The notes under the pieces were generated by a model. The model saw only the letters and a program-made list of their open reading frames with translations. It searched no databases and had not been told where the DNA came from. Below, piece by piece: positions 1-64,000 of a DNA stretch of 64,000 nt. Position 1 is the stretch's first letter. Each line of letters opens with the position of its first letter. This DNA is from Halomonas sp. THAF5a (GTDB lineage: Bacteria; Pseudomonadota; Gammaproteobacteria; Pseudomonadales; Halomonadaceae). The DNA lies in NCBI RefSeq assembly GCF_009363755.1, contig NZ_CP045417.1, positions 1,860,001-1,924,000 on the forward strand. Reading direction: 5' to 3'. The position numbers and the translations under genes were made by a program.

Positions 1-579
1 CACCGGGCCGAAGCGATAGCGCGGGCCGCTGTCCAGGGCCAGCGACAGCCGGGCGCTGTTGGCCCAGGGGCGGATCTCCATGCGTCGTTCGGTGAAGCGC
101 CAGTCGAAGTAGCCGCGCTCGAGGGCCAGGCCGGAGAGCCGGCTGCGCAGCGCATCGAAGGGCGCATGGAGCAGCACATCCCCTTCTTCCTGGGGATAGG
201 CGTCGATGGCGTCCTGGAAGGGTTCGTCGTCGGCGGCACCGCCGGCCAGCTCGAAGGCGAGGCGCTCGATTCGCACCGGCTCGCCGGGATCGATGACGAG
301 GGTCACCTCCTCCGGCGCCTCGGGGTCGTCGAAGCGCGTGCGGATGCTGGGCGAGTAGTAGCCGAAGACCCGCAGGGCCTCGCTGCTGCGTCGCAGCACC
401 TCGCTCTTGAGGCGTTCGGGGCTGTACTGGTCGGCCTCGAGCTCGTCGAGGTAGAGGCGCACGTTCTCGGCCAGTTCGTCATCGACGCCCTCGATCGTCG
501 CGTCGAGGGCCTGGACGCCGGGCGCCAGGCCGAGACTCAGCGTGGCGGCCGCGAGGCGCCTCAATACGCGATGCTCCAT
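1..579 (-). CDS. tamA: TamA outer-membrane assembly factor, N-terminal part (cut by window edge)
   Basis: Reading the minus strand from the ATG at 579 gives 193 residues that run off the left edge. It starts with a signal peptide (MEHRVLRRLAAATLSLGLAP, likely cleaved after GVQA), followed by POTRA-type sequence with the TamA hallmarks FGYYSPSI near residue 75, PGEPVRI near 105 and ERGYFDWRF near 160. TamA is the Omp85-family outer-membrane half of the TamAB translocation module; its C-terminal barrel would lie outside the window. The coiled-coil gene at 603-1448 lies 23 nt upstream on the same strand, so the two are probably cotranscribed. Family assignment is from motif recognition; only the periplasmic part is visible. 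Confidence 0.85.
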   Translation of the reverse strand, partial: MEHRVLRRLAAATLSLGLAPGVQALDATIEGVDDELAENVRLYLDELEADQYSPERLKSEVLRRSSEALRVFGYYSPSIRTRFDDPEAPEEVTLVIDPGEPVRIERLAFELAGGAADDEPFQDAIDAYPQEEGDVLLHAPFDALRSRLSGLALERGYFDWRFTERRMEIRPWANSARLSLALDSGPRYRFGPV

Positions 580-602
580 GGGTATCGGTCCCTGTCGGGG
601 GG

Positions 603-1448
603 TCACTGGCGAAGGGCCTCGAGCTGGGCGCTCAGGGCGAGCTGGGTCTGGCGCAGCTCGCGCAGCCCGGACCCCATCTCGGTCAGGCCGCCGTCCAGCG
701 CTTCCATTCGTTGGCGGATATCATCGCGTGCTCCCGCCGCGGCTTCAACCTGGCCATCGAGCGTCGTCAGCCGATCCTCCAGGCGCTCCAGGCGTTCCCG
801 GAGCGTCGCCATTCCCTCGGTCAACGCCCCGCGGCGCTCGGCCAGCCGCTCGCGGGCCTCTTCGAGGGTCGCCAGCCGCTCGCCTAGGGCCGCACGTCCC
901 TCCCGGCCGGCCCGCTCCAGGGCGTCCAGGGACCTGCGGGTCGCCGCCAGGGTGGCGTCCCGGGTCTCGGCCTCCTCCATGAGCGACGCGAGGCGCTCCT
1001 GCTGTTGTGCCAGGCGCTCCTCGAGGGGGGCGAGCCCCTGAGCCCGGGCGGCCTCGAGGTCGTCGGCGCGCTGGGCGTCGAGTTCACTCCGGAAGGCCGC
1101 CAGGCGGCGGTCGAGCACCGCGTCGACCTCGGCCTCGAGGTTGGAAAGCTCGTCGAGTCGCGACCGCAGGGCCTCGAGGGCCTCTCCCCTGCCCTCCTCG
1201 GCATCGAAGCGCGCGTGGACGTTGGAGAGCTCGCCGCTGACCCGGGAGAGTTCGGCCTGCAGGCGGGTCCGCTCCTGCCAGCCGGCCCAGGCCAGCGCCC
1301 CGCCGGCAGCCACCAGCAGCAGGATGAGCCCCCACAGCGGCCAGACCCGCGGGGGGGCGGGATGACGGGGGCGCGGCGCCGAGAGGCTGGCATCCGGGTC
1401 CGGCACGATCGGTCGGTGGGGCCGGTGGTCATCCGGGTGCTCTGCCAT
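603..1448 (-). CDS. Membrane-anchored coiled-coil protein of unknown function
   Basis: 281 residues from the ATG at 1448, which has an AAGGAG ribosome site; the frame stays open upstream to 1592 but that part looks non-coding. A proline- and histidine-rich cytoplasmic stretch (residues 1-37) precedes one membrane segment (about 38-58, WPLWGLILLLVAAGGALAWAG). The rest is almost continuous heptad-like coiled coil rich in Leu, Glu, Arg and Ala up to the C terminus. No enzyme motif is visible. It lies directly upstream of tamA and divergently from sodB. The shape resembles periplasmic or cell-envelope scaffolding proteins, but I do not recognise a named family. Confidence 0.75.
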   Translation of the reverse strand: MAEHPDDHRPHRPIVPDPDASLSAPRPRHPAPPRVWPLWGLILLLVAAGGALAWAGWQERTRLQAELSRVSGELSNVHARFDAEEGRGEALEALRSRLDELSNLEAEVDAVLDRRLAAFRSELDAQRADDLEAARAQGLAPLEERLAQQQERLASLMEEAETRDATLAATRRSLDALERAGREGRAALGERLATLEEARERLAERRGALTEGMATLRERLERLEDRLTTLDGQVEAAAGARDDIRQRMEALDGGLTEMGSGLRELRQTQLALSAQLEALRQ

Positions 1449-1690
1449 GACGAACTCCTTACTCTCGGGGGATTGGCCGGGCCGCCGGCGCGGTGGCGCG
1501 CAATTGGCGACCCCCGGGCCGAGTGCTATGATGCCGCGGCAGCACCGACACATCGTCCTGATAGTGTAAGGTTTTTTGTGATCGGAACGCACGGCTTCCG
1601 GTCAACCCGAACGGGACGCCTTGAATCCCGACGCCCCGATCCCCACCATGGGGTGTGGTAACGACACCGCTGACGACAAGGAGAGACTCG

Positions 1691-2269
1691 ATGGCATTTG
1701 AACTGCCCGCACTGCCGTACGACAAGAACGCCCTGGAACCGCACATCTCGGCCGAGACCCTCGAGTATCACTACGGCAAGCACCACCAGACCTACGTGAA
1801 CAAGCTCAACGAGCTGACCGAAGGTACCGCCGAGGCGGACAAGTCCCTGGAAGAGATCATCCAGTCCTCCTCCGGCGGCCTGTTCAACCAGGCGGCGCAG
1901 GTCTGGAACCACACTTTCTACTGGCACTGCCTCTCCCCCAACGGCGGCGGCGAGCCGACTGGCGCGCTGGCCGAGGCCATCAACGCCAAGTTCGGCTCCT
2001 TCGAGAAGTTCAAGGAGACCTTCAACGCCCAGGCGGCCGCCAACTTCGGCTCCGGCTGGACCTGGCTGATCAAGACCGATGACGGCGGCGTCGACATCGT
2101 CAACACCAGCAACGCCGACACCCCCATCGCCCACGGCCAGACCCCGCTGCTGACCATCGACGTGTGGGAGCACGCCTACTACATCGACTACCGCAACGCG
2201 CGTCCGAAGTACCTCGAGAACGTCTGGAACGTGCTCAACTGGGACTTCGTCGCCCAGAACTTCGCCTGA
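1691..2269 (+). CDS. sodB: Superoxide dismutase, Fe type
   Basis: 192 residues, the usual SodB length. It converts superoxide to peroxide and oxygen in the cytoplasm. The four metal ligands fall at the canonical places: H27, H74 (NHTFYW), D157 and H161 (DVWEHAYY). The [14 protein letters not shown] segment and Q70 favour iron over manganese. The ATG at 1691 follows an AAGGAGA ribosome site, so the in-frame 12-codon extension upstream is not used. A strong terminator follows at 2294. The 240-nt gap shared with the divergent coiled-coil gene must hold both promoters; I could not pick a convincing -35/-10 pair. Confidence 0.97.
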
Positions 2270-2293
2270 TCCCCTGCGGACTCGCGAACGACA

Positions 2294-2326
2294 ACGGCCC
2301 CGCCATCTGGCGGGGCCGTTTTGTTT
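2294..2326 (+). terminator. Rho-independent terminator of sodB
   Basis: A perfect 12-bp GC-rich stem (ACGGCCCCGCCA paired with TGGCGGGGCCGT) with a 2-nt spacer is followed by a T-rich run, 25 nt after the sodB stop. The stem could also act on the opposing ugd-like transcript that ends at 2350. Confidence 0.9.
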
Positions 2327-2349
2327 CTACTGCTTATGAGAAAGTCGAC

Positions 2350-3639
2350 TCAAGGATCGGCGCGGCGCCCGATGCCCCGGTAGTGCAGCCCCATGTCGGC
2401 GACATGGGCCGGGTCGTAGATGTTGCGGCCATCGAGCAGCAGCTTCTCGCCCAGCAGCGCGCTGAGCCTCGGCCAGTCGGGGTTCCAGTAGGCCTTCCAC
2501 TCGGTGACCAGCATCAGTGCATCGGCGCCCTCGCAGGCCGCCAGCGGGTCGGCGTCGAACACCTGGAGCAGCGGATGCTCGCCGACCTCGGCCAGCACCG
2601 CGGGGATGGCCGCGGGGTCGTGGAGGTGCACCGTCACGCCCTGGGCCCAGAGGGCGCGCAGCAGCGTCAGCACCGGCGCCTGGTCGATGCGCGCCGTGCC
2701 GGGCTTGAAGGCCGCGCCCCACACCGCCACCGTGCGTCCGCCCAGGCGGCCGTGGAAGTGGGACCAGAGCTTGCGGAACAGCGTCTCCTTCTTGTGCTCG
2801 TTGATGTCGAGCACTTGGTCGAGCAGCGCCGAGTGGCGACCGCTCGCCGACTGCACGTGGGCCAGGCGCATCAGGTCGCGGGAGAAGTTGGGACCGCCGA
2901 AGCCGCAGCCGGGATAGAGGTACTCGTAGCCGATGCGCGAATCGGCGCCCATGCCCTGGCGCACATGCTCCACGTCGACGCCGAGGCTGTCGGCGAGCCC
3001 GGCGATCTCGTTCATGTAGCTGATGCGGGTCGCCAGCATGCCGTTGATGGCGAGCTTGGTGAGCTCCGCGGCGCGGCGCGGCATGCGCTGGATCACCTCA
3101 CGGCGACGGTTGAAGGCGCGCAGCAGTTCGCGCACCAGGCGTGCGGCGCGGTCGTCGTCGCAGCCGAGCAGCCAGCGCGAGGGCCGGGTGAAGGTCTCCC
3201 AGGCCCGCCCCTCCTCGAGCAGGTCGGCCAGCGCCACCGCCCGGCAGCCGTCCAGCCGCGCCTCCAGCTGCTCGGTCTCGCCGACCGGGAAGGTGGAGTT
3301 GTTGATGAGCACGGCCCCGGGGCAGAGGCTCGCCATGCGCGTCTCCACGCAGGCGGCGGCGTCCAGGCGCTGGTCGGGCGAGACGGCGAGCCACATCACG
3401 TCGAAGGGGTCATCGCCGAGGGCATCGTCGTCCTGGGACAGTATCCGCAGGCTGCCCTGGGCCAGTCCCTCCTCGAGCCGGCCCATCAGTTCCGGCTCGC
3501 TCAGAAGCCAGCGGCTCTGGGCGAGGGCCGGCCAGTCGGCCGAGGCGTGGGGCAGCCAGGCCACGCGGTGGCCCACCCAGGAGAGCGCGGCCGCGGCGGT
3601 GGCCGCGGCCAGCTCGCTGCCATGGATCAGTACCCGCAT
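2350..3639 (-). CDS. UDP-glucose/nucleotide-sugar dehydrogenase family protein with substituted catalytic cysteine
   Basis: 429 residues from the ATG at 3639, 4 nt after galU. The overall fold of UDP-glucose 6-dehydrogenase is clear: STFPVGETEQL in the NAD domain, the helix KLAINGMLATRISYMNEIAG with the family Lys and Asn, VAVWGAAFKPGTARIDQAP in the C-terminal domain, and LLDGRNIYDP. Two core motifs are degenerate. The N-terminal Rossmann loop reads HGSELAAAT instead of GxGYVG. The active-site block GGxCFPKD reads GGPNFSRD, so the nucleophilic Cys is Asn251. Classical four-electron oxidation to UDP-glucuronate needs that Cys, so this may be a non-catalytic paralogue or may have a different reaction. 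The pairing with galU argues for a UDP-glucose-linked role. Confidence 0.8.
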   Translation of the reverse strand: MRVLIHGSELAAATAAAALSWVGHRVAWLPHASADWPALAQSRWLLSEPELMGRLEEGLAQGSLRILSQDDDALGDDPFDVMWLAVSPDQRLDAAACVETRMASLCPGAVLINNSTFPVGETEQLEARLDGCRAVALADLLEEGRAWETFTRPSRWLLGCDDDRAARLVRELLRAFNRRREVIQRMPRRAAELTKLAINGMLATRISYMNEIAGLADSLGVDVEHVRQGMGADSRIGYEYLYPGCGFGGPNFSRDLMRLAHVQSASGRHSALLDQVLDINEHKKETLFRKLWSHFHGRLGGRTVAVWGAAFKPGTARIDQAPVLTLLRALWAQGVTVHLHDPAAIPAVLAEVGEHPLLQVFDADPLAACEGADALMLVTEWKAYWNPDWPRLSALLGEKLLLDGRNIYDPAHVADMGLHYRGIGRRADP

Positions 3640-3643
3640 CGCC

Positions 3644-4534
3644 TCACTCCTCGTCCGCGTAGCGCGCGAGCAGCTCGCGGAAGCCCTGCCCGTAGCGGGC
3701 GTGGCGACGGCCGTAGGCGAGGATCGCCTCCAGGTAGCCGAGCTGGTGGCCGCAGTCGTAGGTCTTGCCCTGCATGCGGAAGGCATCGACGCCCTCCTCG
3801 CGGCGCAGGGTCTCGATGGCATCGGTGAGCTGGATCTCGTTGCCGGCCCCCGGCGGCGTCTCGGCGAGCAGCGGGAAGATGCGCCCGGGCAGCACGTAGC
3901 GGCCGATCACGGCGAGATCCGAAGGCGCCTCGTCCACCGGCGGCTTCTCGACCACGCCGGCGATGGGGCGGGACTCGCCCGGGCCCGGCAGCTCGCCGCC
4001 GGTATCGACGATGCCGTACTTGTGGACCATGGCGTGGGGCACCTCCTCCACCATCAGCTGGCTGTGGCCGGTCGACTCGAAGGAGGCGATCATGCCGGCC
4101 AGGTCATTACGCGCCAGGCCCGCATCATCGACCAGCACGTCCGGCAGCAGCACGGCGAAGGGCTCGTCGTCGCCGATCACCGGGCGGGCACAGAGCACGG
4201 CGTGGCCGAGGCCCAGCGGTTCGGGCTGGCGCACGCTGATGATGTTGACGTCGGCCGGCACGATGGAGCGCAGCTCCTCGAGCAGGTCGGTCTTGCCCTT
4301 GGCCTCGAGACTCGCCTCGAGCTCGAAGTGCTTGTCGAAGTGGTTCTCGATGGCGCTCTTGGTGCCGTGGGTCACCAGCACGATGTCGCGGATCCCCGCG
4401 GCCACGGCCTCCTGGACGACATACTGGATCACCGGTCGGTCGACGATGGTGATCATCTCCTTGGGGATGGCCTTAGAGGCCGGGAGACAGCGCGTGCCGA
4501 AGCCGGCAACGGGAAGAACGGCCTTGTGGATCAT
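3644..4534 (-). CDS. galU: UTP-glucose-1-phosphate uridylyltransferase
   Basis: 296 residues starting at the ATG at 4534, preceded by AGGGAC. It makes UDP-glucose from UTP and glucose 1-phosphate, the precursor for many envelope glycans. The nucleotide-binding loop GFGTRCLPASKAIPKEM sits near the N terminus; DRPVIQYVVQEA, GLGHAVLCA, the VEKPPVDEAPS block and the GNEIQLTDAI block follow in GalU order. The downstream neighbour is the UDP-sugar dehydrogenase-like gene, 4 nt away, so the pair is an operon. Its product could feed the glycosyltransferase locus at the right end of the window. Confidence 0.96.
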   Translation of the reverse strand: MIHKAVLPVAGFGTRCLPASKAIPKEMITIVDRPVIQYVVQEAVAAGIRDIVLVTHGTKSAIENHFDKHFELEASLEAKGKTDLLEELRSIVPADVNIISVRQPEPLGLGHAVLCARPVIGDDEPFAVLLPDVLVDDAGLARNDLAGMIASFESTGHSQLMVEEVPHAMVHKYGIVDTGGELPGPGESRPIAGVVEKPPVDEAPSDLAVIGRYVLPGRIFPLLAETPPGAGNEIQLTDAIETLRREEGVDAFRMQGKTYDCGHQLGYLEAILAYGRRHARYGQGFRELLARYADEE

Positions 4535-4672
4535 GGTGAGGTCCCTGTCACGGTGGAGGTGGCTCGCCGGAAAGCGTGGGAATGCCCTCCGGGGAGCGGG
4601 TACAATGGCCATGATACCGAACCCAGACCGGCCTGACAGCGTGTCGGGTAGGCGACATCAGGGAGAGAGCAG

Positions 4673-5398
4673 ATGAGCGCAAGCCACGCGCAAGCAGGCA
4701 ACGTCGACCAGGCGGAGATCGCCAAGTTCGAGGCCCTGGCCGACCGCTGGTGGGATCCGCACGGGGAGTTCAAGCCACTTCACGACATCAACCCCCTGCG
4801 GCTGGAATTCATCGATGCGCGCTCGGGCCTCGCCGGGCGGCGCGTGCTGGACGTCGGCTGTGGCGGCGGCATCCTCGCCGAGGCCATGGCACAGCGTGGC
4901 GCCGAGGTCACCGGCATCGACCTGGGCGAGGCGCCGCTGGCCGTGGCCCGACTGCATGCCCGGGAGCAGGATGTCGACGTCGACTATCGCCACATCGGCG
5001 CCGAGGCGATGGCCGAGGCGCATCCCGGCGAGTTCGACGTGGTCACCTGCCTGGAGATGCTCGAGCACGTGCCCGATCCCGCCTCGGTGGTGCGCGCCTG
5101 CGCGGCCCTGGTGAAGCCCGGCGGGCAGGTGTTCTTCTCGACCCTCAACCGCACGCCCAAGGCCTATGCGCTGGCGGTGGTCGGCGCCGAGTACGTCATG
5201 CGCCTGCTGCCCCGCGGCACCCACGACTATAGCCGCTTCATCCGGCCCTCGGAGCTGGCCGGCTGGTGTCGCGAGGCGGGCCTCGCCGTGCGCGAACAGA
5301 ACGGCCTGGTGTATCACCCGATCACCCGCCAATTTTCGCTCTCGACGCGGGATGTCTCGGTCAACTACCTGATGCACTGTCGCCGGGAGACGACATGA
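4673..5398 (+). CDS. ubiG: Ubiquinone biosynthesis O-methyltransferase
   Basis: 241 residues, close to the usual UbiG size. It performs the two SAM-dependent O-methylations of ubiquinone synthesis. The N-terminal [20 protein letters not shown] block is diagnostic for UbiG; the SAM loop [13 protein letters not shown] follows near residue 60, then [11 protein letters not shown] and the membrane-facing [20 protein letters not shown] stretch. A GGGAGAGAG site precedes the ATG. The stop overlaps the mupP start by 4 nt (ATGA), so the two are translationally coupled, the same pairing as in Pseudomonas. Confidence 0.97.
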
Positions 5399-6078
5399 TG
5401 GTCACGCGGCGCCCCGAGGCCCTGCTCTTCGACCTGGACGGCACCCTGGTGGACACCGCACCGGACCTGGCCCGGGCGACCAACGCCCTGCGCGAGCACC
5501 ACGGCCTGCCCGCCCTGCCCTATGCGCCGATTCGCGCCCAGGTCTCCAACGGCGGCAGCGCCCTGGTGACCCTGGCGCTGGGCCTCGAGAAGCAGGCCCC
5601 GGGCCACGATGCGGCACGCACCTTCCTGCTCGAGGCCTACGGCCAGTCGGTGGCCGAGGAGAGCCGCGTCTTCCCCCCGCTGGACCGCCTGCTGGACGCC
5701 TGGGAGGCCCGCCAGGGTCCCTGGGGCATCGTCACCAACAAGCCCCGCGCCTACGCCGAGCCCCTGGTCGAGGCGCTGGGGCTGACCCCCGGGGTGTTGC
5801 TCTGCGCCGACGACCTGCCGGTCAAGAAACCCGACCCCGCCCCGCTTGTCGAGGCGGCCCGTCGCCTGGCGGCCATGCCCGGGCGCTGCTGGTACATCGG
5901 CGATCACCTGCGCGACATGCAGGCGGCCCGGGCGGCCGGCATGGCCGCCGTGGCGGTGGGCTATGGCTATATCGGGGCGGAGGACGACTACCGGCGCTGG
6001 CCGGCCGATCTCTGGTTCGAGACCGCCGAGGCGCTGACCGCGGCCCTGCTGGAGGAGGCGGGCGCGTGCCCCGCCTGA
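5395..6078 (+). CDS. mupP: HAD-family phosphatase, probable N-acetylmuramic acid 6-phosphate phosphatase
   Basis: 227 residues. HAD motif I is DLDGTLVDT near the N terminus (nucleophile and acid Asp13/Asp15), motif II is in IVTNKP, motif III in VKKPDP, motif IV in [12 protein letters not shown]. It belongs to the phosphoglycolate-phosphatase-like subgroup. In Pseudomonas the gene next to ubiG with this layout is MupP, which removes phosphate from MurNAc-6-P in peptidoglycan recycling; I transfer the name from that synteny, so Gph-type activity remains possible. The start is either of two tandem ATGs (5395 or 5398); 5395 overlaps the ubiG stop. Confidence 0.82.
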
Positions 6079-6107
6079 GCCCTGACGGGCTCCCGCCCCG
6101 ATACGAC

Positions 6108-6140
6108 GAAGCCCTCGCGCCTTGCCGGCACGAGGGCTTC
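6108..6140. terminator. Bidirectional terminator between mupP and yciK
   Basis: GAAGCCCTCG and CGAGGGCTTC form a perfect 10-bp stem around a 13-nt loop in the 109-nt gap between two convergent genes. The tail TTGCTC is only moderately T-rich. Placement between convergent stops supports a role for both strands. Confidence 0.75.
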
Positions 6141-6187
6141 TTGCTCATGGCCTCGCCGTGTCGTTCGGCCCTTGAGTGCGCGGTGCG

Positions 6188-6952
6188 TCAGGTCCCCTTG
6201 GGCGGCTGGGCGTCGAACTGCTCGCCGTTGTGGCCCTGGCTCTCCGGACCCATCAGCCACAGGTAGGTCGGCATGATCGCCTCGGGGGAGCGCAGGGCCT
6301 GGGCGTCCTCGCCCGGGTAGGCGGTCTTGCGCATGGCGGTGCGCGTCGCCCCTGGGTTGAGGCTGTTGACGCGCAGCGTACCCAGGTGGTCGACCTCGTC
6401 GGCCAGCACCTGGACGAAGCCCTCGGTGGCGAACTTGGAGACCGAGTAGGCGCCCCAGTAGGCGCGGCCGCGGCGCCCCACGCTCGACGAGGTGAACACC
6501 ACCGAGGCATCCGGGGAGCTCTTGAGCAGCGGCAGCAGCGCCTGGGTCATCCAGATCGGGCCGTTGATATTGACCTGCATCACCTGCTCCCAGAGCTCGG
6601 GATTGTACTGCTCGAAGGGCGTGAGGCGGCCCAGCATGCCGGCGTTGTGCAGGATGCCGTCGAGGCGGCCGAACTCCTTGTCGAGGGTCTCGGCCATGTC
6701 GTGGTAGTCCTTGAGCGCGGCGCCCTCGAGGTTGAGCGGGAAGATCGCCGGCTGGGGGCCGCCGGCGGCCTCTATCTCGTCGTAGACCTTCTCCAGCTTG
6801 GCGATGGTCCGCCCGAGCAGGATCACGGTGGCGCCATGCCGGGCGAAGCTGAGCGCCGCGGCCCGACCGATGCCGTCGCCGGCACCGGTGACCAGGATGA
6901 TGCGGCCGTCGAGCAGGTCGGCCGCGGGTTGATAGTCGATCTTGCAGGTCAT
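6188..6952 (-). CDS. yciK: YciK-type short-chain dehydrogenase
   Basis: 254 residues with the SDR cofactor loop VTGAGDGIGRAAA, the NNAG-equivalent LHNAG, the catalytic FTSSS serine and the YSVSK tyrosine/lysine pair. The sequence after the active site (SLNPGATRTAMRKTAYPGED) is typical of the YciK family, whose substrate is not settled. It is convergent with mupP; the same ubiG-mupP-yciK group is found in Pseudomonas, though there the orientation differs. Its start is 8 nt after the cpoB stop, so it may be read from the Tol-Pal operon. Confidence 0.9.
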   Translation of the reverse strand: MTCKIDYQPAADLLDGRIILVTGAGDGIGRAAALSFARHGATVILLGRTIAKLEKVYDEIEAAGGPQPAIFPLNLEGAALKDYHDMAETLDKEFGRLDGILHNAGMLGRLTPFEQYNPELWEQVMQVNINGPIWMTQALLPLLKSSPDASVVFTSSSVGRRGRAYWGAYSVSKFATEGFVQVLADEVDHLGTLRVNSLNPGATRTAMRKTAYPGEDAQALRSPEAIMPTYLWLMGPESQGHNGEQFDAQPPKGT

Positions 6953-6961
6953 CTCGCGTCC

Positions 6962-7729
6962 TCAGTTGCCCGTCTGGCGAAGGAAGTCGTCGGCCAGTCC
7001 GGCGGCGCTGCTGTCGGGGTGCTCCTCGCGCACCCGCTCGAGCAGGGCGCGGCTCTCTTCCGGGCGCCCGCGGCGCGCCTCGAGCAGGCCCAGCTTGTAG
7101 AGGGCGTCCGGCACCTTGCTGCTCTCGGGGAAGTCCTCGAGCACCCGGCGGAAGGCCGCCTCGGCCGGCTCCAGGTTGGACTCGGCCGAGTGCAGCTCGC
7201 CCAGCCAGTAGTAGGCGTTGGCGGTGAGCCGGGTGTCCGGGTACTGGTCGACGAAGGCCTCGAAGGCGCGGATCGCCTCGCCGAACTCGCGGGCCTGGAC
7301 GTGAGCGAAGGCGGCCTGGTAGGCCTGCTGGGTGCCGGCCGCGTCGCCGCTCGGCGAAGGCGTCTCGGCCACCTCGCGGGCGCTCTGCTCGTCCACGGGC
7401 GGGGTGGCCTGATCGACGCCGCCGCCCGCCGCCATCAGGCGATCCTCGATGTCCAGGTACTGCTGTCGGGTCTGGCGACGCAGCTGCTCGAGCTGGTGGC
7501 GAAGCTCCTCCACCTGCCCGCGCAGCTGGCGGATCTCCTCCTGGTGCTGCTGCACCTGGTTGAAGATCACCAGGCTGCCGCCGGCCTCCTCGCGGGTCGC
7601 CGTCTGGCTGTAGAAGCCCCCGCCCCGCTGGCTCTCGGTGAGGTCCTCGATCACTGGCTGCTGTGCCGCAACGGTCAGCGGGAGCACCAGGGCTCCCGCG
7701 CCGCACAGTCTCTTCAGACCGTGTCTCAT
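6962..7729 (-). CDS. cpoB: Cell division coordinator CpoB (YbgF)
   Basis: 255 residues from the ATG at 7729 (GGGAG site upstream). A signal peptide ending AAQQ precedes a short coiled coil (QVQQHQEEIRQLRGQVEELR region, about residues 50-90), a Pro/Ser linker and three TPR repeats (YQAAFAHVQAREFGEAI, AYYWLGELHSAESNLEPA, DALYKLGLLEARRGRPEE). This is the known CpoB build: a periplasmic trimer that links PBP1B to Tol-Pal during constriction. It is the last member of the tol-pal cluster. Confidence 0.95.
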   Translation of the reverse strand: MRHGLKRLCGAGALVLPLTVAAQQPVIEDLTESQRGGGFYSQTATREEAGGSLVIFNQVQQHQEEIRQLRGQVEELRHQLEQLRRQTRQQYLDIEDRLMAAGGGVDQATPPVDEQSAREVAETPSPSGDAAGTQQAYQAAFAHVQAREFGEAIRAFEAFVDQYPDTRLTANAYYWLGELHSAESNLEPAEAAFRRVLEDFPESSKVPDALYKLGLLEARRGRPEESRALLERVREEHPDSSAAGLADDFLRQTGN

Positions 7730-7758
7730 GACGTTCTCCCTCGTCGTGTGGGCCCGGC

Positions 7759-8292
7759 TCAGTAGGCGAAGACCACCCGACGGTTCTGGGCGTAGGCCTG
7801 CTCGTTCGCGCCGCGCGCCGCGGGCCGCTCCTCGCCGTAGCTCACCACCTCGACCTGGGAGGGGGAGACGCCCTGGACGTTGAGATAGCGCTCCACGGAG
7901 CCGGCACGACGCTCGCCCAGCGCCAGGTTGTACTCGCGGGTGCCACGCTCGTCGGTGTGGCCCTGCAGGATCACCGTGGCACTGGGGTTGGCGCGCAGGA
8001 ACCGGGCATGCGCGGTGAGCACCGGCTCGAACTCGCTGCGGATGGCGTCGCTGTCGTATTCGAAGTAGATGGTGCGGGTCGCCGGGATACGACCGTCGGC
8101 GTCGGCCATCTGGCCGGCGCGGTCGCCGCTGACGCCGCTGCCACCGGCGGTACCGGTGGAGACGCCACCATTCGCGCCGCCGAGGCCACCCTCCAGGTCG
8201 CCCTCCTGGCTGCCACCCGTGCTGGAACAACCGGCCACGACGGCCAGGGAAAGGGCGATGGCCAGGGTTCTGGCGTGGGACTTGAGCTGCAT
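7759..8292 (-). CDS. pal: Peptidoglycan-associated lipoprotein
   Basis: 177 residues from the ATG at 8292 with an AGGAG site. The lipobox LAVVAGC puts the lipidated Cys at residue 22. A glycine/serine-rich linker of about 50 residues leads into an OmpA-like peptidoglycan-binding domain with GHTDERGTREYNLALGERRA. Pal is anchored in the outer membrane inner leaflet, binds peptidoglycan and is moved by TolB. The Gly-rich linker is longer than in E. coli Pal. Order tolB-pal-cpoB is standard. Confidence 0.97.
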   Translation of the reverse strand: MQLKSHARTLAIALSLAVVAGCSSTGGSQEGDLEGGLGGANGGVSTGTAGGSGVSGDRAGQMADADGRIPATRTIYFEYDSDAIRSEFEPVLTAHARFLRANPSATVILQGHTDERGTREYNLALGERRAGSVERYLNVQGVSPSQVEVVSYGEERPAARGANEQAYAQNRRVVFAY

Positions 8293-8315
8293 CGTGTAAC
8301 TCCTTTTGGGGGACA

Positions 8316-9605
8316 TCAGTTCAGAAACGGGGACCACGCGGGTTCGCGAACATCACCCTGTGCCGCCGGTAGCCGGAAGGAGGCGCGCCCGTCGGCGGAC
8401 ACGCCACCCAGCACGCCGTTGCCGCCCTGCTGGGTGGCGAAGATTACCATGGTGCCGTTGGGGGCGACACTGGGGGATTCGTCCTGACGCGAGTCGGTCA
8501 GGGCCACCAGGCGGCCGCTCTCCAGATCCTGGCGAGCGACCTGGTAGCCGCCGTTCCCGCGGTGGATCAAGAAGATTGACTCGCCGTCCGGCGCGAAGCG
8601 GGCCCGGGCGTTGTAGTTGCCGGTGAAGGTGATGCGCTCGGCCTGGCCGCTGCCGAGATCGACGCGGTAGATCTGGGGACCGCCGCTGCGGTCGGAGGTG
8701 AACACCAGGCTCCGGCCATCCGGCGCCCAGGCGGGCTCCGTCTCGATGCTGGACCCCGTGGTGACGCGCTCGATATTGCGCGAGCCGATGTCCATCACGT
8801 AGATGTCCGGCTGGCCGTCCTTGGAGAGCGACATCGCCAGGCGACGGCCGTCCGGCGACCAGGTGGGGGCGCTGTTCAGGCCCTCGAAGGAGGTGGCGCG
8901 CACGCGACGGCCCGAGGCGATCTCCTGGATGTAGATCGCCGGACGCCCCGTCTCGAAGGAGACGTAGGCCAGCTTGCCGCCGTCCGGCGACCAGGAGGGC
9001 GACATGATCGGCTCGTCAGAGGCCAGGACCTGTTGGCTGTTGCGCCCGTCGGCGTCGGCGACGTGCAGCGCGTACTGGGTCTGATCGCCCAGGCCCGTGG
9101 AGGTCACGTAGGCGATGCGGGTCGAGAAGGCGCCGCGGATGTCGGTGATCTCCTCGAAGATCTGGTCGCTCATGTAGTGGGCGGCGTCGCGCAGCCCCTG
9201 GCGTCCGGCGGTCACGCTCTCGGCGAGCATCCGGCTACCGCCGCTGACGTCCATCAGCTCGTAGTCGATCCGGAACCTTTCGCCCTCGCGGCTGACCCGG
9301 CCTACCACCAGGTAGCGCACGTCCAGGGCGCGCCACTCGCCGTAGCTCACCTCGTCGCTCGAGGCGGGACGCGCGAACATCGCCTCGCGCCCGAGGGGCT
9401 CGAAGTAGCCGCTGCGCTCCAGGTCGTCGGCGACGATCTGGGCGATGTCCTGGGGCAGGTTGTCGCCCTCGGCCAGGGGCACCACGGCGATGGGCGTCGC
9501 CCGGTCGCTGCCCCGGGTGATCTCGATGGTCAGGTCGGCCTGGGCCAGGCCGGTGACCAGCATCAGCATGGCGGCCAGCCAGGTACTCTTCAGTATCTTC
9601 GTCAT
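8316..9605 (-). CDS. tolB: Tol-Pal system protein TolB
   Basis: 429 residues: signal peptide ending GLAQA (about residue 23), N-terminal alpha/beta domain, then a six-bladed beta propeller built of SPDG/APDG repeats ([45 protein letters not shown] and so on). It is the periplasmic partner of Pal and TolA. Its ATG at 9605 overlaps the tolA stop (ATGA), showing translational coupling. Length and motif order match the family. Confidence 0.97.
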
Positions 9606-10741
9606 CAGCGAATATCCCCCGGTCTGAATCGCAGATTGAATTGACGGTAGTCGCGTTGCACCGCTCCCGGCAACTGGCGAAGCTCGGCGAAGGGCGCGGC
9701 GGCCTCCACGGCCTGCACCGCGGAGCGATCGAAGGCCGCGTTGCCACTGCTCTGACCGATGGAGGCGGCAAACAGCTCCCCGGACGGGCCCAGTCGCACC
9801 GAGACCTGGGCCGCGGCGCCGTCCGGCACGTTGGGCGGAATCACCCAGGCCTGCTCCACCGCGCGGCGCACCAGGTTGATGAAGCCGTTGGCGGCCTCGT
9901 TCGCCTGGCGGGCATTGGCAACGCTCTCGCTCTCGCCCTCGATGGCGCGATCCAGCCCCTGGCTCGCCGCCTCGGCGGCGCGACGCGCGGCCTCCTCGGC
10001 CTGACGCTGTCGTTCGGCTTCCGCCTCGGCCTGGCGCTTGCGCTCGGCTTCCGCCTCGGCCTGGCGCTGTCGTTCGGCTTCCGCCTCGGCCTGGCGCTGT
10101 CGCTCGGCTTCTGCCTCGGCCTGGCGCTGGCGTTCTGCCTCCGCCTCGGCCTGGCGCTGTCGTTCTGCCTCCGCCTCGGCCTGGCGCTGGCGTTCTGCCT
10201 CCGCCTCGGCCTGGCGCTGGCGTTCTGCCTCCGCCTCGGCCTGGCGCTTCCGTTCGGCTTCCGCCTCGGCCTGGCGCTTCCGTTCGGCTTCCGCCTCGCG
10301 GCGGCGCTCCGCCTGGGCCTCGGCCTCGGCGGCGCGGCGGGCGGCCTCCTCTTCCGCCTCCTGGCGGGCGGCCTCGCGGGCCGCTTCCTCGGCCTGGCGT
10401 TGCGCTTCGGCTTCGGCCTGCTGCTCTGCCTCTGCCTCTGCTTGGCGGGCGGCCTCCTCCTGCTCGGCCTGGCGCTGTGCCTCGGCTTCCGCCTCGGCCT
10501 GGCGCGCCGCTTCCTCTTCGGCCTGGCGCGCGGCCGCTCGAGCCCGCGCCTCTTCGGCGCGCTGGGCCTGGTCGGTGGTGGTCTCGGTGCTCACCAGGGT
10601 CGCCTGGACGATGTTGGAGCTCGGCGGCGTGACCTCCTCCTCGGGAAAGCGCAGCACGCTGGCCACGAGGATCGCCAGGTGCAGCCCGATGGCAAGCAGC
10701 AGCGGCAGGCCGTAGCCCACGCGTCGGTCATGTCTGGCCAT
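9605..10741 (-). CDS. tolA: TolA envelope-spanning protein
   Basis: 378 residues. One N-terminal transmembrane helix ([20 protein letters not shown]) contacts TolQR; a long Ala/Glu/Gln/Arg helical domain II (about 60-265) spans the periplasm; the C-terminal domain III (from about 275; [20 protein letters not shown]) binds TolB and Pal. Domain II contains about ten near-identical 10-residue units (see repeat feature). The stop overlaps the tolB start. Identity is secure from position and domain order, although domain II by itself is low-complexity. Confidence 0.95.
9995..10290. repeat. 30-bp tandem repeat inside tolA (about 10 units)
   Basis: The DNA coding for domain II repeats with a 30-nt period, each unit encoding [10 protein letters not shown] or the [10 protein letters not shown] variant. 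Units differ mainly by synonymous changes and Q/K swaps. There are no unique spacers, so this is a coding minisatellite, not a CRISPR. Confidence 0.9.
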
Positions 10742-10750
10742 GGACGCTCC

Positions 10751-11191
<441 letters not shown>

Positions 11192-11204
11192 GATGGCCTC
11201 TCCC

Positions 11205-11900
11205 TCAGTCGGCGCCGGCGTCGGTCCGGCCCTGCAGGTTGCGGTGCAGGATGGAGTGGAACTCCTCGGCGAAGTCCTCGTACTTGCCCAGCAGGCGGCC
11301 GGATTCGGCCGAGAGCCGGTTGTAGAAGATCACCGCGGGAATGGCGGCGAACAGGCCCATGGCGGTAGCGATCAGCGCCTCGGCGATCCAGGGCGCCACG
11401 GTGGCGAGCGTCGCCTGCTGGGCCAGGGAGAGCGACTGGAAGGAGCCCATGATGCCCCAGACGGTGCCGAACAGCCCGATGTAGGGGCTCGCCGAGGCGA
11501 CGGTGGCCAGGAACACCAGGTGCAGGTTGAGGCGGTCTTCCTCCCGGGACCAGGCCACGCGCATGCTGCGCTGGACGCCCTCGAGGATAGCCTGGGGGCT
11601 GCGGGTCTTGGCCAGCAGCCGGTTGAACTCGCGAAAGCCCGAGCGGAACACGTGCTCGGCGCCCTGGGTCTCCTGCTCGGCCGGGGTCTCCCGGTAGAGC
11701 TCGTTCAGGTCGACGCCGGACCAGAAGCGGTCCTCGAAGCGGCGGTGCGCCTTGCGGGCGCGGCGCATCACGAAGGTGCGCTGGAAGATCACCACCCAGG
11801 AGAGCAGCGAGCCGATCATCAGGATCAGCATCACCGCCTGCACCACGCCGCTGGCGTTCATGATCAGGTGGGGAATGGACAGGGAGTCGTTCACGGGCAT
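11205..11900 (-). CDS. tolQ: TolQ proton-channel subunit
   Basis: 231 residues of the MotA/TolQ/ExbB family with three predicted membrane helices: near the N terminus (VQAVMLILMIGSLLSWVVIF), about 135-160 (LVFLATVASASPYIGLFGTVWG) and about 170-195 (ALIATAMGLFAAIPAVIFYN). It is the first tol gene here. ybgC, which usually precedes tolQ, is absent; ruvB ends only 41 nt upstream on the same strand, so ruvCAB and tol may share transcripts. Confidence 0.96.
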   Translation of the reverse strand: MPVNDSLSIPHLIMNASGVVQAVMLILMIGSLLSWVVIFQRTFVMRRARKAHRRFEDRFWSGVDLNELYRETPAEQETQGAEHVFRSGFREFNRLLAKTRSPQAILEGVQRSMRVAWSREEDRLNLHLVFLATVASASPYIGLFGTVWGIMGSFQSLSLAQQATLATVAPWIAEALIATAMGLFAAIPAVIFYNRLSAESGRLLGKYEDFAEEFHSILHRNLQGRTDAGAD

Positions 11901-11941
11901 CCTCGTCGGTCTTGGTCGGTCATGAGTGGGGAAAGCGTGGA

Positions 11942-12964
11942 CTACTCGGGCGCCCGCTCGTGGGGCGCCATCTCGAAATGGGCCCAGGCCTGGCGCGTCA
12001 CCACCCGCCCCCGGGCGGTGCGCATCATCAGACCCTGCTGGATCAGGTAGGGTTCGATCACGTCCTCGATGGTATCGCGCTCCTCGCCGATGGCCGCGGC
12101 CAGGGAGTCGATGCCCACCGGGCCGCCGTCGAACTTCTCGATCATCGCCAGCAGCAGGCGGCGGTCCATGTGGTCCAGGCCGTGGTGGTCGACATGCAGC
12201 ATGTTGAGCGCCAGGTCGGCGATCTCGGCATCGACCCGCCCCTCGGCGCGTACCTGGGCGAAGTCGCGCACCCGGCGCAGCAGCCGGTTGGCGATGCGCG
12301 GCGTGCCCCGGGAGCGTCGCGCGATCTCCCGGGCGCCCTCGCGGTCGCTCGCGACGCCCAGCAGGCCCGCCGATCGGGCGACGATCTCGGTCAGCTCATC
12401 GATGCCGTAGAACTCCAGGCGCTGCACGATGCCGAAGCGGTCGCGCAGCGGCGAGGTCAGCAGGCCCGCCCGGGTGGTCGCCCCCACCAGGGTGAAGGGC
12501 GGCAGGTCGAGCTTGATCGAGCGCGCCGCCGGCCCCTCGCCGATGACGATGTCGAGCTGGAAGTCCTCCATGGCGGGATAGAGGATCTCCTCGACCACCG
12601 GCGACAGGCGATGGATCTCGTCGATGAAGAGCACGTCGCCGGGCTGCAGGTTGGTGAGCATGGCGGCGAGGTCACCGGCTCGCTCGAGCACCGGCCCCGA
12701 GGTGGACTTGAGGCCGACCCCCATCTCGGCGGCGATGATGTTGGCCAGCGTGGTCTTGCCGAGCCCCGGCGGGCCGAAGACCAGGGTGTGGTCGAGGCAC
12801 TCGTCGCGGCCGCGGGCGGCGCTGATGAAGATCTCGAGCTGCTCGCGCACTCGGGGCTGGCCGATGTAGTCGGCCAGGCGCTTGGGGCGGATGGCGTGGT
12901 CGACGCCGCCCTCGCCTTCGCCCTCCCGGGCGTCGGCGGCGATCAGGCGGTCATTCTCGAGCAT
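11942..12964 (-). CDS. ruvB: Holliday junction branch-migration ATPase RuvB
   Basis: 340 residues. The Walker A loop [13 protein letters not shown], Walker [10 protein letters not shown], the sensor region [18 protein letters not shown] and the C-terminal winged helix ([13 protein letters not shown]) are all present and ordered as in RuvB. Hexamers of RuvB, held by RuvA, drive branch migration in recombination repair. The frame starts [11 protein letters not shown], the usual RuvB start. Confidence 0.98.
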
Positions 12965-13008
12965 GGCGGCGATCCGGGGTCGGGTGGAGGAAGGGCGTCG
13001 TCATCGGC

Positions 13009-13623
13009 TCACCCCGCCAGGCGGCGGCTCAGCGCCGCCTTGATCATGGCCTCGGTGGAGTCGGCCTCCTCGAGGCCAACCAGCATGCGCGCGGCCTCGG
13101 CGGGCTTGTAGCCCAGGCTGACCAGCGCGGCCTCGGCATCGGCGACGGGATCCGCCGCGGCAACCGGCGCCGCACCGGCGCTGCCCTCCATGCCCACGGC
13201 CAGCTCGCCGGGCTGCTGCCAGTGGGGGAAGCGGTCGCGCATCTCGATGATCAGCCGCTCGGCGGTCTTCTTGCCGACGCCGGGCAGGCGGGTCAGCGCC
13301 TTGGCGTCGTCATCCATCACGCAGCGGATGAAGGCCTCTTCGTCCATGCCGGAGAGGATGCCGAGGGCGAGCTTGGGGCCGATGCCGTTCACCTTGATCA
13401 GGGCGCGGAACAGGGCGCGCTCCTGCTCGCGGGCGAAACCGTAGAGCAGGTGGGCATCGTCGCGGATGGTCAGGTGGGTATAGAGCGATACCGGCTCGCC
13501 GGTGCCGGGCATGGCCACCAGGGTGGTCATGGAGGCTTCCAGTTCGTAGCCGACGCCGGCCACGTCCACCACCATCCAGGGGGGCTGTTTCTCGAGCAGG
13601 GTGCCTCGCAGGCGTCCGATCAT
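13009..13623 (-). CDS. ruvA: Holliday junction-binding protein RuvA
   Basis: 204 residues starting MIGRLRGTLLEKQPPWMVVD, the characteristic RuvA N terminus (OB fold). Two helix-hairpin-helix segments follow (ALFRALIKVNGIGPKLALGI and LTRLPGVGKKTAERLI), and a C-terminal domain III (EAALVSLGYKPAEAARM) that contacts RuvB. Placed between ruvC and ruvB in the standard order, 44 nt before ruvB. Confidence 0.98.
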   Translation of the reverse strand: MIGRLRGTLLEKQPPWMVVDVAGVGYELEASMTTLVAMPGTGEPVSLYTHLTIRDDAHLLYGFAREQERALFRALIKVNGIGPKLALGILSGMDEEAFIRCVMDDDAKALTRLPGVGKKTAERLIIEMRDRFPHWQQPGELAVGMEGSAGAAPVAAADPVADAEAALVSLGYKPAEAARMLVGLEEADSTEAMIKAALSRRLAG

Positions 13624-13764
13624 GGAAATGGTCTGTCCCTTGGGGTTGGAGTCCTGGACGGCCCGGGAGCCGTCACCGGGCCACTATACTGTTCGCCCGG
13701 GTGGCTTGCCAGTCCGCGAGAACAGCGTTCGACAAGCCTCTGGCGTCGCTGGGTGGCGACGCTT

Positions 13765-14304
13765 TCAGGGGCGAAAATCCCGCCAGCCGCCGCCCTTGCG
13801 GCGACTGCGATGGCCGCCGAAGCTGCCCGTGCTGAGCAGCCCCAGCCGCGCGTGGGCATGGGTCAGCGCGATGGCCAGGGCGTCGGCGGCATCGGCCTGG
13901 GGCGTCGCCGAGAGCCCCAGGATCGCCGTTACCATGTGCTGCACCTGGGCCTTGTCGGCGGCGCCACCGCCGGTCACCGCCTGCTTGATCTGACGCGGAC
14001 CATACTCGCTGACCGGCAGGCCATGGTTGGCGGCGCAGACGATCGCCGAGCCCCGGGCCTGGCCGAGCTTGAGGGCGGAGTCGGCATTCTTCGACATGAA
14101 CACCTGCTCGATGGCGAACTCGCCCGGGGCGTGCACGGCGATCAGTTCGCTGATCCCGGCGTAGACCTGGGCCAGTCGCTGGGCCAGGTCATCGGCCTGG
14201 ATGCGGATGCAGCCGCTGGCCACGTAGCGTGGCGTGGTCGTGGCGACGTCGAGCACGCCGTAGCCGGTGATCCGCGAGCCGGGATCGATGCCGAGGATCA
14301 GCAT
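13765..14304 (-). CDS. ruvC: Holliday junction resolvase RuvC
   Basis: 179 residues from the ATG at 14304; the upstream in-frame stretch to 14397 overlaps the structured repeat and looks non-coding. Acidic active-site residues are recognisable: D7 in LGIDPGS, the Glu of AIEQVF, and the Asp residues of [14 protein letters not shown]. It cuts Holliday junctions symmetrically. The C-terminal tail is basic ([13 protein letters not shown]). ruvA follows after 141 nt. Confidence 0.97.
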
Positions 14305-14369
14305 GACGCGCCCGCTGCACGAGCTCGGTGCGCCATAGCTGTGAGGGCGAGCGTCGGGGGCAAGGCGAA

Positions 14370-14448
14370 GCGAGGGTCTTTTGCCCATGGATGGCAAAAG
14401 TAGCGCCCATGGATGGGTTCACAGCGCCCTCGCGAAGGCTTGTCGCCG
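14370..14448 (+). repeat. Dispersed structured repeat, copy A (between yebC and ruvC)
   Basis: The copy has a first hairpin CTTTTGCC/GGCAAAAG (14378-14385 with 14393-14400) closing a CATGGAT loop, then GTAGCG and a second CCC-ATGGAT-GGG hairpin, then TTCACAGCGCC and TGTCGCCG. The same order of blocks recurs at four other intergenic sites in the window. Plus-strand orientation is defined here as the one giving CCATGGATGG. Confidence 0.85.
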
Positions 14449-14549
14449 AAAAAGCTCATCATTTTCCTCGATCTCTCAATAGCGTGCCGCTCGTCTGTGA
14501 TGGCCTCGTCGCCGGAGTTGCCGGATCAAGAGCGCGCTGGTGCCCTTCC

Positions 14550-15302
14550 CTACTCCTGCAGCTCGTCCATGATGGCATCACTGAAGTCCGCGTTGGTGTA
14601 AACATTCTGCACATCGTCCAGGTCCTCGAGCCGGTCGACCAGCGCGAGGATGCGTCGCCCGAGATCGACATCGTCGATGCGGGTGTAGGTGTCGGGAAAG
14701 AGCCCGACGTCGCTGGCCTCGGGGGCGATATCCGCCTCGAGCAGGGCATCCTTGACCGCGCCGAAGCGCTCCGGGGTGGTCACCACCTCGAGCCGGCCGT
14801 CCTCGAGAGTCTCGATCTCCTCGGGCTCGGCGGCGAGGGTGGCCTCCATGGCGGCCTCCTCCTCGACCCCTTCCGGCAGCGTCAGGCGTCCCTGCTTGTG
14901 GAACAGGAAGGCCACCGAGCCGGAGGTGCCGAGGTTGCCGCCGTGCTTGTTGAAGGCGTGTCGCACCTCGGAGACAGTCCGGTTGCGATTATCGGTCATC
15001 GCCTCGACCAGCACCGCGACGCCCTCGGGGCCGTAGCCCTCGTAGACGACCTCCTCCATGGCGTCGCCGTCGGTGTTGCCGGCGCCGCGATCCACCGCCC
15101 GCTGGACGGTATCCTTGGGCATGTTGCTGGCCAGCGCCTTGTCGATGGCGGCGCGCAGGCGCGGGTTGTCCTCGGGCTCGCCTCCGCCCTGGCGGGCGGC
15201 GACCGTGAGCTCGCGGATCAGCTTGTTGAAGATCTTGCCCCGCTTGGCGTCCTGTGCCGCCTTGCGGTGCTTGATGTTGGACCATTTGCTATGGCCGGCC
15301 AT
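14550..15302 (-). CDS. yebC: YebC/PmpR family protein
   Basis: 250 residues with the family start MAGHSKWSNIKHRKAAQDAK and the block GYGPEGVAVLVEAMTDN. The family consists of DNA-binding regulators and, in some members, ribosome-associated factors that relieve stalling at proline stretches. Length matches other members. Usually located near ruvC; here 245 nt, including repeat copy A, separate them. Confidence 0.95.
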   Translation of the reverse strand: MAGHSKWSNIKHRKAAQDAKRGKIFNKLIRELTVAARQGGGEPEDNPRLRAAIDKALASNMPKDTVQRAVDRGAGNTDGDAMEEVVYEGYGPEGVAVLVEAMTDNRNRTVSEVRHAFNKHGGNLGTSGSVAFLFHKQGRLTLPEGVEEEAAMEATLAAEPEEIETLEDGRLEVVTTPERFGAVKDALLEADIAPEASDVGLFPDTYTRIDDVDLGRRILALVDRLEDLDDVQNVYTNADFSDAIMDELQE

Positions 15303-15380
15303 GTTACCTCCAGTTTATCCAGAAAGCGCTGACAGGCATGGTTGCCACCGTGGCGCGGGGCGCCGGGGCAGGCCAAAGAG

Positions 15381-15460
15381 GAGGTCCTACGCCAGGGATG
15401 GCGTCGGTAGCGCCCAGGGATGGGTTCACAGCGCCTCCTCGCCGGCCTGCCGCAGGTCAG
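15381..15460 (+). repeat. Dispersed structured repeat, copy B (between aspS and yebC)
   Basis: Same block order as copy A: GGTCCT, a hairpin ACGCC/GGCGT around AGGGAT, CGGTAGCG, a CCC-AGGGAT-GGG hairpin, TTCACAGCGCC, and a GC-rich tail. It sits in the 259-nt gap upstream of yebC and downstream of aspS. Confidence 0.85.
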
Positions 15461-15509
15461 CCCCGCGGGAAGAGCCACAACACCAGCGCTTAAGTGACAA
15501 CAGGATACG

Positions 15510-15535
15510 CCACCGGCGCCCTGGGGCGCCGGTGG
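15510..15535 (-). terminator. Hairpin downstream of aspS
   Basis: An 11-bp perfect stem (CCACCGGCGCC with GGCGCCGGTGG, 4-nt loop) lies 27 nt past the aspS stop. On the minus strand the following bases are CGTATCCTGTTGT, only weakly T-rich, so termination is plausible but not proven. Confidence 0.6.
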
Positions 15536-15561
15536 GAGGATGCTGGATGTGGCGATGCGGC

Positions 15562-17343
15562 TTACTCGCCGGCGCCCTCGGCCTTGGCCTTCTGGCGCAG
15601 GCGGATGTTGAGCTCCTTGAGCTGCTCGCCGCTCACCTCGCCCGGCGCCTCGGTCAGCAGGCAGGACGCGCTCTGGGTCTTCGGGAAGGCGATCACCTCG
15701 CGGATGGTCCTGGCGCCGCTCATCAGCATCACCAGGCGGTCGAGGCCGAAGGCCAGGCCGCCGTGGGGCGGTGCGCCGTACTGCAGGGCGTCGAGCAGGA
15801 AGCCGAACTTCTCGCGGGCCTCCTCCTGGTCGATGCCGAGCACCTCGAGCACGGTCTGCTGCATCGCCTGGTCGTGGATACGGATCGAGCCGCCACCGAG
15901 CTCGGTACCGTTGAGCACCATGTCGTAGGCACGCGAGAGCGCCCCGGCCGGGTGAGACTTCAGGGTCTCGACGTCGCAGGACGGCGCGGTGAACGGGTGG
16001 TGCAGCGCCTGCAGGCGCGCATTGCCGTCCTCCTCGAACATCGGGAAGTCGACCACCCACAGCGGTGACCACTCGGCGGTGTAGAGGTCCAGGTCCTCGC
16101 CGAGGCGAACGCGCAGCGCACCCAGGGCCTCGTTGACGATGCGCGCCTTGTCCGCGCCGAAGAAGATGATGTCGCCATCCTCGGCGCCGACACGATCGAG
16201 CAGCGTCTCGACCACGCCTTCCATGAACTTGACGATCGGCGACTGCAGGCCCTCGATGCCCTTGGCGCGCTCGTTGACCTTGATCCAGGCCAGGCCGCGG
16301 GCGCCGTAGATGCCGACGAACTTGGTGTACTCGTCGATCTCCTTGCGCGACAGCTTGGCGCCGCCGGTCACCTTGAGGGCGGCGACGCGGCCGTCATCGG
16401 CGTTGGCCGGGCCGGAGAAGACCTTGAAGTCCACGTCCTTCATCAGGTCGTCGACGTCGGTGAGCTCCAGCGGGATGCGCAGGTCCGGCTTGTCGGAACC
16501 GAAGCGGCTCATCGCCTCGGCGTAGGGCATGCGCGGGAACGCGGGCAGCTCGACGTCCAGCACCTCCTGGAACAGGTTGCGCACCATGTTCTCGGTGATC
16601 CCCATGATGTCCTCCTCCTCGACGAAGGAGGCCTCGATGTCGATCTGGGTGAACTCCGGCTGACGGTCGGCGCGCAGGTCCTCGTCGCGGAAGCACTTGG
16701 CGATCTGGTAGTAGCGATCGAAGCCGGACACCATCAGCAGCTGCTTGAAGAGCTGCGGCGACTGCGGCAGGGCGAAGAAGCTGCCCGGGTGGGTGCGGCT
16801 CGGGACCAGGTAGTCGCGGGCGCCCTCGGGGGTGGCGCGGGTCAGGATCGGGGTCTCGATGTCGAGGAAGCCCTGCTCCTCGAGGAAGGCGCGCACGCTG
16901 TGAGAGATCCGCGAGCGCAGGCGCAGTTTGTCGATCATCTCCGGACGGCGCAGGTCGATGTAGCGGTGCTTGAGGCGTACCTCCTCGCCGACCTTGCCGT
17001 GCTCGTCGAGCTGGAACGGCGGCGTGGCGGCGGTGTTGAGGACCTCGACCTCCTTGGCCAGCACCTCGATCAGCCCGGTGGGCATGTTCGGGTTCTGGGT
17101 CCCTTCCGGGCGCAGCCGGATCCGGCCCTGGATGCGCAGCACGTACTCGCTGCGGGCGCGGTCGGCATTGGCGAAGGCCTCGGCGGTATCGGGGTCGACC
17201 ACGACCTGAGCGATGCCGTCGCGATCGCGCATGTCGAGGAAGATGACGCCCCCGTGGTCACGGCGGCGATGGACCCAGCCGCACAGGGTGACCGTCTGGT
17301 CCACCAGGGTCTCGTTCAGCTGGCCGCAATAATGGCTGCGCAT
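15562..17343 (-). CDS. aspS: Aspartyl-tRNA synthetase
   Basis: 593 residues from the ATG at 17343 (MRSHYCGQL). The OB-fold anticodon domain ([20 protein letters not shown]) is followed by class II motif 1/2 regions ([38 protein letters not shown]), the bacterial insertion domain (about 290-420) and motif 3 ([14 protein letters not shown]). It charges tRNA-Asp. The open frame upstream of 17343 overlaps the FmdB-like gene and is not used. Confidence 0.98.
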
Positions 17344-17393
17344 GTCGTATCCTGTTCCGTTGCGTGAAGTGGTGAAAAGGCAGCGCGGGCGGG

Positions 17394-17654
17394 TCAGGCG
17401 ACCGCTCCGTCCTTGCCGGTTGCCGCGGCGGTCTGTCCGCCCTCGCTGCCGCCGGCCAGGTTCTTCTTGCTGCCGGTCTTGAAATCGGTCTCGTACCAGC
17501 CGCCGCCGGCCAGGCGGAAGCCCGCCGCGGAGATCAGGCGGTTGAGCTCGGCTGCCTCGCAGGCCGGGCAGTCCGTCAGCGGCGCGGCGCTGATCTTCTG
17601 CAGCTTCTCCAGGCGGTGGCCGCAGGCCTTGCACTCGTATTCGTAGATGGGCAT
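17394..17654 (-). CDS. FmdB-type zinc-ribbon regulatory protein
   Basis: 86 residues beginning [20 protein letters not shown], the signature of the FmdB/CxxC_CxxC_SSSS family: two CxxC pairs (CKAC and CPAC) bind zinc, then a short tail with Gly, Lys and Ala. The function of the family is not established. Located just upstream of aspS, a very common pairing in proteobacteria; 50 nt separate them. Confidence 0.92.
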
Positions 17655-17865
17655 GGTTTGCTCACTCCCGATATCTGTCATGTCCCATGGGGCAAGCGCT
17701 TGCCGGGCATTCGCCGAGCCGCGCTGGCGCGGTACGATATAGGGCCGGCCCGCGAATATTCCAAGCCTGCCTCGAAAGCCAGGTATTATAGCCTGCCGCG
17801 CCCTGCCAGGCCCAGCCCCGGCGGGACGCCACCACACAAGCGGCCGACTCGACAAGGAACCTGCC

Positions 17866-18801
17866 ATGAAAGCCGTGATTCTCGACGCCGCGAGCCTCGG
17901 GCCAGGCATCGACCTGGCCCCGATCCGCGAGCAGCTCGACGCCCTGGACGTCCACCAGCACACCTCCCACGAGCAGATCGCCTCGCGTCTCGCCGACGCC
18001 GAGGTCGCCATCGTCAACAAGGTGGTGCTCGACGCCGAGACCCTGGCCGCGCTGCCGGGACTGAAGCTCATCTGCGTGCTGGCCACCGGCACCAACAACA
18101 TCGACACGGCCGCCGCCGAGCGCCTGGACATCGCCGTGCGCAACGTCACCGCCTACGGCACCGCCAGCGTGGCCCAGCACACCCTGATGCTGATGCTTGC
18201 CCTGGCCACCCGCCTGCCCCGCTACCAGCGCGACGTGGCCGAGGGGCGCTGGGGCGAGAGCCCCTTCTTCTGCCTCATGGACCACACCACCCTGCAACTC
18301 GAGGGCAAGCGCCTGGTGATCGTCGGCCAGGGGGAGCTGGGCTCCAAGGTGGCCCGCCTCGCCCAGGCCTTCGGCATGCACGTCGACTTCGCGGCCCGGC
18401 CCGGCAACGAGGCCCACGACCGCCGCCCGGGGCTTCGCGAGCTCGCCCCCGCGGCGGACGTGATCAGCCTGCACTGCCCGCTCAACGAGGCCACCCGCCA
18501 CCTGGTCGACGCCGACCTGCTGGCGAGCCTCAAGCCCGGGGCGCTGCTGATCAACTGCGCCCGGGGCGGCATCATCGACGAGGAGGCCGCCCTCGCGGCC
18601 CTGCGCGAGGCGCGACTCGGCGGACTGGCGGTCGACGTGCTGCCCGCCGAGCCGCCCCGCGACGGCCACCCGCTGCTCGACGCCCTGGATGAGCCGCTCA
18701 ACCTGATCGTGACCCCCCACAATGCCTGGATCACCCCCGAGGCTCGCCAGCGCATCGTGACCCTGACCGCCGATAACCTGCGCCACTGGCAGGCCGATTG
18801 A
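17866..18801 (+). CDS. D-2-hydroxyacid dehydrogenase (glycerate dehydrogenase-like)
   Basis: 311 residues with an AAGGAACCTGCC leader before the ATG. The NAD loop appears as VIVGQGELGSKVARLA (about 148-163). The active-site Arg is in INCARGGIIDE, the Glu in VLPAEPP and the His in TPHNAWIT, as in the HprA/glycerate dehydrogenase branch. It would reduce hydroxypyruvate or glyoxylate, or oxidise D-glycerate. It starts a three-gene plus-strand run with ribokinase and nucleoside hydrolase (15-nt and 32-nt gaps). Confidence 0.9.
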   Translation: MKAVILDAASLGPGIDLAPIREQLDALDVHQHTSHEQIASRLADAEVAIVNKVVLDAETLAALPGLKLICVLATGTNNIDTAAAERLDIAVRNVTAYGTASVAQHTLMLMLALATRLPRYQRDVAEGRWGESPFFCLMDHTTLQLEGKRLVIVGQGELGSKVARLAQAFGMHVDFAARPGNEAHDRRPGLRELAPAADVISLHCPLNEATRHLVDADLLASLKPGALLINCARGGIIDEEAALAALREARLGGLAVDVLPAEPPRDGHPLLDALDEPLNLIVTPHNAWITPEARQRIVTLTADNLRHWQAD

Positions 18802-18816
18802 TAGCAAGAGGACGAC

Positions 18817-19725
18817 ATGCTGCACAACTTCGGGTCCATCAACCTGGATCACTTCTATCGCGTCACCCACCTGGTGAGACCCGGCGAAACCCTGGCCAGC
18901 CGCGACTACCGCGTCGGCCTCGGCGGCAAGGGGGCCAACCAGTCCCTGGCCATGGCCCGCGCCGGCGGTCGGGTCAGCCACTGGGGGCGCCTGAACCACC
19001 GCGATGCCTGGGCCCGCGAACGGCTCGGCGAGTCCGGCGTGGAGGTCGCCGGCATCGCGCTGGTCGACGCCCCGAGCGGCCATGCCGTCATCCAGGTGGA
19101 TGACCGGGGCGAGAACGCCATCCTCCTCTTCCCCGGCGCCAACCACGGCTTCGACCCCGCCGACCTCGAGCGCCGCCTTGGCGCCGCGCAGCCCGGTGAC
19201 TGGCTGCTGGCCCAGAACGAGACCAACGCCCTGCCCCAGGTGCTCGAGCAGGCCGCCGAGCGTGGCCTGCGGGTCGCCTTCAACCCCGCGCCCATGGCCG
19301 CCGAGGTGCTGTCGCTGCCGCTTGAGCGCTGCGCCCTGCTGTTCGTCAACCGCGGTGAGGCCGCCTGGCTCGCCGGGGTCGACGAGGACGCCGCCCCCGA
19401 GGCGCTACTCGATGGCCTGGCGCGCCGCCTGCCGGAGACCGACACCGTGCTGACCCTGGGCGGCGACGGCGCCTGGTTCCAGAGCGGCAGCGAGCGCCAC
19501 TTCCAGCCGGCGCTGCCGGTGTCCCCGCGCGACACCACCGCGGCCGGCGACACCTTCATCGGCTACTACATGACGGCGCTGCAGGAGGGCCAGGCCGTCA
19601 CCGACTGCCTGCGGCTCGCCGCCACCGCTGCCGCCCTGGGCGTGCAGGTCGAGGGCGCCGCCGAGAGCATTCCCGCCCGTGACGCGGTCGAGCGCGCCCT
19701 GCGCGACGGTCCCGCGGCCCGCTGA
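18817..19725 (+). CDS. rbsK: PfkB-family sugar kinase, probable ribokinase
   Basis: 302 residues. The N-terminal GSINLDHFYRV and the GGKGANQSLAMARAGG substrate-binding block are ribokinase-like, as is the C-terminal DTTAAGDTFIGYYM anion hole with the catalytic Asp. It phosphorylates ribose at O5. The neighbouring nucleoside hydrolase releases ribose, so the pair forms a salvage path to ribose 5-phosphate. Other PfkB sugars cannot be excluded from sequence alone. Confidence 0.87.
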   Translation: MLHNFGSINLDHFYRVTHLVRPGETLASRDYRVGLGGKGANQSLAMARAGGRVSHWGRLNHRDAWARERLGESGVEVAGIALVDAPSGHAVIQVDDRGENAILLFPGANHGFDPADLERRLGAAQPGDWLLAQNETNALPQVLEQAAERGLRVAFNPAPMAAEVLSLPLERCALLFVNRGEAAWLAGVDEDAAPEALLDGLARRLPETDTVLTLGGDGAWFQSGSERHFQPALPVSPRDTTAAGDTFIGYYMTALQEGQAVTDCLRLAATAAALGVQVEGAAESIPARDAVERALRDGPAAR

Positions 19726-19757
19726 TCCGCCCCAATGCGAAGGAAAGGAACCCACCC

Positions 19758-20699
19758 GTGACGCACCCGATCATCTTCGACACCGACCCGGGCATCGACG
19801 ACGCCCAGGCCATCGCCCTCGCCCTGCGCCATCCCGAGATCGAGCTGCTGGGCATGACCACCACCTACGGCAACGTCGACGTGGAAACGGCCACCCACAA
19901 CGCCCTGCTGCTGGCCGAGCTGGCCGGACGCGAGATCCCCGTGGCCCAGGGGGCGGCGCAGCCGATGGTCAAGGAGCGCCATCCGCCGCCTGCGCATATC
20001 CACGGAGCCAACGGCCTGGGCGACATCGCCCTGCCGTCGGTCCGGGGCCAGGCCGAGGAGGTGAGCGCCGCGCAGTTCATCGTCGACACCGTGAACGCCC
20101 GCCCCGGGGAGGTCACCCTGGTGGCCGTCGGGCCGCTGGGCAACCTGGCCGCGGCCCTGCAGCTCGACCCGGGCCTCATCGATCGGGTCAAGCGCGTGGT
20201 CATCATGGGCGGCTCGATTCGCGAGGGTGGCAACGTCAGCCCCGTGGCGGAGGCCAACATGTTCAACGACCCGGACGCCGCCGCCCGGGTACTGACGGCC
20301 GGCTGGCCGCTGACGCTGGTCGGCCTGGACGTCACCCATCGCTGCGTGCTGACCGATGCTCACATGGCGCGCATCGAGGCGGGCCAGGGGGCGCTCGGCC
20401 GAGTGCTGGCGGGCAGCTTCGCCTTCTATCGCGACTTCTACCGCGAGGCACTGGGCATCGACGGCTGCTGCCCCCACGACAGCTGCGCCCTGGCCTGGCT
20501 GCTGCGCCCGGAGCTCTTCACCACGGCGCGCGGCCACCTGACCGTGGCGACCGAGGGCGTCGCCGAGGGCCAGACCCTCTTCGCCCCCGAGGGGCGCGCC
20601 TTCATCGAGGAGCGCTGGTCGCGCACATCCCTGGCGGAGGTCTGCCTGGGCGTCGACGGCGCCGCCGTCAGCGACTGGATCGCCGACACCCTGGCCTGA
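19758..20699 (+). CDS. Inosine/uridine-preferring nucleoside hydrolase
   Basis: 313 residues. The calcium-binding N-terminal motif DTDPGIDDAQAIALAL is diagnostic; MGGSIREGGN, EANMFNDPDAA and the C-terminal HDSCALAWL (catalytic His/Asp region) complete the family pattern. It hydrolyses the N-glycosidic bond of ribonucleosides, giving base plus ribose for the upstream kinase. Which nucleoside is preferred (RihA, RihB or RihC type) cannot be told here. No transporter is adjacent. Confidence 0.93.
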   Translation: MTHPIIFDTDPGIDDAQAIALALRHPEIELLGMTTTYGNVDVETATHNALLLAELAGREIPVAQGAAQPMVKERHPPPAHIHGANGLGDIALPSVRGQAEEVSAAQFIVDTVNARPGEVTLVAVGPLGNLAAALQLDPGLIDRVKRVVIMGGSIREGGNVSPVAEANMFNDPDAAARVLTAGWPLTLVGLDVTHRCVLTDAHMARIEAGQGALGRVLAGSFAFYRDFYREALGIDGCCPHDSCALAWLLRPELFTTARGHLTVATEGVAEGQTLFAPEGRAFIEERWSRTSLAEVCLGVDGAAVSDWIADTLA

Positions 20700-20704
20700 G
20701 CATC

Positions 20705-20728
20705 GCGCCCCGGTCATCGCCGGGGCGC
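20705..20728 (+). terminator. Hairpin after nucleoside hydrolase
   Basis: GCGCCCCGG and CCGGGGCGC form a 9-bp stem with a 6-nt loop directly after the stop codon. There is no clear T run, so it may slow or protect rather than terminate. Confidence 0.6.
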
Positions 20729-20783
20729 CTGCCGGGCCCGCCCCTACACGGCACCGACGCGTGTGTCGCGGGAGCGGGTCGGC

Positions 20784-21056
20784 CTAGCCGGTGTGGAAAT
20801 CGTCCGGGGCATGGGCCTCGATCACCTCGAACTCCACGTGAGTGACTCGAGCCGCGCCCGGCCCCGTCCGGAGCCATTCGGCGAGGCGCTTGACCGCCGT
20901 GCGTTCCCCGCACATCAGCACCTCGACCCGGCCGTCCGCCAGGTTGATGGCATGGCCGGTGATGCCGGCCTTGAGGGCCTGTTCCTGGGCCGCCCGGCGA
21001 AACCCCACTCCCTGCACCTTGCCGGTCACCAGCGCCTTCGCGCAGCACGTATCCAT
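20784..21056 (-). CDS. acyP: Acylphosphatase
   Basis: 90 residues from the ATG at 21056 with upstream AGGAGACGACC. The phosphate loop GKVQGVGFRRAAQ carries the catalytic Arg, and GHAINLADGRVEVLMCG the catalytic Asn. The enzyme hydrolyses acyl phosphates. Standalone gene, convergent with the salvage operon; the next gene rightward is divergent, so the 224-nt gap 21057-21280 holds both promoters. Confidence 0.95.
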   Translation of the reverse strand: MDTCCAKALVTGKVQGVGFRRAAQEQALKAGITGHAINLADGRVEVLMCGERTAVKRLAEWLRTGPGAARVTHVEFEVIEAHAPDDFHTG

Positions 21057-21280
21057 GGTCGTCTCCTGATGATCGCGATGGGATCGTCTTCTTTCTACCA
21101 GCCCGGCCACCGTCGCGGCCAGTCCTCGGTGGGCGCGATGGCCACTTCCCGTCGCGAGGGCGATGCCCTAGGCTTAGCGGTATCCCCGGACGCCTTTCGG
21201 CCACAAGCCGACCGCGGCCGAGGATCGCCCTACCCGGGTCGACATCACCACAACAATCATCCTCACGAGGGAGACACGTC

Positions 21281-22327
21281 ATGCCGGTCTTCGACCATCC
21301 CGAGTTCGATCACCATCAGCAGATCGTCTTCGGCAGCGACGAGGCGAGCGGCCTGCGCGCCATCATCGCCATCCACGACACCACCCGCGGCCCCGCCCTG
21401 GGCGGCCTGCGCATCTTTCCCTATGAAAGCGACGCCGAGGCCCTCACCGACGTGCTGCGCCTCTCCCGCGGCATGACCTACAAGTCGGCGCTGGCCGACC
21501 TGCCGCTGGGCGGCGGCAAGGCGGTGATCATCGCCGACCCCCGCCGCGACAAGACCCCCGAGCTGCTGCGCGCCATGGGGCGCCTGGTCGACTCCCTGGG
21601 CGGCGCCTATATCACCGCCGAGGACTCGGGGTCCGGCGAGGACGACATGCGCCGGATCGCCGAGGCCACCGAGCACGTGGGCGGCCTGCCCCGCCACGGT
21701 CAGGCCTCCGGCGACCCCTCGCCCTTCACGGCCTGGGGCGTGTTCTGCGCGCTGAAGAGCGCCGTGCGCCATCGCCTGGGGCGTGACGACCTCAGCGGCC
21801 TGCGCGTCGCCGTGCAGGGGGTCGGCCACGTCGGCGCCCACCTGGCGCGCCATCTGCACGCCGCGGGCGCGCGGCTGGTATTGACTGACGTCGACCGCGA
21901 GGCGCTGAGTCACCTCGCCGAGGAGCTCGGCGCCGAGGCGGTGGCGCCGGAGGCGATCGTCGATGCCGAGGTCGATGTCTTCGCCCCCTGCGCCCTGGGC
22001 GCCGCCCTGTCGGCCGAGGTGGTCGAGCGTCTGACGGCCAGGGTGGTCTGCGGCGCCGCCAACAACCAGCTCGCCACCCCCGAGATGGCCGAGCGCCTGC
22101 GGGCGCGCGGCATCCTCTACACCCCGGACTACGTGGCCAACGCCGGCGGGGTGATCGAGATCGCCTGGCAGCGACGCGACGACTATGCCCGCGAGGCCGT
22201 CATGGCGCATATCGAGGGCATCGGGGCGACCCTGGACGAGATCTTCGCGCGGGCCGAGCGCGAGGGGCAGAGCCCGGCCATCGTCGCCGACGACCTGGCC
22301 CGGGAGCGTTTTCGCCCCGCCGGCTGA
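21281..22327 (+). CDS. Glu/Leu/Phe/Val dehydrogenase, leucine-dehydrogenase type
   Basis: 348 residues. The substrate domain carries RGPALGGLRIFPYE and MTYKSALADLPLGGGKAVIIADP with the paired catalytic lysines; the NAD domain has VAVQGVGHVGAHLARHL (about 180-197) and GAANNQLATPEMAE. Length and motifs match octameric leucine/valine/phenylalanine dehydrogenases, which reversibly deaminate branched or aromatic amino acids. Precise substrate is not readable. It has its own strong terminator and no operon partners. Confidence 0.92.
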   Translation: MPVFDHPEFDHHQQIVFGSDEASGLRAIIAIHDTTRGPALGGLRIFPYESDAEALTDVLRLSRGMTYKSALADLPLGGGKAVIIADPRRDKTPELLRAMGRLVDSLGGAYITAEDSGSGEDDMRRIAEATEHVGGLPRHGQASGDPSPFTAWGVFCALKSAVRHRLGRDDLSGLRVAVQGVGHVGAHLARHLHAAGARLVLTDVDREALSHLAEELGAEAVAPEAIVDAEVDVFAPCALGAALSAEVVERLTARVVCGAANNQLATPEMAERLRARGILYTPDYVANAGGVIEIAWQRRDDYAREAVMAHIEGIGATLDEIFARAEREGQSPAIVADDLARERFRPAG

Positions 22328-22360
22328 GGGACCAAGAGGGTCAGCGGTCCTTGGCGGCCA

Positions 22361-22399
22361 GAACGCAGAAGGCCGGCCAGGGGCCGGCCTTCTGCGTTC
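22361..22399. terminator. Long-stem terminator between the leucine dehydrogenase and yihY
   Basis: An 18-bp perfect stem (GAACGCAGAAGGCCGGCC with its complement) encloses 3 nt. It lies between convergent genes and can serve both directions. Confidence 0.85.
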
Positions 22400-22432
22400 G
22401 CTACGGCGCGCCGATGGGGATGCCGACCGCCC

Positions 22433-23377
22433 TCAGGAGTTCGCGATCTCGTGGCGGTCGAGCAGCTCATGGCGCACCAGCACCGCGGAATTGCGCGGCA
22501 CCACCGCCCGCCCCCGGGCCAGCAGGTGGCACTTGGTGAAGGCGGCCCCGAACAGCAGGATCAGCGAGCTGTAGTAGACCCACAGCAGGATCATCACCAC
22601 CGAGCCCGCGGCGCCGTAGGTCGAGGCGGTGGCCGTGTAGGCCAGGTAGACGGCGATGCCCGAGCGACCGAGGGCGAACAGCACCGCGGTGACCGCAGCG
22701 CCGACCACCACGTCCTGCCAGCGCAGCACCACGTCGGGCAAGACCTTGAAGATGGTGGCGAAGAGCGCGGCGATCACCGCCAGTGAGACCAGGAACTCGA
22801 CGGCGGTGGTCAACAGGCCGACGAACGGCAGCAGTCCGTCCCCTGCCTGGAGCGCGGCGCGCACCGCGACCCCGACCACCAGCGAGACCAGCAGGATGAA
22901 GCCGATGGCCAGCACCACGGCCAGCGACAGCAGGCGGTTCTGGAGGAACTTGAGGGCGCTGTTGCCGCTGGGGCGTGCCGTGACCCCCCAGAGGGTGTTC
23001 AGCGAGAACTGCATCTGGGCGAAGACGGTGGTCGCACCGACCAGCAGCGCCCCGACCCCGAGCAGCGTCGGCCAGAGCCCCGACTCCTGGATGCGCGACT
23101 GAGCGACCGCCTGCTCGATGGCGGCGGCGGCGTCATGGCCCATGGTCGCCTGCAGCTGGGCGACGATCTGGCCCTGGGCAGCCTCCTCGCCGAGCACCAC
23201 CCCGATCACCGTGACCGCGATGATCATGGTCGGCGCCAGGGAAAAGAGCGTGTAGAAGGCCAGTGACCCGGCGTAGCTGAAGGCATTGCGCTCCAGCCAG
23301 AGCCTGACGGCGTCCTGCACCACGTTCCACCAGAACCCCACCGCCTGGCGGAACTTCATTACCTTTGACTTGATCAT
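22433..23377 (-). CDS. yihY: YihY/BrkB family inner-membrane protein
   Basis: 314 residues with the family opening LERNAFSYAGSLAFYTLFSLAP and about six membrane helices (around residues 45-65, 105-125, 150-175, 190-215, 225-245 and 255-280). The late SVVMILLWVYYSSLILLFGAAF helix is also typical. The family was once called ribonuclease BN or virulence factor BrkB; its biochemical role is unsettled. The C-terminal tail is charged and cytosolic. It starts 143 nt before, and divergently from, nadM. Confidence 0.9.
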   Translation of the reverse strand: MIKSKVMKFRQAVGFWWNVVQDAVRLWLERNAFSYAGSLAFYTLFSLAPTMIIAVTVIGVVLGEEAAQGQIVAQLQATMGHDAAAAIEQAVAQSRIQESGLWPTLLGVGALLVGATTVFAQMQFSLNTLWGVTARPSGNSALKFLQNRLLSLAVVLAIGFILLVSLVVGVAVRAALQAGDGLLPFVGLLTTAVEFLVSLAVIAALFATIFKVLPDVVLRWQDVVVGAAVTAVLFALGRSGIAVYLAYTATASTYGAAGSVVMILLWVYYSSLILLFGAAFTKCHLLARGRAVVPRNSAVLVRHELLDRHEIANS

Positions 23378-23519
23378 GCGCTCCCCGTGCTGGTCGCTTT
23401 TGTTTCAGCATACCCGAATGGACACCGCCGCGCCGAGGGCTGGGGCGATTGCAGGGGCAGGCGGGGCTGACCATAATGGCCCCGGCCCAGACCATCCGCC
23501 TCGCTCGCCAGGAGCCTCC

Positions 23520-24608
23520 ATGACCGCACGACCGGACGACAGCGCCCCCGACTTCGACTGCCTGGTGTTCATCGGCCGCTTCCAGCCGCCGCACCTGGGC
23601 CACCTGGCGGTGATTCGCGAGGCGCTGCGCCAGGCGCGCCAGGTCATCGTGCTGGTGGGGTCCGCCTGGCAGGCGCGCTCGCTGCGCAATCCCTGGCGCT
23701 ACGAGGAGCGGCTTCGCATGCTGAGAAGCGCCTTCGAGGAGGAGGAGAACGCGCGACTCAAGGTCGTGCCGCTGCTCGACGCCCTCTACAACAACGATGT
23801 CTGGGTGCGCGACGTGCAGCGCAAGGTGCGCGATATCGCGAGCCCCGCCGATGCGCGACTGCCGCGCATCGGCCTGATCGGGGCCAGTCGCGGCCAGTCC
23901 AGCTACTACCTGGCGCTGTTCCCCCAGTGGGAGTCGGTCAGCGTGCCGCTGGTGGAGGGCATCTCGGCGAGCCGGATCCGCGAGCGGCTCTTTCGCTCGG
24001 CCGGCTCGGCGGAGGACTACCTGAGCACCCATGCCGCCCACGACCTGCCCCCCGGCGTGGTGGCGCGGATCCGCACCTTCCTCGAGGAGGCGACCTACGA
24101 CCAGCTTACCGAGGAGCAGCACCTGCTCGATCAGTATCGACAGGCCTGGGCCCAGGCGCCCTACCCGCCCATCTTCGTCACCGTCAATGCCGTGGTGGTA
24201 CAGTCCGGTCATGTGCTGCTGGTCAAGCGGACCGCCGCGCCGGGCAAGGGGCTCTATGCCCTGCCCGGCGGCTTCATCAGCCCCCATGAACGGCTGATGG
24301 ATGCCTGCCTGCGGGAGCTGCGCGAGCGGGTACGCCTCAAGGTGCCCGAGGCGGTGCTCAAGGGCTCGCTGCGCGGCCAGCGCCTCTTCGACGAACCCCA
24401 TCGCAGCTGGCGCGGCCGCACCCTGGCCGAGGCCTTTTACTTCGCCCTGCGCCCCGAGCAGCAGCTGCCTCAGCTCAAGCCGGTCAAGGGCGGCGACCAC
24501 GCCCGCTGGGTACCGCTCGCCGACCTCGACCCCGAGAGCCTGTTCGAGGATCACTTCTTCATCATCCAGGACTTCCTCGGCCTACCCGCCGACTTCGGCG
24601 GACGCTAG
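23520..24608 (+). CDS. nadM: Bifunctional NMN adenylyltransferase / Nudix hydrolase
   Basis: 362 residues from the ATG at 23520 with an AGGAG site. The N-terminal half is a NadM-type adenylyltransferase: GRFQPPHLGH carries the HxGH signature and SASRIRERLFR the second phosphate motif. It makes NAD from NMN and ATP. The C-terminal half (from about residue 215) is Nudix-like, with ALPGGFISPHERLMDACLRE; the consensus REUxEExGU reads RELRERVRL, so one Glu and the Gly are replaced. Fusions of this type are known (NadM-Nudix, ADP-ribose pyrophosphatase). The Nudix half may be weak or specialised. Confidence 0.9.
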   Translation: MTARPDDSAPDFDCLVFIGRFQPPHLGHLAVIREALRQARQVIVLVGSAWQARSLRNPWRYEERLRMLRSAFEEEENARLKVVPLLDALYNNDVWVRDVQRKVRDIASPADARLPRIGLIGASRGQSSYYLALFPQWESVSVPLVEGISASRIRERLFRSAGSAEDYLSTHAAHDLPPGVVARIRTFLEEATYDQLTEEQHLLDQYRQAWAQAPYPPIFVTVNAVVVQSGHVLLVKRTAAPGKGLYALPGGFISPHERLMDACLRELRERVRLKVPEAVLKGSLRGQRLFDEPHRSWRGRTLAEAFYFALRPEQQLPQLKPVKGGDHARWVPLADLDPESLFEDHFFIIQDFLGLPADFGGR

Positions 24609-24621
24609 GGCAAGCCCTCGA

Positions 24622-25539
24622 TTACGCCTGCAGGAAGTCCCTGGGCAACTTCATCATCTGCCGCCACAGCTTCTCGACGCCGGGCTTGTGCACCAGCGAG
24701 CAACGGTAGAGGCGAATCTCCAGCGGCACGTCCCACTGCGCATCGCCGGCCCGCACCAGGCGCCCGTCCTTGAGCTCCTGACGGATGCAGAAGTCGGGAA
24801 TCCAGGCCATGCCCATGCCCTGCATCACCATCCCCTTGAGCCCCTCGGCCATGGCGGTCTCGTAGACGGTGCGCAGGCGCATGCGCACCGGGTCATTCTT
24901 GAGCAGCATGCGCACGCTGCGGCCCAGGAAGGCGCCCTGGGTATAGGCGAGGTAGGGAATCGAGGCCTGGCCCGCCAGGGGGAAACGAGGCTGGCCCTGG
25001 TCGTCGGGCAGGCAGACGGGCAGCATCTGCACCTGACCGATGGAAAACGAGGGGAAGACCTCGGCATCCAGCTGCATGCTGGCGTAGGGATCGTAGTAGG
25101 CGAGCATCAGGTCGCAGTTGCCCTCGCGCAGCACGTGGATGGCGTCGCCGACGTTCATGGCCACCAGCCGCGTGGGCAGCTCGCCGAGGCCCTGCTGCAG
25201 GCGGGAGATCCACTGCGGGTAGAAGCTCAGGGCCAGGGAGTGGGCGGCGACGATGTCCAGCGCCTCGTTGGCCATGGCCAGGCCGCGCAGGTGACCGAGG
25301 CTCTCGTTGAGCTGCTCGACGATATTGCGCGCGGTGACCAGGAACAGCTGCCCCTGCGGGGTGAGGTCCACCGGCGTGGTGGAGCGGTCGACCAGGGTCA
25401 CGCCGACCGCCTGCTCCAGGGAGCGAATGCGCCGGCTGAAGGCCGGCTGGGTGACATGGCGCTGGCGGGCGGAGGCCGAGAAGCTGCGCGTGCTGGCCAG
25501 GGCGACGAAGTCTTCCAGCCATTTGGTCTCGAGGTTCAC
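24622..25539 (-). CDS. LysR-family transcriptional regulator
   Basis: 305 residues. The N-terminal winged helix-turn-helix is textbook LysR: DFVALASTRSFSASARQRHV, TQPAFSRRIRSLEQAVGVTL and DRSTTPVDLTPQG. A substrate-binding domain of two alpha/beta lobes follows. It is convergent with nadM (13 nt between stops) and lies downstream of cls on the same strand, so no divergent target gene is obvious. The effector cannot be predicted. Confidence 0.93.
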   Translation of the reverse strand: MNLETKWLEDFVALASTRSFSASARQRHVTQPAFSRRIRSLEQAVGVTLVDRSTTPVDLTPQGQLFLVTARNIVEQLNESLGHLRGLAMANEALDIVAAHSLALSFYPQWISRLQQGLGELPTRLVAMNVGDAIHVLREGNCDLMLAYYDPYASMQLDAEVFPSFSIGQVQMLPVCLPDDQGQPRFPLAGQASIPYLAYTQGAFLGRSVRMLLKNDPVRMRLRTVYETAMAEGLKGMVMQGMGMAWIPDFCIRQELKDGRLVRAGDAQWDVPLEIRLYRCSLVHKPGVEKLWRQMMKLPRDFLQA

Positions 25540-25632
25540 CAGGATTCCCCAGGATAGCGTGATGACGGCCCCCCGGCGGGGAGCGGGTAAAGCTCGCTAA
25601 TGTACCCCAGCGGGCAGCCCGACCCAAGCCGG

Positions 25633-27075
25633 CTACTGGATCGGCGAGAGCAGATAGGCCGCCCGGGAGAGCAGCTTGCGCCACAGCGGGCGACGAGTGA
25701 GCTCTTCCAGGCTGACGCGGCGGCAGTCGGCGAAATCGCGCTCCAGCATCTGGTGCACCTCGGCGGCGAAGCGCCGGTCGGGCACCACGGCGGTGATCTC
25801 GAAGTTGAGCCGGAAGGAGCGGTTGTCGAGGTTGACCGTGCCGACGCTGGCGGCGACGTCGTCGATCAGCATCACCTTCTGGTGCAGGAAGCCTGGCTGG
25901 TAGCGGTAGACCTTGACCCCGGCGCGCAGCATGTCCGGCAGGAAGGAGAACGCCGAGAGGAAGACCAGCAGGTGGTCGGGGCGCTCCGGCATCATGATCC
26001 GCACGTCGACCCCGCGCATCGCCGCCAGGCGCAGGGCGTCCTGCACGCCCTGGTCGGGCACGAAGTAGGGACTGGTCACCCAGAGCCGCTCGTGGGCGCT
26101 GTGGATGGCGTGCTGCACCAGCAGGCTCGCCGTCTCCATATGATCCGCTGGCCCCGAGGGCACGATCACCACGCTCTGACTCTCGGCGCCGTTCGCGTCC
26201 CGGGCGCCGTCCTCATGGGGCACGGGCGTCCAGGTGAGCGAGATCATCTCGCCGGTGGCCCAGTGCCAGTCCTCCCAGAAGGCCTCCTGCAGGCCCAGCA
26301 CGCTGGGGCCGCTGAGCTTCAGGTGGGTGTCGCGCCAGTGGCCGAGGCGCGGGTTCTCGCCCAGGTACTCCGTGCCGACGTTGAAGCCGCCGATCCAGCC
26401 CTCGCGCCCGTCCACCACCAGCACCTTGCGGTGGTTGCGGAAGTTGAGCTGGAAGCGGTGCTTCAGCCCCCGGGAGGAGCGGAAGGCGCTCACCTCGACC
26501 CCGGCCAGGCGCAGGTCGCGCAGGTAGCGTTCGGGGAGGCCGTGGGAGCCGATCTCGTCGAAGAGGAAGCAGACCCGCACGCCCCGCTCGGCGGCGCGCT
26601 GCAGGCGCTGCTTGAGGTCCACGCCCAGGGCGTCATCGCGGACGATGAAGAACTGGATGAGGATGTACTCCTCGGCGGCGTCGATGCCGGCGAACAGGCT
26701 CGCGAAGGTGGCCTCGCCGTCGATCAGCAGCTCGGCGCGGTTGCCGCGGGTGAGCGGCATCAGGGCCAGCTGCTCCACCGCGCGGATGTCGGCATTGCTG
26801 GCGGAAGAGAGATAGGGTTCGAAGCGATCCCGGTAGCGATGCAGCTGGCGGCGCAGCACGCTGTCCCGCTCGCCCCGGGCCAGCACGTAGCCGTAGAAGC
26901 GCGGCCGGCCGAAGATCCAGTAGGCCGGCACGGCCAGGTAGGGCATGGTCAGGAGCGAGATGATCCAGGCGATGGCGCCCTGAGAGGTTCGCGACGACAT
27001 CAGGGCCAGCACGGCCGAGACGATGCCCAGCACGTACACCAGAAAGATCGCCAGGCCGATCAGCCAAGAGGTCAT
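25633..27075 (-). CDS. cls: Cardiolipin synthase
   Basis: 480 residues from the ATG at 27075 (GGGGAG site). Two N-terminal membrane helices (WLIGLAIFLVYVLGIVSAVL and IAWIISLLTMPYLAVPAYWI) precede two phospholipase D modules. HKD motif 1 is in NHRKVLVVDGREGWIGG; motif 2 is in LHQKVMLIDDVAASVGTVN. It joins two phosphatidylglycerols to give cardiolipin in the inner membrane. The size and helix layout fit ClsA. Cardiolipin synthesis is often osmoresponsive, which fits a halophile, but no regulatory site was identified. Confidence 0.95.
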   Translation of the reverse strand: MTSWLIGLAIFLVYVLGIVSAVLALMSSRTSQGAIAWIISLLTMPYLAVPAYWIFGRPRFYGYVLARGERDSVLRRQLHRYRDRFEPYLSSASNADIRAVEQLALMPLTRGNRAELLIDGEATFASLFAGIDAAEEYILIQFFIVRDDALGVDLKQRLQRAAERGVRVCFLFDEIGSHGLPERYLRDLRLAGVEVSAFRSSRGLKHRFQLNFRNHRKVLVVDGREGWIGGFNVGTEYLGENPRLGHWRDTHLKLSGPSVLGLQEAFWEDWHWATGEMISLTWTPVPHEDGARDANGAESQSVVIVPSGPADHMETASLLVQHAIHSAHERLWVTSPYFVPDQGVQDALRLAAMRGVDVRIMMPERPDHLLVFLSAFSFLPDMLRAGVKVYRYQPGFLHQKVMLIDDVAASVGTVNLDNRSFRLNFEITAVVPDRRFAAEVHQMLERDFADCRRVSLEELTRRPLWRKLLSRAAYLLSPIQ

Positions 27076-27420
27076 GGTGGACTCCCCGTTCCGTGGGACG
27101 ACGGCGCGGCCGTCCGAAAACACCGTGTCGTGTTGCCCTGCCCTCCCAGCATACCGTCAACGACGACGGCCCCACCAGATGGCGGGGCCGCAGCAAGGGT
27201 GCCGGCGACAGGTCGTAGCGGGGGTCCTACGCCAGGGGTGAGGAGCAATGCTCAGAACGGGCGGGCCATGGATGACCCGCACCGGCCCTGCAAGCGGCGC
27301 AGGATGCGAGAGCGCCGCAGGGCGTCGGTAGCGCCCAGGGAAGGGTCTACAGCGCCCCCGCGCAGACCTGTGGCCGGCATTTCGCCATTCGAGATGCTTG
27401 CCTCGAACGTCGCTAGCGCA
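27076..27420. other. 345-nt gene-free gap between fumarase and cls
   Basis: It contains a CGGCCCC...GGGGCCG hairpin (27167-27190, 10-bp imperfect stem) resembling the sodB terminator but without a T run, and the expanded structured repeat copy C. I see no protein-coding potential. The cls promoter should lie in the part next to 27075. Confidence 0.7.
27221..27378 (+). repeat. Dispersed structured repeat, copy C, expanded form
   Basis: The left block GGGGTCCTACGCCAGGGG (27221-27238) and the right block from GGCGTCGGTAGCGCCCAGGG to CCTGTGGCCGG (27320-27377) match copy B, but about 80 nt are inserted in the first loop. The insert contains its own hairpin GCGGG-CCATGGATGA-CCCGC with the same CATGGATG loop core. 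Confidence 0.75.
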
Positions 27421-28926
27421 TCAGGCGCGCTCGGCGATGATCTCCTTCCACTTCGCCGGGCCGGTCTGGTGCACCGAGGTGCCGGCGCTGTCGACCGCCA
27501 CGGTCACCGGCATGTCCTCGACCTCGAACTCATAGATCGCCTCCATGCCGAGGTCCTCGAAGCCGACCACGCGAGCCTGCTTGATCGCCTGGGCGACCAG
27601 GTAGGCGGAGCCGCCCACGGCCATCAGGTAGACGGCCTCGTTGTCGCGGATCGCCTCGATGGCCGCCTCGCCCCGCTCGGCCTTGCCGACCATGCCCAGC
27701 AGGCCGGTCTCCTCGAGCATGGTGCGAGTGAACTTATCCATGCGCGTGGCGGTGGTGGGACCGGCCGGACCGACCACCTCGTCGCGTACCGGATCCACCG
27801 GGCCCACGTAGTAGATGAAGCGGCCACGCATGTCCACGGGCAGCGGCTCGCCCTTGGCGATCATGTCGACCATGCGCTTGTGGGCGGCGTCGCGGCCGGT
27901 GAGCAACTTGCCGTTGAGCAGCAGGGTGTCGCCGGGCTGCCAGGTCTTGACCTCATCCGGCGTCACGCTGTCGAGGTCGACGCGCTTGACGTTGTCCCCC
28001 GCCTCGCGGGTGATCTCCGGCCAGTCCTCGAGCTTGGGTGCCGGCAGCGCCGCGGGGCCGGAGCCGTCGAGGGTGAAGTGGGCGTGGCGGGTGGCGGCGC
28101 AGTTGGGAATGATCGCCACTGGCTTGTTGGCGGCGTGGGTCGGGTAGTCCTTGACCTTGATATCGAGCACCGTTGTCAGCCCGCCCAGCCCCTGGGCACC
28201 GATGCCGCTCTGGTTGACCTTGTCGAACAGCTCCAGGCGGAGTTCCTCGGCGCGATTGGCCGGCCCGCGGGCCTGCAGGTCCTGGATGTCGATGGGATCG
28301 AGCAGCGCCTCCTTGGCGATCTCCATGGCCTTCTCGGCGGTGCCGCCGATGCCGATGCCGAGCATGCCCGGCGGGCACCAGCCGGCGCCCATCTTGGGCA
28401 GCTGCTCCATGACCCAGTCGACCACGCTGTCCGAGGGATTGAGCATGGCGAACTTGGACTTGGCCTCGCTGCCGCCGCCCTTGGCCGCCACGTGCACCTC
28501 GACGGTGTCGCCGGGCACCAGCTTGTGGTGGATCACCGCCGGGGTGTTGTCCTTGGTATTGGCGCGCCTGCCGTCCGGGTCGGCCAGCACCGAGGCGCGC
28601 AGCACGTTGTCCGGCAGCTGGTAGGCGCGGCGCACGCCCTCGTTGATCATGTCATCGAGGCTCATGTCGGCCTCGAAACGCACGTTCATGCCGACGTGAA
28701 CGAACACCGTGACGATGCCGGTGTCCTGGCAGATCGGGCGCTTGCCGAAGGCACACATCCGCGAGTTGATCAGGATCTGGGCGATCGCGTCCTTGGCCGC
28801 CGGGTTCTCCTCCCGCTCGTAGGCCGCGGCCATGGCGTCGATGAAGTCCTTCGGGTGGTAGTAGGAGATGTATTGCAGGGCATCGGCGACGCTCTGGATC
28901 AGATCGTCCTGGCGAATCACGGTCAT
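27421..28926 (-). CDS. fumA: Class I fumarate hydratase (4Fe-4S)
   Basis: 501 residues. I chose the ATG at 28926; a TTG two codons upstream is also possible (AAGGAG lies 4 nt before the TTG and 10 nt before the ATG). The N-terminal alpha domain and C-terminal beta domain are fused as in FumA/FumB. Candidate iron-sulfur cysteines are in PICQDTGIVTVF, GWCPPGMLGIGIGG and PNCAATRHAHF. It interconverts fumarate and malate in the TCA cycle. Single gene with a nei gene upstream on the same strand. Confidence 0.95.
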   Translation of the reverse strand: MTVIRQDDLIQSVADALQYISYYHPKDFIDAMAAAYEREENPAAKDAIAQILINSRMCAFGKRPICQDTGIVTVFVHVGMNVRFEADMSLDDMINEGVRRAYQLPDNVLRASVLADPDGRRANTKDNTPAVIHHKLVPGDTVEVHVAAKGGGSEAKSKFAMLNPSDSVVDWVMEQLPKMGAGWCPPGMLGIGIGGTAEKAMEIAKEALLDPIDIQDLQARGPANRAEELRLELFDKVNQSGIGAQGLGGLTTVLDIKVKDYPTHAANKPVAIIPNCAATRHAHFTLDGSGPAALPAPKLEDWPEITREAGDNVKRVDLDSVTPDEVKTWQPGDTLLLNGKLLTGRDAAHKRMVDMIAKGEPLPVDMRGRFIYYVGPVDPVRDEVVGPAGPTTATRMDKFTRTMLEETGLLGMVGKAERGEAAIEAIRDNEAVYLMAVGGSAYLVAQAIKQARVVGFEDLGMEAIYEFEVEDMPVTVAVDSAGTSVHQTGPAKWKEIIAERA

Positions 28927-29071
28927 GGTCAAGCAGCTCCTTGGCGTTGTCGGCGTGCCCGTCCGCGCCGGGAAGCGGTGTCACGGCGGGCCTGAACGGC
29001 GGGCATTATACCCCACCCTCGACCCTGTCGACATTCTCACCAAAGGTCTGAACTGTCAGAAGTCGCGAAAC

Positions 29072-29098
29072 TAGATAACGGTATAAACCCGATATCTA
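29072..29098 (-). terminator. Imperfect hairpin at the 3' end of nei
   Basis: TAGATAACGG and CCGATATCTA pair at 9 of 10 positions around an 7-nt AT-rich loop and include the nei stop codon. No T run follows. It could be a weak terminator or part of the fumarase leader. Confidence 0.35.
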
Positions 29099-29923
29099 AG
29101 AGGGAGCCGACTGACACACCGGGCAGTAATAGAGCCGTCGCGAGGCCACCGCGGTGCGCACGATCGAGGCCCCGCAAGCGTGGCATGGCAGGCCGTCGCG
29201 CTCGAAGACGGCGAAGCGCCAGCGCCGCCGAGCGGCGCCCCGTGCCCGATCGGCCGCCGCCCAGTCGGGACGATTGGTGACCCCGGCCTCCTCGTAGGCC
29301 TGGCGCGTCACCGCGAGGATGGACTCGGCCAGGCGCGACAGCCCCTCCTCGTCCAGGGACTGAGGCCGGCGGCGATGATGAAGCCCGGCGAAGAAGAGGA
29401 TCTCGGAGCGCAGGTAGTTGCCGATGCCAGCGAACAGCGACTGGTCGAGCAGCAGCCCGCCCAGGCCACGGCGGCGAAAGCGCGGCTCGCGCAGCCGCGC
29501 CGCGGCCTGCTCCACCGTCACCCCGTGGGTCAGCAGGTCCGGGCCGAGGCGCGAGAGAAAGGGATGCTCGTCGAGCCGCTCGGCGTCCCACAGCGAGACG
29601 TCCGAGGCGCTGTAGAGGCTCGCCGCCCTCCCCTCCGCCACCAGGCGCACCCGCAGCGAGCGGCCTGTATCGGGCTCGCGCTCGGCGTCGTGGAGCCTCC
29701 AGACGCCGTATAGCTGGTTGTGGGAGTAGAGCACCCGGCCGTCGTCGAAGCGTGTCAGCAGCGCCTTGCCCCAGCTATCCACGGCGCTCACTTCGCGTCC
29801 GATCAGCGAGGCGGCCTGCCCGGCGAGCTCGGGAAAGGCGAACCAGGCGTCCTCCAGCCGCCGTCCGGCGAGCTGGCGATGCACGCGGTCGGCGGCGCGA
29901 CGGATCTCGGGGCCTTCAGGCAT
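29096..29923 (-). CDS. nei: Endonuclease VIII (DNA glycosylase/AP lyase)
   Basis: 275 residues starting MPEGPEIRRAADR, which is the Nei rather than MutM N terminus; Pro2 and Glu3 are the catalytic pair. LYSHNQLYGVW and the helix-two-turn-helix region (DQSLFAGIGNYLRSEILF) follow, then a C-terminal zinc finger CHACGASIVRTAVASRRLYYCPVC-type with four Cys. It removes oxidised pyrimidines. Located between fumarase and uvrB; repeat copy D lies just upstream. Confidence 0.95.
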   Translation of the reverse strand: MPEGPEIRRAADRVHRQLAGRRLEDAWFAFPELAGQAASLIGREVSAVDSWGKALLTRFDDGRVLYSHNQLYGVWRLHDAEREPDTGRSLRVRLVAEGRAASLYSASDVSLWDAERLDEHPFLSRLGPDLLTHGVTVEQAAARLREPRFRRRGLGGLLLDQSLFAGIGNYLRSEILFFAGLHHRRRPQSLDEEGLSRLAESILAVTRQAYEEAGVTNRPDWAAADRARGAARRRWRFAVFERDGLPCHACGASIVRTAVASRRLYYCPVCQSAPS

Positions 29924-29976
29924 GCGGAAACCTCAATCAGGCTCGGCGATAGTTGCCGGGGAAACGTGGGCTGATT

Positions 29977-30058
29977 CGGAGGCAAACCTGCGGAGAGGCG
30001 CAGTCCCCCCTCCCTGGACGCTACCGATGCCATTCCTGGCATAGGACCTCGCCTTCGG
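29977..30058 (-). repeat. Dispersed structured repeat, copy D (between uvrB and nei)
   Basis: In reverse orientation it reads GAGGTCCT, hairpin ATGCC/GGCAT around AGGAAT, CGGTAGCG, TCCAGGGAGG, GCGCC and a GC-rich tail. The second hairpin is degenerate. Confidence 0.75.
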
Positions 30059-30099
30059 CTTGCCTCCGGCACGCCCCGTGTTTGCGGAGCCGCCCGGAG

Positions 30100-32121
30100 C
30101 TACCCCAGCGCCAGCTGGCGCTCCTTGAGGGCGTGCAGGCGGTCGCGCAGGCGCGCGGCCTCCTCGAACTCCAGGTTCTGCGCCGCCTCGTGCATGCCGT
30201 CCTCGACCTTGCTGATCTCCTTGAGCAGCGCCTGGGGCGACAGCTCGGCGGGGTCGTAGACCGCCTCCGGCTCGGCGACCTTGCGCTCGCCGCGGCGCCC
30301 CTTGCCCTTCTTGCCGGGGGCCTGGGCCGCCTCCATGATGTCGGCCACCGAGCGGGTCACGGTGGTCGGCGTGATGCCGTGGGCCTCGTTGTGGGCGATC
30401 TGCTTGGTGCGACGCCGCTCGGTCTCGTCCATGGCGCGGCGCATGGAGTCGGTGATCCGGTCACCGTAGAGGATCGCCTTGCCGTGGGCGTTGCGGGCCG
30501 CGCGGCCGATGGTCTGGATCAGCGAGCGCTCGTTGCGCAGGAAGCCCTCCTTGTCGGCGTCGAGGATCGCCACCAGCGAGACCTCGGGGATATCGAGGCC
30601 CTCGCGCAGCAGGTTGATCCCCACCAGGACGTCGAACTTGCCGAGGCGCAGGTCGCGGATGATCTCCACACGCTCCACGGTGTCGATGTCGGAGTGCAGG
30701 TAGCGCACCCGGACGTCGTGCTCGTCCAGGTACTCGGTGAGGTCCTCGGCCATGCGCTTGGTCAAGGTGGTGACCAGTGCCCGCTCGCCCACCTCGGTGC
30801 GCGCACGGATCTCCGAGAGCAGGTCGTCGACCTGGGTGGTGGCCGGGCGCACCTCGATCTCCGGGTCGAGCAGGCCGGTGGGGCGCACCACCTGCTCGAC
30901 CACCTGGCCGGCGTGGTCGGCTTCGTAGGGGCCGGGCGTGGCGGAGACGAAGATCGTCTGCGGGCAGATGCGCTCCCACTCCTCGAACTTCATCGGCCGG
31001 TTGTCCAGCGCCGAGGGCAGTCGGAAGCCGTACTCGACCAGGGTCTCCTTGCGCGAGCGGTCGCCCTTGTACATGCCCCCCACCTGGGGAACGCTGACGT
31101 GGGACTCATCGATGAACAGCAGCGCATCGGCCGGCAGGTAGTCGAAGAAGGTGGGCGGCGGCGCGCCCGGGTCGCGCCCGGAGAGGTAGCGCGAGTAGTT
31201 CTCGATGCCGTTGCAGTAGCCGAGCTCCAGCATCATCTCGATGTCGTAGAGGGTGCGCTGCTCCAGGCGCTGGGCCTCGACCAGCTTCTCCTGCTTGCGC
31301 AGCTGGTCGAGGCGCGTGGAGAGCTCCGCCTTGATCTCCTCGATGGCGCCGAGGATCGTCTCCCGGGGCGTCACGTAGTGGGACTTGGGGTAGATGGTCA
31401 TGCGCGGCACCTTGCCCCGAACCTCGCCGGTGAGCGGGTCGAACAGGCTGATGGTGTCGATCTCGTCGTCGAAGAGCTCGACGCGCACCGCCTCGTCCTC
31501 GGCATCCGCCGGGAAGATGTCGATCACGTCGCCACGCACCCGGTAGGTGCCGCGCTTGAAGTCCAGGTCGTTGCGGGTGTACTGCAGCTCGGCCAGGCGA
31601 CGCAGGAAGCCGCGCTGGTCGATCAGCTCCCCGCGGGTGAAGTGCAGGCGCATCTTCAGGTACTGGTCGGGATCGCCCAGGCCGTAGATCGCCGAGACCG
31701 AGACCACGATGATGGCGTCGCGTCGTTCCAGCAGCGCCTTGGTGGCGGAGAGGCGCATCTGCTCGATGTGGTCGTTGATCGAGGCATCCTTCTCGATGAA
31801 GGTGTCCGACGACGGCACGTAGGCCTCGGGCTGGTAGTAGTCGTAGTAGGAGACGAAGTACTCGACGGCGTTGTCGGGGAAGAACGCCTTGAACTCGCCG
31901 TAGAGCTGCGCTGCCAGGGTCTTGTTGGGCGCCATCACGATGGTCGGGCGCTGCAGGCGCTCGACGACGTTGGCCATGGTGAAGGTCTTGCCCGAGCCGG
32001 TCACGCCGAGCAGCGTCTGGTGGGCCAATCCCGACTCGAGCCCGCCGATCAGGCCCTGGATGGCCGTGGGCTGGTCGCCGGCCGGCTGGAACTTGGAGTG
32101 CAGACGAAAGGGCTTGCTCAT
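30100..32121 (-). CDS. uvrB: UvrABC excision nuclease subunit B
   Basis: 673 residues, the usual length. Walker A is [15 protein letters not shown] near residue 40; the beta-hairpin ([20 protein letters not shown]), DEAD-like [11 protein letters not shown], helicase motifs V/VI ([26 protein letters not shown]) and a C-terminal UVR domain ([20 protein letters not shown]) are all present. It verifies damage and recruits UvrC in nucleotide excision repair. An SOS box was not found by eye in the short 5' gap. Confidence 0.98.
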
Positions 32122-32187
32122 GGCGGCTCCGGTGACGAACCGGGCGCCGTCGAGGCGCCCGGGAGGAAAACGACGCCGGGCGTGGCC

Positions 32188-32613
32188 TCAGGCGTCGGCG
32201 GTGATATCGATGGCGCGGGTGGCGACCTCCACGGTGGCGGAGGTCATCAACCGATGAATCGGGCACTTGTGGCTGATCTCCTCGAGCCGCGCCCGCTGCT
32301 CGGCGTCCTCGATGCCGTAGAAGGCCATCGCCACGTCGAGACGATAGGTCCCGTGGCGCTCCTGGCTATCGTCACGGTTGACCGTGACGCTCACCCCCTC
32401 GAGCGGCCACTGCTTGCGCCGCGCGTACATCATGGCGGTGATCGCCTTGCAGGCGCCCAGGGAAAGATCGAAGTAGTCGTGGGGATCCGGGGCACTGCCC
32501 TCGCCGCCGTAGGCCTCCGGCACGTCGACGAAGAGATCCTCGAACCCGTCCAGTTCGACCCGCTGGCGATAGATATGGTTGCGCTCGCTGACGACTTCAA
32601 TGCTCTTTCTCAC
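32188..32613 (-). CDS. OsmC/YhfA-type redox protein
   Basis: 141 residues. The two family cysteines are in LGACKAITAMMYARR and ISHKCPIHRL; they act together in peroxide reduction in OsmC/Ohr proteins. The short length and C-terminal pattern match the YhfA-like branch rather than Ohr. It lies between uvrB and the small HMA-like gene (44-nt gap), which may be cotranscribed upstream of it. Confidence 0.88.
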   Translation of the reverse strand: MRKSIEVVSERNHIYRQRVELDGFEDLFVDVPEAYGGEGSAPDPHDYFDLSLGACKAITAMMYARRKQWPLEGVSVTVNRDDSQERHGTYRLDVAMAFYGIEDAEQRARLEEISHKCPIHRLMTSATVEVATRAIDITADA

Positions 32614-32657
32614 ACCGACCCTCCTGTCACGTTGCGCGATCCCGCGTCACCGCGGGA

Positions 32658-32855
32658 TCATTTCACCTCGATGCCGAGCTTGAGGGCCTTGACCGCCTGG
32701 ATCAACGCCTCGCGACGGGCCCTGCCTTCGACTTCCGCGCCGTGGCGGCCGACCTCGACACTGTCGACGCCGTCCAGCATCATCAGGGCGGTGGTGATGC
32801 GGTTGACCTGGTCGGCGTTCTCGACGCCCTGAAAACTCAAGGAGTGCTGGGCCAT
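32658..32855 (-). CDS. Small HMA-fold-like protein lacking the metal-binding CxxC
   Basis: 65 residues: MAQHSLSFQGVENADQVNRI, ALMMLDGVDSVEVGRHG and ALIQAVKALKLGIEVK follow the beta-alpha-beta-beta-alpha-beta rhythm of heavy-metal-associated domains. The CxxC at loop 1 is absent (ENAD instead), so metal transfer by the usual route is unlikely. It is immediately upstream of the OsmC-like gene on the same strand and divergent from ygfZ. Function unknown. Confidence 0.75.
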   Translation of the reverse strand: MAQHSLSFQGVENADQVNRITTALMMLDGVDSVEVGRHGAEVEGRARREALIQAVKALKLGIEVK

Positions 32856-33002
32856 GCTCGGCTCCTGAAAGCGATGGGTGTAGGGGAGCAGGCCACGAGT
32901 CTAGCACGCCTCCCGAGCGGCGGGCAGCGCTTGCAATGTCGCCCTATCGCCCGCATCTCATGGGGCATCTTGCTCGACACCGAACCACGAGGAGCCTCGC
33001 AG

Positions 33003-34037
33003 ATGAAGGATTGGATCGCAGCCACCGGCGGCCGGCAGGAGGCCGGTGACCGGGTGACGTTCGAGACGCCCGAGGCGCCTCGGCTCGCCCTGGAGAGCAC
33101 GGTGATGACGCCCCTGGCCCACCTGGGGGTGCTCGACGTCGAGGGTCCCGATGCCGAACGCTTCCTGCAGGGCCAGACCAGCGCCCAGGTGTCCCTGGCC
33201 GACGGCACCTTCGCCCCGCTGACCTGCTTCTGCACCCCCAAGGGCCGCATGCTGGCGAACGCGCAGCTGATGCGCGTCGCCCCGGCGCACTACCGCCTGG
33301 TCATGCACGCGAGCCTGGTGGCGTCGCTCGCCGAGCACCTGGCGAAGTTCGCCGCCTTCTACAAGGCCGAACTGCGGACGCGCGACGACCTCGCCCTGCT
33401 CGGCCTGATCGGCCGCGAGGCCCCGGCGCTCGCCGAGGTGCGCTTCGACGCCGCGGCTCCCCGCCCCTGGCACCAGGCCGGCGACGAGAAGGTCCAGCTG
33501 CTGGCTCACCCCGGTCCTCGCCCTCGCCTGCTGGTCTGCCTGTCGGCCGAGCGGGTCGAGGCGGAGTGGGCGCGACTCGCGGAGCATGCCACGCCGGTCG
33601 ACAACGCCGTGTGGCGACTCCACGACATCCAGGCCGGGCTCGCCTGGCTCGACGCCGACCAGCGCGATGCCTACCTGCCGCAGATGATCAACTGGGAGGC
33701 GCTGGGCGGCATCAGCTTCAAGAAGGGCTGTTACACCGGCCAGGAGGTGGTCGCCCGCGCCCACTTCCGCGGCCAGGTCAAGAAGCGCCTGATGCGCGCC
33801 CAGCTCGATGGCGGCCTGCTGCCGGAGCCCGGCAGCGCCATCGAGGACGCCAACGACAAGCGCCTCGGCGAGGTGCTGTGCGCCGAGCTCGATGCCTATG
33901 GCGAGGCCGAGGTGCTGGCGGTGATGAGCACCAAGGAGCCCACCCTGCCGCTGCGCTGCGCCGGCCAGAAGCTGAAGCTGCTGAAGCTGCCCTACGCGGT
34001 GGAGCGGCTGGACCCGGAGACGATGGCGGTCAAGTAG
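33003..34037 (+). CDS. ygfZ: tRNA-modifying/iron-sulfur maturation protein YgfZ
   Basis: 344 residues from the ATG at 33003, with GAGGAG nine nt upstream. The GcvT-like fold carries the signature KKGCYTGQEVVARAHFRG with the conserved Cys. FLQGQTSAQV near the N terminus is also typical. YgfZ uses folate and supports iron-sulfur enzymes such as MiaB. The 3' end overlaps the convergent tatD gene by 8 nt. Confidence 0.93.
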   Translation: MKDWIAATGGRQEAGDRVTFETPEAPRLALESTVMTPLAHLGVLDVEGPDAERFLQGQTSAQVSLADGTFAPLTCFCTPKGRMLANAQLMRVAPAHYRLVMHASLVASLAEHLAKFAAFYKAELRTRDDLALLGLIGREAPALAEVRFDAAAPRPWHQAGDEKVQLLAHPGPRPRLLVCLSAERVEAEWARLAEHATPVDNAVWRLHDIQAGLAWLDADQRDAYLPQMINWEALGGISFKKGCYTGQEVVARAHFRGQVKKRLMRAQLDGGLLPEPGSAIEDANDKRLGEVLCAELDAYGEAEVLAVMSTKEPTLPLRCAGQKLKLLKLPYAVERLDPETMAVK

Positions 34038-34794
34038 CCCGCTCGAACAGCCGCCGTGCGGTGGCGGTGCTCGCCGCCGCCACTTGTTGCTCCGACCGGC
34101 CGCGAAGCTCGGCCACCCGGCGGCATACCTCGGCCACTCGCGCCGGCTCATTGCGCTCCCCCTGGTGGCCGGCCAGGGGCATGTCGGGGCTGTCGGTCTC
34201 CAGCACGTAGCCGTCGTCCGGGAGCGCCGCCACGGCACGGTGCAGGCGCCTGGCGCGATCAAAGGTCGTCGCACCGCCGAGTCCCAGGGTGAAGCCGAGA
34301 TCGAGGAACTGTTTCGCCTGCTCGGGCGAGCCGGCGAAGGCGTGGATCAGCCCGCCCGCGGGAAGCGCCAGCTGTCGCAGTCGCTTGGCGACCCGATCGT
34401 TGGCCTGCACGCAGTGGATCACTACCGGAAGCCGCCGCGCCTTGGCCAGGCGCAGCTGGGCGTCAAACAGGCGCCACTGGGCGTCGAGGCTGTCGGCGAA
34501 GCGCGCATCGATGCCGCACTCCCCGATCGCCACGAGCTCCGGATGATCGTCCACCCACCGTGCCAGCGCCTCGACGTCCTCCGGGGCGTGCTCGTCCATG
34601 AAATAGGGATGCAGCCCCAGGCAGACGTCGACCTCCTCGCGGTGGCCCAGCGCCAGCACCCTCTCCCAGTGTCGGCGGGTCGTGGCGGGCACCACGAAAC
34701 GCGTGACGCCCGCCGCCCTGGCCCGTTCGATGACCGCCTCGCGGTCGGCATCGAAGTCGGGGAAGTCCAGGTGACAGTGGGCATCGATGAGCAT
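34030..34794 (-). CDS. TatD family metal-dependent hydrolase
   Basis: 254 residues. Metal ligands appear as DAHCHLDFP at the N terminus, GECGIDAR, VIHCVQAND, IHAFAGS and LETDSPDMPL. These are the TatD-family deoxyribonuclease-like positions; the sequence looks closest to the YjjV branch. The stop lies inside the 3' end of ygfZ on the other strand. Biological role of YjjV-type proteins is not settled. Confidence 0.9.
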   Translation of the reverse strand: MLIDAHCHLDFPDFDADREAVIERARAAGVTRFVVPATTRRHWERVLALGHREEVDVCLGLHPYFMDEHAPEDVEALARWVDDHPELVAIGECGIDARFADSLDAQWRLFDAQLRLAKARRLPVVIHCVQANDRVAKRLRQLALPAGGLIHAFAGSPEQAKQFLDLGFTLGLGGATTFDRARRLHRAVAALPDDGYVLETDSPDMPLAGHQGERNEPARVAEVCRRVAELRGRSEQQVAAASTATARRLFERAT

Positions 34795-34838
34795 GGGTAG
34801 CGTTTCCGCAAGGAGGGTGGCTTAGAGTCGCGGCTGTT

Positions 34839-34932
34839 CCGGCGACAGGCCTGTTCGGGGGCGCTGTGAATACCTCCCTGTACGCTACTTTTTCCTTCCC
34901 TGGAAAAAGACCCCCTCCAGACCTGTCCCCGG
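34839..34932 (-). repeat. Dispersed structured repeat, copy E (between prfC and tatD)
   Basis: Reverse orientation. The first hairpin is perfect, CTTTTTCC with GGAAAAAG (34888-34895 and 34902-34909), around a 6-nt loop. It is followed by GTAGCG, ACAGGGAGGT, TTCACAGCGCCCCCG and CCTGTCGCCGG. Relative to copy A, a G-C stem pair has become T-A, so both sides changed together. Confidence 0.85.
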
Positions 34933-35003
34933 CGCCGCTCGCCTGGGAACCATCCAGCTCGGCGCTCGGCGCTTGTAGCTTGTAGCTCCGGGCGAAGCCC
35001 GGT

Positions 35004-36593
35004 TCAGTGCTCCCGCGTCGGCTGGAAGCGGATGTCCGGCCAGCGCTCCTGGGTCATCTGCAGGTTGACCCGGGTCGGCGCGATGTAGGTCAGGTAGCCG
35101 CCGCCGTCGATGGCGAGGTTAGTGCTGGCCTTGCGCTTGAACTCCTCGAGCTTCTTGGCGTCGTCGCAGTAGATCCAGCGCGCGGTGTTGACGTTCACGC
35201 CCTCGTACACGGCCTCGACCTTGTACTCTTCCTTCAGGCGATGGGCGACCACGTCGAACTGCAGGGTGCCCACGGCGCCGAGGATCAGGTCGTTGTTGTC
35301 CATCGGCATGAACACCTGGGTCGCGCCCTCCTCGGAGAGCTGCTGGAGGCCCTTCTGCAGCGCCTTCATCTTCAGCGGGTCCTTGAGGCGCACGCGCTTG
35401 AAGAGCTCCGGCGCGAAGTGCGGGATGCCGGTGAAGCGCATGTCCTCGCCCTGGGTGAAGGTGTCGCCGATCTGGATGGTGCCGTGGTTGTGCAGGCCGA
35501 TGATGTCGCCGGGCCACGCCTCCTCCACCTGGGAGCGATCCGAGGCCATGAAGGTCAAGGCATCGGCGATCTTGACGTCCTTGCCGATCCGCACGTGACG
35601 CATCTTCATGTTCTTCTCGTACTTGCCCGAGCAAACCCGCAGGAAGGCGATACGATCGCGGTGGTTCGGATCCATGTTGGCCTGGATCTTGAAGACGAAG
35701 CCGGTGAAGCGGCCGTCATCGGATTCGACCATGCGGGTGTCGGTCTCCCGCGGCTGGGGCGGCGGCGCATACTCGACGAAGCCGTCGAGCATCTCGCGCA
35801 CCCCGAAGTTGCCCATGGCGGTACCGAAGTAGACCGGCGTCAGCTCGCCGCGGCGATAGGCCTCCAGGTCGAACTCATGTGAGGCCCCGCGCACCAGCTC
35901 GACCTCCATGCGCAGCTCCTCGGCCTGCTCCTCGCCGAGCACCTCGTCCACCTCGGGATTGTCGAGCCCCTCGATGCGCCTGTCCTCGGGGATGCGGTTG
36001 CCCTGCCCCTGGGTGTAGAGGTGAATGACGTCGTTGTAGAGGTGGTAGACGCCCCGGAAGTGCCGCCCCATGCCGATCGGCCAGGTCATGGGCGCGCACT
36101 GGATGTTAAGCACCTCCTCGACCTCGTCCATCACCTCGACGGGGTCGCGGATGTCGCGGTCCATCTTGTTGACGAAGGTGAGGATCGGCGTGGTGCGCAG
36201 GCGACACACCTCCATCAGCTTGATGGTGCGGTCCTCGACGCCCTTGGCGCCGTCGATCACCATCAGCGCCGAGTCCACCGCGGTCAGGGTGCGGTAGGTG
36301 TCCTCGGAGAAATCCTCGTGGCCCGGCGTATCGAGCAGGTTGACGATGCGCCCGCCGTAGGGGAACTGCATCACCGAGGTGGTCACGGAGATGCCCCGCT
36401 CCTGCTCCATCTTCATCCAGTCGGAGGTGGCGTGGCGGTCGTCGCGCTTGCTCTTGACGGAGCCGGCCATCTGGATGGCGTTTCCGAACAGCAGCATCTT
36501 CTCGGTGATGGTTGTCTTGCCGGCGTCGGGGTGCGAGATGATCGCGAAGGTGCGGCGCAGCGCGGCTTCATGGGCGAGGGTCGAGTTGGACAT
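35004..36593 (-). CDS. prfC: Peptide chain release factor 3
   Basis: 529 residues, typical RF3 length. GTPase motifs: G1 [16 protein letters not shown]3 [18 protein letters not shown]4 FVNKMDRD. The [20 protein letters not shown] and [15 protein letters not shown] blocks are RF3-specific. It recycles RF1/RF2 from the ribosome after termination. Its start is divergent from kpsC, with a 242-nt gap between. Confidence 0.98.
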
Positions 36594-36759
36594 TGCGTCT
36601 CGTCACTGATGGATGCACATCCGGCCGGGTGCAGACGCCGGCCGGCGCGTGTCGGTGTCTATCGATACGTGTGGGGCGCGATTGTACCGTCAGCCGCGGG
36701 GTCTGTCGCCGGTCATGGGCGATAGGCGAATACCAAGCCGTAACAGTGGCTAATTCGCA

Positions 36760-36800
36760 CAATGAAAGATCACGCAAACTGTTAAGATACATGGCATTGA
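36760..36800 (+). promoter_or_regulatory. Candidate extended -10 promoter of the kps-PKS operon
   Basis: TGTTAAGAT (36780-36788) fits an extended -10 element (TGnTAAGAT). No good -35 is found at 16-18 nt, which extended -10 promoters tolerate. Predicted start of transcription about 36795 leaves a leader of about 40 nt before the TTG start at 36836. The surrounding 100 nt are clearly more AT-rich than the genes. No JUMPstart/ops element (GGCGGTAG) was found. Confidence 0.4.
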
Positions 36801-36835
36801 TTTCCATACACGCCATCGATGCAAGGGACCGCACC

Positions 36836-38887
36836 TTGGCCTTGACCGCTACCTCCCTGAACGGCGGCACCGTCGCCGTGACCACGCGCAGCCTGCTGCA
36901 CCTGCCGACGCTGCGGGCCTGTCTGCCCGACGTCGCGCAGTTTCGTCTGTTTCGTTCGGGCCTCGATGTCCGGCGACCAGCCGCCATCCTGGGCTGGGGA
37001 CACAAGCCCTCGTCTCGCCAGGCCCGTGATTATGCCCGACGCCAGGGCCTGCCCTACGTGGCCGTCGAGGACGGTTTCCTGCGCTCCTGGGGGCTCGGCG
37101 CACAGGGGTTCGCTCCTCACGGCCTGATTGTCGACCCTCAGGGCATCTACTACGACGCCTCTCGACCCTCGCACCTCGAGAGCCTGATCGAAACGGCCGA
37201 CTTCACTCAGAAGGAGCTTGAACGCGCCCGCCAGGCCATGGCGCGGCTGCGAGACCTGCGCCTTTCCAAGTACAACCACGCACCGGATACCCCCCTGCCC
37301 CCAAGCGGCCGGCCTCGCGTGCTGGTCGTGGACCAGACCGCCGGTGACGCCTCCATCACTGGCGGGCTCGCCGGCGCGGAGGACTTCTCGCGTATGCTCG
37401 AGCGAGCCCTGGCCGAGCACCCGGAAGCCGAGATCCTCATCAAGGTGCACCCGGACGTCGTGGCCGGCAAAAAGCACGGACACCTGGATCGCGCCAGGGA
37501 ACAGCAGCGCTGTCGGATCATCGGCGAGGACCTCAATCCCTGGGCGCTGTTCGATGCCGTAGACTGCGTTCACGTCGTCACCAGCCAGCTGGGCTTCGAA
37601 GCGCTGATCGCCGGCAAGCGCGTCGTCTGCCACGGCGCGCCCTTCTACGCCGGCTGGGGGCTGACCGACGATCGCCGCCCCGTGCCTCGCCGCGGCCAGC
37701 AGAGAAGCCTCGTACAGCTCTTCGCCGCCGCCTACCTGCGCTATACCCGCTACGCCAACCCCCACACGGGCGAGGCCACCACCCTCGAGGCCACCATCGA
37801 TCTGATCGCCGACCAGGTGCGCCAGCAGCGACGCCTGGCCGGCGAGTGGACGACCTTTGGGCTGTCACGCTGGAAGCGCGGCTTCGTCGGCGACTTCCTC
37901 GGCGCACAGGCCAGGGTGCGTCACGCCGACCTGCCGCGGTCCCGACGAGTCTCCTCCGAAGGTCAGACGACCGTCGAGGCTCCGCAGGGGCGCAGCCTCT
38001 GCTGGGCGAGCCACGATACCGCGGTGTTACACGACCGTGGCCTCGCACCCTGGCACATGGAGGACGGCTTCGTTCGCTCGGTCGGGCTCGGGGTCGACCT
38101 GGCCCGTCCGCTCTCTCTGGTCGTTGATCGGCGCGGCATCTACTACGACGCCGAACGACCCAGCGATCTCGAACATCTGCTGGAACACGGCAAGATCGAT
38201 GACGTCTTGCGTCGCCGCGCCGCCGACCTGCGCCGGCGCCTGGTGCGTCTGCGGATGTCGAAGTACAACCTCTCCGGCGGTGCCCTGCCGGCGCTGCCCA
38301 GCGATCGACGCCTACTGCTGGTGCCGGGGCAGGTGGAATCGGATGCCTCTATCGCCAGGGGCTCGCCCGATATCACTACTAACGCGGCACTGCTGTCAGC
38401 AGTACGTGCCGCCAATCCCTCGGCGTTCATCATTTACAAGCCGCATCCGGATGTCGTCAGCGGCGCGCGGGTCGGCCGACTCGAGGACGCCGCCAGGTCC
38501 CTCTACGACCTGGACGCCAGTCATGCCGATCTTACCGGCCTGCTGGACAGCGTCGACGAGGTGCACACCATGAGCTCGCTGACCGGCTTCGAGGCACTGC
38601 TCAGGGGCCGTGAGGTCGTCACCTACGGCACGCCCTTCTATGCGGGCTGGGGCCTCACCCGGGATCATCGCGCCTGTCCGCGTCGCCAGCGCCGCCTGAC
38701 GCTGGACGAGCTGGTAGCCGGGGCGCTGATCCTCTACCCCCTCTATGTCGATCCAGTAAGCCGGCAGCTGTGCAATGCCGAAACGGTCGTCTCGCTACTG
38801 GAACAGGCTCGCCGTGGCGGCGGGCAGCTCGGCTGGAAGCATCGTCTCTATCGCTGGTACCGCAACGTCTTCATCGGCAGGCACTGA
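36836..38887 (+). CDS. kpsC: KpsC-type dual beta-Kdo transferase (capsule linker synthesis)
   Basis: 683 residues if it starts at the TTG at 36836, which has AAGGGA 7 nt upstream; an ATG at 36791 would add 15 residues but has no ribosome site and overlaps the predicted transcription start. The protein is an internal duplication, as in KpsC: EDGFLRS...GIYYDASRPS (about 78-105) recurs as EDGFVRS...GIYYDAERPS (about 409-436), and FYAGWGLT recurs at about 270 and 601. In group 2 capsules the two halves add alternating beta-Kdo residues to the lipid-linked primer in the cytoplasm. First gene of a six-gene run. Confidence 0.93.
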   Translation: MALTATSLNGGTVAVTTRSLLHLPTLRACLPDVAQFRLFRSGLDVRRPAAILGWGHKPSSRQARDYARRQGLPYVAVEDGFLRSWGLGAQGFAPHGLIVDPQGIYYDASRPSHLESLIETADFTQKELERARQAMARLRDLRLSKYNHAPDTPLPPSGRPRVLVVDQTAGDASITGGLAGAEDFSRMLERALAEHPEAEILIKVHPDVVAGKKHGHLDRAREQQRCRIIGEDLNPWALFDAVDCVHVVTSQLGFEALIAGKRVVCHGAPFYAGWGLTDDRRPVPRRGQQRSLVQLFAAAYLRYTRYANPHTGEATTLEATIDLIADQVRQQRRLAGEWTTFGLSRWKRGFVGDFLGAQARVRHADLPRSRRVSSEGQTTVEAPQGRSLCWASHDTAVLHDRGLAPWHMEDGFVRSVGLGVDLARPLSLVVDRRGIYYDAERPSDLEHLLEHGKIDDVLRRRAADLRRRLVRLRMSKYNLSGGALPALPSDRRLLLVPGQVESDASIARGSPDITTNAALLSAVRAANPSAFIIYKPHPDVVSGARVGRLEDAARSLYDLDASHADLTGLLDSVDEVHTMSSLTGFEALLRGREVVTYGTPFYAGWGLTRDHRACPRRQRRLTLDELVAGALILYPLYVDPVSRQLCNAETVVSLLEQARRGGGQLGWKHRLYRWYRNVFIGRH

Positions 38888-38888
38888 T

Positions 38889-40127
38889 TTGAGTTCCCCC
38901 AAGCGCTCCTTCCTGTTTCTGCAGGGCGTCTGCTCGCCCTTCTTCCAGCGTCTGGCTCGCCGACTGGTGGCCGATGGCCACCGCGTTGCCAAGGTGCATT
39001 TCGCGGGGGGCGACATCGCCTACTGGTCCCGGCAGAGCGGACGCGCCTATCGATTCCGTGAGTCGCTGGCGGCGCTGCCGGCGTTTCTCGAGGAGATACG
39101 CCAGCGCCACGGAGTGACCGACCAGGTGCTCTTTGGCGACCAGCGCCCCATACACCGGGCCGCCATCGCCTCGGCACGCGCCGATGGCGTGCGTAGCCAT
39201 GTGCTCGAGGAGGGCTATTTCCGCCCCTTCTGGATCACCCTCGAGCAAGAGGGGGTGAACGGCCATTCGCTGCTGCCCCAGAATGCCACCTGGTTTCGCG
39301 AGGTCGCACCAAGCCTGCCGGCGCTCCCGCGGCCGACGCGGTTCCGCTCGCCGTTTCGCGTGCGCGCCACCCATGATGTGCTTTATCACCTGGCGGGACT
39401 CGGCAACCCCGTCCTCTTTCCCCGCTATCGCAACCATGCGCCGGTCACGGCGCCGGTCGAGTACGCCGGCTATCTCAAGCGCTTCACCCAGCTGCGCTTC
39501 TGGAAGCCCCGGGACGCCCGGCGCATCGCGTCCCTCATCGACGAGCCACGGCCCTACTTCGTGCTGCCCCTGCAGCTCAACAGCGACGCCCAGATTCGCG
39601 ATCACTCCGACTTCTCCGGCATGCCCGAGGTCATTGAGCACGTCATGGCCTCCTTCGCCCGAGGGGCGTCGAGCGACAGCCGGCTTTGCATCAAGAATCA
39701 CCCGCTGGACATGGGACTGATCGACTACGCCGGCCTGATCGCCAGGCTCGAGCGCCGTTACGGGCTGGAGGGGCGGATCGTCTATCTCGAGTCGGGCGAC
39801 CTCAATGCACTGTTGAAACATGCGACGGGTACGATCACCGTCAACAGCACCTCGGGCATCGTCGCCCTGGAACACGGCTGCCCGACCATCGCCCTCAGCC
39901 GCCCCATCTACCGCCTGGACGGCCTGGCCTTCAAGGGTACGCTGGACGAATTCTGGCGCCAGCCGACGCCGCCCGACCACGACCTCTTTCGCTGCTTTCA
40001 CAAGACCGTCATGCACACCGTACAGCTCAACGGGGGCTTCTACTGCCGCCCCGGCATCGATCTCGCCCTGGATCACGTGACCCGCCGCCTCGAGGCCGAA
40101 GTCTCCCCCCTCGAGGCCCTGCTGTGA
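38889..40127 (+). CDS. kpsS: KpsS-type capsule linker Kdo transferase
   Basis: 412 residues from a TTG at 38889, one base after the kpsC stop; the longer frame to 38775 overlaps kpsC coding sequence. The FLFLQGVCSPFFQRLARRL start, GGDIAYW, LEEGYFRPFWITLE, LQLNSDAQIRDHSDF, IKNHPLD and the late TVNSTSGIVALEHGCPTI are typical of the KpsS/LipB capsule export family. Known members transfer the first beta-Kdo to lyso-phosphatidylglycerol. Here the lipid acceptor may instead be the product of the downstream PKS, which is inference. Stop overlaps the SDR start by 4 nt. Confidence 0.92.
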   Translation: MSSPKRSFLFLQGVCSPFFQRLARRLVADGHRVAKVHFAGGDIAYWSRQSGRAYRFRESLAALPAFLEEIRQRHGVTDQVLFGDQRPIHRAAIASARADGVRSHVLEEGYFRPFWITLEQEGVNGHSLLPQNATWFREVAPSLPALPRPTRFRSPFRVRATHDVLYHLAGLGNPVLFPRYRNHAPVTAPVEYAGYLKRFTQLRFWKPRDARRIASLIDEPRPYFVLPLQLNSDAQIRDHSDFSGMPEVIEHVMASFARGASSDSRLCIKNHPLDMGLIDYAGLIARLERRYGLEGRIVYLESGDLNALLKHATGTITVNSTSGIVALEHGCPTIALSRPIYRLDGLAFKGTLDEFWRQPTPPDHDLFRCFHKTVMHTVQLNGGFYCRPGIDLALDHVTRRLEAEVSPLEALL

Positions 40128-40900
40128 GGCGCGTCGCACGACCACCGGCCCGCATCCTGATCACCGGCGCCAGCGGAGCGATCGGCGCCGCCCTCGCGCA
40201 AGCCTATGCCGCCAAGGGCGTTCATCTGGTACTCCACGGGCGTAGGTTCGAGGCCCTCGAGGCGCTCGCCGAGGCGTGCCGGACCCACGGCGCCACGGTC
40301 GAGCTCTCGAGCATCGAGCTGACTGACGATGAGGCGCTGCATGCCTGGCTCGACGACCTCACGCTGCCCGACCTGGTCATCGCCAATGCGGGCCAGAACC
40401 ACCATGCCGCCCAGGGCGAACTGATGGAAGAGTGGGACGCCACCCAACGGCTGCTCGCGATCAATCTGCACGTGCCGATGGCGATGGCCCAGCGGCTCGC
40501 ACCGAGGATGGCCGCGCGGGGGCACGGCCAGCTCGTCTTCGTCAGCTCGCTCGCCGCGTGGCATGGCTTGCCGCTGACACCCAGCTACAGCGCCAGCAAG
40601 GCCGGCATCAAGGCCTATGCGGAGGCCCTGCGCGGCCGGTTGGCGCCTCAGGGCGTGGGCGTCAGCGTGGTCATGCCCGGTTACGTCAGCTCGCCCATGT
40701 GCACGGCCATGCCTGGCCCCAAGCCCTGGGAGCTCTCACCCGAGCTTGCCGCCCGCCGCATCGTCCGCGGCATCGCCCGCAATCGAGCCCGCATCAGCTT
40801 CCCCTTCCCGCTCAACGTCGGCTGCTGGTGGCTGGCGGTGCTACCCGCTGGCGTCTCCCAGCGCCTTCTGGCCTGGATGGGCTATGGAGGAGAGTCATGA
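40124..40900 (+). CDS. Short-chain dehydrogenase, candidate 3-keto-amine reductase
   Basis: 258 residues from the GTG at 40124 (GTGA overlap with kpsS). Cofactor loop ITGASGAIGAALA, IANAG, the catalytic Ser in FVSSLAAW and YSASKAG are intact. The C-terminal extension after MPGYVSSPMCTAM ends in a hydrophobic helix region (VGCWWLAVLPAGVSQRLLAWM), like SDRs that reduce lipid ketones at membranes, including 3-ketosphinganine reductases. Its place between kpsS and the PKS/oxoamine synthase suggests that it reduces the 3-ketone of the released amino lipid. Substrate unproven. Confidence 0.85.
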   Translation: MRRVARPPARILITGASGAIGAALAQAYAAKGVHLVLHGRRFEALEALAEACRTHGATVELSSIELTDDEALHAWLDDLTLPDLVIANAGQNHHAAQGELMEEWDATQRLLAINLHVPMAMAQRLAPRMAARGHGQLVFVSSLAAWHGLPLTPSYSASKAGIKAYAEALRGRLAPQGVGVSVVMPGYVSSPMCTAMPGPKPWELSPELAARRIVRGIARNRARISFPFPLNVGCWWLAVLPAGVSQRLLAWMGYGGES

Positions 40901-42480
40901 CGTCAGATCTCTGGTGGCCCTGGCTGTGCGGCCTCGGGCTCACGCTCGGGCTGGAGGCGCTGCTCCGGCCGGCCGTGGCGCGGTTCTGGCGGCGCCCCCT
41001 CGCCACTCACCTGGTGCATCTCGGCACCTGGAGCCTGGTCTACGCGCTCTTCGTGCTGGTCCTGCAGCGTCCCTGGTTTGCGATGGCGTTCATCGCCGCC
41101 CTGCTGCTCGTGGTGGTGCAGTCCAGCAACACCAAGTGGCAGACCCTGCGCGAGCCGTTCATCTACCAGGACTTCGAGTATTTCCTCGACGCCATCCGTC
41201 ACCCGCGGCTCTACGTGCCCTTCTTCGGCATCGGCCTGGCGCTCGGGGCGATCACCGCCGGCGCCTTGGCCATTGGCGGCTTCCTGCTTCTGGAACCCTC
41301 CCTGCTGACTGGCGATCGTCCCGTCCACGCCTTCATCGCCCTGCTGGTCAGCCTGCCGCTCGCCGCGCTGCTGATCATGCTCGGTCTACGCCGGCTGCCT
41401 TCGTGTATCCTGGTGCCGCAGCAGGACCTGCACCGGCTAGGCCTGTTCAGCGCCCTCTGGGCCTACGGCCGGCTGGCGAGCCAGCCCCTGGCCGCTCCCA
41501 CCGGCGACGCCTTTCCTCCCGCCCAACCGACGCGCCGCGCTCAGCAGGACCTGCCCCACGTCGTGGCCGTGCAGAGCGAGTCGTTCTTTGACCCGCGCGA
41601 TTGGTGCCCGGCGCTCGAACACGGCGTGCTGGCAGAGTATGACGAGATGGTGTTGGAAGCCGTGGCCCACGGCCCGCTCCGGGTACCGGCCTGGGGTGCC
41701 AATACGGTGCGCACCGAGGCGGCCTTCCTGACCGGCCTCGACCAGGTAGCCCTGGGGATTCATCGCTTCAATCCCTATCACCCGCTGACCAGGCAGGGAG
41801 TGCCTTCCCTGGCCAGCCGCCTGCGCGGGCTTGGATATCGTACCGTCTGCGTGCACCCCTACCCGGCCGGCTTCTACGCTCGAGACCGGGTGATGCCGCG
41901 GCTGGGTTTCGACGACTTCATCGATATTCGCGCCTTCGATGAGACGGAACGCTGCGGCCAGTACGTCGGCGATGTCGCCGTGGCCGACAAGGTTGGCAAG
42001 CTGCTGACCGATCAGGACAATAGGCCACTTTTCGTCTTCGCGATCACCATGGAGAATCACGGTCCGCTGGATCTGGACCCGCTCGATCCAGGGCCGCCAG
42101 AGGCCTGGTTCACACCCGGAGTGACGATACCGTCGGGAGAGTGCGGGGAGCTCTTGAACTACCTCGCCCACCTGCGCAACGCGGATCGAATGACCCGCCG
42201 GCTGCGGCAGGCCCTTCGCGATGCCCCTCGCGAGGGGCTGCTCTGCTGGTATGGCGATCATGTGCCGATCATGCCCAGGGCCTACCATCGGTTCGGCCTG
42301 CCCGACGGCAGCACGACCTACACGCTGTGGTCGACGTGGCAGCGACAAGGCGCCGCTTCAGACCACGCGCCTCTCTACGCCAACCAGCTGGGACAGCGCC
42401 TGTGGCAAGCGGTGCTGGAAGGCAGGCCCGGCGCCCAAGACCAGGAAGTCACAACATCGCATCATCAGGAGCAAGCATGA
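40897..42480 (+). CDS. LtaS/OpgB-like membrane phosphotransferase (alkaline phosphatase superfamily)
   Basis: 527 residues from the ATG at 40897 (GGAGGAG upstream; ATGA overlap with the SDR). Five membrane helices occupy about residues 1-180, then an extracytoplasmic sulfatase-fold domain. Likely metal and nucleophile residues: E228 (VQSESFFD), T270 (GANTVRTEAAFLTG) and D454-H455 (WYGDHVPIMP). Family members move glycerol phosphate (LtaS, OpgB) or phosphoethanolamine from a phospholipid to a glycan or lipid. Here it probably decorates the glycolipid made by this operon at the outer face of the inner membrane. Donor and acceptor cannot be read from sequence. Stop overlaps the PKS start. Confidence 0.88.
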   Translation: MTSDLWWPWLCGLGLTLGLEALLRPAVARFWRRPLATHLVHLGTWSLVYALFVLVLQRPWFAMAFIAALLLVVVQSSNTKWQTLREPFIYQDFEYFLDAIRHPRLYVPFFGIGLALGAITAGALAIGGFLLLEPSLLTGDRPVHAFIALLVSLPLAALLIMLGLRRLPSCILVPQQDLHRLGLFSALWAYGRLASQPLAAPTGDAFPPAQPTRRAQQDLPHVVAVQSESFFDPRDWCPALEHGVLAEYDEMVLEAVAHGPLRVPAWGANTVRTEAAFLTGLDQVALGIHRFNPYHPLTRQGVPSLASRLRGLGYRTVCVHPYPAGFYARDRVMPRLGFDDFIDIRAFDETERCGQYVGDVAVADKVGKLLTDQDNRPLFVFAITMENHGPLDLDPLDPGPPEAWFTPGVTIPSGECGELLNYLAHLRNADRMTRRLRQALRDAPREGLLCWYGDHVPIMPRAYHRFGLPDGSTTYTLWSTWQRQGAASDHAPLYANQLGQRLWQAVLEGRPGAQDQEVTTSHHQEQA

Positions 42481-45400
42481 CCAGACGCGTGGCCCTTATC
42501 GGCGTTGCCCACCGCATGCCGGGCACCACTCCCGAGACCTTCTGGGATGACCTGCAGGCCGAGAAGGACCTGGTGACCCAGGTGGCCAGCGACCGCTGGA
42601 GCCACGAGGCCTTCCAGCACCCGGACCGTCGCCATCCCGGCACCAGCGTGACCTTCGCCGCCGGCAGCCTGGGCGACATCAGCGGCTTCGACGCGGAGTT
42701 CTTCGGCATCTCCCCCCGGGAGGCGGCGCACATGGACCCGCAGCAGCGCATGCTGCTGGAGCTGACCTGGGAGGCCATGGAGAACGCCGGCATCGCGCCG
42801 AGCCGGCTGCGCGGCAGCCGCTGCGGTGTCTATCTGGGCATTGCCAGCATGGACTATGCGTATCGCATAGCCGATGACATGGCGGTTATCGATGCGCCCA
42901 CCGCTACGGGCAACACCTCGAGCATCGCCTCCAATCGCCTCTCCTACCTGTTCGATCTGCAGGGGCCGAGCATGTCGGTGGACACCGCCTGTTCCTCGGC
43001 GCTGGTGGCCTTCCACCAGGCCTGCCAGGCAATTCGCTCGGGCGAGACCCCCATGGCCCTGGCAGGCGGCATCAGCCTGCACCTGCACCCCTACGGCTTC
43101 ATCATCTTCTCCAAGGCCAGCATGCTCTCATCGTCGGGGCGCTGCCGCGCCTTCGATGCCGACGGCGACGGCTACGTGCGCTCTGAGGGCGCCGGCATGT
43201 TCCTGCTCAAGGACTACGACCAGGCGGTGGCCGACGGCGACCCTATCCTGGCCGTGGTGGCCGGCTCCGCCGTCAACACCGACGGTCACAAGCAGGGCCT
43301 GACCGTGCCCAACGCCGATGCTCAGGTGGCCCTGATGCGCCAGGCCTATGCCCAAGCCGGTATCACCCCGGACGAGATCGACTACCTCGAGACCCACGGT
43401 ACGGGCACCGCCGTCGGCGATCCCATCGAGACCCGCGCCATCGGCGAAGCCCTGGCACAAGGGCGCCAGCAGCCCCTGCCCATCGGCTCGGTGAAGAGCA
43501 ACCTCGGCCACCTCGAGACGGCCTCCGGCGTGGCCGGCCTTGCCAAGGCGCTCTACAGCCTGCGCCATCGCGAAGTGCCGGCCACCATCGGCATTCGCCG
43601 GCTCAATCCGAAGATTCGAACAGACGAGTGGAATCTCGAGGTGGTCCGCCGGCCGCTGCCCCTCAAGGCCGAGGGGCGCCTGGTCATCGGCGTCAACTCC
43701 TTCGGCTTCGGCGGCGCCAACGCCCACGTGATCCTCGAGAGCCCCCCGACCCCACAGACTCCGGTTCAAACCGTATCCGACGCCGACCGCCCACTGCCGC
43801 TACGCGTCACTGCGCGTGGCTCAGAGGCCCTGGCCGCCTCGGCGTCGGCGCTGGCCGAGCATCTGGAGAATGCGGAGGACAGCCTCTACGGCATCGCCCA
43901 TACCCTGTATCGCCACCGCGAGCACCATCGCGATGGGCTGCTGCTGTTCGCCACCCGTCGCGAGGAGGCGGCACGGCGCCTGGCCGCCTGGAGCGCGCAG
44001 GACGAGCAGAACGATGCAGGACTCGGCATCGTGCGTGGCACCCGACTCGAACAGGCCCAGGGGCCGGCCTTCGTCTATGACGGCAACGGCTGCCAGTGGG
44101 AGACCATGGGGCGCGACCTGCTGGCCAGCTCCCAGGTCTTCGCCTCGGCGGTGGACGAGGTCGATGCGCTGTTCGAGCCTCGCGCGGGTTTCTCGCTGCG
44201 CGCCGAGCTCGAGGGCCGCCATCGCGAGGACCACGACAGCGAGGATCGCTTTGCCCGTACCGAAATCGCCCAGCCGGCACTGTTCGCCGTCCAGGTAGGC
44301 ATCACCCGCCTGCTGGCCGCCTACGGCATCCACCCGACGGTGGTGACCGGACATAGCGTAGGGGAAGTCGCGGCGGCCTGGGCCAGCGGCGCCCTGTCGC
44401 TGGCCGACGCGGTGCGCGTCATCCACCTGCGCAGCCACTACCAGGGGCTGACCCGCGGTCAGGGCGAGATGAGCGCCGTGGGCCTCGGGGAAGATGACGT
44501 GCTCGCTCTTCTCGAGGGTCCGGAATACGCTGAACTCTCGCTGGCCGGCACCAACAGCGCCAAGGGCACCACCGTCGCCGGACCCGCCGAGGCGCTGACA
44601 CGTCTCGAGCAAGCGCTCGACGCACAGCGCATCTTCGCCAAGCGCCTCCCCCTGGACTACGCCTTCCACAGCCCGGCGATGAACCCCATCGAGAAGGATC
44701 TGGTCGCCGAGCTGGCCGGGCTCTCCCCGAAGCCGTCTCGAGTGCCCTACGTCTCCACCGTGACCGGTGCCCGTCTCGAGGGCGAGGCGCTCGGCCCCAA
44801 CTACTGGTGGGACAACATTCGCCAGCCGGTTCGCTTCGAGGCGGCGATGGCCAGCGTGGTCGAGGCAGGAACCAACGTCCTGATCGAGATCGGCTCGCAT
44901 CCCATCCTACGCCGCTATCTCACGGAGGCCTTGACGCAGGCGGATCAGCCGGGCCTGGTGATCGGCACCCTCGAGCGCTCGCGGAACGGGGCCGCCTGCC
45001 TGGAGCGTACCGTGGGAGAGGCGCTGCTCAGCGGCATTGCCCACGACGACACTCCGTGGTTCCCGGTGGATTCACCGCGGGTCGAGCTGCCTCGCTACCC
45101 CTGGCAGCACCGGCGTCACTGGATCCCCGGCACGGCCAGCGCCGGCGGCCTGCTCGCGCGCCACTACGAGCATCCGCTGCTCGGCTATCGCCTGGCCCAG
45201 CAGACCCTTACCTGGGAGAGCGAGCTCGATACGGGCCGCCATCCGTGGCTCGGCGATCATGTGGTCGGCGATGCCGCGATTTTCCCCGGCGCCGGCTTCG
45301 TGGAGCTTGCCCTGGCAGTCGCCACCCAGTGGCGTGCCCCGGCCCTGCTCGATATCGAAGAGCTCGAGATCCAGGCGCCGCTGATGCTTGACGGCCCGCA

Positions 45401-48400
45401 CGGGCGCACCCTGCGCCTCGCGGTCGAGCCGACCGATGGCCGCCTCGCCGTGCGCTCGCGTGAGACCGGCAGCGACGGTGATTGGCAACTGCATGCCACC
45501 GCGCGGATCATGGAGCAAAGCCGCGGCCTGATGCTGACGCGCCGCGCCCCAACTTGCCCACGCCGGGCGCCGGACGTGACCCTACCCGACCATTTGACGG
45601 CGGCCGCGCGCCTGGGGCTCGCCTACGGGCCGGCCTTCCAGGCCATCGACCGCGCCTGGGTCGAGGGCGACGAGGTGATCGGCACCGTCTACCCGACCGA
45701 AGCCATCGAGGCGCAGCGCGACACCCTGTGGCTACATCCCGGCATCCTCGACAGCGCCTTCCAGTTGTTCCTTCCTCTCCTCGACCACCTGGAGGCCGCC
45801 CAAGACGGCCTGGCCTTCGTGCCGGTGCGGGTCGGTCGTGTGCAGTTCGATCCCGCCGCCGGTGCCCCGACCCTGGCCAGAGCAAAGCTGATCAAGCGCG
45901 CGCCCTACTCCTTCACCGCCGACTTCGAGCTCTTCGACGCCGAGGGGCGGGCCGTGGCGGTGCTCACCGAGACCCGCTTCAAGGCCCTGCGCCTGACGAA
46001 GGGCGATGAGAACGCGCTCAGCTACCTGGACGTCGCCCTGACGCCGGCCCCCCGTCGCGAAGGACGCCTCCCGGCCAGCCTGGCAGCGCTGCAGGCCGCT
46101 CTTCCCAAGCTGATAGACGGCTATGCCGACGCCACCCAACGGCGCTACGCCCAGGAGGTGGCCCCCCTGCTCGACCGCCTGGTCGAGGCCTTCGCCGAAC
46201 AGGCCCTTGCCCCCGAGCTCGACGAGGGCTGGCTCAGCCAGGCTCGCTACCAGGCCCTGGCCGGACGCCACCTGCAGGCGCGGCCGCTGCTGGATCAGCT
46301 GCTGCGCCTGCTCGAGGATGCCGGTCGGCTCGAGGCCGACGACGGCGGCTGGCGACTGGCGGACACCGATACGGTCGCCCCCGAGGCCATCTGGCAACTG
46401 CTGATCCAGGACTATCCCGGCCAGGGGGCGGCCATTGCGCGCGTTGGCCGCTTCGGCTTGCACCTGCACGAGCTGCTCGCCGGCGACGCCGACGCCGAGA
46501 CCATCAACCTCTCCCGCGAGGGCCTGGCGCGGTTCAACCGCGATCTGATCGGCCATGACGGCTGGCAGGCCATTGCCGCCCCGCTGGCCGCGGCGCTGAT
46601 GGAAACACGCGCGGCGCTGCCCACCGGACAGCGCTTAGGCCTGCTGGAGGCCGGCGTCGGCGCCCCGATACTGGGCGAGCGCCTCGCCGAAACCCTCGAC
46701 CCTGACCGCTGCGACTATCGCATCCTCGCCGTCGGCGATCAGGCCTGGCAGCAGGCCGCGGCGCTGCGCGACCGCCAGCCGCGGATCGAGCTCGAAACCC
46801 TGGAAGCCCCGTCCACGGCCGGCGCCCCGGCCGAGCTCGCCCTGGTCAGCCTGGACATCACCGATCGCGAGGGGAGCCGTCGCCTGCTCGAGGCGCTGCC
46901 CGAGCGGCTGGCGCCCGACGCCTCGCTGCTGCTGGTCGGCCTAACGCCGTCCGCCTGGCTCGATGCCCTGCTGGCCACGCCGGGCCTCGGCGACGAGGGG
47001 GAGCCTGCGGCCGGTGCCTGCGAGCGCGAGGACGTTATCGCCTGGCTCGAACGGCTCGGTGCCGAAGAAGTGTACCCGCTGCCGCTGGAGGGCGAGACCG
47101 GCGCCTACCTGGTGCATGCCCGCCTGCCCGGCGAGCCCCGAGTCGAGCCTTATGCGCTCCGTCATCGCCTGCTGGTCGCCGACGAAACGCAGCGGTCCCT
47201 GGCCCTCTCTCTGCAGGAGGCGCTGATCGCTCAGGGCGACAACGTCACCCTGCTCGATGCCCCGCCCATGGCCGAGCATTGGCAGGCGCTGCAGCACGCA
47301 GCAAGTCAAGAGGGCGCCGCGCTCGACATCCTCGATCTCGCCGCGCCCGACACCGCGCGCTGCCGCCGGGCGGCCCACTGGGCACGGCGGCTGGAGACGC
47401 CGGCCACCGAGACCACGCTCTGGCTGGTGACCCGAGGCGTGGCCGCCATGTGGACCGCGACCGACGCCGTCGCGTCCGACGACGCCGCGCTGTGGGGCTT
47501 CGGCCGCAGCCTCGCCAACGAGGCCGATGCCTTCGAGATCAAGCTGGTCGACTTGCCCGACGATGCCGACCTGCCCGAAGCCGCCGACGAGGCGATACGC
47601 CAGGCGCTCTTGCTCGAACTGGGCGCACCGGACGCCGAGAACGAGATGGTGATCGATGCCGAGGGCCGACGCTTCGCCACCCGCCTGCGCGAGTTGCCGG
47701 CGCCTGAGCAGCGCCTCGCCGAGGAAGATGGAAACGGGCCCGGGGCCATGACCCTCGGCTTCCCGCTCCCCGGCCAACTGCGTCACCTGAGTTGGATGCC
47801 CCGCCCGCTGCCTTCTCCAGCGGCGGGCGAGCTCGAGGTGCGGGTCGAGGCCACCGGCCTCAACTTCCGCGACGTCATGTACACTCTCGGCCTGCTCTCC
47901 GACGAGGCCATCGAGAACGGCTTCGCCGGCCCGACCCTGGGGCTGGAGTTCGCCGGCGTGGTGGAGCGCGTCGGGTCCGGCGTCGACGACCTCTCCCCGG
48001 GGGATGCGGTGGTCGGCTTCGGCCCGGCCAGCTTCAGCGACCGGCTGATCGCCGATCGTCAGGCCATCGCTCCGCTGCCAACGGGACTCGACTTCGCCGC
48101 GGCGGCCACCATCCCCACCACCTTCTTCACGGTCTACTACGCGCTCAAGCACCTGGCGCGCCTGGCGCCCGGCGAGCACGTGCTGATCCACGGCGCGGCC
48201 GGCGGCGTCGGCCTCGCCGCCATCCAGGTCGCCCGCTGGCTGGGCGCTGAGATCCACGCCACCGTGGGCTCCGACGAGAAGCGCGACTTCCTGCGCCTGC
48301 TCGGCGTCGAGCGCCTGCACGATTCTCGGGCCCTGACCTTCGCCGAGGAGATTCTCGCCGAGACCGACGGCCGCGGCGTCGACGTGGTGCTGAATTCGCT

Positions 48401-49979
48401 CGCCGGCGAGGCCATCAATCAGAACCTGAGGGTGCTGCGTCCCTTCGGCCGCTTCCTGGAGCTCGGCAAGCGCGACTTCTACGAGAACACCCATATCGGA
48501 TTACGCCCCTTCCGCAACAACCTCAGCTACTTCGGCATCGATTCCGACCAGCTGATGAAGGCCTGCCCGGAGCTGACTCGCACGCTGTTCACCGAGATGA
48601 TGGCGCTCTTCGAGGACGGCACCTTCACACCGCTGCCCTACACCGCCTTCGGCCATCACCAGGTCGTCGAGGCCTTCCGCTATATGCAGCAGGCCCGCCA
48701 GATCGGCAAGGTGGTGGTGACCCAGGAACACGCACTGGCAGGCTCGGCCCAGCCGGCAGCCACCACGACGCCCTCGCTGAGTCTGCGCGACGACGCCAGC
48801 TACCTGGTCACCGGCGGCCTGGGCGGCTTCGGCCTGCGCACCGCCGAGTGGCTCGCCGATCGAGGCGCCCGGCACCTGATCCTGATCGGCCGACGTGGCC
48901 TGGATGGCCCGGAGGCACGCGAGGGCGTCGCGCGCCTGCAGGCACAGGGCGTCACGGTCACGGCCGCGGCCTGCGACGTCAACGATCGCGAAGCGCTGGC
49001 GGCCCTGCTGGCTCGCTGCCGCGACGAGCTGCCGCCGCTGCGCGGCGTGGTGCATGCCGCCGCCGTCATCGAGGACGCGCTGATCCGCAACCTCGAGGAC
49101 GAGCGACTCGAGCGCGTGCTGGCCCCCAAGGTGGCGGGCGCCCGCCATCTGGATGAGCTGACCCGCGACGACCCGCTGGAGCTCTTCGTGCTCTACTCCT
49201 CGGCGACCACGCTGTTCGGCAACCCCGGCCAGGCCGCCTACGTGGCCGCCAATCACTGGCTCGAGGCACTCGCGGCCGAGCGCCGCGCCCGGGGCCGGCC
49301 GGTCACCTGCGTCCGCTGGGGCGCCATCGAGGACGCCGGCTTCCTGGCACGCCACACCCGCACGCGGGAGGCGCTTCAGGAACGCCTCGGCGGCTCGGCC
49401 CTGCGCGCCGAGGCCGCCCTGGACGTGCTCGAGGCGATGCTCGAAGCATCACGCGAAGGGCAGACTCCTAGCCTCGGCGTGCTCGAGCTGGAGTGGTCCG
49501 CCCTGGCCCGCTTCCTGCCCACGGCAGCGGCGCCGCGATTCAGCGAGATCGCCGGCGCCGCGAGCGGCGACGACCACCAGGACGAGGCCGGACAGGACAT
49601 CGCCCGGCTGATCGCCGAGCTCACGCCGGAAGAACTCCACGCCACGGTGACCGAGCTGCTCAAGGCGGAGCTGGCCAGCATCCTGATGATCGAGGAGGAG
49701 AAGATCGACGTGCACCGCTCGGTCTACGACATGGGCTTCGACTCGCTGATGGGGGTGGAGCTGATGACGGCCATCGAGGCCCGCCTGGGCGTGCGTGTCC
49801 CGGTGATGGTGCTCAGCGAGGCCTCGACCCTCGATCGGCTCGCCGCCGTGCTGATCGAGCGCCTGAGCCGAGACGACGCCCCGGACGATGACGACGAGCT
49901 GGCAGCCCTGGCCGCTCGGCATGGCGCCGAGACACCCAGCGATCACGATACGCCCACGAGCCAGGAGGCGATTTCCTGA
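42477..49979 (+). CDS. Highly reducing type I polyketide synthase without thioesterase
   Basis: 2500 residues from the ATG at 42477 (AGGAGC site; ATGA overlap). Domains in order: KS 1-425 (C172 in DTACSSAL, H307 in HGTGT, H345 in KSNLGH); AT about 528-850 (S627 in GHSVGE; YAFH favours malonyl-CoA); DH about 895-1170 (H928, D1092); a degenerate methyltransferase-like region (LLEAGVGAP at 1389); a KR-like structural half about 1560-1740; ER about 1765-2080 (HGAAGGVGLAAIQ at 1905); KR about 2085-2340 (GGLGGFG at 2113, Y2255); ACP with S2423 in GFDSL. All reductive steps are present, so iterative use would give a saturated acyl chain. The acidic tail has no thioesterase; release needs the next gene. 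Confidence 0.93.
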   Translation: MTRRVALIGVAHRMPGTTPETFWDDLQAEKDLVTQVASDRWSHEAFQHPDRRHPGTSVTFAAGSLGDISGFDAEFFGISPREAAHMDPQQRMLLELTWEAMENAGIAPSRLRGSRCGVYLGIASMDYAYRIADDMAVIDAPTATGNTSSIASNRLSYLFDLQGPSMSVDTACSSALVAFHQACQAIRSGETPMALAGGISLHLHPYGFIIFSKASMLSSSGRCRAFDADGDGYVRSEGAGMFLLKDYDQAVADGDPILAVVAGSAVNTDGHKQGLTVPNADAQVALMRQAYAQAGITPDEIDYLETHGTGTAVGDPIETRAIGEALAQGRQQPLPIGSVKSNLGHLETASGVAGLAKALYSLRHREVPATIGIRRLNPKIRTDEWNLEVVRRPLPLKAEGRLVIGVNSFGFGGANAHVILESPPTPQTPVQTVSDADRPLPLRVTARGSEALAASASALAEHLENAEDSLYGIAHTLYRHREHHRDGLLLFATRREEAARRLAAWSAQDEQNDAGLGIVRGTRLEQAQGPAFVYDGNGCQWETMGRDLLASSQVFASAVDEVDALFEPRAGFSLRAELEGRHREDHDSEDRFARTEIAQPALFAVQVGITRLLAAYGIHPTVVTGHSVGEVAAAWASGALSLADAVRVIHLRSHYQGLTRGQGEMSAVGLGEDDVLALLEGPEYAELSLAGTNSAKGTTVAGPAEALTRLEQALDAQRIFAKRLPLDYAFHSPAMNPIEKDLVAELAGLSPKPSRVPYVSTVTGARLEGEALGPNYWWDNIRQPVRFEAAMASVVEAGTNVLIEIGSHPILRRYLTEALTQADQPGLVIGTLERSRNGAACLERTVGEALLSGIAHDDTPWFPVDSPRVELPRYPWQHRRHWIPGTASAGGLLARHYEHPLLGYRLAQQTLTWESELDTGRHPWLGDHVVGDAAIFPGAGFVELALAVATQWRAPALLDIEELEIQAPLMLDGPHGRTLRLAVEPTDGRLAVRSRETGSDGDWQLHATARIMEQSRGLMLTRRAPTCPRRAPDVTLPDHLTAAARLGLAYGPAFQAIDRAWVEGDEVIGTVYPTEAIEAQRDTLWLHPGILDSAFQLFLPLLDHLEAAQDGLAFVPVRVGRVQFDPAAGAPTLARAKLIKRAPYSFTADFELFDAEGRAVAVLTETRFKALRLTKGDENALSYLDVALTPAPRREGRLPASLAALQAALPKLIDGYADATQRRYAQEVAPLLDRLVEAFAEQALAPELDEGWLSQARYQALAGRHLQARPLLDQLLRLLEDAGRLEADDGGWRLADTDTVAPEAIWQLLIQDYPGQGAAIARVGRFGLHLHELLAGDADAETINLSREGLARFNRDLIGHDGWQAIAAPLAAALMETRAALPTGQRLGLLEAGVGAPILGERLAETLDPDRCDYRILAVGDQAWQQAAALRDRQPRIELETLEAPSTAGAPAELALVSLDITDREGSRRLLEALPERLAPDASLLLVGLTPSAWLDALLATPGLGDEGEPAAGACEREDVIAWLERLGAEEVYPLPLEGETGAYLVHARLPGEPRVEPYALRHRLLVADETQRSLALSLQEALIAQGDNVTLLDAPPMAEHWQALQHAASQEGAALDILDLAAPDTARCRRAAHWARRLETPATETTLWLVTRGVAAMWTATDAVASDDAALWGFGRSLANEADAFEIKLVDLPDDADLPEAADEAIRQALLLELGAPDAENEMVIDAEGRRFATRLRELPAPEQRLAEEDGNGPGAMTLGFPLPGQLRHLSWMPRPLPSPAAGELEVRVEATGLNFRDVMYTLGLLSDEAIENGFAGPTLGLEFAGVVERVGSGVDDLSPGDAVVGFGPASFSDRLIADRQAIAPLPTGLDFAAAATIPTTFFTVYYALKHLARLAPGEHVLIHGAAGGVGLAAIQVARWLGAEIHATVGSDEKRDFLRLLGVERLHDSRALTFAEEILAETDGRGVDVVLNSLAGEAINQNLRVLRPFGRFLELGKRDFYENTHIGLRPFRNNLSYFGIDSDQLMKACPELTRTLFTEMMALFEDGTFTPLPYTAFGHHQVVEAFRYMQQARQIGKVVVTQEHALAGSAQPAATTTPSLSLRDDASYLVTGGLGGFGLRTAEWLADRGARHLILIGRRGLDGPEAREGVARLQAQGVTVTAAACDVNDREALAALLARCRDELPPLRGVVHAAAVIEDALIRNLEDERLERVLAPKVAGARHLDELTRDDPLELFVLYSSATTLFGNPGQAAYVAANHWLEALAAERRARGRPVTCVRWGAIEDAGFLARHTRTREALQERLGGSALRAEAALDVLEAMLEASREGQTPSLGVLELEWSALARFLPTAAAPRFSEIAGAASGDDHQDEAGQDIARLIAELTPEELHATVTELLKAELASILMIEEEKIDVHRSVYDMGFDSLMGVELMTAIEARLGVRVPVMVLSEASTLDRLAAVLIERLSRDDAPDDDDELAALAARHGAETPSDHDTPTSQEAIS

Positions 49980-51322
49980 TGAGCCGCACACGCCACACAT
50001 CGGATCTCAAGCAGCAGCTCCTCGGGGAGGCTCGGGGTCGACGGCGCACGCGTCCCGCCGCCCCTCCGTCCAGGGACGAAGCCCCCGGCGCGCCACCGAG
50101 CACCACCGGCGTCCCTGAGCACCTGACCCGCTTCGACCAGCACCCCGGCTACCAGCAGCTGAGCATGATGCGCGAGGGTGCTCGGCGGCTCGGCCTGACC
50201 GATCCGTTCTTCAAACGCCACGACGGCAACGCCGGAGCAACCACGACGATCCAGGGGCGTGAGTACCTGAACTTCGCCAGCTATAACTACCTCGGCTTCT
50301 CCGGCGATCCCCGCGTCAACCGCGCCGCCCAGGACGCCCTGGAGCGCTACGGCAGCTCGGTCTCCGCCAGTCGGATCGTCTCCGGAGAAAGGCCGATTCA
50401 TGGCGAACTCGAGGCGGCTCTCGCCGAGGCCTACGGCGTGGATGACGCCGTGGCCTTCGTCAGCGGTCACGCCACCAACGTCTCGACCCTCGGCTACCTG
50501 CTCGGCCCGCGCGACCTGGTCCTTCACGACGCCTACGTGCACAACAGCGCCCTGGTCGGGGCGCAGCTCTCCGGCGCCCAGCGCATGGCCTTCGCCCACA
50601 ACGATCCGGCGGCGCTGGAGGACCTGCTGAGCCGTCACCGTCACCGGTTCGAGCGGGTGATGATCGTCATCGAAGGGCTCTACAGCATGGACGGCGACCT
50701 GCCAGACTTGCCGCGCTTCGTCGAGATCAAGCGTCGCCACCAGGCCTGGCTGATGGTGGACGAAGCGCACTCCTTCGGCGTGCTGGGCGAACGTGGCCTG
50801 GGCCTGCGCGAACACTTCGACGTGCCTGCCAGCGACGTGGATATCTGGATGGGCACCCTGAGCAAGACGCTCGCGGGATGCGGCGGCTTCATTGCCGGCT
50901 GCCAGGCGCTGGTAGACACCCTCCGCTACCTGGCGCCAGGGTTTCTCTACAGCGTGGGCATGCCCGCCCAGGTGGCCGCGCCCTCGCTTGCGGCCCTGGC
51001 GTTGATGCGCGAGGAGCCCGAGCGCGCCAGGCGGCTGCGCGAGATCTCGCGGTACTTCCTCGACCGGGCGCGGGACAGGGGACTCGACACCGGCGAGAGC
51101 ATCGGCGCCGCGGTGGTGCCGGTCATCCTCGGCAGCTCACCGCTCGCCGCAAGCGTCTCCCATGCGCTGTTCGAGCGGGGCATCAACGTGCAGCCGATCC
51201 TGCATCCCGCCGTGCCGGAGAAGAGCGCGCGGCTGCGTTTCTTCCTCTCCTGCGATCATACCGAGGCCGATATCGACTGCACCCTCGACGAGTTGACAGC
51301 CATCCTGGCCGCCCACCCCTGA
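49979..51322 (+). CDS. PLP-dependent alpha-oxoamine synthase
   Basis: 447 residues; the ATG at 49979 shares one base with the PKS stop (TGATG). A disordered Arg/Pro-rich N terminus (about 1-60) precedes the fold-type I domain with NYLGFSGDPRV, GERPIHGELE, D261 in DEAHSFGVLG and the PLP lysine K296 in TLSKTLAGCGG. Family members (KBL, BioF, HemA, SPT) condense an acyl thioester with Gly, Ala or Ser and lose CO2. Coupled to a TE-less PKS, it should take the chain from the ACP and release a 2-amino-3-ketone, as oxoamine synthases do in fumonisin-type pathways. The amino acid used is unknown. Confidence 0.92.
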   Translation: MSRTRHTSDLKQQLLGEARGRRRTRPAAPPSRDEAPGAPPSTTGVPEHLTRFDQHPGYQQLSMMREGARRLGLTDPFFKRHDGNAGATTTIQGREYLNFASYNYLGFSGDPRVNRAAQDALERYGSSVSASRIVSGERPIHGELEAALAEAYGVDDAVAFVSGHATNVSTLGYLLGPRDLVLHDAYVHNSALVGAQLSGAQRMAFAHNDPAALEDLLSRHRHRFERVMIVIEGLYSMDGDLPDLPRFVEIKRRHQAWLMVDEAHSFGVLGERGLGLREHFDVPASDVDIWMGTLSKTLAGCGGFIAGCQALVDTLRYLAPGFLYSVGMPAQVAAPSLAALALMREEPERARRLREISRYFLDRARDRGLDTGESIGAAVVPVILGSSPLAASVSHALFERGINVQPILHPAVPEKSARLRFFLSCDHTEADIDCTLDELTAILAAHP

Positions 51323-51636
51323 CAGCAAGCTCGGCGCCGGAGCATCGCAAACGTACGCTGCTCCGGCACCGGACACCCGCTTGGTCACTTAAGTACTATA
51401 TATCTCATAACAATTAATGAGATAACGGAACAGAAACTGCGGCGTTTCCGGCTGGTCTTTCCCCCTAAAAAGACGGTTCTTCCGCGGAAAAACGCCAAAA
51501 TGTAACTTCTTGAAACTGAGTGTTGCTAGCTTGAGGCAAACAGCAGCAGCACTCAGGCCTTGGAGTGAGAACACGGACGAACAAGGCCGCCTGACAGGGA
51601 CGATTCCCTACACCTGTTCGCCTTCGGGAGGTGTCG
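51323..51636. other. AT-richer 314-nt gap after the PKS operon
   Basis: Right after the operon a 9-bp stem GCCGGAGCA/TGCTCCGGC (51336-51344 and 51359-51367) without a T run may mark the operon end. The middle 51380-51540 is much richer in A and T than all neighbours. The remainder up to the GGGAGG site at 51626 should be the leader of the next gene. No convincing ORF. Confidence 0.7.
51401..51424. promoter_or_regulatory. Perfect dyad, possible operator
   Basis: TATCTCAT and ATGAGATA are perfect 8-bp arms around the 8-nt AACAATTA. Too AT-rich and without a T run to be a terminator; the geometry suits a dimeric regulator. Downstream gene at 51637 is the closest candidate target. Confidence 0.4.
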
Positions 51637-52332
51637 ATGAACCGGCACACCGTTCTCGCCCTGGCCTGGCTTTTGATCCCCCCGTCCGTCGCGTTCGATG
51701 CTGAGGCGGCGGAGTTTTACCTCTTCGCGGACGGCGGCATCGCCGAACCCGACCTGGGCACCTTGGACCGCCGACAGCAGCGCCATGTCGCGCGGATGAC
51801 CGGCAACGACGAGGGTGCCCCGGTCAGCGTCGACGATCGCAGCGCCGCGGGCGTCATCGGCGTGGGCCTCCTCCCCTTCCGCCATCTGGCCCTGGAGCTC
51901 AGCTACCACTACCTGGGCGACTACCGGCTCGAGAGCCGGGCGCGGATCGACACGGCCTCGCACCAGCTCGACGCGCGAACCACGACGGACGTCGAGGTGC
52001 GCGGCTGGGGGCTCAGCGGCAAGCTCCTGCTGCCCATCGGCGAGGCCCTGAGTGCCACCGCCACGCTGGGTGTCGCACGGCTAGAGACCGATATCACAGC
52101 CGTGACCACGAGCCGGGGCACCGTCCTCGGCGAATCGATCTCGCGTCGCGAGCGCGACACCTACAGCGTCGAGGACACCGTCGGCATCCTCGGGATCGGC
52201 GCCTGGTACCAATACGGCCCGCACGTCGGCCTGCGACTCGACTACCGCTACCTCGGCGGCTTCGGCCAGGGGGACGATGGCGGCGACAGCGACCTGGACC
52301 TGGTCACCGCCGGGCTGGTCTACGTCTTCTAG
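51637..52332 (+). CDS. Outer-membrane beta-barrel protein
   Basis: 231 residues. ATG at 51637 with GGGAGG five nt upstream; the in-frame GTG at 51631 overlaps that site. A signal peptide (MNRHTVLALAWLLIPPSVAF, cleavage near AEA) leads to an OmpA/OmpW-size barrel: amphipathic strands such as LALELSYHYLGDYRLES and HVGLRLDYRYLGGFG, and a C-terminal strand ending VTAGLVYVF with the Phe that BamA recognises. About eight strands. Role unknown; it follows the lipid-glycan operon but is separated by 314 nt. Confidence 0.85.
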   Translation: MNRHTVLALAWLLIPPSVAFDAEAAEFYLFADGGIAEPDLGTLDRRQQRHVARMTGNDEGAPVSVDDRSAAGVIGVGLLPFRHLALELSYHYLGDYRLESRARIDTASHQLDARTTTDVEVRGWGLSGKLLLPIGEALSATATLGVARLETDITAVTTSRGTVLGESISRRERDTYSVEDTVGILGIGAWYQYGPHVGLRLDYRYLGGFGQGDDGGDSDLDLVTAGLVYVF

Positions 52333-52378
52333 CCGTGTAAACCCATAAGTTTATTCACGGAAAGCCCTAGCTGTAGGG
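52333..52378 (+). terminator. Two hairpins after the barrel gene
   Basis: CCGTG-TAAAC pairs with GTTTA-TT-CACGG (52333-52360, 2-nt bulge), and CCCTA pairs with TAGGG around GCTG (52365-52378). The first follows the stop codon directly. Neither has a strong T run. Confidence 0.5.
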
Positions 52379-52431
52379 TTCCGGATGAACAACCTACCGA
52401 GAGATCACAGCTAGCGGCATGAGCCTGACCA

Positions 52432-52647
52432 TCAGCTGGATGTCGGGGATGGCTCCTGCTCGGCGCCGAGGCGAGCCAATCGCGTCTGTTGATCGCAGTG
52501 GCCGCAGGTGACCATGGTCAGGTTGTTGTCGACCGGCTCAAGCGTGAACTCTTTCCAGTCATTGTTCTGGGCGATTTCGATAGTGCCGCAGTGGCAGGAA
52601 AGGATGCGCCGACCCTGGGGGTCGATAGCGAGTGTGATGGGTCTCAT
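52432..52647 (-). CDS. Small CxC/CxxC protein of unknown function
   Basis: 71 residues from the ATG at 52647 with a GGAGGG site; the frame to 52737 has no start signal. ILSCHCGTIEIAQNN gives a CxC pair and VTCGHCDQQTRL a CxxC pair, about 34 residues apart, which could bind one zinc as a ribbon. The start MRPITLAIDPQGRRI is hydrophilic, so it is cytosolic. I do not recognise a named family. It is convergent with the barrel gene and upstream of no obvious partner. Confidence 0.7.
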   Translation of the reverse strand: MRPITLAIDPQGRRILSCHCGTIEIAQNNDWKEFTLEPVDNNLTMVTCGHCDQQTRLARLGAEQEPSPTSS

Positions 52648-52753
52648 GGGCAATCCCTCCTTGGGCCTGCCTTGAAGATACGCTATCGCGCTGCAGGACT
52701 GCGTAAGAGATCGCGACCGCTGTATGTAAGAGATCACGCAGATTATCCCCCCC

Positions 52754-52795
52754 GGGGTCAGACCCTAACGTTTTCTGAGGGGTCTGACCCCTCAG
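52754..52795. repeat. REP-like palindromes (GGGGTCAGACCC family)
   Basis: A perfect 10-bp-arm palindrome CTGAGGGGTC-T-GACCCCTCAG (52775-52795) is accompanied by an inverted partial copy GGGGTCAGACCC (52754-52765). It lies 6 nt beyond the cysQ stop and could also end its transcript. Confidence 0.75.
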
Positions 52796-52800
52796 GGAAA

Positions 52801-53577
<777 letters not shown>

Positions 53578-53678
53578 GTGATGGTCCCTATCGTGACAAC
53601 CCGACACAGCCGGCCGGGGTTTGATGTTCTTGGGCCCCTTGTTTCGACTAACGATGTCAGCATCGGAGGCTTACCCTT

Positions 53679-53745
53679 GTGGGAGCCGTGCTCGCACGGC
53701 GAAAAAGCAGCGGGCACATAATCGCCGTGCAAGCACGGCTCCCAC
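53679..53745. repeat. Inverted pair of REP-like units
   Basis: GTGGGAGCCGTGCTCGCACG begins the first unit (53679-53702) and the second (53722-53745) is its inverted copy with one mismatch; 19 nt separate them. Each unit also has a short internal GCCGTGC-type dyad. The layout is that of a BIME in the cysQ-GT gap (53578-53848), which holds no gene. Confidence 0.85.
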
Positions 53746-53848
53746 GGATGGCACAGAGCCATCAATGAGTTACGCAAGCCAACGGAGCGACCTGTCCGGC
53801 AATTCGTAGCTAGCAGGCTTCGCCATGCAAGCCGGAGCATCGCTCGGC

Positions 53849-54883
53849 TCAGCTTTCGCCATTCATCCAGTCTGGCATCGTGTGCAATACATGGTGCTGT
53901 GCTGCTTGCGCGGCTGCGACCGCCATCCTGTGAGTCGTCCCGGGGTTGGCCAACAGCCACTCCAGGCCGCGCCGCCACTCGTCTGGATCATCGCCGGCCA
54001 GCAGCCCGTTCACGCCATCCTCGACGATTTCGGTATAGGGGGAGCGCCGCGAGTAGATCCCCACGCCGCCCATGGCCGCAATATCCAGGAACTTGATGAA
54101 GGACTTGCCGCGATTGAACGGGGTATCGAGCAGCGGCGCCAGGCCGATATGCACGCGCCGCCGCGCCTGGTAGGCGCGAAACTTCTGCCAGGAGAGCGGC
54201 GCCGGGCAGCAGGTACGCGGCAGGTCGGCCAGCAAACCCGGCATGTGCTCCCCCAGCATCATCTCGAGTTCGGTATCGCAGCGCTGGCGCTGGATTGCCT
54301 GCAGGGCCGGGGCAATATGGGCCAGATCCGCCCGGTGGGCACGAGTGCCGTGAAACCCGATACGCCAAGGTTGTTCACCGGTCGGTCCGTTCACGAAGTG
54401 CGCCAGTTCCGGAAGCGGCGAAATCAGCGGCGGTGTCATCACCCGCACGTTGCCGTGACGCGGCCTCAGCCGAGCCGCCAGCTGCACGCTGCAGGCCACC
54501 ACCTCATCAGCCAACGCCAGCAGGCGCGCTTGCTGGGCGGCGGCCGACACCATGCGGGCTCGATAGCCCGACGGCAGCGTCTCATTCTCGGCCGCCGCCC
54601 CCAGGTCATCATCGATCAGGTAGACGATGCGCCCGAAGCGGGCTCGCTCTCGCTCGAGCCACTGGAGCGCCACGGCTGGCAGGGTGCGGGAAAGCACCAG
54701 ATTGGCCCCCGGCTGGCGGCTCAACACCCAGCGCGCCAACCGCCAGCGCCAGCCGCGTGCATCCAACCGCCCCACGTCGTGGCCCGCGGAACGCAAACGG
54801 GGCGCAACCGACTCGAGAAAGTAGATATCCTCGGTCGGTCGCGCCCCGTCGCTTAGTACCAGCCAGCGCTCACTATTCACCAC
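53849..54883 (-). CDS. Glycosyltransferase, GT4-like (GT-B fold)
   Basis: 344 residues from a GTG at 54883 with AGAGGTGAG upstream (a second GTG follows at once). The N-terminal lobe has LVLSRTLPAVALQWLERERA and YLIDDDLGAAAENETLP. The C-terminal lobe has RIGFHGTRAHRADLAHI, then GKSFIKFLDIAAMGGVGIYS and IVEDGVNGLLAGDDPDEW, matching the GT4 nucleotide-binding region, although the usual EGxP glutamate is replaced by a KFLDIAAMG version. Last gene of the minus-strand polysaccharide locus. Sugar unknown. Confidence 0.82.
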   Translation of the reverse strand: MVNSERWLVLSDGARPTEDIYFLESVAPRLRSAGHDVGRLDARGWRWRLARWVLSRQPGANLVLSRTLPAVALQWLERERARFGRIVYLIDDDLGAAAENETLPSGYRARMVSAAAQQARLLALADEVVACSVQLAARLRPRHGNVRVMTPPLISPLPELAHFVNGPTGEQPWRIGFHGTRAHRADLAHIAPALQAIQRQRCDTELEMMLGEHMPGLLADLPRTCCPAPLSWQKFRAYQARRRVHIGLAPLLDTPFNRGKSFIKFLDIAAMGGVGIYSRRSPYTEIVEDGVNGLLAGDDPDEWRRGLEWLLANPGTTHRMAVAAAQAAQHHVLHTMPDWMNGES

Positions 54884-54941
54884 TCAGCACTCACCTCTAA
54901 CCATCCACCTCTCACCAACAAAGCGCTCACTATGCACTAGA

Positions 54942-57227
54942 TTAACGCAACGAGAAATCCTCATGCACCAGGGTCAGGTTCGGGTTATAGGCCGGGTCAT
55001 GATCGAGGTGAGGTCCCCAGGTGCGGCGCATATAGTCGCACTCCGCTAGCCAGCGGGCGCGCTTCTTCGGCGTGTCGTCGGCGCCACGGGAGACGGACTC
55101 GTGATGATAGAGCTCGGCATGCGGCGTCCAGAGATTGCGGTAGCCCGCTTCGCGGACCTTCAGGCAGAGGTCGACGTCGTTGTAGGCCACCGCCAGATCG
55201 GACTCGTTGAGCCCGCCCACTTCCTCGAAGACGCTCCGCCGCAACAGCAGACAGGCCGCCGTGACCGCCGAGAGGTTCTGCGTCACCTTGAGCCGCCCCT
55301 GGAACCCAGCTTCGTCGCGCTGGAAGAAGCGATGGCCGTGGCCGGCGATGCTGCCAAGGCCGAGGATCACGCCGCCATGCTGCACGGTGTCGTTGGGGTA
55401 GTAGAGCTTGGCCCCCACGCAGCCGATCTCCGGGCGACAGGCCTGCGCCACCATCTCGGTCAGCCAATGCGCGTCGATCGGTTCGATGTCGTTGTTCACC
55501 AGCCCGATGATCTCACCGCGCGCATGACGCGCGCCGAAGTTGTTGATGGCCGAGTAGTTGAAGGGATGATTCCAGCGCAGCACACGCACCCTGGTGTCTC
55601 GCTGCTCCACCTCGTCCATGTAGCCCAGCGTCTCCGGGCAGGTACTCCCGTTATCGAGGATCAGCAGCTCGAAGTGACCATAGTCGGTGCGCTCCAGAAT
55701 AGCGTCGACGCAGGGACGCAGAATCGCCACTCCGTCGCGGGTCGGCACCAGCAGGCTGACCAGCGGTGCCGGCTCGGGAATCGGCCAGCGCACCCTCACG
55801 CTGCCGGGCAGCAGACCCGGTACGGCCTGGGCGCCAGGCCGGACCGTCTGGCGCGCGATCTCATCCAGGTAGTGCTGGGTGAGTGCCACGGCCCCGGCAT
55901 CCTCACCGGGGGCACCCTCGGGCGCGGCGCCCTCCCAATCGCCACGGTGCAACAGCACCCGAGGCAGATGCCTCACCCGACTAGCGGCGTCATGGGCATT
56001 GATCGCCAGGAAGCGCAGGGCCGTCGCCTGCAGCGTGGCCTGCCAGGTCTCTCCCCCCTGGCCCGCGGCATAGCCGCCCATGGCCTCCAGGGCGTGCCGC
56101 GAGAAGCCGACCATATTGCCCAGATAGGGCTGCGAGAGCAGCAGGTCGGGGTTCCAGCCGGGCTTGAAGTTCGGCGCGTGGCGCTGCCCGTCGGCATCAA
56201 GGCGATCCTCGTCGGCATAGAGCAGCCAGGGGGCCGGCCGCTGCTCGAAGGCTTCGGCCAGATCCACCAGCGCATCGTCCGCGAGGCGGCACCCCGGCGC
56301 CAGCAGCAGGATCAGCTCACCGCTAGCGTTCTCCAGCGCCGCGTTGAGCCGCGCCGCGCCTTCGTCTTCCGGCGCTTCGAGCTGCCGAACTCCGGATAGT
56401 GACTCGACGTTCTGCGTTACCGCTTCGCGCAGCGCCTTACCGGATCCAGTCGGCAGCAGGACCCATGTTTCCCAATCGTCATACGCCTGACGGTTCAGGC
56501 AGGCCAAGCGCGCCTCGAGGTCGGCGATCGCCTCGGGCGTCTCGGCGTCGAGGGGCAGCAGAAGGGTCACCCGGGACCTCGCCTCGCCCACCACAATAGG
56601 CTCGCGCCGCTGGCCGCTCTCGACCTGGTCGATCCACTGGCGGTAGTTGTGCTTGGAGCAGAGACTGATGAAGGTCATCTCGTAGTCGTCCATCGCCTGG
56701 GCACACCAGCCACGCCTCGCCTCCCGCGCCCGAGCGGCCAACTCGCGGCGTGCCTCGCGCTTCGAGAGCCCCCGATAACGCTGGTGTGCCGTCACCAGGC
56801 GCTGCAGCAGGCGGTCCCGAGCAAACCAGGGCGTCAGCCACACGCAGCGCAGGTGGGTCAGCCGGATGCGCCCCCGGGCATTCATCGGGCAGAAGGTGAT
56901 GCGTCGCGTGCCGACAGGCACGCGCACCAACCGCTTGGTGATCTTGCCCGCCCGCAGCGGCATCTCGACCGTGGTGACCCCGTGGCGGGTCTCGAACGAC
57001 AGGCTCGCCGCCACGCCGGTTACCGAACGTTCCCCGGCCAGCTCGATCATGTTCCAGCCGGGCAGCGGCCGCGGTCCCTTCCAGACAAACGCCGCCTCGC
57101 TGCCCGTGACCAGCCATTCGCCGTCTTCGCAAGGCTCGAGCTGCTGATCTGGCACCAGCGAAATCGGGTGACGGCGGTGCAACTGCCAGGGTGAAGCGGA
57201 AAGGCTCAGACTGGATTTCTGGGACAT
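54942..57227 (-). CDS. Two-domain GT2 glycosyltransferase
   Basis: 761 residues from the ATG at 57227; an ATG at 57284 would add 19 residues but lies inside the 28-bp palindrome and has no ribosome site. An N-terminal beta-rich part (about 1-190) is followed by a GT-A domain with LLYADEDRLDADGQRHAPNF, a hallmark of O-antigen-type GT2 enzymes, and a second GT2 domain with PLVSLLVPTRDGVAILRPCV, ILDNGST, LVNNDIEPID (DxD-like) and AYNDVDLCLKVREAGYRN. It probably adds two sugars. Placed 137 nt after the GT-AlgX fusion gene. Confidence 0.88.
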   Translation of the reverse strand: MSQKSSLSLSASPWQLHRRHPISLVPDQQLEPCEDGEWLVTGSEAAFVWKGPRPLPGWNMIELAGERSVTGVAASLSFETRHGVTTVEMPLRAGKITKRLVRVPVGTRRITFCPMNARGRIRLTHLRCVWLTPWFARDRLLQRLVTAHQRYRGLSKREARRELAARAREARRGWCAQAMDDYEMTFISLCSKHNYRQWIDQVESGQRREPIVVGEARSRVTLLLPLDAETPEAIADLEARLACLNRQAYDDWETWVLLPTGSGKALREAVTQNVESLSGVRQLEAPEDEGAARLNAALENASGELILLLAPGCRLADDALVDLAEAFEQRPAPWLLYADEDRLDADGQRHAPNFKPGWNPDLLLSQPYLGNMVGFSRHALEAMGGYAAGQGGETWQATLQATALRFLAINAHDAASRVRHLPRVLLHRGDWEGAAPEGAPGEDAGAVALTQHYLDEIARQTVRPGAQAVPGLLPGSVRVRWPIPEPAPLVSLLVPTRDGVAILRPCVDAILERTDYGHFELLILDNGSTCPETLGYMDEVEQRDTRVRVLRWNHPFNYSAINNFGARHARGEIIGLVNNDIEPIDAHWLTEMVAQACRPEIGCVGAKLYYPNDTVQHGGVILGLGSIAGHGHRFFQRDEAGFQGRLKVTQNLSAVTAACLLLRRSVFEEVGGLNESDLAVAYNDVDLCLKVREAGYRNLWTPHAELYHHESVSRGADDTPKKRARWLAECDYMRRTWGPHLDHDPAYNPNLTLVHEDFSLR

Positions 57228-57260
57228 GAAGACTCGATACGGGCATGCATTCAAGAGGCA

Positions 57261-57288
57261 ATCGATGGCTCGACGTCGAGCCATCGAT
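57261..57288. repeat. Perfect 28-bp palindrome in the leader of the two-domain GT2 gene
   Basis: ATCGATGGCTCGAC is followed directly by its exact reverse complement, with no spacer. It lies in the 137-nt gap between the fusion gene stop (57365) and the GT2 start (57227). As RNA it would fold into a long hairpin; as DNA it is an ideal site for a dimeric protein. Confidence 0.9.
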
Positions 57289-57364
57289 CGAGTGAAAGGT
57301 GCGGCAGTCTAGCAGCTCTTGGGCGTCTCCCAGTGAGAAGATTCACGGCAAAACCCGACCCTGT

Positions 57365-59674
57365 TCAGGCCTTACGGCGGGCCGCCAGACGCTCCGACGC
57401 CAGGCACTGCCAGCGTGCCAGACCCCAGGCCTCCAGATCCGACTCGGCCGCCTCGATGGCACGTTCTTCCACGCGCGCGAATTCTTGCTCATCGAGTCTT
57501 GCGACCTTGTCGCAAATCATTCTCGAGAGCGACTGGTCGAGGGCCGGCACTTGAACCAGGAAGCGGGCGTTGGTCTGCACTACCAGATAGTCGGGTCGGG
57601 TCGCCGCCACCACCTCGGGGTCGAGGTTGCCTGCGCTGTGAATGAAGATCACTCGCCGGAACAAGCGGCTCAGGAAGTGGAACATCGAATTGGTCGAGGA
57701 GGAGCCGAAAACCAGGCAGGTCCCCTCCATGAGCGCCTCAGGATAAGCGATCACCAGCAGCCGGCCGAAGTTGGGCAGGCCGTTGTCGTAGACTCGGTGC
57801 CGAACGAAGCTGAACGATTTCAGCATCGCCACCTCGCAGGTCTGGCGGGGCGAAAGCTTGTTGCCCAGGTCGCCGCCCATGGCACGGGTGGCATAGCGAT
57901 CGTCGGCGAAGGTCTTCACGACCGCATCCCGAGCAAGCCCCAGCGAGACCGCCAGCTCTACGGTGGCGGTCATCGCGCCCCGCTGTGTCCAGTGGGTGTC
58001 GGTGCGGATGAAGGCGTCGTCGCCCAGCGCCTCAAGGGCCGACACCGGATGCACGATGCCCAGCGCCTCCGGCAGCGCCAGCAGCTGATCGACCGGCTGG
58101 CCGGCCTCCTGCTTCACGGGATGATAGCGCGCGCCCATCACCGTCTCCTTGGCCGGCGCCACCAGCATTGTCCAGGGGCTACCGACCTCGGCGGCCAATC
58201 GCGCCAACCCACTCAGGTAGGTCTGCCAGCCGGCCAGTCCGCGCTCGGTGAGTCTCACGCGCCCCCGGTACTGATCGACGCTGGCGTTGGTGTCGTTGTC
58301 CAGGAACAGCCAGCCCGCCCGACCCTCCACTACCTTCAAGGGGCCCGCGTCGTCGGCCTCCACCGGCCGGCACCTCACGTCCTGCAGCGGCCAGCGCCGA
58401 TCGTCCAGCACCAGCTCAAGATGGAAGTGCGCAAGCCGCGCCGGCACCGTGAAGCGAAAGCCGCAGCTGCGCTGCGGGTGCACCTCGGGGGCCTCGCCGA
58501 GCACCGCCTCGATCACGTCCGGCCGCTCGATCTCCAGGGGGTGGCACAGCTCGTGTTCGGGCAGCCAGCGTGCTACCACCCGCACCCGCGGCGCCGCCTC
58601 GGCCAGCTCATCGGGCAGCAGCACCCAGCCCTGCACCACGCGCCCGGAAGGCAGGCACCAGGGCGCGCGCTGCTCCGAGGGATAGTCGAGAGCCCAGCGG
58701 AACGGGGGAGCGTCCTGGGTCGAGCCCATCGTGTCGCGCACCCGACGCCCCAGGCGTCGCACGAGCTCCAAGGGCCACTCGATGGCCGCCTCGCCCCATA
58801 CCTGTCCCGACTCGGCGGCCGGTGGGGCCGCCATGGCCTCCTTGAGGCGCGGGGCCAGCGAGGCCGCCCGCTCGCAGCGCTCCTCGTTGCGATCATGGCG
58901 CTCGAAGTACGAACGCCCCTTGACGTAGCCCGACTGGGCGGCGCTGCCCCGCTTGGATTTGCCGGCCAGGAACTCCTCCACCGACTTGACGAGATAGTGA
59001 TTGACCCGCGCGCCCTCCCACACCACCTCCTCGCTCAGGCCGGGCCGCTCGCGCCCCTCGCGATCGGTGCGCAACCGCAGGGGCTCGCCTCGGGCATCGA
59101 CGTGTCGCCCGCGGCTGAGCCGCACGTGGTGCGGGTTGTCGAAGCCGGACACACATTGCGGGCGCACCAGGCTCTTGTAGTGGCGATTGGGGCCGAAGGC
59201 CTGAGAGCCACGGCGTGTGAAGCGCTCGACGACCAGCCCCGGCTCGCGAAACACCTCGCCGGCAGAGCCGAAGCAGGCCCAGTTCAGCACCACGGCGCCG
59301 ACGCTTTCGTCGGCGAAGCGCCGCTCGAGCCAGGGCAGCAGCGACGGCACGCGCTGCGTGTCCGCCGATGCCGGCGTGGCCTCATCCATGGGCAGCAGGA
59401 ACTCGTCGGCATCGATGAACGCCAGCACCTCGATCTGCGGCGGGCAGGCCGAAAGCAGGCGCTCGTAGGCCGCCAGCTGGGGCGGTGTCTTCCCTACCGT
59501 GGGGACATCGAGCAGGGTGACATCGCCGCGCGCGGCGAGCAGCTCACGGGTGCCGTCGCTGCTGCCGTTATCGGCGATCAGAAAATGACAGGCCCCCACC
59601 AGTCGATGATAGGCCAGCCATTCGGGCAGGCTGTCTGCCTCGTTCTTGACGATCGCGGCCACGGCAAGCTTCAC
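57365..59674 (-). CDS. Glycosyltransferase (GT2/GT92-like) fused to AlgX/AlgJ-like O-acetyltransferase
   Basis: 769 residues from a GTG at 59674 that overlaps the upstream stop (GTGA). The N-terminal part begins MKLAVAAIVKNEADSLPEWL and has IADNGSSDGT and FIDADEFLLP, the core of DUF23/GT92-like enzymes, to about residue 290. A beta-sandwich linker follows (CGFRFTVPA near 430). The C-terminal part has VVEGRAGWLFLDNDTN and D559-T-H561 (RTDTHWTQRG), the SGNH-like AlgX/AlgJ acetyltransferase signature. One chain may therefore add a sugar and O-acetylate; AlgX-type domains normally act in the periplasm, but I see no signal peptide, an unresolved conflict. Confidence 0.82.
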   Translation of the reverse strand: MKLAVAAIVKNEADSLPEWLAYHRLVGACHFLIADNGSSDGTRELLAARGDVTLLDVPTVGKTPPQLAAYERLLSACPPQIEVLAFIDADEFLLPMDEATPASADTQRVPSLLPWLERRFADESVGAVVLNWACFGSAGEVFREPGLVVERFTRRGSQAFGPNRHYKSLVRPQCVSGFDNPHHVRLSRGRHVDARGEPLRLRTDREGRERPGLSEEVVWEGARVNHYLVKSVEEFLAGKSKRGSAAQSGYVKGRSYFERHDRNEERCERAASLAPRLKEAMAAPPAAESGQVWGEAAIEWPLELVRRLGRRVRDTMGSTQDAPPFRWALDYPSEQRAPWCLPSGRVVQGWVLLPDELAEAAPRVRVVARWLPEHELCHPLEIERPDVIEAVLGEAPEVHPQRSCGFRFTVPARLAHFHLELVLDDRRWPLQDVRCRPVEADDAGPLKVVEGRAGWLFLDNDTNASVDQYRGRVRLTERGLAGWQTYLSGLARLAAEVGSPWTMLVAPAKETVMGARYHPVKQEAGQPVDQLLALPEALGIVHPVSALEALGDDAFIRTDTHWTQRGAMTATVELAVSLGLARDAVVKTFADDRYATRAMGGDLGNKLSPRQTCEVAMLKSFSFVRHRVYDNGLPNFGRLLVIAYPEALMEGTCLVFGSSSTNSMFHFLSRLFRRVIFIHSAGNLDPEVVAATRPDYLVVQTNARFLVQVPALDQSLSRMICDKVARLDEQEFARVEERAIEAAESDLEAWGLARWQCLASERLAARRKA

Positions 59675-62600
59675 GCCGGTCTCCTTTCTGTGATTGCAGG
59701 ATCTGAAAAATCCGGCAGCGCCGCATAGGCCTCATACAGGGCCGCCGCCATGGCGGCCTCACCGAAGCGCTCTTGCGCTCGACAGCGCCCCGCCTCGCCC
59801 ATTCGTTCCCGCCGGGAGTCGTCCCGCGCCAGCTCGGCCACGCGCCGTGCGGCGCCCTCGGTATCACCCAGCGCGACCAGGTGCCCGGTGATGCCTTCCT
59901 CCACCAGTTCCGGCAGCGCGCCCCAGGCATAGCCGACCACCGGCCGCGCCGCGGCCATCGCCTCCAGCGCGGTGCGTCCGAAGGACTCCTGGAAGCGCGA
60001 CAGGCTGACCACGATATCCAGCTCGGCCAGCGCCTCGGCCGGCGCAACGACATAGCCGCCGTAGACCAGGCATTCTGGCGCCAGGCCCCGGGCCTGTCGT
60101 GCCAGCAGCGACTCCAGGGCGGTCGTTCGCGGCCCGTAGAGGACCACCTTCAACTCGGGTGCCAGCCGGGCCAGGTGGTGTGCCATGGCCTCGAGGTCCT
60201 CGAGCCCCTTCTTTGGCAGATTGCTGCTCAGCATGCCCACCGCGAGCGACGGCGCCTCCCGCGTCGGAAGCGCGAGCAGTGGCCCCATCTCGACCGTGTT
60301 GGGCACCACCCGCACCGGCGGCGCCGGAGTCGTCGACGCATCGTGCCGCGGCGCCTCGCAGGCGACGGCGGTGGCTCGGGAGTTGGCGATCACCAGGTCC
60401 GCCCCCTCCCGCACCCGCCGCAGCAGGGTGTCGGCATCGGCATCAAGGGTTCGGCAGAGCGCGGCATCGTGGGCGGGCAGCTCGCGCACATGGACCACGG
60501 CGGGCACCCCCGCCTGCCGAGCCGCGACCAGCGGTTCCTCCAGCACCAGGGTGTTGGCGTGCACCCCCTCGATCCCGAAGCGCCGGATCAGTCCGCGGAA
60601 GTGGCGCAGGGTGGCGGGCTCGAGCGACCGCCCCCGCTGCCACCAGCCATAGGGCAGCACCGCCACCGCCCGAGCGTGGGCGCGCAGCGCCTCCACGTAG
60701 GGCCCGTTGACGGCCGAAGGCAGGCAGACGACCACGTTCCAACCCAGCCGGCGCATCGCCTTGAGCACGTCGAGCAGGCTGCGCTCGGCACCGTACAGGG
60801 CGCGGCCGGCCTGATGCCCACACAGCAGCACGCTTCGCGCGCCCGACTGGTAATCGGCAGCACCGGGCAGGATCGGCCAGGGGGCACGCCCCTCGCGCCG
60901 ACCGCGGGTCAGGAAGTGGTGCAGCGGCTCCTGGTCCTGCTCGACGACGTCGGGATAGGCGTAGCGATAGCCGGACGCGCTGAAGCGGGGGCCGGGATCG
61001 CGCCCCTCGGCGCTGCCGGCCTGCCAGTAGTGGACCAGCGGCTCGATGATTGCCTCCTGGAGGTCGAGATGAGTACGCAGGTACCAGCCGGCATCGAAGA
61101 GGCCCGAGGCCTGCAGCGCGTCCAGCGGATGCGCAGAACGCACCGGGAGCGCCTGGCGGCAGATGGCCGCCGGGGCGGCGAAGGGCCGCCAAGGAGCACG
61201 ATGGGGCAAACGCAAGTCCGCCGGAACCTCGGCCTCCGCGTGCCAGCGCCGGGCCGCGTCCATGTAGGCCTGGCGCACCCCGACGAACTGGGTGACCAGG
61301 TGGGTCGCCCCGCGCTGGCTGAGCGAGCCGCCGTCCGCCCGGCCGAAGGCCAGCGGCACCCCGGGCAGGGTATCGACCACCGACGCCTCGCCGAAGGCCG
61401 CGATCAGCCGCTCGTGGTACTCGCTGTCGGCATTGACGGCGACCTCGTCCCAGCCGCCGAGCACGTCGACCGCCGACCGGCGCACCATCAGCGAGGAGAT
61501 ATTGCGATAGACCCAGCCTTCCTCCTCCACCCGCCAGCGATGAAAGCGCAGCCCCGGGGTGGCCCGCACCCAGTGCGACAGGCTGGCCACGGCCGCGGGC
61601 GCGGCCTCGAGAATCGCGACCTGCCGGGCGAGCTTCTCGGGATGCGACCAGTCGTCACTGTCGTGGGTGGTGATCAACGCCCCGCTCGCCGCCATGAGCC
61701 CCGTATTGCGGGCCGCATAGGCGCCACCGTTGACGGCGTGGCGCAACAGGCGCAGCCGCACGTGGTCGGGACACTCCGCCTCGAGCGCCTGCAGCACCCG
61801 CCAGGTGTCGTCGCGGCTGGCATCGTCCACTACCAGCAGCTCCAGCGAGCGCCAGGTCTGGGCGAACAAGCTGCGCAGCGCCGTGGCGACGCTGCCGGCC
61901 GCGTTGTAGACCGGTACGATCACGCTGACCAGGGGGGGAGAGTGAGGGGTGAGTCGTGAGGGGGGAGGAGTCAGGGGCGAGCACTGGGGCGTATCGGGCG
62001 CCAGGTTATCGAGAGTCAGTGGCTGACCAGGCACCCGACGCGAGACCGTCGCGAGCCCCTCTGCCTGCCAGATCCGATTGATCCAGCTTAGTCGCTTGGC
62101 CTCGTCGTCCAGGGCGTTGGCGTGGGCCAGGCAAGTATCCGCGCGCGTCGGAAAGCGACGGTCCATCTCGGCCAGCACCCGGGGCAGGCGCGTGGCCCTC
62201 TCGCTGTTCGCGTTCGGGCCGGCTCCTGCGGCGAGCGAAGGCGAACACAGCGCCTCCACTGCCAGCAGCGCCGGCCCGATGTGCGCAGGGTGGGCAATCA
62301 GCCCCCCCTCGGGCAGCAAGCAGGCCCGCACCCGCGACCACTCGCCCTGCCAGGCCCACCAGCGCGCCAGGGCCCAGGCCGCGTGCTGGCGCTCCTCATC
62401 GTTCGCGGTGTCGTCCCCTCGCAGCGCCTCGAGCCTCGGCACCATCACCGCATGCGCACCGCGCCACAGATGGTGCTCCCAGGCCAACGCCCGGTTGCGC
62501 CGGGGCAGCCGGCCTTCGTGCCGGCCATGGCGCAGGAAGTGCACCAGCGGATTCAGCCCGGCCTCGGCCACGTCAGGGTAGTGGGCAAGGTACCACGCCC

Positions 62601-62850
62601 CGTCGAAGCCGGGGCCGGGGGCCAGTCCGGCGGCCGCCCCGCGGGTGAGGTAGTGCGTCACCGGATCGCAGGAGGCGTCCTGGCACTCTTGAAGGGCCGG
62701 CTGGCGCCGGTACCAGTCGGCATCGAACCAGTCGCTTTCCCGAAGCAACCGGCACTGATCGGACAAGGCACCTGGCGCTCGCTCCCGTGCCGGCAGACGC
62801 GTGACCACCCCACGCCACCACCGCTTGATCGGTGACCTACGCATTGTCAT
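59671..62850 (-). CDS. GT2-GT4 fusion glycosyltransferase with FDxxWYL/EGR modules
   Basis: 1059 residues; ATG at 62850 follows GGATGG. Residues 35-115 hold two tandem modules (FDADWYRRQ...HYLTRGAAAG and FDGAWYLAHYPDVAEAGLNP...EGR). A GT2 domain follows (about 308-560; VSVIVPVYNAAGSVATALRS, VVDDASRDDT, HDSDDW), then a second module pair (FDAGWYLRTHLDLQEA, then ASGYRYAYPDVVEQ...REGRAPWP, about 595-675), and a GT4 domain (about 685-1050; GAERSLLDVL, ESFGRTALEAMAAARPVVGY). Such modules are common in surface-polysaccharide transferases. The stop overlaps the next gene, so the two are coupled. Confidence 0.88.
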   Translation of the reverse strand: MTMRRSPIKRWWRGVVTRLPARERAPGALSDQCRLLRESDWFDADWYRRQPALQECQDASCDPVTHYLTRGAAAGLAPGPGFDGAWYLAHYPDVAEAGLNPLVHFLRHGRHEGRLPRRNRALAWEHHLWRGAHAVMVPRLEALRGDDTANDEERQHAAWALARWWAWQGEWSRVRACLLPEGGLIAHPAHIGPALLAVEALCSPSLAAGAGPNANSERATRLPRVLAEMDRRFPTRADTCLAHANALDDEAKRLSWINRIWQAEGLATVSRRVPGQPLTLDNLAPDTPQCSPLTPPPSRLTPHSPPLVSVIVPVYNAAGSVATALRSLFAQTWRSLELLVVDDASRDDTWRVLQALEAECPDHVRLRLLRHAVNGGAYAARNTGLMAASGALITTHDSDDWSHPEKLARQVAILEAAPAAVASLSHWVRATPGLRFHRWRVEEEGWVYRNISSLMVRRSAVDVLGGWDEVAVNADSEYHERLIAAFGEASVVDTLPGVPLAFGRADGGSLSQRGATHLVTQFVGVRQAYMDAARRWHAEAEVPADLRLPHRAPWRPFAAPAAICRQALPVRSAHPLDALQASGLFDAGWYLRTHLDLQEAIIEPLVHYWQAGSAEGRDPGPRFSASGYRYAYPDVVEQDQEPLHHFLTRGRREGRAPWPILPGAADYQSGARSVLLCGHQAGRALYGAERSLLDVLKAMRRLGWNVVVCLPSAVNGPYVEALRAHARAVAVLPYGWWQRGRSLEPATLRHFRGLIRRFGIEGVHANTLVLEEPLVAARQAGVPAVVHVRELPAHDAALCRTLDADADTLLRRVREGADLVIANSRATAVACEAPRHDASTTPAPPVRVVPNTVEMGPLLALPTREAPSLAVGMLSSNLPKKGLEDLEAMAHHLARLAPELKVVLYGPRTTALESLLARQARGLAPECLVYGGYVVAPAEALAELDIVVSLSRFQESFGRTALEAMAAARPVVGYAWGALPELVEEGITGHLVALGDTEGAARRVAELARDDSRRERMGEAGRCRAQERFGEAAMAAALYEAYAALPDFSDPAITERRPA

Positions 62851-62880
62851 CGCAGCACACCATCCGCTTGATACGGGCGG

Positions 62881-64000
62881 TCATGCCTCATCCACGAAGA
62901 CCTCGGCCAGCGCTTCCGCCTCGATGACCGCAGCAATCCGGCTCGCATTCTCCTCGGCCAGCCCGGCCTCCACCGCTTCCACCATGACGCGAATCAGCGG
63001 CTCGGTGCCCGACTTGCGCAGCAGCACACGGCCGTTCTCGCCAAGCGCCGCTTCCGCGGCGGTGACGGCGGCCCGAACGGGCTCGGCGGCAAGCAGCCGA
63101 TCGGCCTGGCCGCGCTGCAAACGCACATTGATCAGCGTCTGAGGCAGCTTCTCCATCCCCTGTTTGATGAGGTGAAGGGACTGGCCTTTCTCCCGCATCA
63201 CCTTCAGCACCTGCAACGAGGCGACGATGGCATCACCCGTGGCCGCCTGGTCCAGCAGCAGGATGTGCCCCGACCCTTCCCCGCCTATCCGCCAGCCGGT
63301 TTCGCGAAGCTGCTCCATGACATGGCGATCCCCCACCTTGGCGCGACACAACGGAATGCCATGCTGCTTCAGCGCCAGTTCCAGGCCGAGGTTGGCCATC
63401 TGGGTACCGACCACGCCGCCGGTGTAGCCTGACGCCTTGGCAGCAACCGCCAGGAGAAAGAGAATCTCGTCACCGTCGACGACCGCCCCGGTATGGTCCA
63501 CCAGCATGACCCGATCCGCATCGCCATCCAACGCGATACCGAGATCCGCCTGCTCTGCCTCGACCGAGGCCACCAGGCTGGCCATGGCGGTCGCCCCGCA
63601 GCCATCGTTGATGTTCGTGCCGCTGGGCCGGTCGTTGATGCTTACCACCTCGGCACCCAGTTCGGCATACACCGCGCGCGCCACCTTATAGGCGGCACCG
63701 TTGGCGCTGTCGACCACCACTTTCAAGCCCGACAGGCTAAGCGAACCGGGCAGCGCCGCCTTGCAATACTCGATATAGCGGCCGCTGGCATCATCGATGC
63801 GCCGCGCCTTGCCCAGCAGGTGGGAAGGCTCATACGTCATGCCGCCGTCCAGCGCCTGCTCCAGCAGGCGCTCGATCTCCTGCTCCTGGGCGTCGCTGAG
63901 CTTGCTGCCATCTTTCGAGAAAAACTTGATGCCGTTGTCGTCATAGGGGTTGTGTGATGCGCTGATCACCACCCCCGCATCGGCACGAAAGGTGGCCGTC
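62881..64000 (-). CDS. glmM: Phosphoglucosamine mutase (5' end cut by window edge)
   Basis: 373 codons are visible and the frame stays open to the edge. The active-site serine loop appears as [19 protein letters not shown], the metal loop as [13 protein letters not shown], the sugar loop as [12 protein letters not shown] and the phosphate loop as [16 protein letters not shown], all in GlmM form. It interconverts GlcN-6-P and GlcN-1-P on the way to UDP-GlcNAc. It lies 30 nt upstream of the glycosyltransferase genes instead of next to folP/ftsH on the visible side, so it may be a locus-specific second copy; the other side cannot be seen. Confidence 0.93.

Follow-up and report, generated by a model that had tools for sequence, protein, structure and literature searches.

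A Halomonas capsule operon of the rkp-1/wcb type and a KpsS lineage that accompanies its lipid genes

Organization of the operon

The window analyzed here, a 64,000-nucleotide stretch of the genome of Halomonas sp. THAF5a, carries an operon of six plus-strand open reading frames that encode KpsC, KpsS, a short-chain dehydrogenase/reductase (SDR), an LtaS-like membrane enzyme, a polyketide synthase (PKS), and an oxoamine synthase (Table 1). The tight joining of these genes reported in a first-pass annotation of this DNA was recovered in every detail, with a 1-nt gap, three 4-nt overlaps, and a 1-nt overlap. The annotated start codons are TTG for kpsC and kpsS and GTG for the SDR gene; because an in-frame ATG is located at position 36791, 45 nt upstream, the start of kpsC is uncertain. 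Promoter and terminator scans of the operon returned nothing informative.

The same six genes are found in the identical order in 11 of the 13 Halomonas loci compared, as well as in 3 loci from other genera of the family, so this arrangement is not due to chance. The two exceptional Halomonas loci are L032, with no matches to the SDR and KpsC, and L034, a 5-kb contig. A stand-alone secondary-metabolite PKS was rejected on the basis of the gene order conserved in these 14 Halomonas-family loci, the pairing of the synthase with a detected PKS in 74 of 80 named loci (located via the oxoamine synthase), and the presence of kps genes nearby in 28 of the 80. The convergent minus-strand glycosyltransferase block, together with sugar-nucleotide genes and genes for a KpsT-, KpsM-, and KpsD-like exporter found as far as 24 kb beyond the end of the window, is the probable remainder of the capsule locus. 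The ABC exporter (KpsMT) and the KpsD-like protein are encoded 21 to 24 kb beyond the window end (L169, positions 908-4122); KpsE was not identified alongside them.

Table 1. Features of the capsule operon and its surroundings (positions in the window)
Feature	Position	Strand	Remarks
kpsC	36836-38887	+	Pfam Capsule_synth PF05159, 309 bits in 4 stretches
kpsS	38889-40127	+	Pfam Capsule_synth PF05159, 260 bits
KpsS codon 163 (Asp)	39375..39377	+	acidic in 67/68 type B KpsS, 0/36 type A
SDR	40124-40900	+	Pfam short-chain dehydrogenase PF00106, 123 bits
LtaS-like gene (RkpI-like)	40897-42480	+	Pfam Sulfatase PF00884
PKS	42477-49979	+	Pfam KS-AT-DH-ER-KR-ACP
PKS ketosynthase	42483..43751	+	TACSS, HGTGT, NLGH present
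PKS acyltransferase	44070..45038	+	GHSVGE, YAFH
PKS dehydratase	45171..45992	+	motif His and Pro kept, classical Gly replaced by Asp
Degenerate SAM motif, pseudo-methyltransferase region (LGLLEAGVGAPILGE)	46635..46679	+	
PKS enoylreductase	47772..48722	+	
PKS ketoreductase	48795..49331	+	
PKS acyl carrier protein (ACP)	49656..49850	+	GFDSL
Oxoamine synthase	49979-51322	+	Pfam class I/II aminotransferase PF00155
Convergent glycosyltransferases and phosphomannomutase	54942..63972	-	probable part of the remaining capsule locus

Predicted functions of the encoded proteins

The kpsC product matches the solved KpsC chains 6mgc, 6mgb, and 6mgd over both halves (phmmer, E 9.9e-68 or better). It has two Kdo-transferase domains, as in the ABC-transporter-dependent kps capsules, and is a predicted beta-Kdo transferase that would extend the Kdo linker. 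KpsS (RkpJ-like, referred to below as type B) is predicted to be the beta-Kdo transferase that attaches the first Kdo residue to the lipid. With 259 bits against the NCBIfam KpsS model NF050054, whose cut-off is 600 bits, it falls outside the equivalog and appears to be a homologue of that family belonging to a different subtype; in the tree described below, it groups with the KpsS proteins that accompany the lipid module.

The SDR (RkpH-like by position) is a predicted 3-keto reductase whose Tyr155 and Lys159 are retained in at least 95% of 48 aligned SDRs. The LtaS-like product is a membrane enzyme that resembles RkpI, a putative phosphoglycerol transferase of the LtaS/GacH type. It combines 5 membrane-type helices with an alkaline-phosphatase-fold domain and is matched by phmmer to LtaP (2.4e-9) and to GacH (8e-9), the structure of which has been solved with sn-glycerol-1-phosphate (6dgm). 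Residues E228, T270, D454, and H455, which we take to form the metal site and to supply the Thr nucleophile, are invariant in 24 aligned sequences. Foldseek matches of its AlphaFold model (mean pLDDT 87.9) include LtaP, GacH, MCR-1, and EptA, with EptA and MCR-1 among the nearest full-length folds. The catalytic domain of EptA and MCR-1 is periplasmic, and the modeled active site of RkpI probably is as well.

The PKS appears to be a single-module iterative reducing type I enzyme, similar to RkpA and WcbR, and gave no Pfam thioesterase match at E 0.001. Its acyltransferase motifs are presumably of the malonyl type. Among 101 aligned PKSs, the His-8-Pro pattern of the dehydratase is kept in 97 and the strict HxxxGxxxxP motif in 57. 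Judged against what we take to be the canonical SAM motif, none of these 101 proteins (3 of which lack the stretch) has a canonical-like motif in the pseudo-methyltransferase region, and a methyl-branched chain was therefore rejected.

The RkpG/WcbT-like oxoamine synthase is expected to condense the ACP-bound chain with an amino acid and thereby free it from the PKS. The best solved match of its family profile is serine palmitoyltransferase (SPT; 3a2b, 2.6e-100), and residues K296, D261, H264, and H188, to which we ascribe catalytic roles, are retained in at least 97% of 108 aligned sequences. It scores 288, 279, and 197 bits against the NCBIfam SPT models (cut-offs of 500 to 670 bits) and 337 bits against the model of 8-amino-7-oxononanoate synthase BioF (TIGR00858; cut-off of 426 bits), falling below the threshold in each case. 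The PKS and the synthase are fused in a single 2611-aa polypeptide in genome G222, which makes a direct ACP-to-synthase hand-over plausible.

The window thus holds a thioesterase-less reducing PKS, an RkpG-lineage synthase adjoining it, and homologues of RkpI and of KpsS (RkpJ), and the operon is a Halomonas-family member of the described capsule-lipid module known as rkp-1 in Sinorhizobium and wcb in Burkholderia. The first-pass annotation proposed a candidate new class of lipid-anchored surface glycan, which this identity does not support; its tentative mention of PKS and oxoamine synthase genes near capsule genes in other proteobacteria proved right.

Association of the lipid genes with kps genes

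In a sample of 398 genomes of the phylum, a KpsC/KpsS-family match is found in 15 of the 19 genomes that encode a PKS-type oxoamine synthase (counting G377, which has a weak PF05159 match), versus 66 of 398 overall. The cut-off of E 1e-110, which retained 19 of 24 matching genomes, was placed at a gap in the synthase scores and agrees with PKS adjacency; if all 24 are taken, PF05159 is present in 16 (a hand count). The first-pass annotation had named a rare co-occurrence of kps and PKS genes as the result that would speak against its reading. The opposite is seen, even though 51 of the 66 kps genomes have no PKS-type synthase. Its claim that the genes belong together and are tied to capsule priming is supported by this enrichment and by the phylogeny of KpsS. 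RkpI was not found at E 1e-30 in 6 of the 19 genomes with a PKS-type synthase. Three of these 6 (G220, G315, and G318) have kps genes along with the module, which means that the lipid step assigned to RkpI is not universal.

Phylogeny of KpsS and KpsC

The KpsS tree suggests two types of this priming enzyme, type B being the one that accompanies the PKS/RkpI lipid genes. A single branch (support 98/93) separates the KpsS proteins of genomes that encode the PKS pair or RkpI from the rest of the tree, and marking the 104 sequences by whether their genomes have a PKS-type synthase or RkpI requires only one change, three RkpI-only genomes having been relabelled after the RkpI search. A bootstrap analysis of 84 of the 104 rows recovered the split in 98% of 200 trees; the 20 omitted rows were mostly near-duplicates chosen by name. 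The phylum sample contributes 42 of its 66 kps genomes to the tree; the 24 absent ones include G377 and G360, the latter with a weak partial RkpI match (163 bits). In five draft genomes (G204, G220, G238, G318, and G324), KpsS is encoded on a different contig than the synthase, which gives no distance between them.

KpsC, used as a control, does not follow this pattern: on 54 matched pairs, a single clade is rejected for KpsC (AU p = 7e-105) but not for KpsS (p 0.41). Two fragments were dropped from the KpsC set as short, and two of its rows have long branches; the KpsC gene of G220, entered twice in an earlier set, is present once in the matched one. Twenty further KpsS proteins from family f96, representing 9 of its 10 remaining RkpI genomes (G517 was omitted) and 11 of its 17 kps genomes without an RkpI match, were labelled before the tree by RkpI alone, the PKS pair not being part of the labels. 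They split exactly by RkpI, with 9 inside the type B branch and 11 outside. Co-segregation of KpsS with the lipid genes is thus observed directly, as are the gene content, gene order, conservation, and active-site motifs.

Three genomes of the phylum sample combine a type B KpsS and RkpI with no detected PKS-type synthase, and all three encode SPT, another sphingoid source, above the cut-off; only two families are represented among them, one of which is SPT-positive throughout. Of the type A genomes that the phylum sample contributes to the tree, 1 of 25 has SPT, as do all 29 kps genomes of family f96. As a marker of type B KpsS it was rejected: 12 of the 36 type A genomes in the final tree (11 from family f96, plus G157) carry it too, so that its presence alone is no predictor of type B. 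The genome that contains the window has no SPT match at E 1e-130.

Residue 163 of KpsS lies within a predicted helix (residues 156-170), and G370 has the sole type B protein without an acidic residue there. As proof of amine binding this column was rejected, since other large branches of the same tree hold 0 to 5 equally diagnostic columns; it serves as a lead only.

Proposed pathway and alternative explanations

The explanation that we regard, taken as a whole, as just on the probable side is that the rkp-1/wcb-type module makes a sphingoid phosphoglycerol that is primed by a dedicated type B KpsS. We infer every chemical step of this scheme, its order of events, the identity of the amino acid, and the sphingoid nature of the KpsS acceptor. 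With its own ACP as carrier, the PKS would iteratively build a saturated, unbranched acyl chain; the oxoamine synthase would take this chain from the ACP and join it to an amino acid (most likely serine, with glycine or alanine also conceivable), yielding a 3-keto sphingoid base that the SDR would reduce to a sphinganine-like base. RkpI would then move glycerol phosphate, probably from phosphatidylglycerol (PG), onto this base, giving a sphingoid phosphoglycerol that mimics lyso-PG. Type B KpsS would add the first beta-Kdo to this lipid, KpsC would extend the Kdo linker, and the glycan built on it would be exported by the ABC exporter. As the active site of RkpI is probably periplasmic and KpsS is cytoplasmic, a flip or another order of steps would be needed. 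A sphingoid-like amino alcohol bearing a phospho-substituent, the unusual lipid put forward in the first-pass annotation, is thus what we, too, would infer from the predicted activities.

A broader reading, to which we would give somewhat less than an even chance, distinguishes two lipid classes of kps capsules: type A KpsS would prime lyso-PG, and type B KpsS, set apart by its lineage and its acidic residue 163, would prime a sphingoid phosphoglycerol, the base coming from the PKS-oxoamine synthase pair or, in bacteria that make sphingolipids, from SPT and the phosphoglycerol from RkpI. Residue 163 could then pair with the amine.

An unlikely but serious alternative is that the PKS-oxoamine lipid is an export helper or a separate membrane amino-lipid and that KpsS still uses lyso-PG as its acceptor, like its E. 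coli counterpart. It would fit the description of rkp-1, in a passage of PMC4881576, as required for poly-Kdo secretion, as well as the finding, given in part of PMC7858667, that deletion of a region including wcbR left the capsule reduced but not absent, so that the lipid may not be essential. It would also fit the “phospholipid anchor” reported for the capsule of S. meliloti 1021, possibly a phospholipid of the ordinary kind. A pure export helper, however, would not be expected to segregate with KpsS and not with KpsC.

Matching trees would also result if kpsS and the lipid genes were a travelling cassette with no functional contact between their products, and KpsS is indeed near the module in many loci, with the RkpI gene adjoining it in G356 and G380 and (by coordinates) in family f96 genomes and lying one gene away in G370. 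We consider co-inheritance alone improbable: the KpsC proteins of Bordetella and P. putida, encoded in the same loci, group with type A lineages and their KpsS proteins do not, which would argue against it, and in G149 (7 contigs) KpsS is still type B with its gene on a different contig from that of the synthase, 608 kb in. Least probable, and very doubtful, is that RkpI acts in the periplasm, transferring glycerol phosphate to the completed glycan, and KpsS primes a PKS lipid without phosphoglycerol; GacH, one of its best solved matches, acts on a glycan, the fold suggests a periplasmic active site, and the three module-bearing kps genomes noted above have no RkpI match, but RkpI tracks the KpsS type and lies near KpsS where no PKS pair is found.

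If the sphingoid phosphoglycerol reading is correct, the “lipid carrier” of rkp-1/wcb would be a glycosphingolipid capsule anchor, and rhizobia, Burkholderia, Bordetella, and halophiles would anchor their capsules to a lipid different from the one used by E. coli, with a bearing on symbiosis, immune recognition, and capsule-based vaccines. The split of KpsS reframes the question of the lipid as one of acceptor use by each KpsS type.

Comparison with known systems

The rkp-1/wcb module is described in parts of PMC4881576 and PMC3908369, and the role of its genes in making a “specific lipid carrier” of the capsule is likewise already in print. This lipid has been postulated for decades; the open-access literature listed for this work has no description of its chemistry, the key older rkp-1 papers being outside that scope. 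The module type and its special capsule lipid role were thus known, and the new evidence, drawn from sequence comparison, ties the lipid genes to KpsS.

The rkp-1 region of S. meliloti comprises rkpU, the fused PKS/FAS rkpA-F, rkpG, rkpH, rkpI, and rkpJ and has gene kinds in common with the Halomonas operon. Eleven rhizobial loci (from Ensifer, Sinorhizobium, Rhizobium, Pararhizobium, Xaviernesmea, and two further Rhizobiales) have the order PKS-oxoamine synthase-SDR-RkpI-KpsS, which matches the S. meliloti rkpA-J set as published in the relevant part of PMC7902896, whereas the Halomonas order is kpsC-kpsS-SDR-RkpI-PKS-synthase. Compared with L105, L108, and L120 over the matched parts, the window proteins are 47 to 51% (synthase), 36 to 40% (KpsS), and 34 to 36% (PKS) identical; RkpI is 26% identical to those of L108 and L120 and has no L105 match at 1e-20. 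A blastp comparison of the window SDR with the SDRs of the rhizobial loci tested gave no match at 1e-20, although the cluster does contain an SDR, so the correspondence to RkpH is there at the superfamily level. The Halomonas operon further differs in having kpsC within it, an SDR that is not a close relative, and a gammaproteobacterial host.

According to a section of PMC3908369, most wcb and rkp genes are homologous, and the PKS WcbR accompanies capsule genes. Four Burkholderia loci (L128, L142, L147, and L151) have the order RkpI-PKS-synthase. The window synthase is 57% identical to that of L128 (B. lata), the value found for two Burkholderia-type relatives, and RkpI is 39% identical to its L128 counterpart. 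B. lata has an LpxC-like gene between the PKS and the synthase, where the Halomonas window has none.

The E. coli group 2/3 kps systems, whose capsule acceptor is lyso-PG, have KpsC and KpsS homologues, an ABC exporter, and a KpsD-like gene in common with the Halomonas genome. They differ from it in that Halomonas KpsS scores far below the NCBIfam cut-off, the lipid genes are extra, and, on a KpsS tree that includes no named E. coli KpsS, the Halomonas protein lies on the side opposite to genomes without lipid genes. KpsS is described as acting first and KpsC second, with the acceptor given as PG, in a passage of PMC12220298.

The SPT pathway of sphingolipid-making Proteobacteria, described in part of PMC9386255 as having a specialised ACP and an acyl-ACP donor, belongs to the same enzyme superfamily and has the same predicted chemistry as the Halomonas synthase. 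The latter differs in that its acyl chain would come from a dedicated type I PKS and in scoring below the SPT model cut-offs. Similar in its way of working is the fumonisin-type fungal pathway, in which a thioesterase-less reducing PKS is followed by oxoamine release and 3-keto reduction; unlike the Halomonas module, it makes a secondary metabolite that is not capsule-linked, and its PKS has an active methyltransferase.

Operon and its genomic context

The operon (kpsC, kpsS, an SDR gene, an LtaS-like or RkpI-like gene, a PKS and an oxoamine synthase) lies within a 64-kb window of a 3.8-Mb one-contig genome, and its six genes and their junctions agree with the first-pass annotation. The upstream gene, on the opposite strand, is presumably prfC, judging from its translation. 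Downstream are an OmpA-like gene and then convergent glycosyltransferases and sugar-nucleotide genes, with an ABC transporter pair and a KpsD-like gene 21 to 24 kb beyond the window end. The operon's kpsC and kpsS are the only Capsule_synth (PF05159) matches in the whole genome (E 0.001), and the operon and the downstream glycan and export genes look like one capsule locus. Elsewhere, in Nitrosomonas europaea and in a Desulfomicrobium MAG, the gene immediately after the oxoamine synthase is a KpsD-like export gene (see the table).

Both halves of KpsC match solved KpsC domains. The PKS contains KS, AT, DH, ER, KR, and ACP domains, and the domain search found no thioesterase; the AT motif is, as we take it, of the malonyl type. 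A canonical-like SAM motif was found in the methyltransferase-like stretch of none of the 101 aligned PKSs (the stretch is absent in 3). The window PKS has Asp at the Gly position of the classical DH motif HxxxGxxxxP, which is strictly kept in 57 of the 101 sequences, with the His/Pro spacing conserved in 97. The PLP lysine and its partner residues are retained in at least 97% of 108 oxoamine synthase sequences. By family profile, serine palmitoyltransferase (SPT) is the nearest solved structure, and the window protein scores under the cut-offs of both the SPT and BioF models. In its predicted model, the LtaS-like protein combines five membrane-type helices with an alkaline-phosphatase-fold domain whose metal and threonine residues are invariant across 24 aligned sequences; its best solved relatives are LtaP and GacH.

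Two types of KpsS

A passage in PMC12220298 has KpsS place the first Kdo on the lipid and KpsC extend it. Thus, if the lipid genes (PKS, PKS-type oxoamine synthase, SDR and RkpI, together the module) make the KpsS acceptor, KpsS rather than KpsC should track the module. In a tree of 84 KpsS sequences, of which 56 come from loci or genomes that carry the PKS-type synthase and 28 from ones that lack it, this label takes 3 changes (shuffled mean, 23.8; 0 of 500 shuffles as low). KpsC clusters by the label too, but less so, with 8 changes in a tree of 37 rows with the label and 21 without (shuffled mean, 17.4). Among 54 matched pairs, KpsS takes 3 changes and KpsC takes 6 (shuffled means, 16.4 and 16.5, respectively), and a single-clade constraint on the module genomes is rejected for KpsC (p 7e-105) but not for KpsS (p 0.41). 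The two are decoupled in the Bordetella and P. putida loci, where KpsS falls in the module group and KpsC among the lineages from genomes without the module (type A). These data show that one KpsS lineage accompanies the lipid genes in a manner that KpsC does not.

The KpsS of three genomes (G356, G380, and G370) falls inside the module group, though no PKS-type synthase was found there. A profile search of 42 genomes detected RkpI in 13 of the 19 with the PKS-type synthase (the module genomes) and, of the other 23, in just these 3; it adjoins KpsS in G356 and G380 and is one gene apart in G370. Extending the search to all 66 kps genomes added one weak and partial match (G360). Three module genomes with kps genes (G220, G315, and G318) gave no RkpI match, so RkpI is not universal.

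A fresh sample of 118 genomes from the order of G356 contained RkpI in 12 and the kps family in 31. Of 20 further KpsS from one family (f96), all 9 with RkpI were placed inside the module group and all 11 without it outside. The resulting 104-row tree, in which these 20 rows are labeled by RkpI alone and not by the PKS pair, needs just one change to separate "PKS-type synthase or RkpI" (type B) from "neither" (type A). A careful tree built from 84 of the rows supports the split at 98/93, and it appears in 98% of 200 bootstraps. Taxonomy alone is insufficient to explain it, since families f56, f69, and f96 each contain both types.

Position 163 of KpsS, which lies in a predicted helix, is the column most informative about type: Asp or Glu occupies it in 67 of 68 type B sequences and in 0 of 36 type A sequences. 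Comparable diagnostic columns exist for other branches of the tree, so this putative type marker is just a lead for mutagenesis.

Nature of the lipid

SPT provides another route to a sphingoid base. It is found above the curated cut-off in all three type B genomes without a detected PKS-type synthase (G356, G380, and G370), which suggests that the module lipid is a sphingoid base. SPT is encoded by one (G157) of the 25 type A genomes that the KpsS tree includes from the phylum sample. Nine further f96 genomes with RkpI, labeled by that gene and not by the PKS pair, also carry SPT. This evidence is moderate, because the three genomes represent two families (f96 and f68) and f96 has SPT regardless of KpsS type (29 of 29 kps genomes above cut-off).

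In the proposed pathway, a PKS chain would be released by the oxoamine synthase, its keto group reduced, and phosphoglycerol transferred to it, and the resulting sphingoid phosphoglycerol would closely mimic lyso-PG, the acceptor in E. coli. Such a route would account for the presence of an LtaS/GacH-like enzyme at all. The natural PKS-synthase fusion in G222, in which the pseudo-methyltransferase part had no match, supports the chain hand-over step. Topology is the weak point: the nearest full-length folds of RkpI include what we take to be periplasmic enzymes, which would put the phosphoglycerol step on the outer face, so that the product would have to return to KpsS or RkpI would act later.

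Distribution and variant loci

Among 398 genomes of the phylum sample, the synthase (E 1e-110 or better) is found in 19, PF05159 in 66, and both in 15, including G377 by a weak PF05159 match (odds ratio 24, Fisher p 1e-9; per genus, PF05159 in 10 of 14 versus 51 of 212, p 1.4e-4). The assumption that the two gene sets travel together therefore holds in one direction: lipid genes usually imply kps genes (15 of 19), whereas kps genes mostly occur on their own, the PKS-type synthase being absent from 51 of the 66 kps genomes. PF05159 was not matched in four synthase genomes, G069, G097, G375, and the 71%-complete G222. G069 has two separate PKS-oxoamine loci (L077 and L081), and the pair may therefore serve some purpose other than the capsule.

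Coordinates of the operon and of selected features in the window and in other loci
Locus	Position	Strand	Feature	Source or context
Window	36836-51322	+	Six-gene operon	Halomonas sp. THAF5a
Window	57365-59674	-	GT2-like domain joined to AlgX/SGNH-like acetyltransferase domain, one protein	Glycan part of locus
L076	10832-18667		PKS and oxoamine synthase as one 2611-aa polypeptide	G222
L087	2201-8014		1937-aa frame with KS, DH-like match, and synthase domain	G210
L128	8956-9873		LpxC-like deacetylase gene (PF03331) between PKS and oxoamine synthase	B. lata
L066	13942-14883		LpxC-like deacetylase gene (PF03331) between PKS and oxoamine synthase	G377
L130	11194-12405		KpsD-like export gene	Nitrosomonas europaea
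L102	3638-4834		KpsD-like export gene	Desulfomicrobium MAG

At the place of the LpxC-like gene, Ralstonia, Paraburkholderia, and Cupriavidus loci (L127, L144, and L163) have ORFs of ~300 to 380 aa. Locus L032 (G033) has a kpsS-RkpI-PKS-synthase cluster, with SDR and kpsC unmatched within the 20 kb covered. Synthase relatives outside Pseudomonadota are found in Rhodopirellula and Blastopirellula (L143 and L161) and in a Nitrospira MAG (L156), with no PKS match in the DNA covered (only 4.4 kb for L143); L156 has kpsC and kpsS matches ~8 kb downstream of the synthase.

Relation to the rkp-1 and wcb loci

At least 80 named synthase loci exist in species genomes; the best 80 come from alpha-, beta-, and gammaproteobacteria, with a few from other groups. 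The PKS is found at 74 of these 80, and KpsC or KpsS within the flanks at 28 (27 of the 58 loci that span 20 kb or more). With flanks of only 10 kb, the kps count is a lower bound. No chemical description of the rkp/wcb lipid was found in the open-access literature covered, beyond which one may exist. None of the listed matches in that literature joins KpsS with sphingolipids, and no paper joining oxoamine synthases with capsules and PKSs was found there, the listed match being a general review of fungi. The two-type KpsS result thus appears to be new within the open-access literature covered, and it makes the old rkp/wcb lipid question testable.

The operon itself belongs to a kind already known. 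Among the best 80, 11 rhizobial loci are ordered PKS-synthase-SDR-RkpI-KpsS, which is the rkpA-G-H-I-J order, although their SDR is not closely related to that of the window. Reviews state that rkp-1 products participate in the synthesis of a specific lipid carrier (PMC4881576), that wcb and rkp genes are for the most part homologous, with the PKS WcbR/RkpA among them (PMC3908369), and that wcbR has a role in making fatty acids for the capsule (PMC7858667). The first-pass annotation was thus right to group these genes but wrong to propose a new class.
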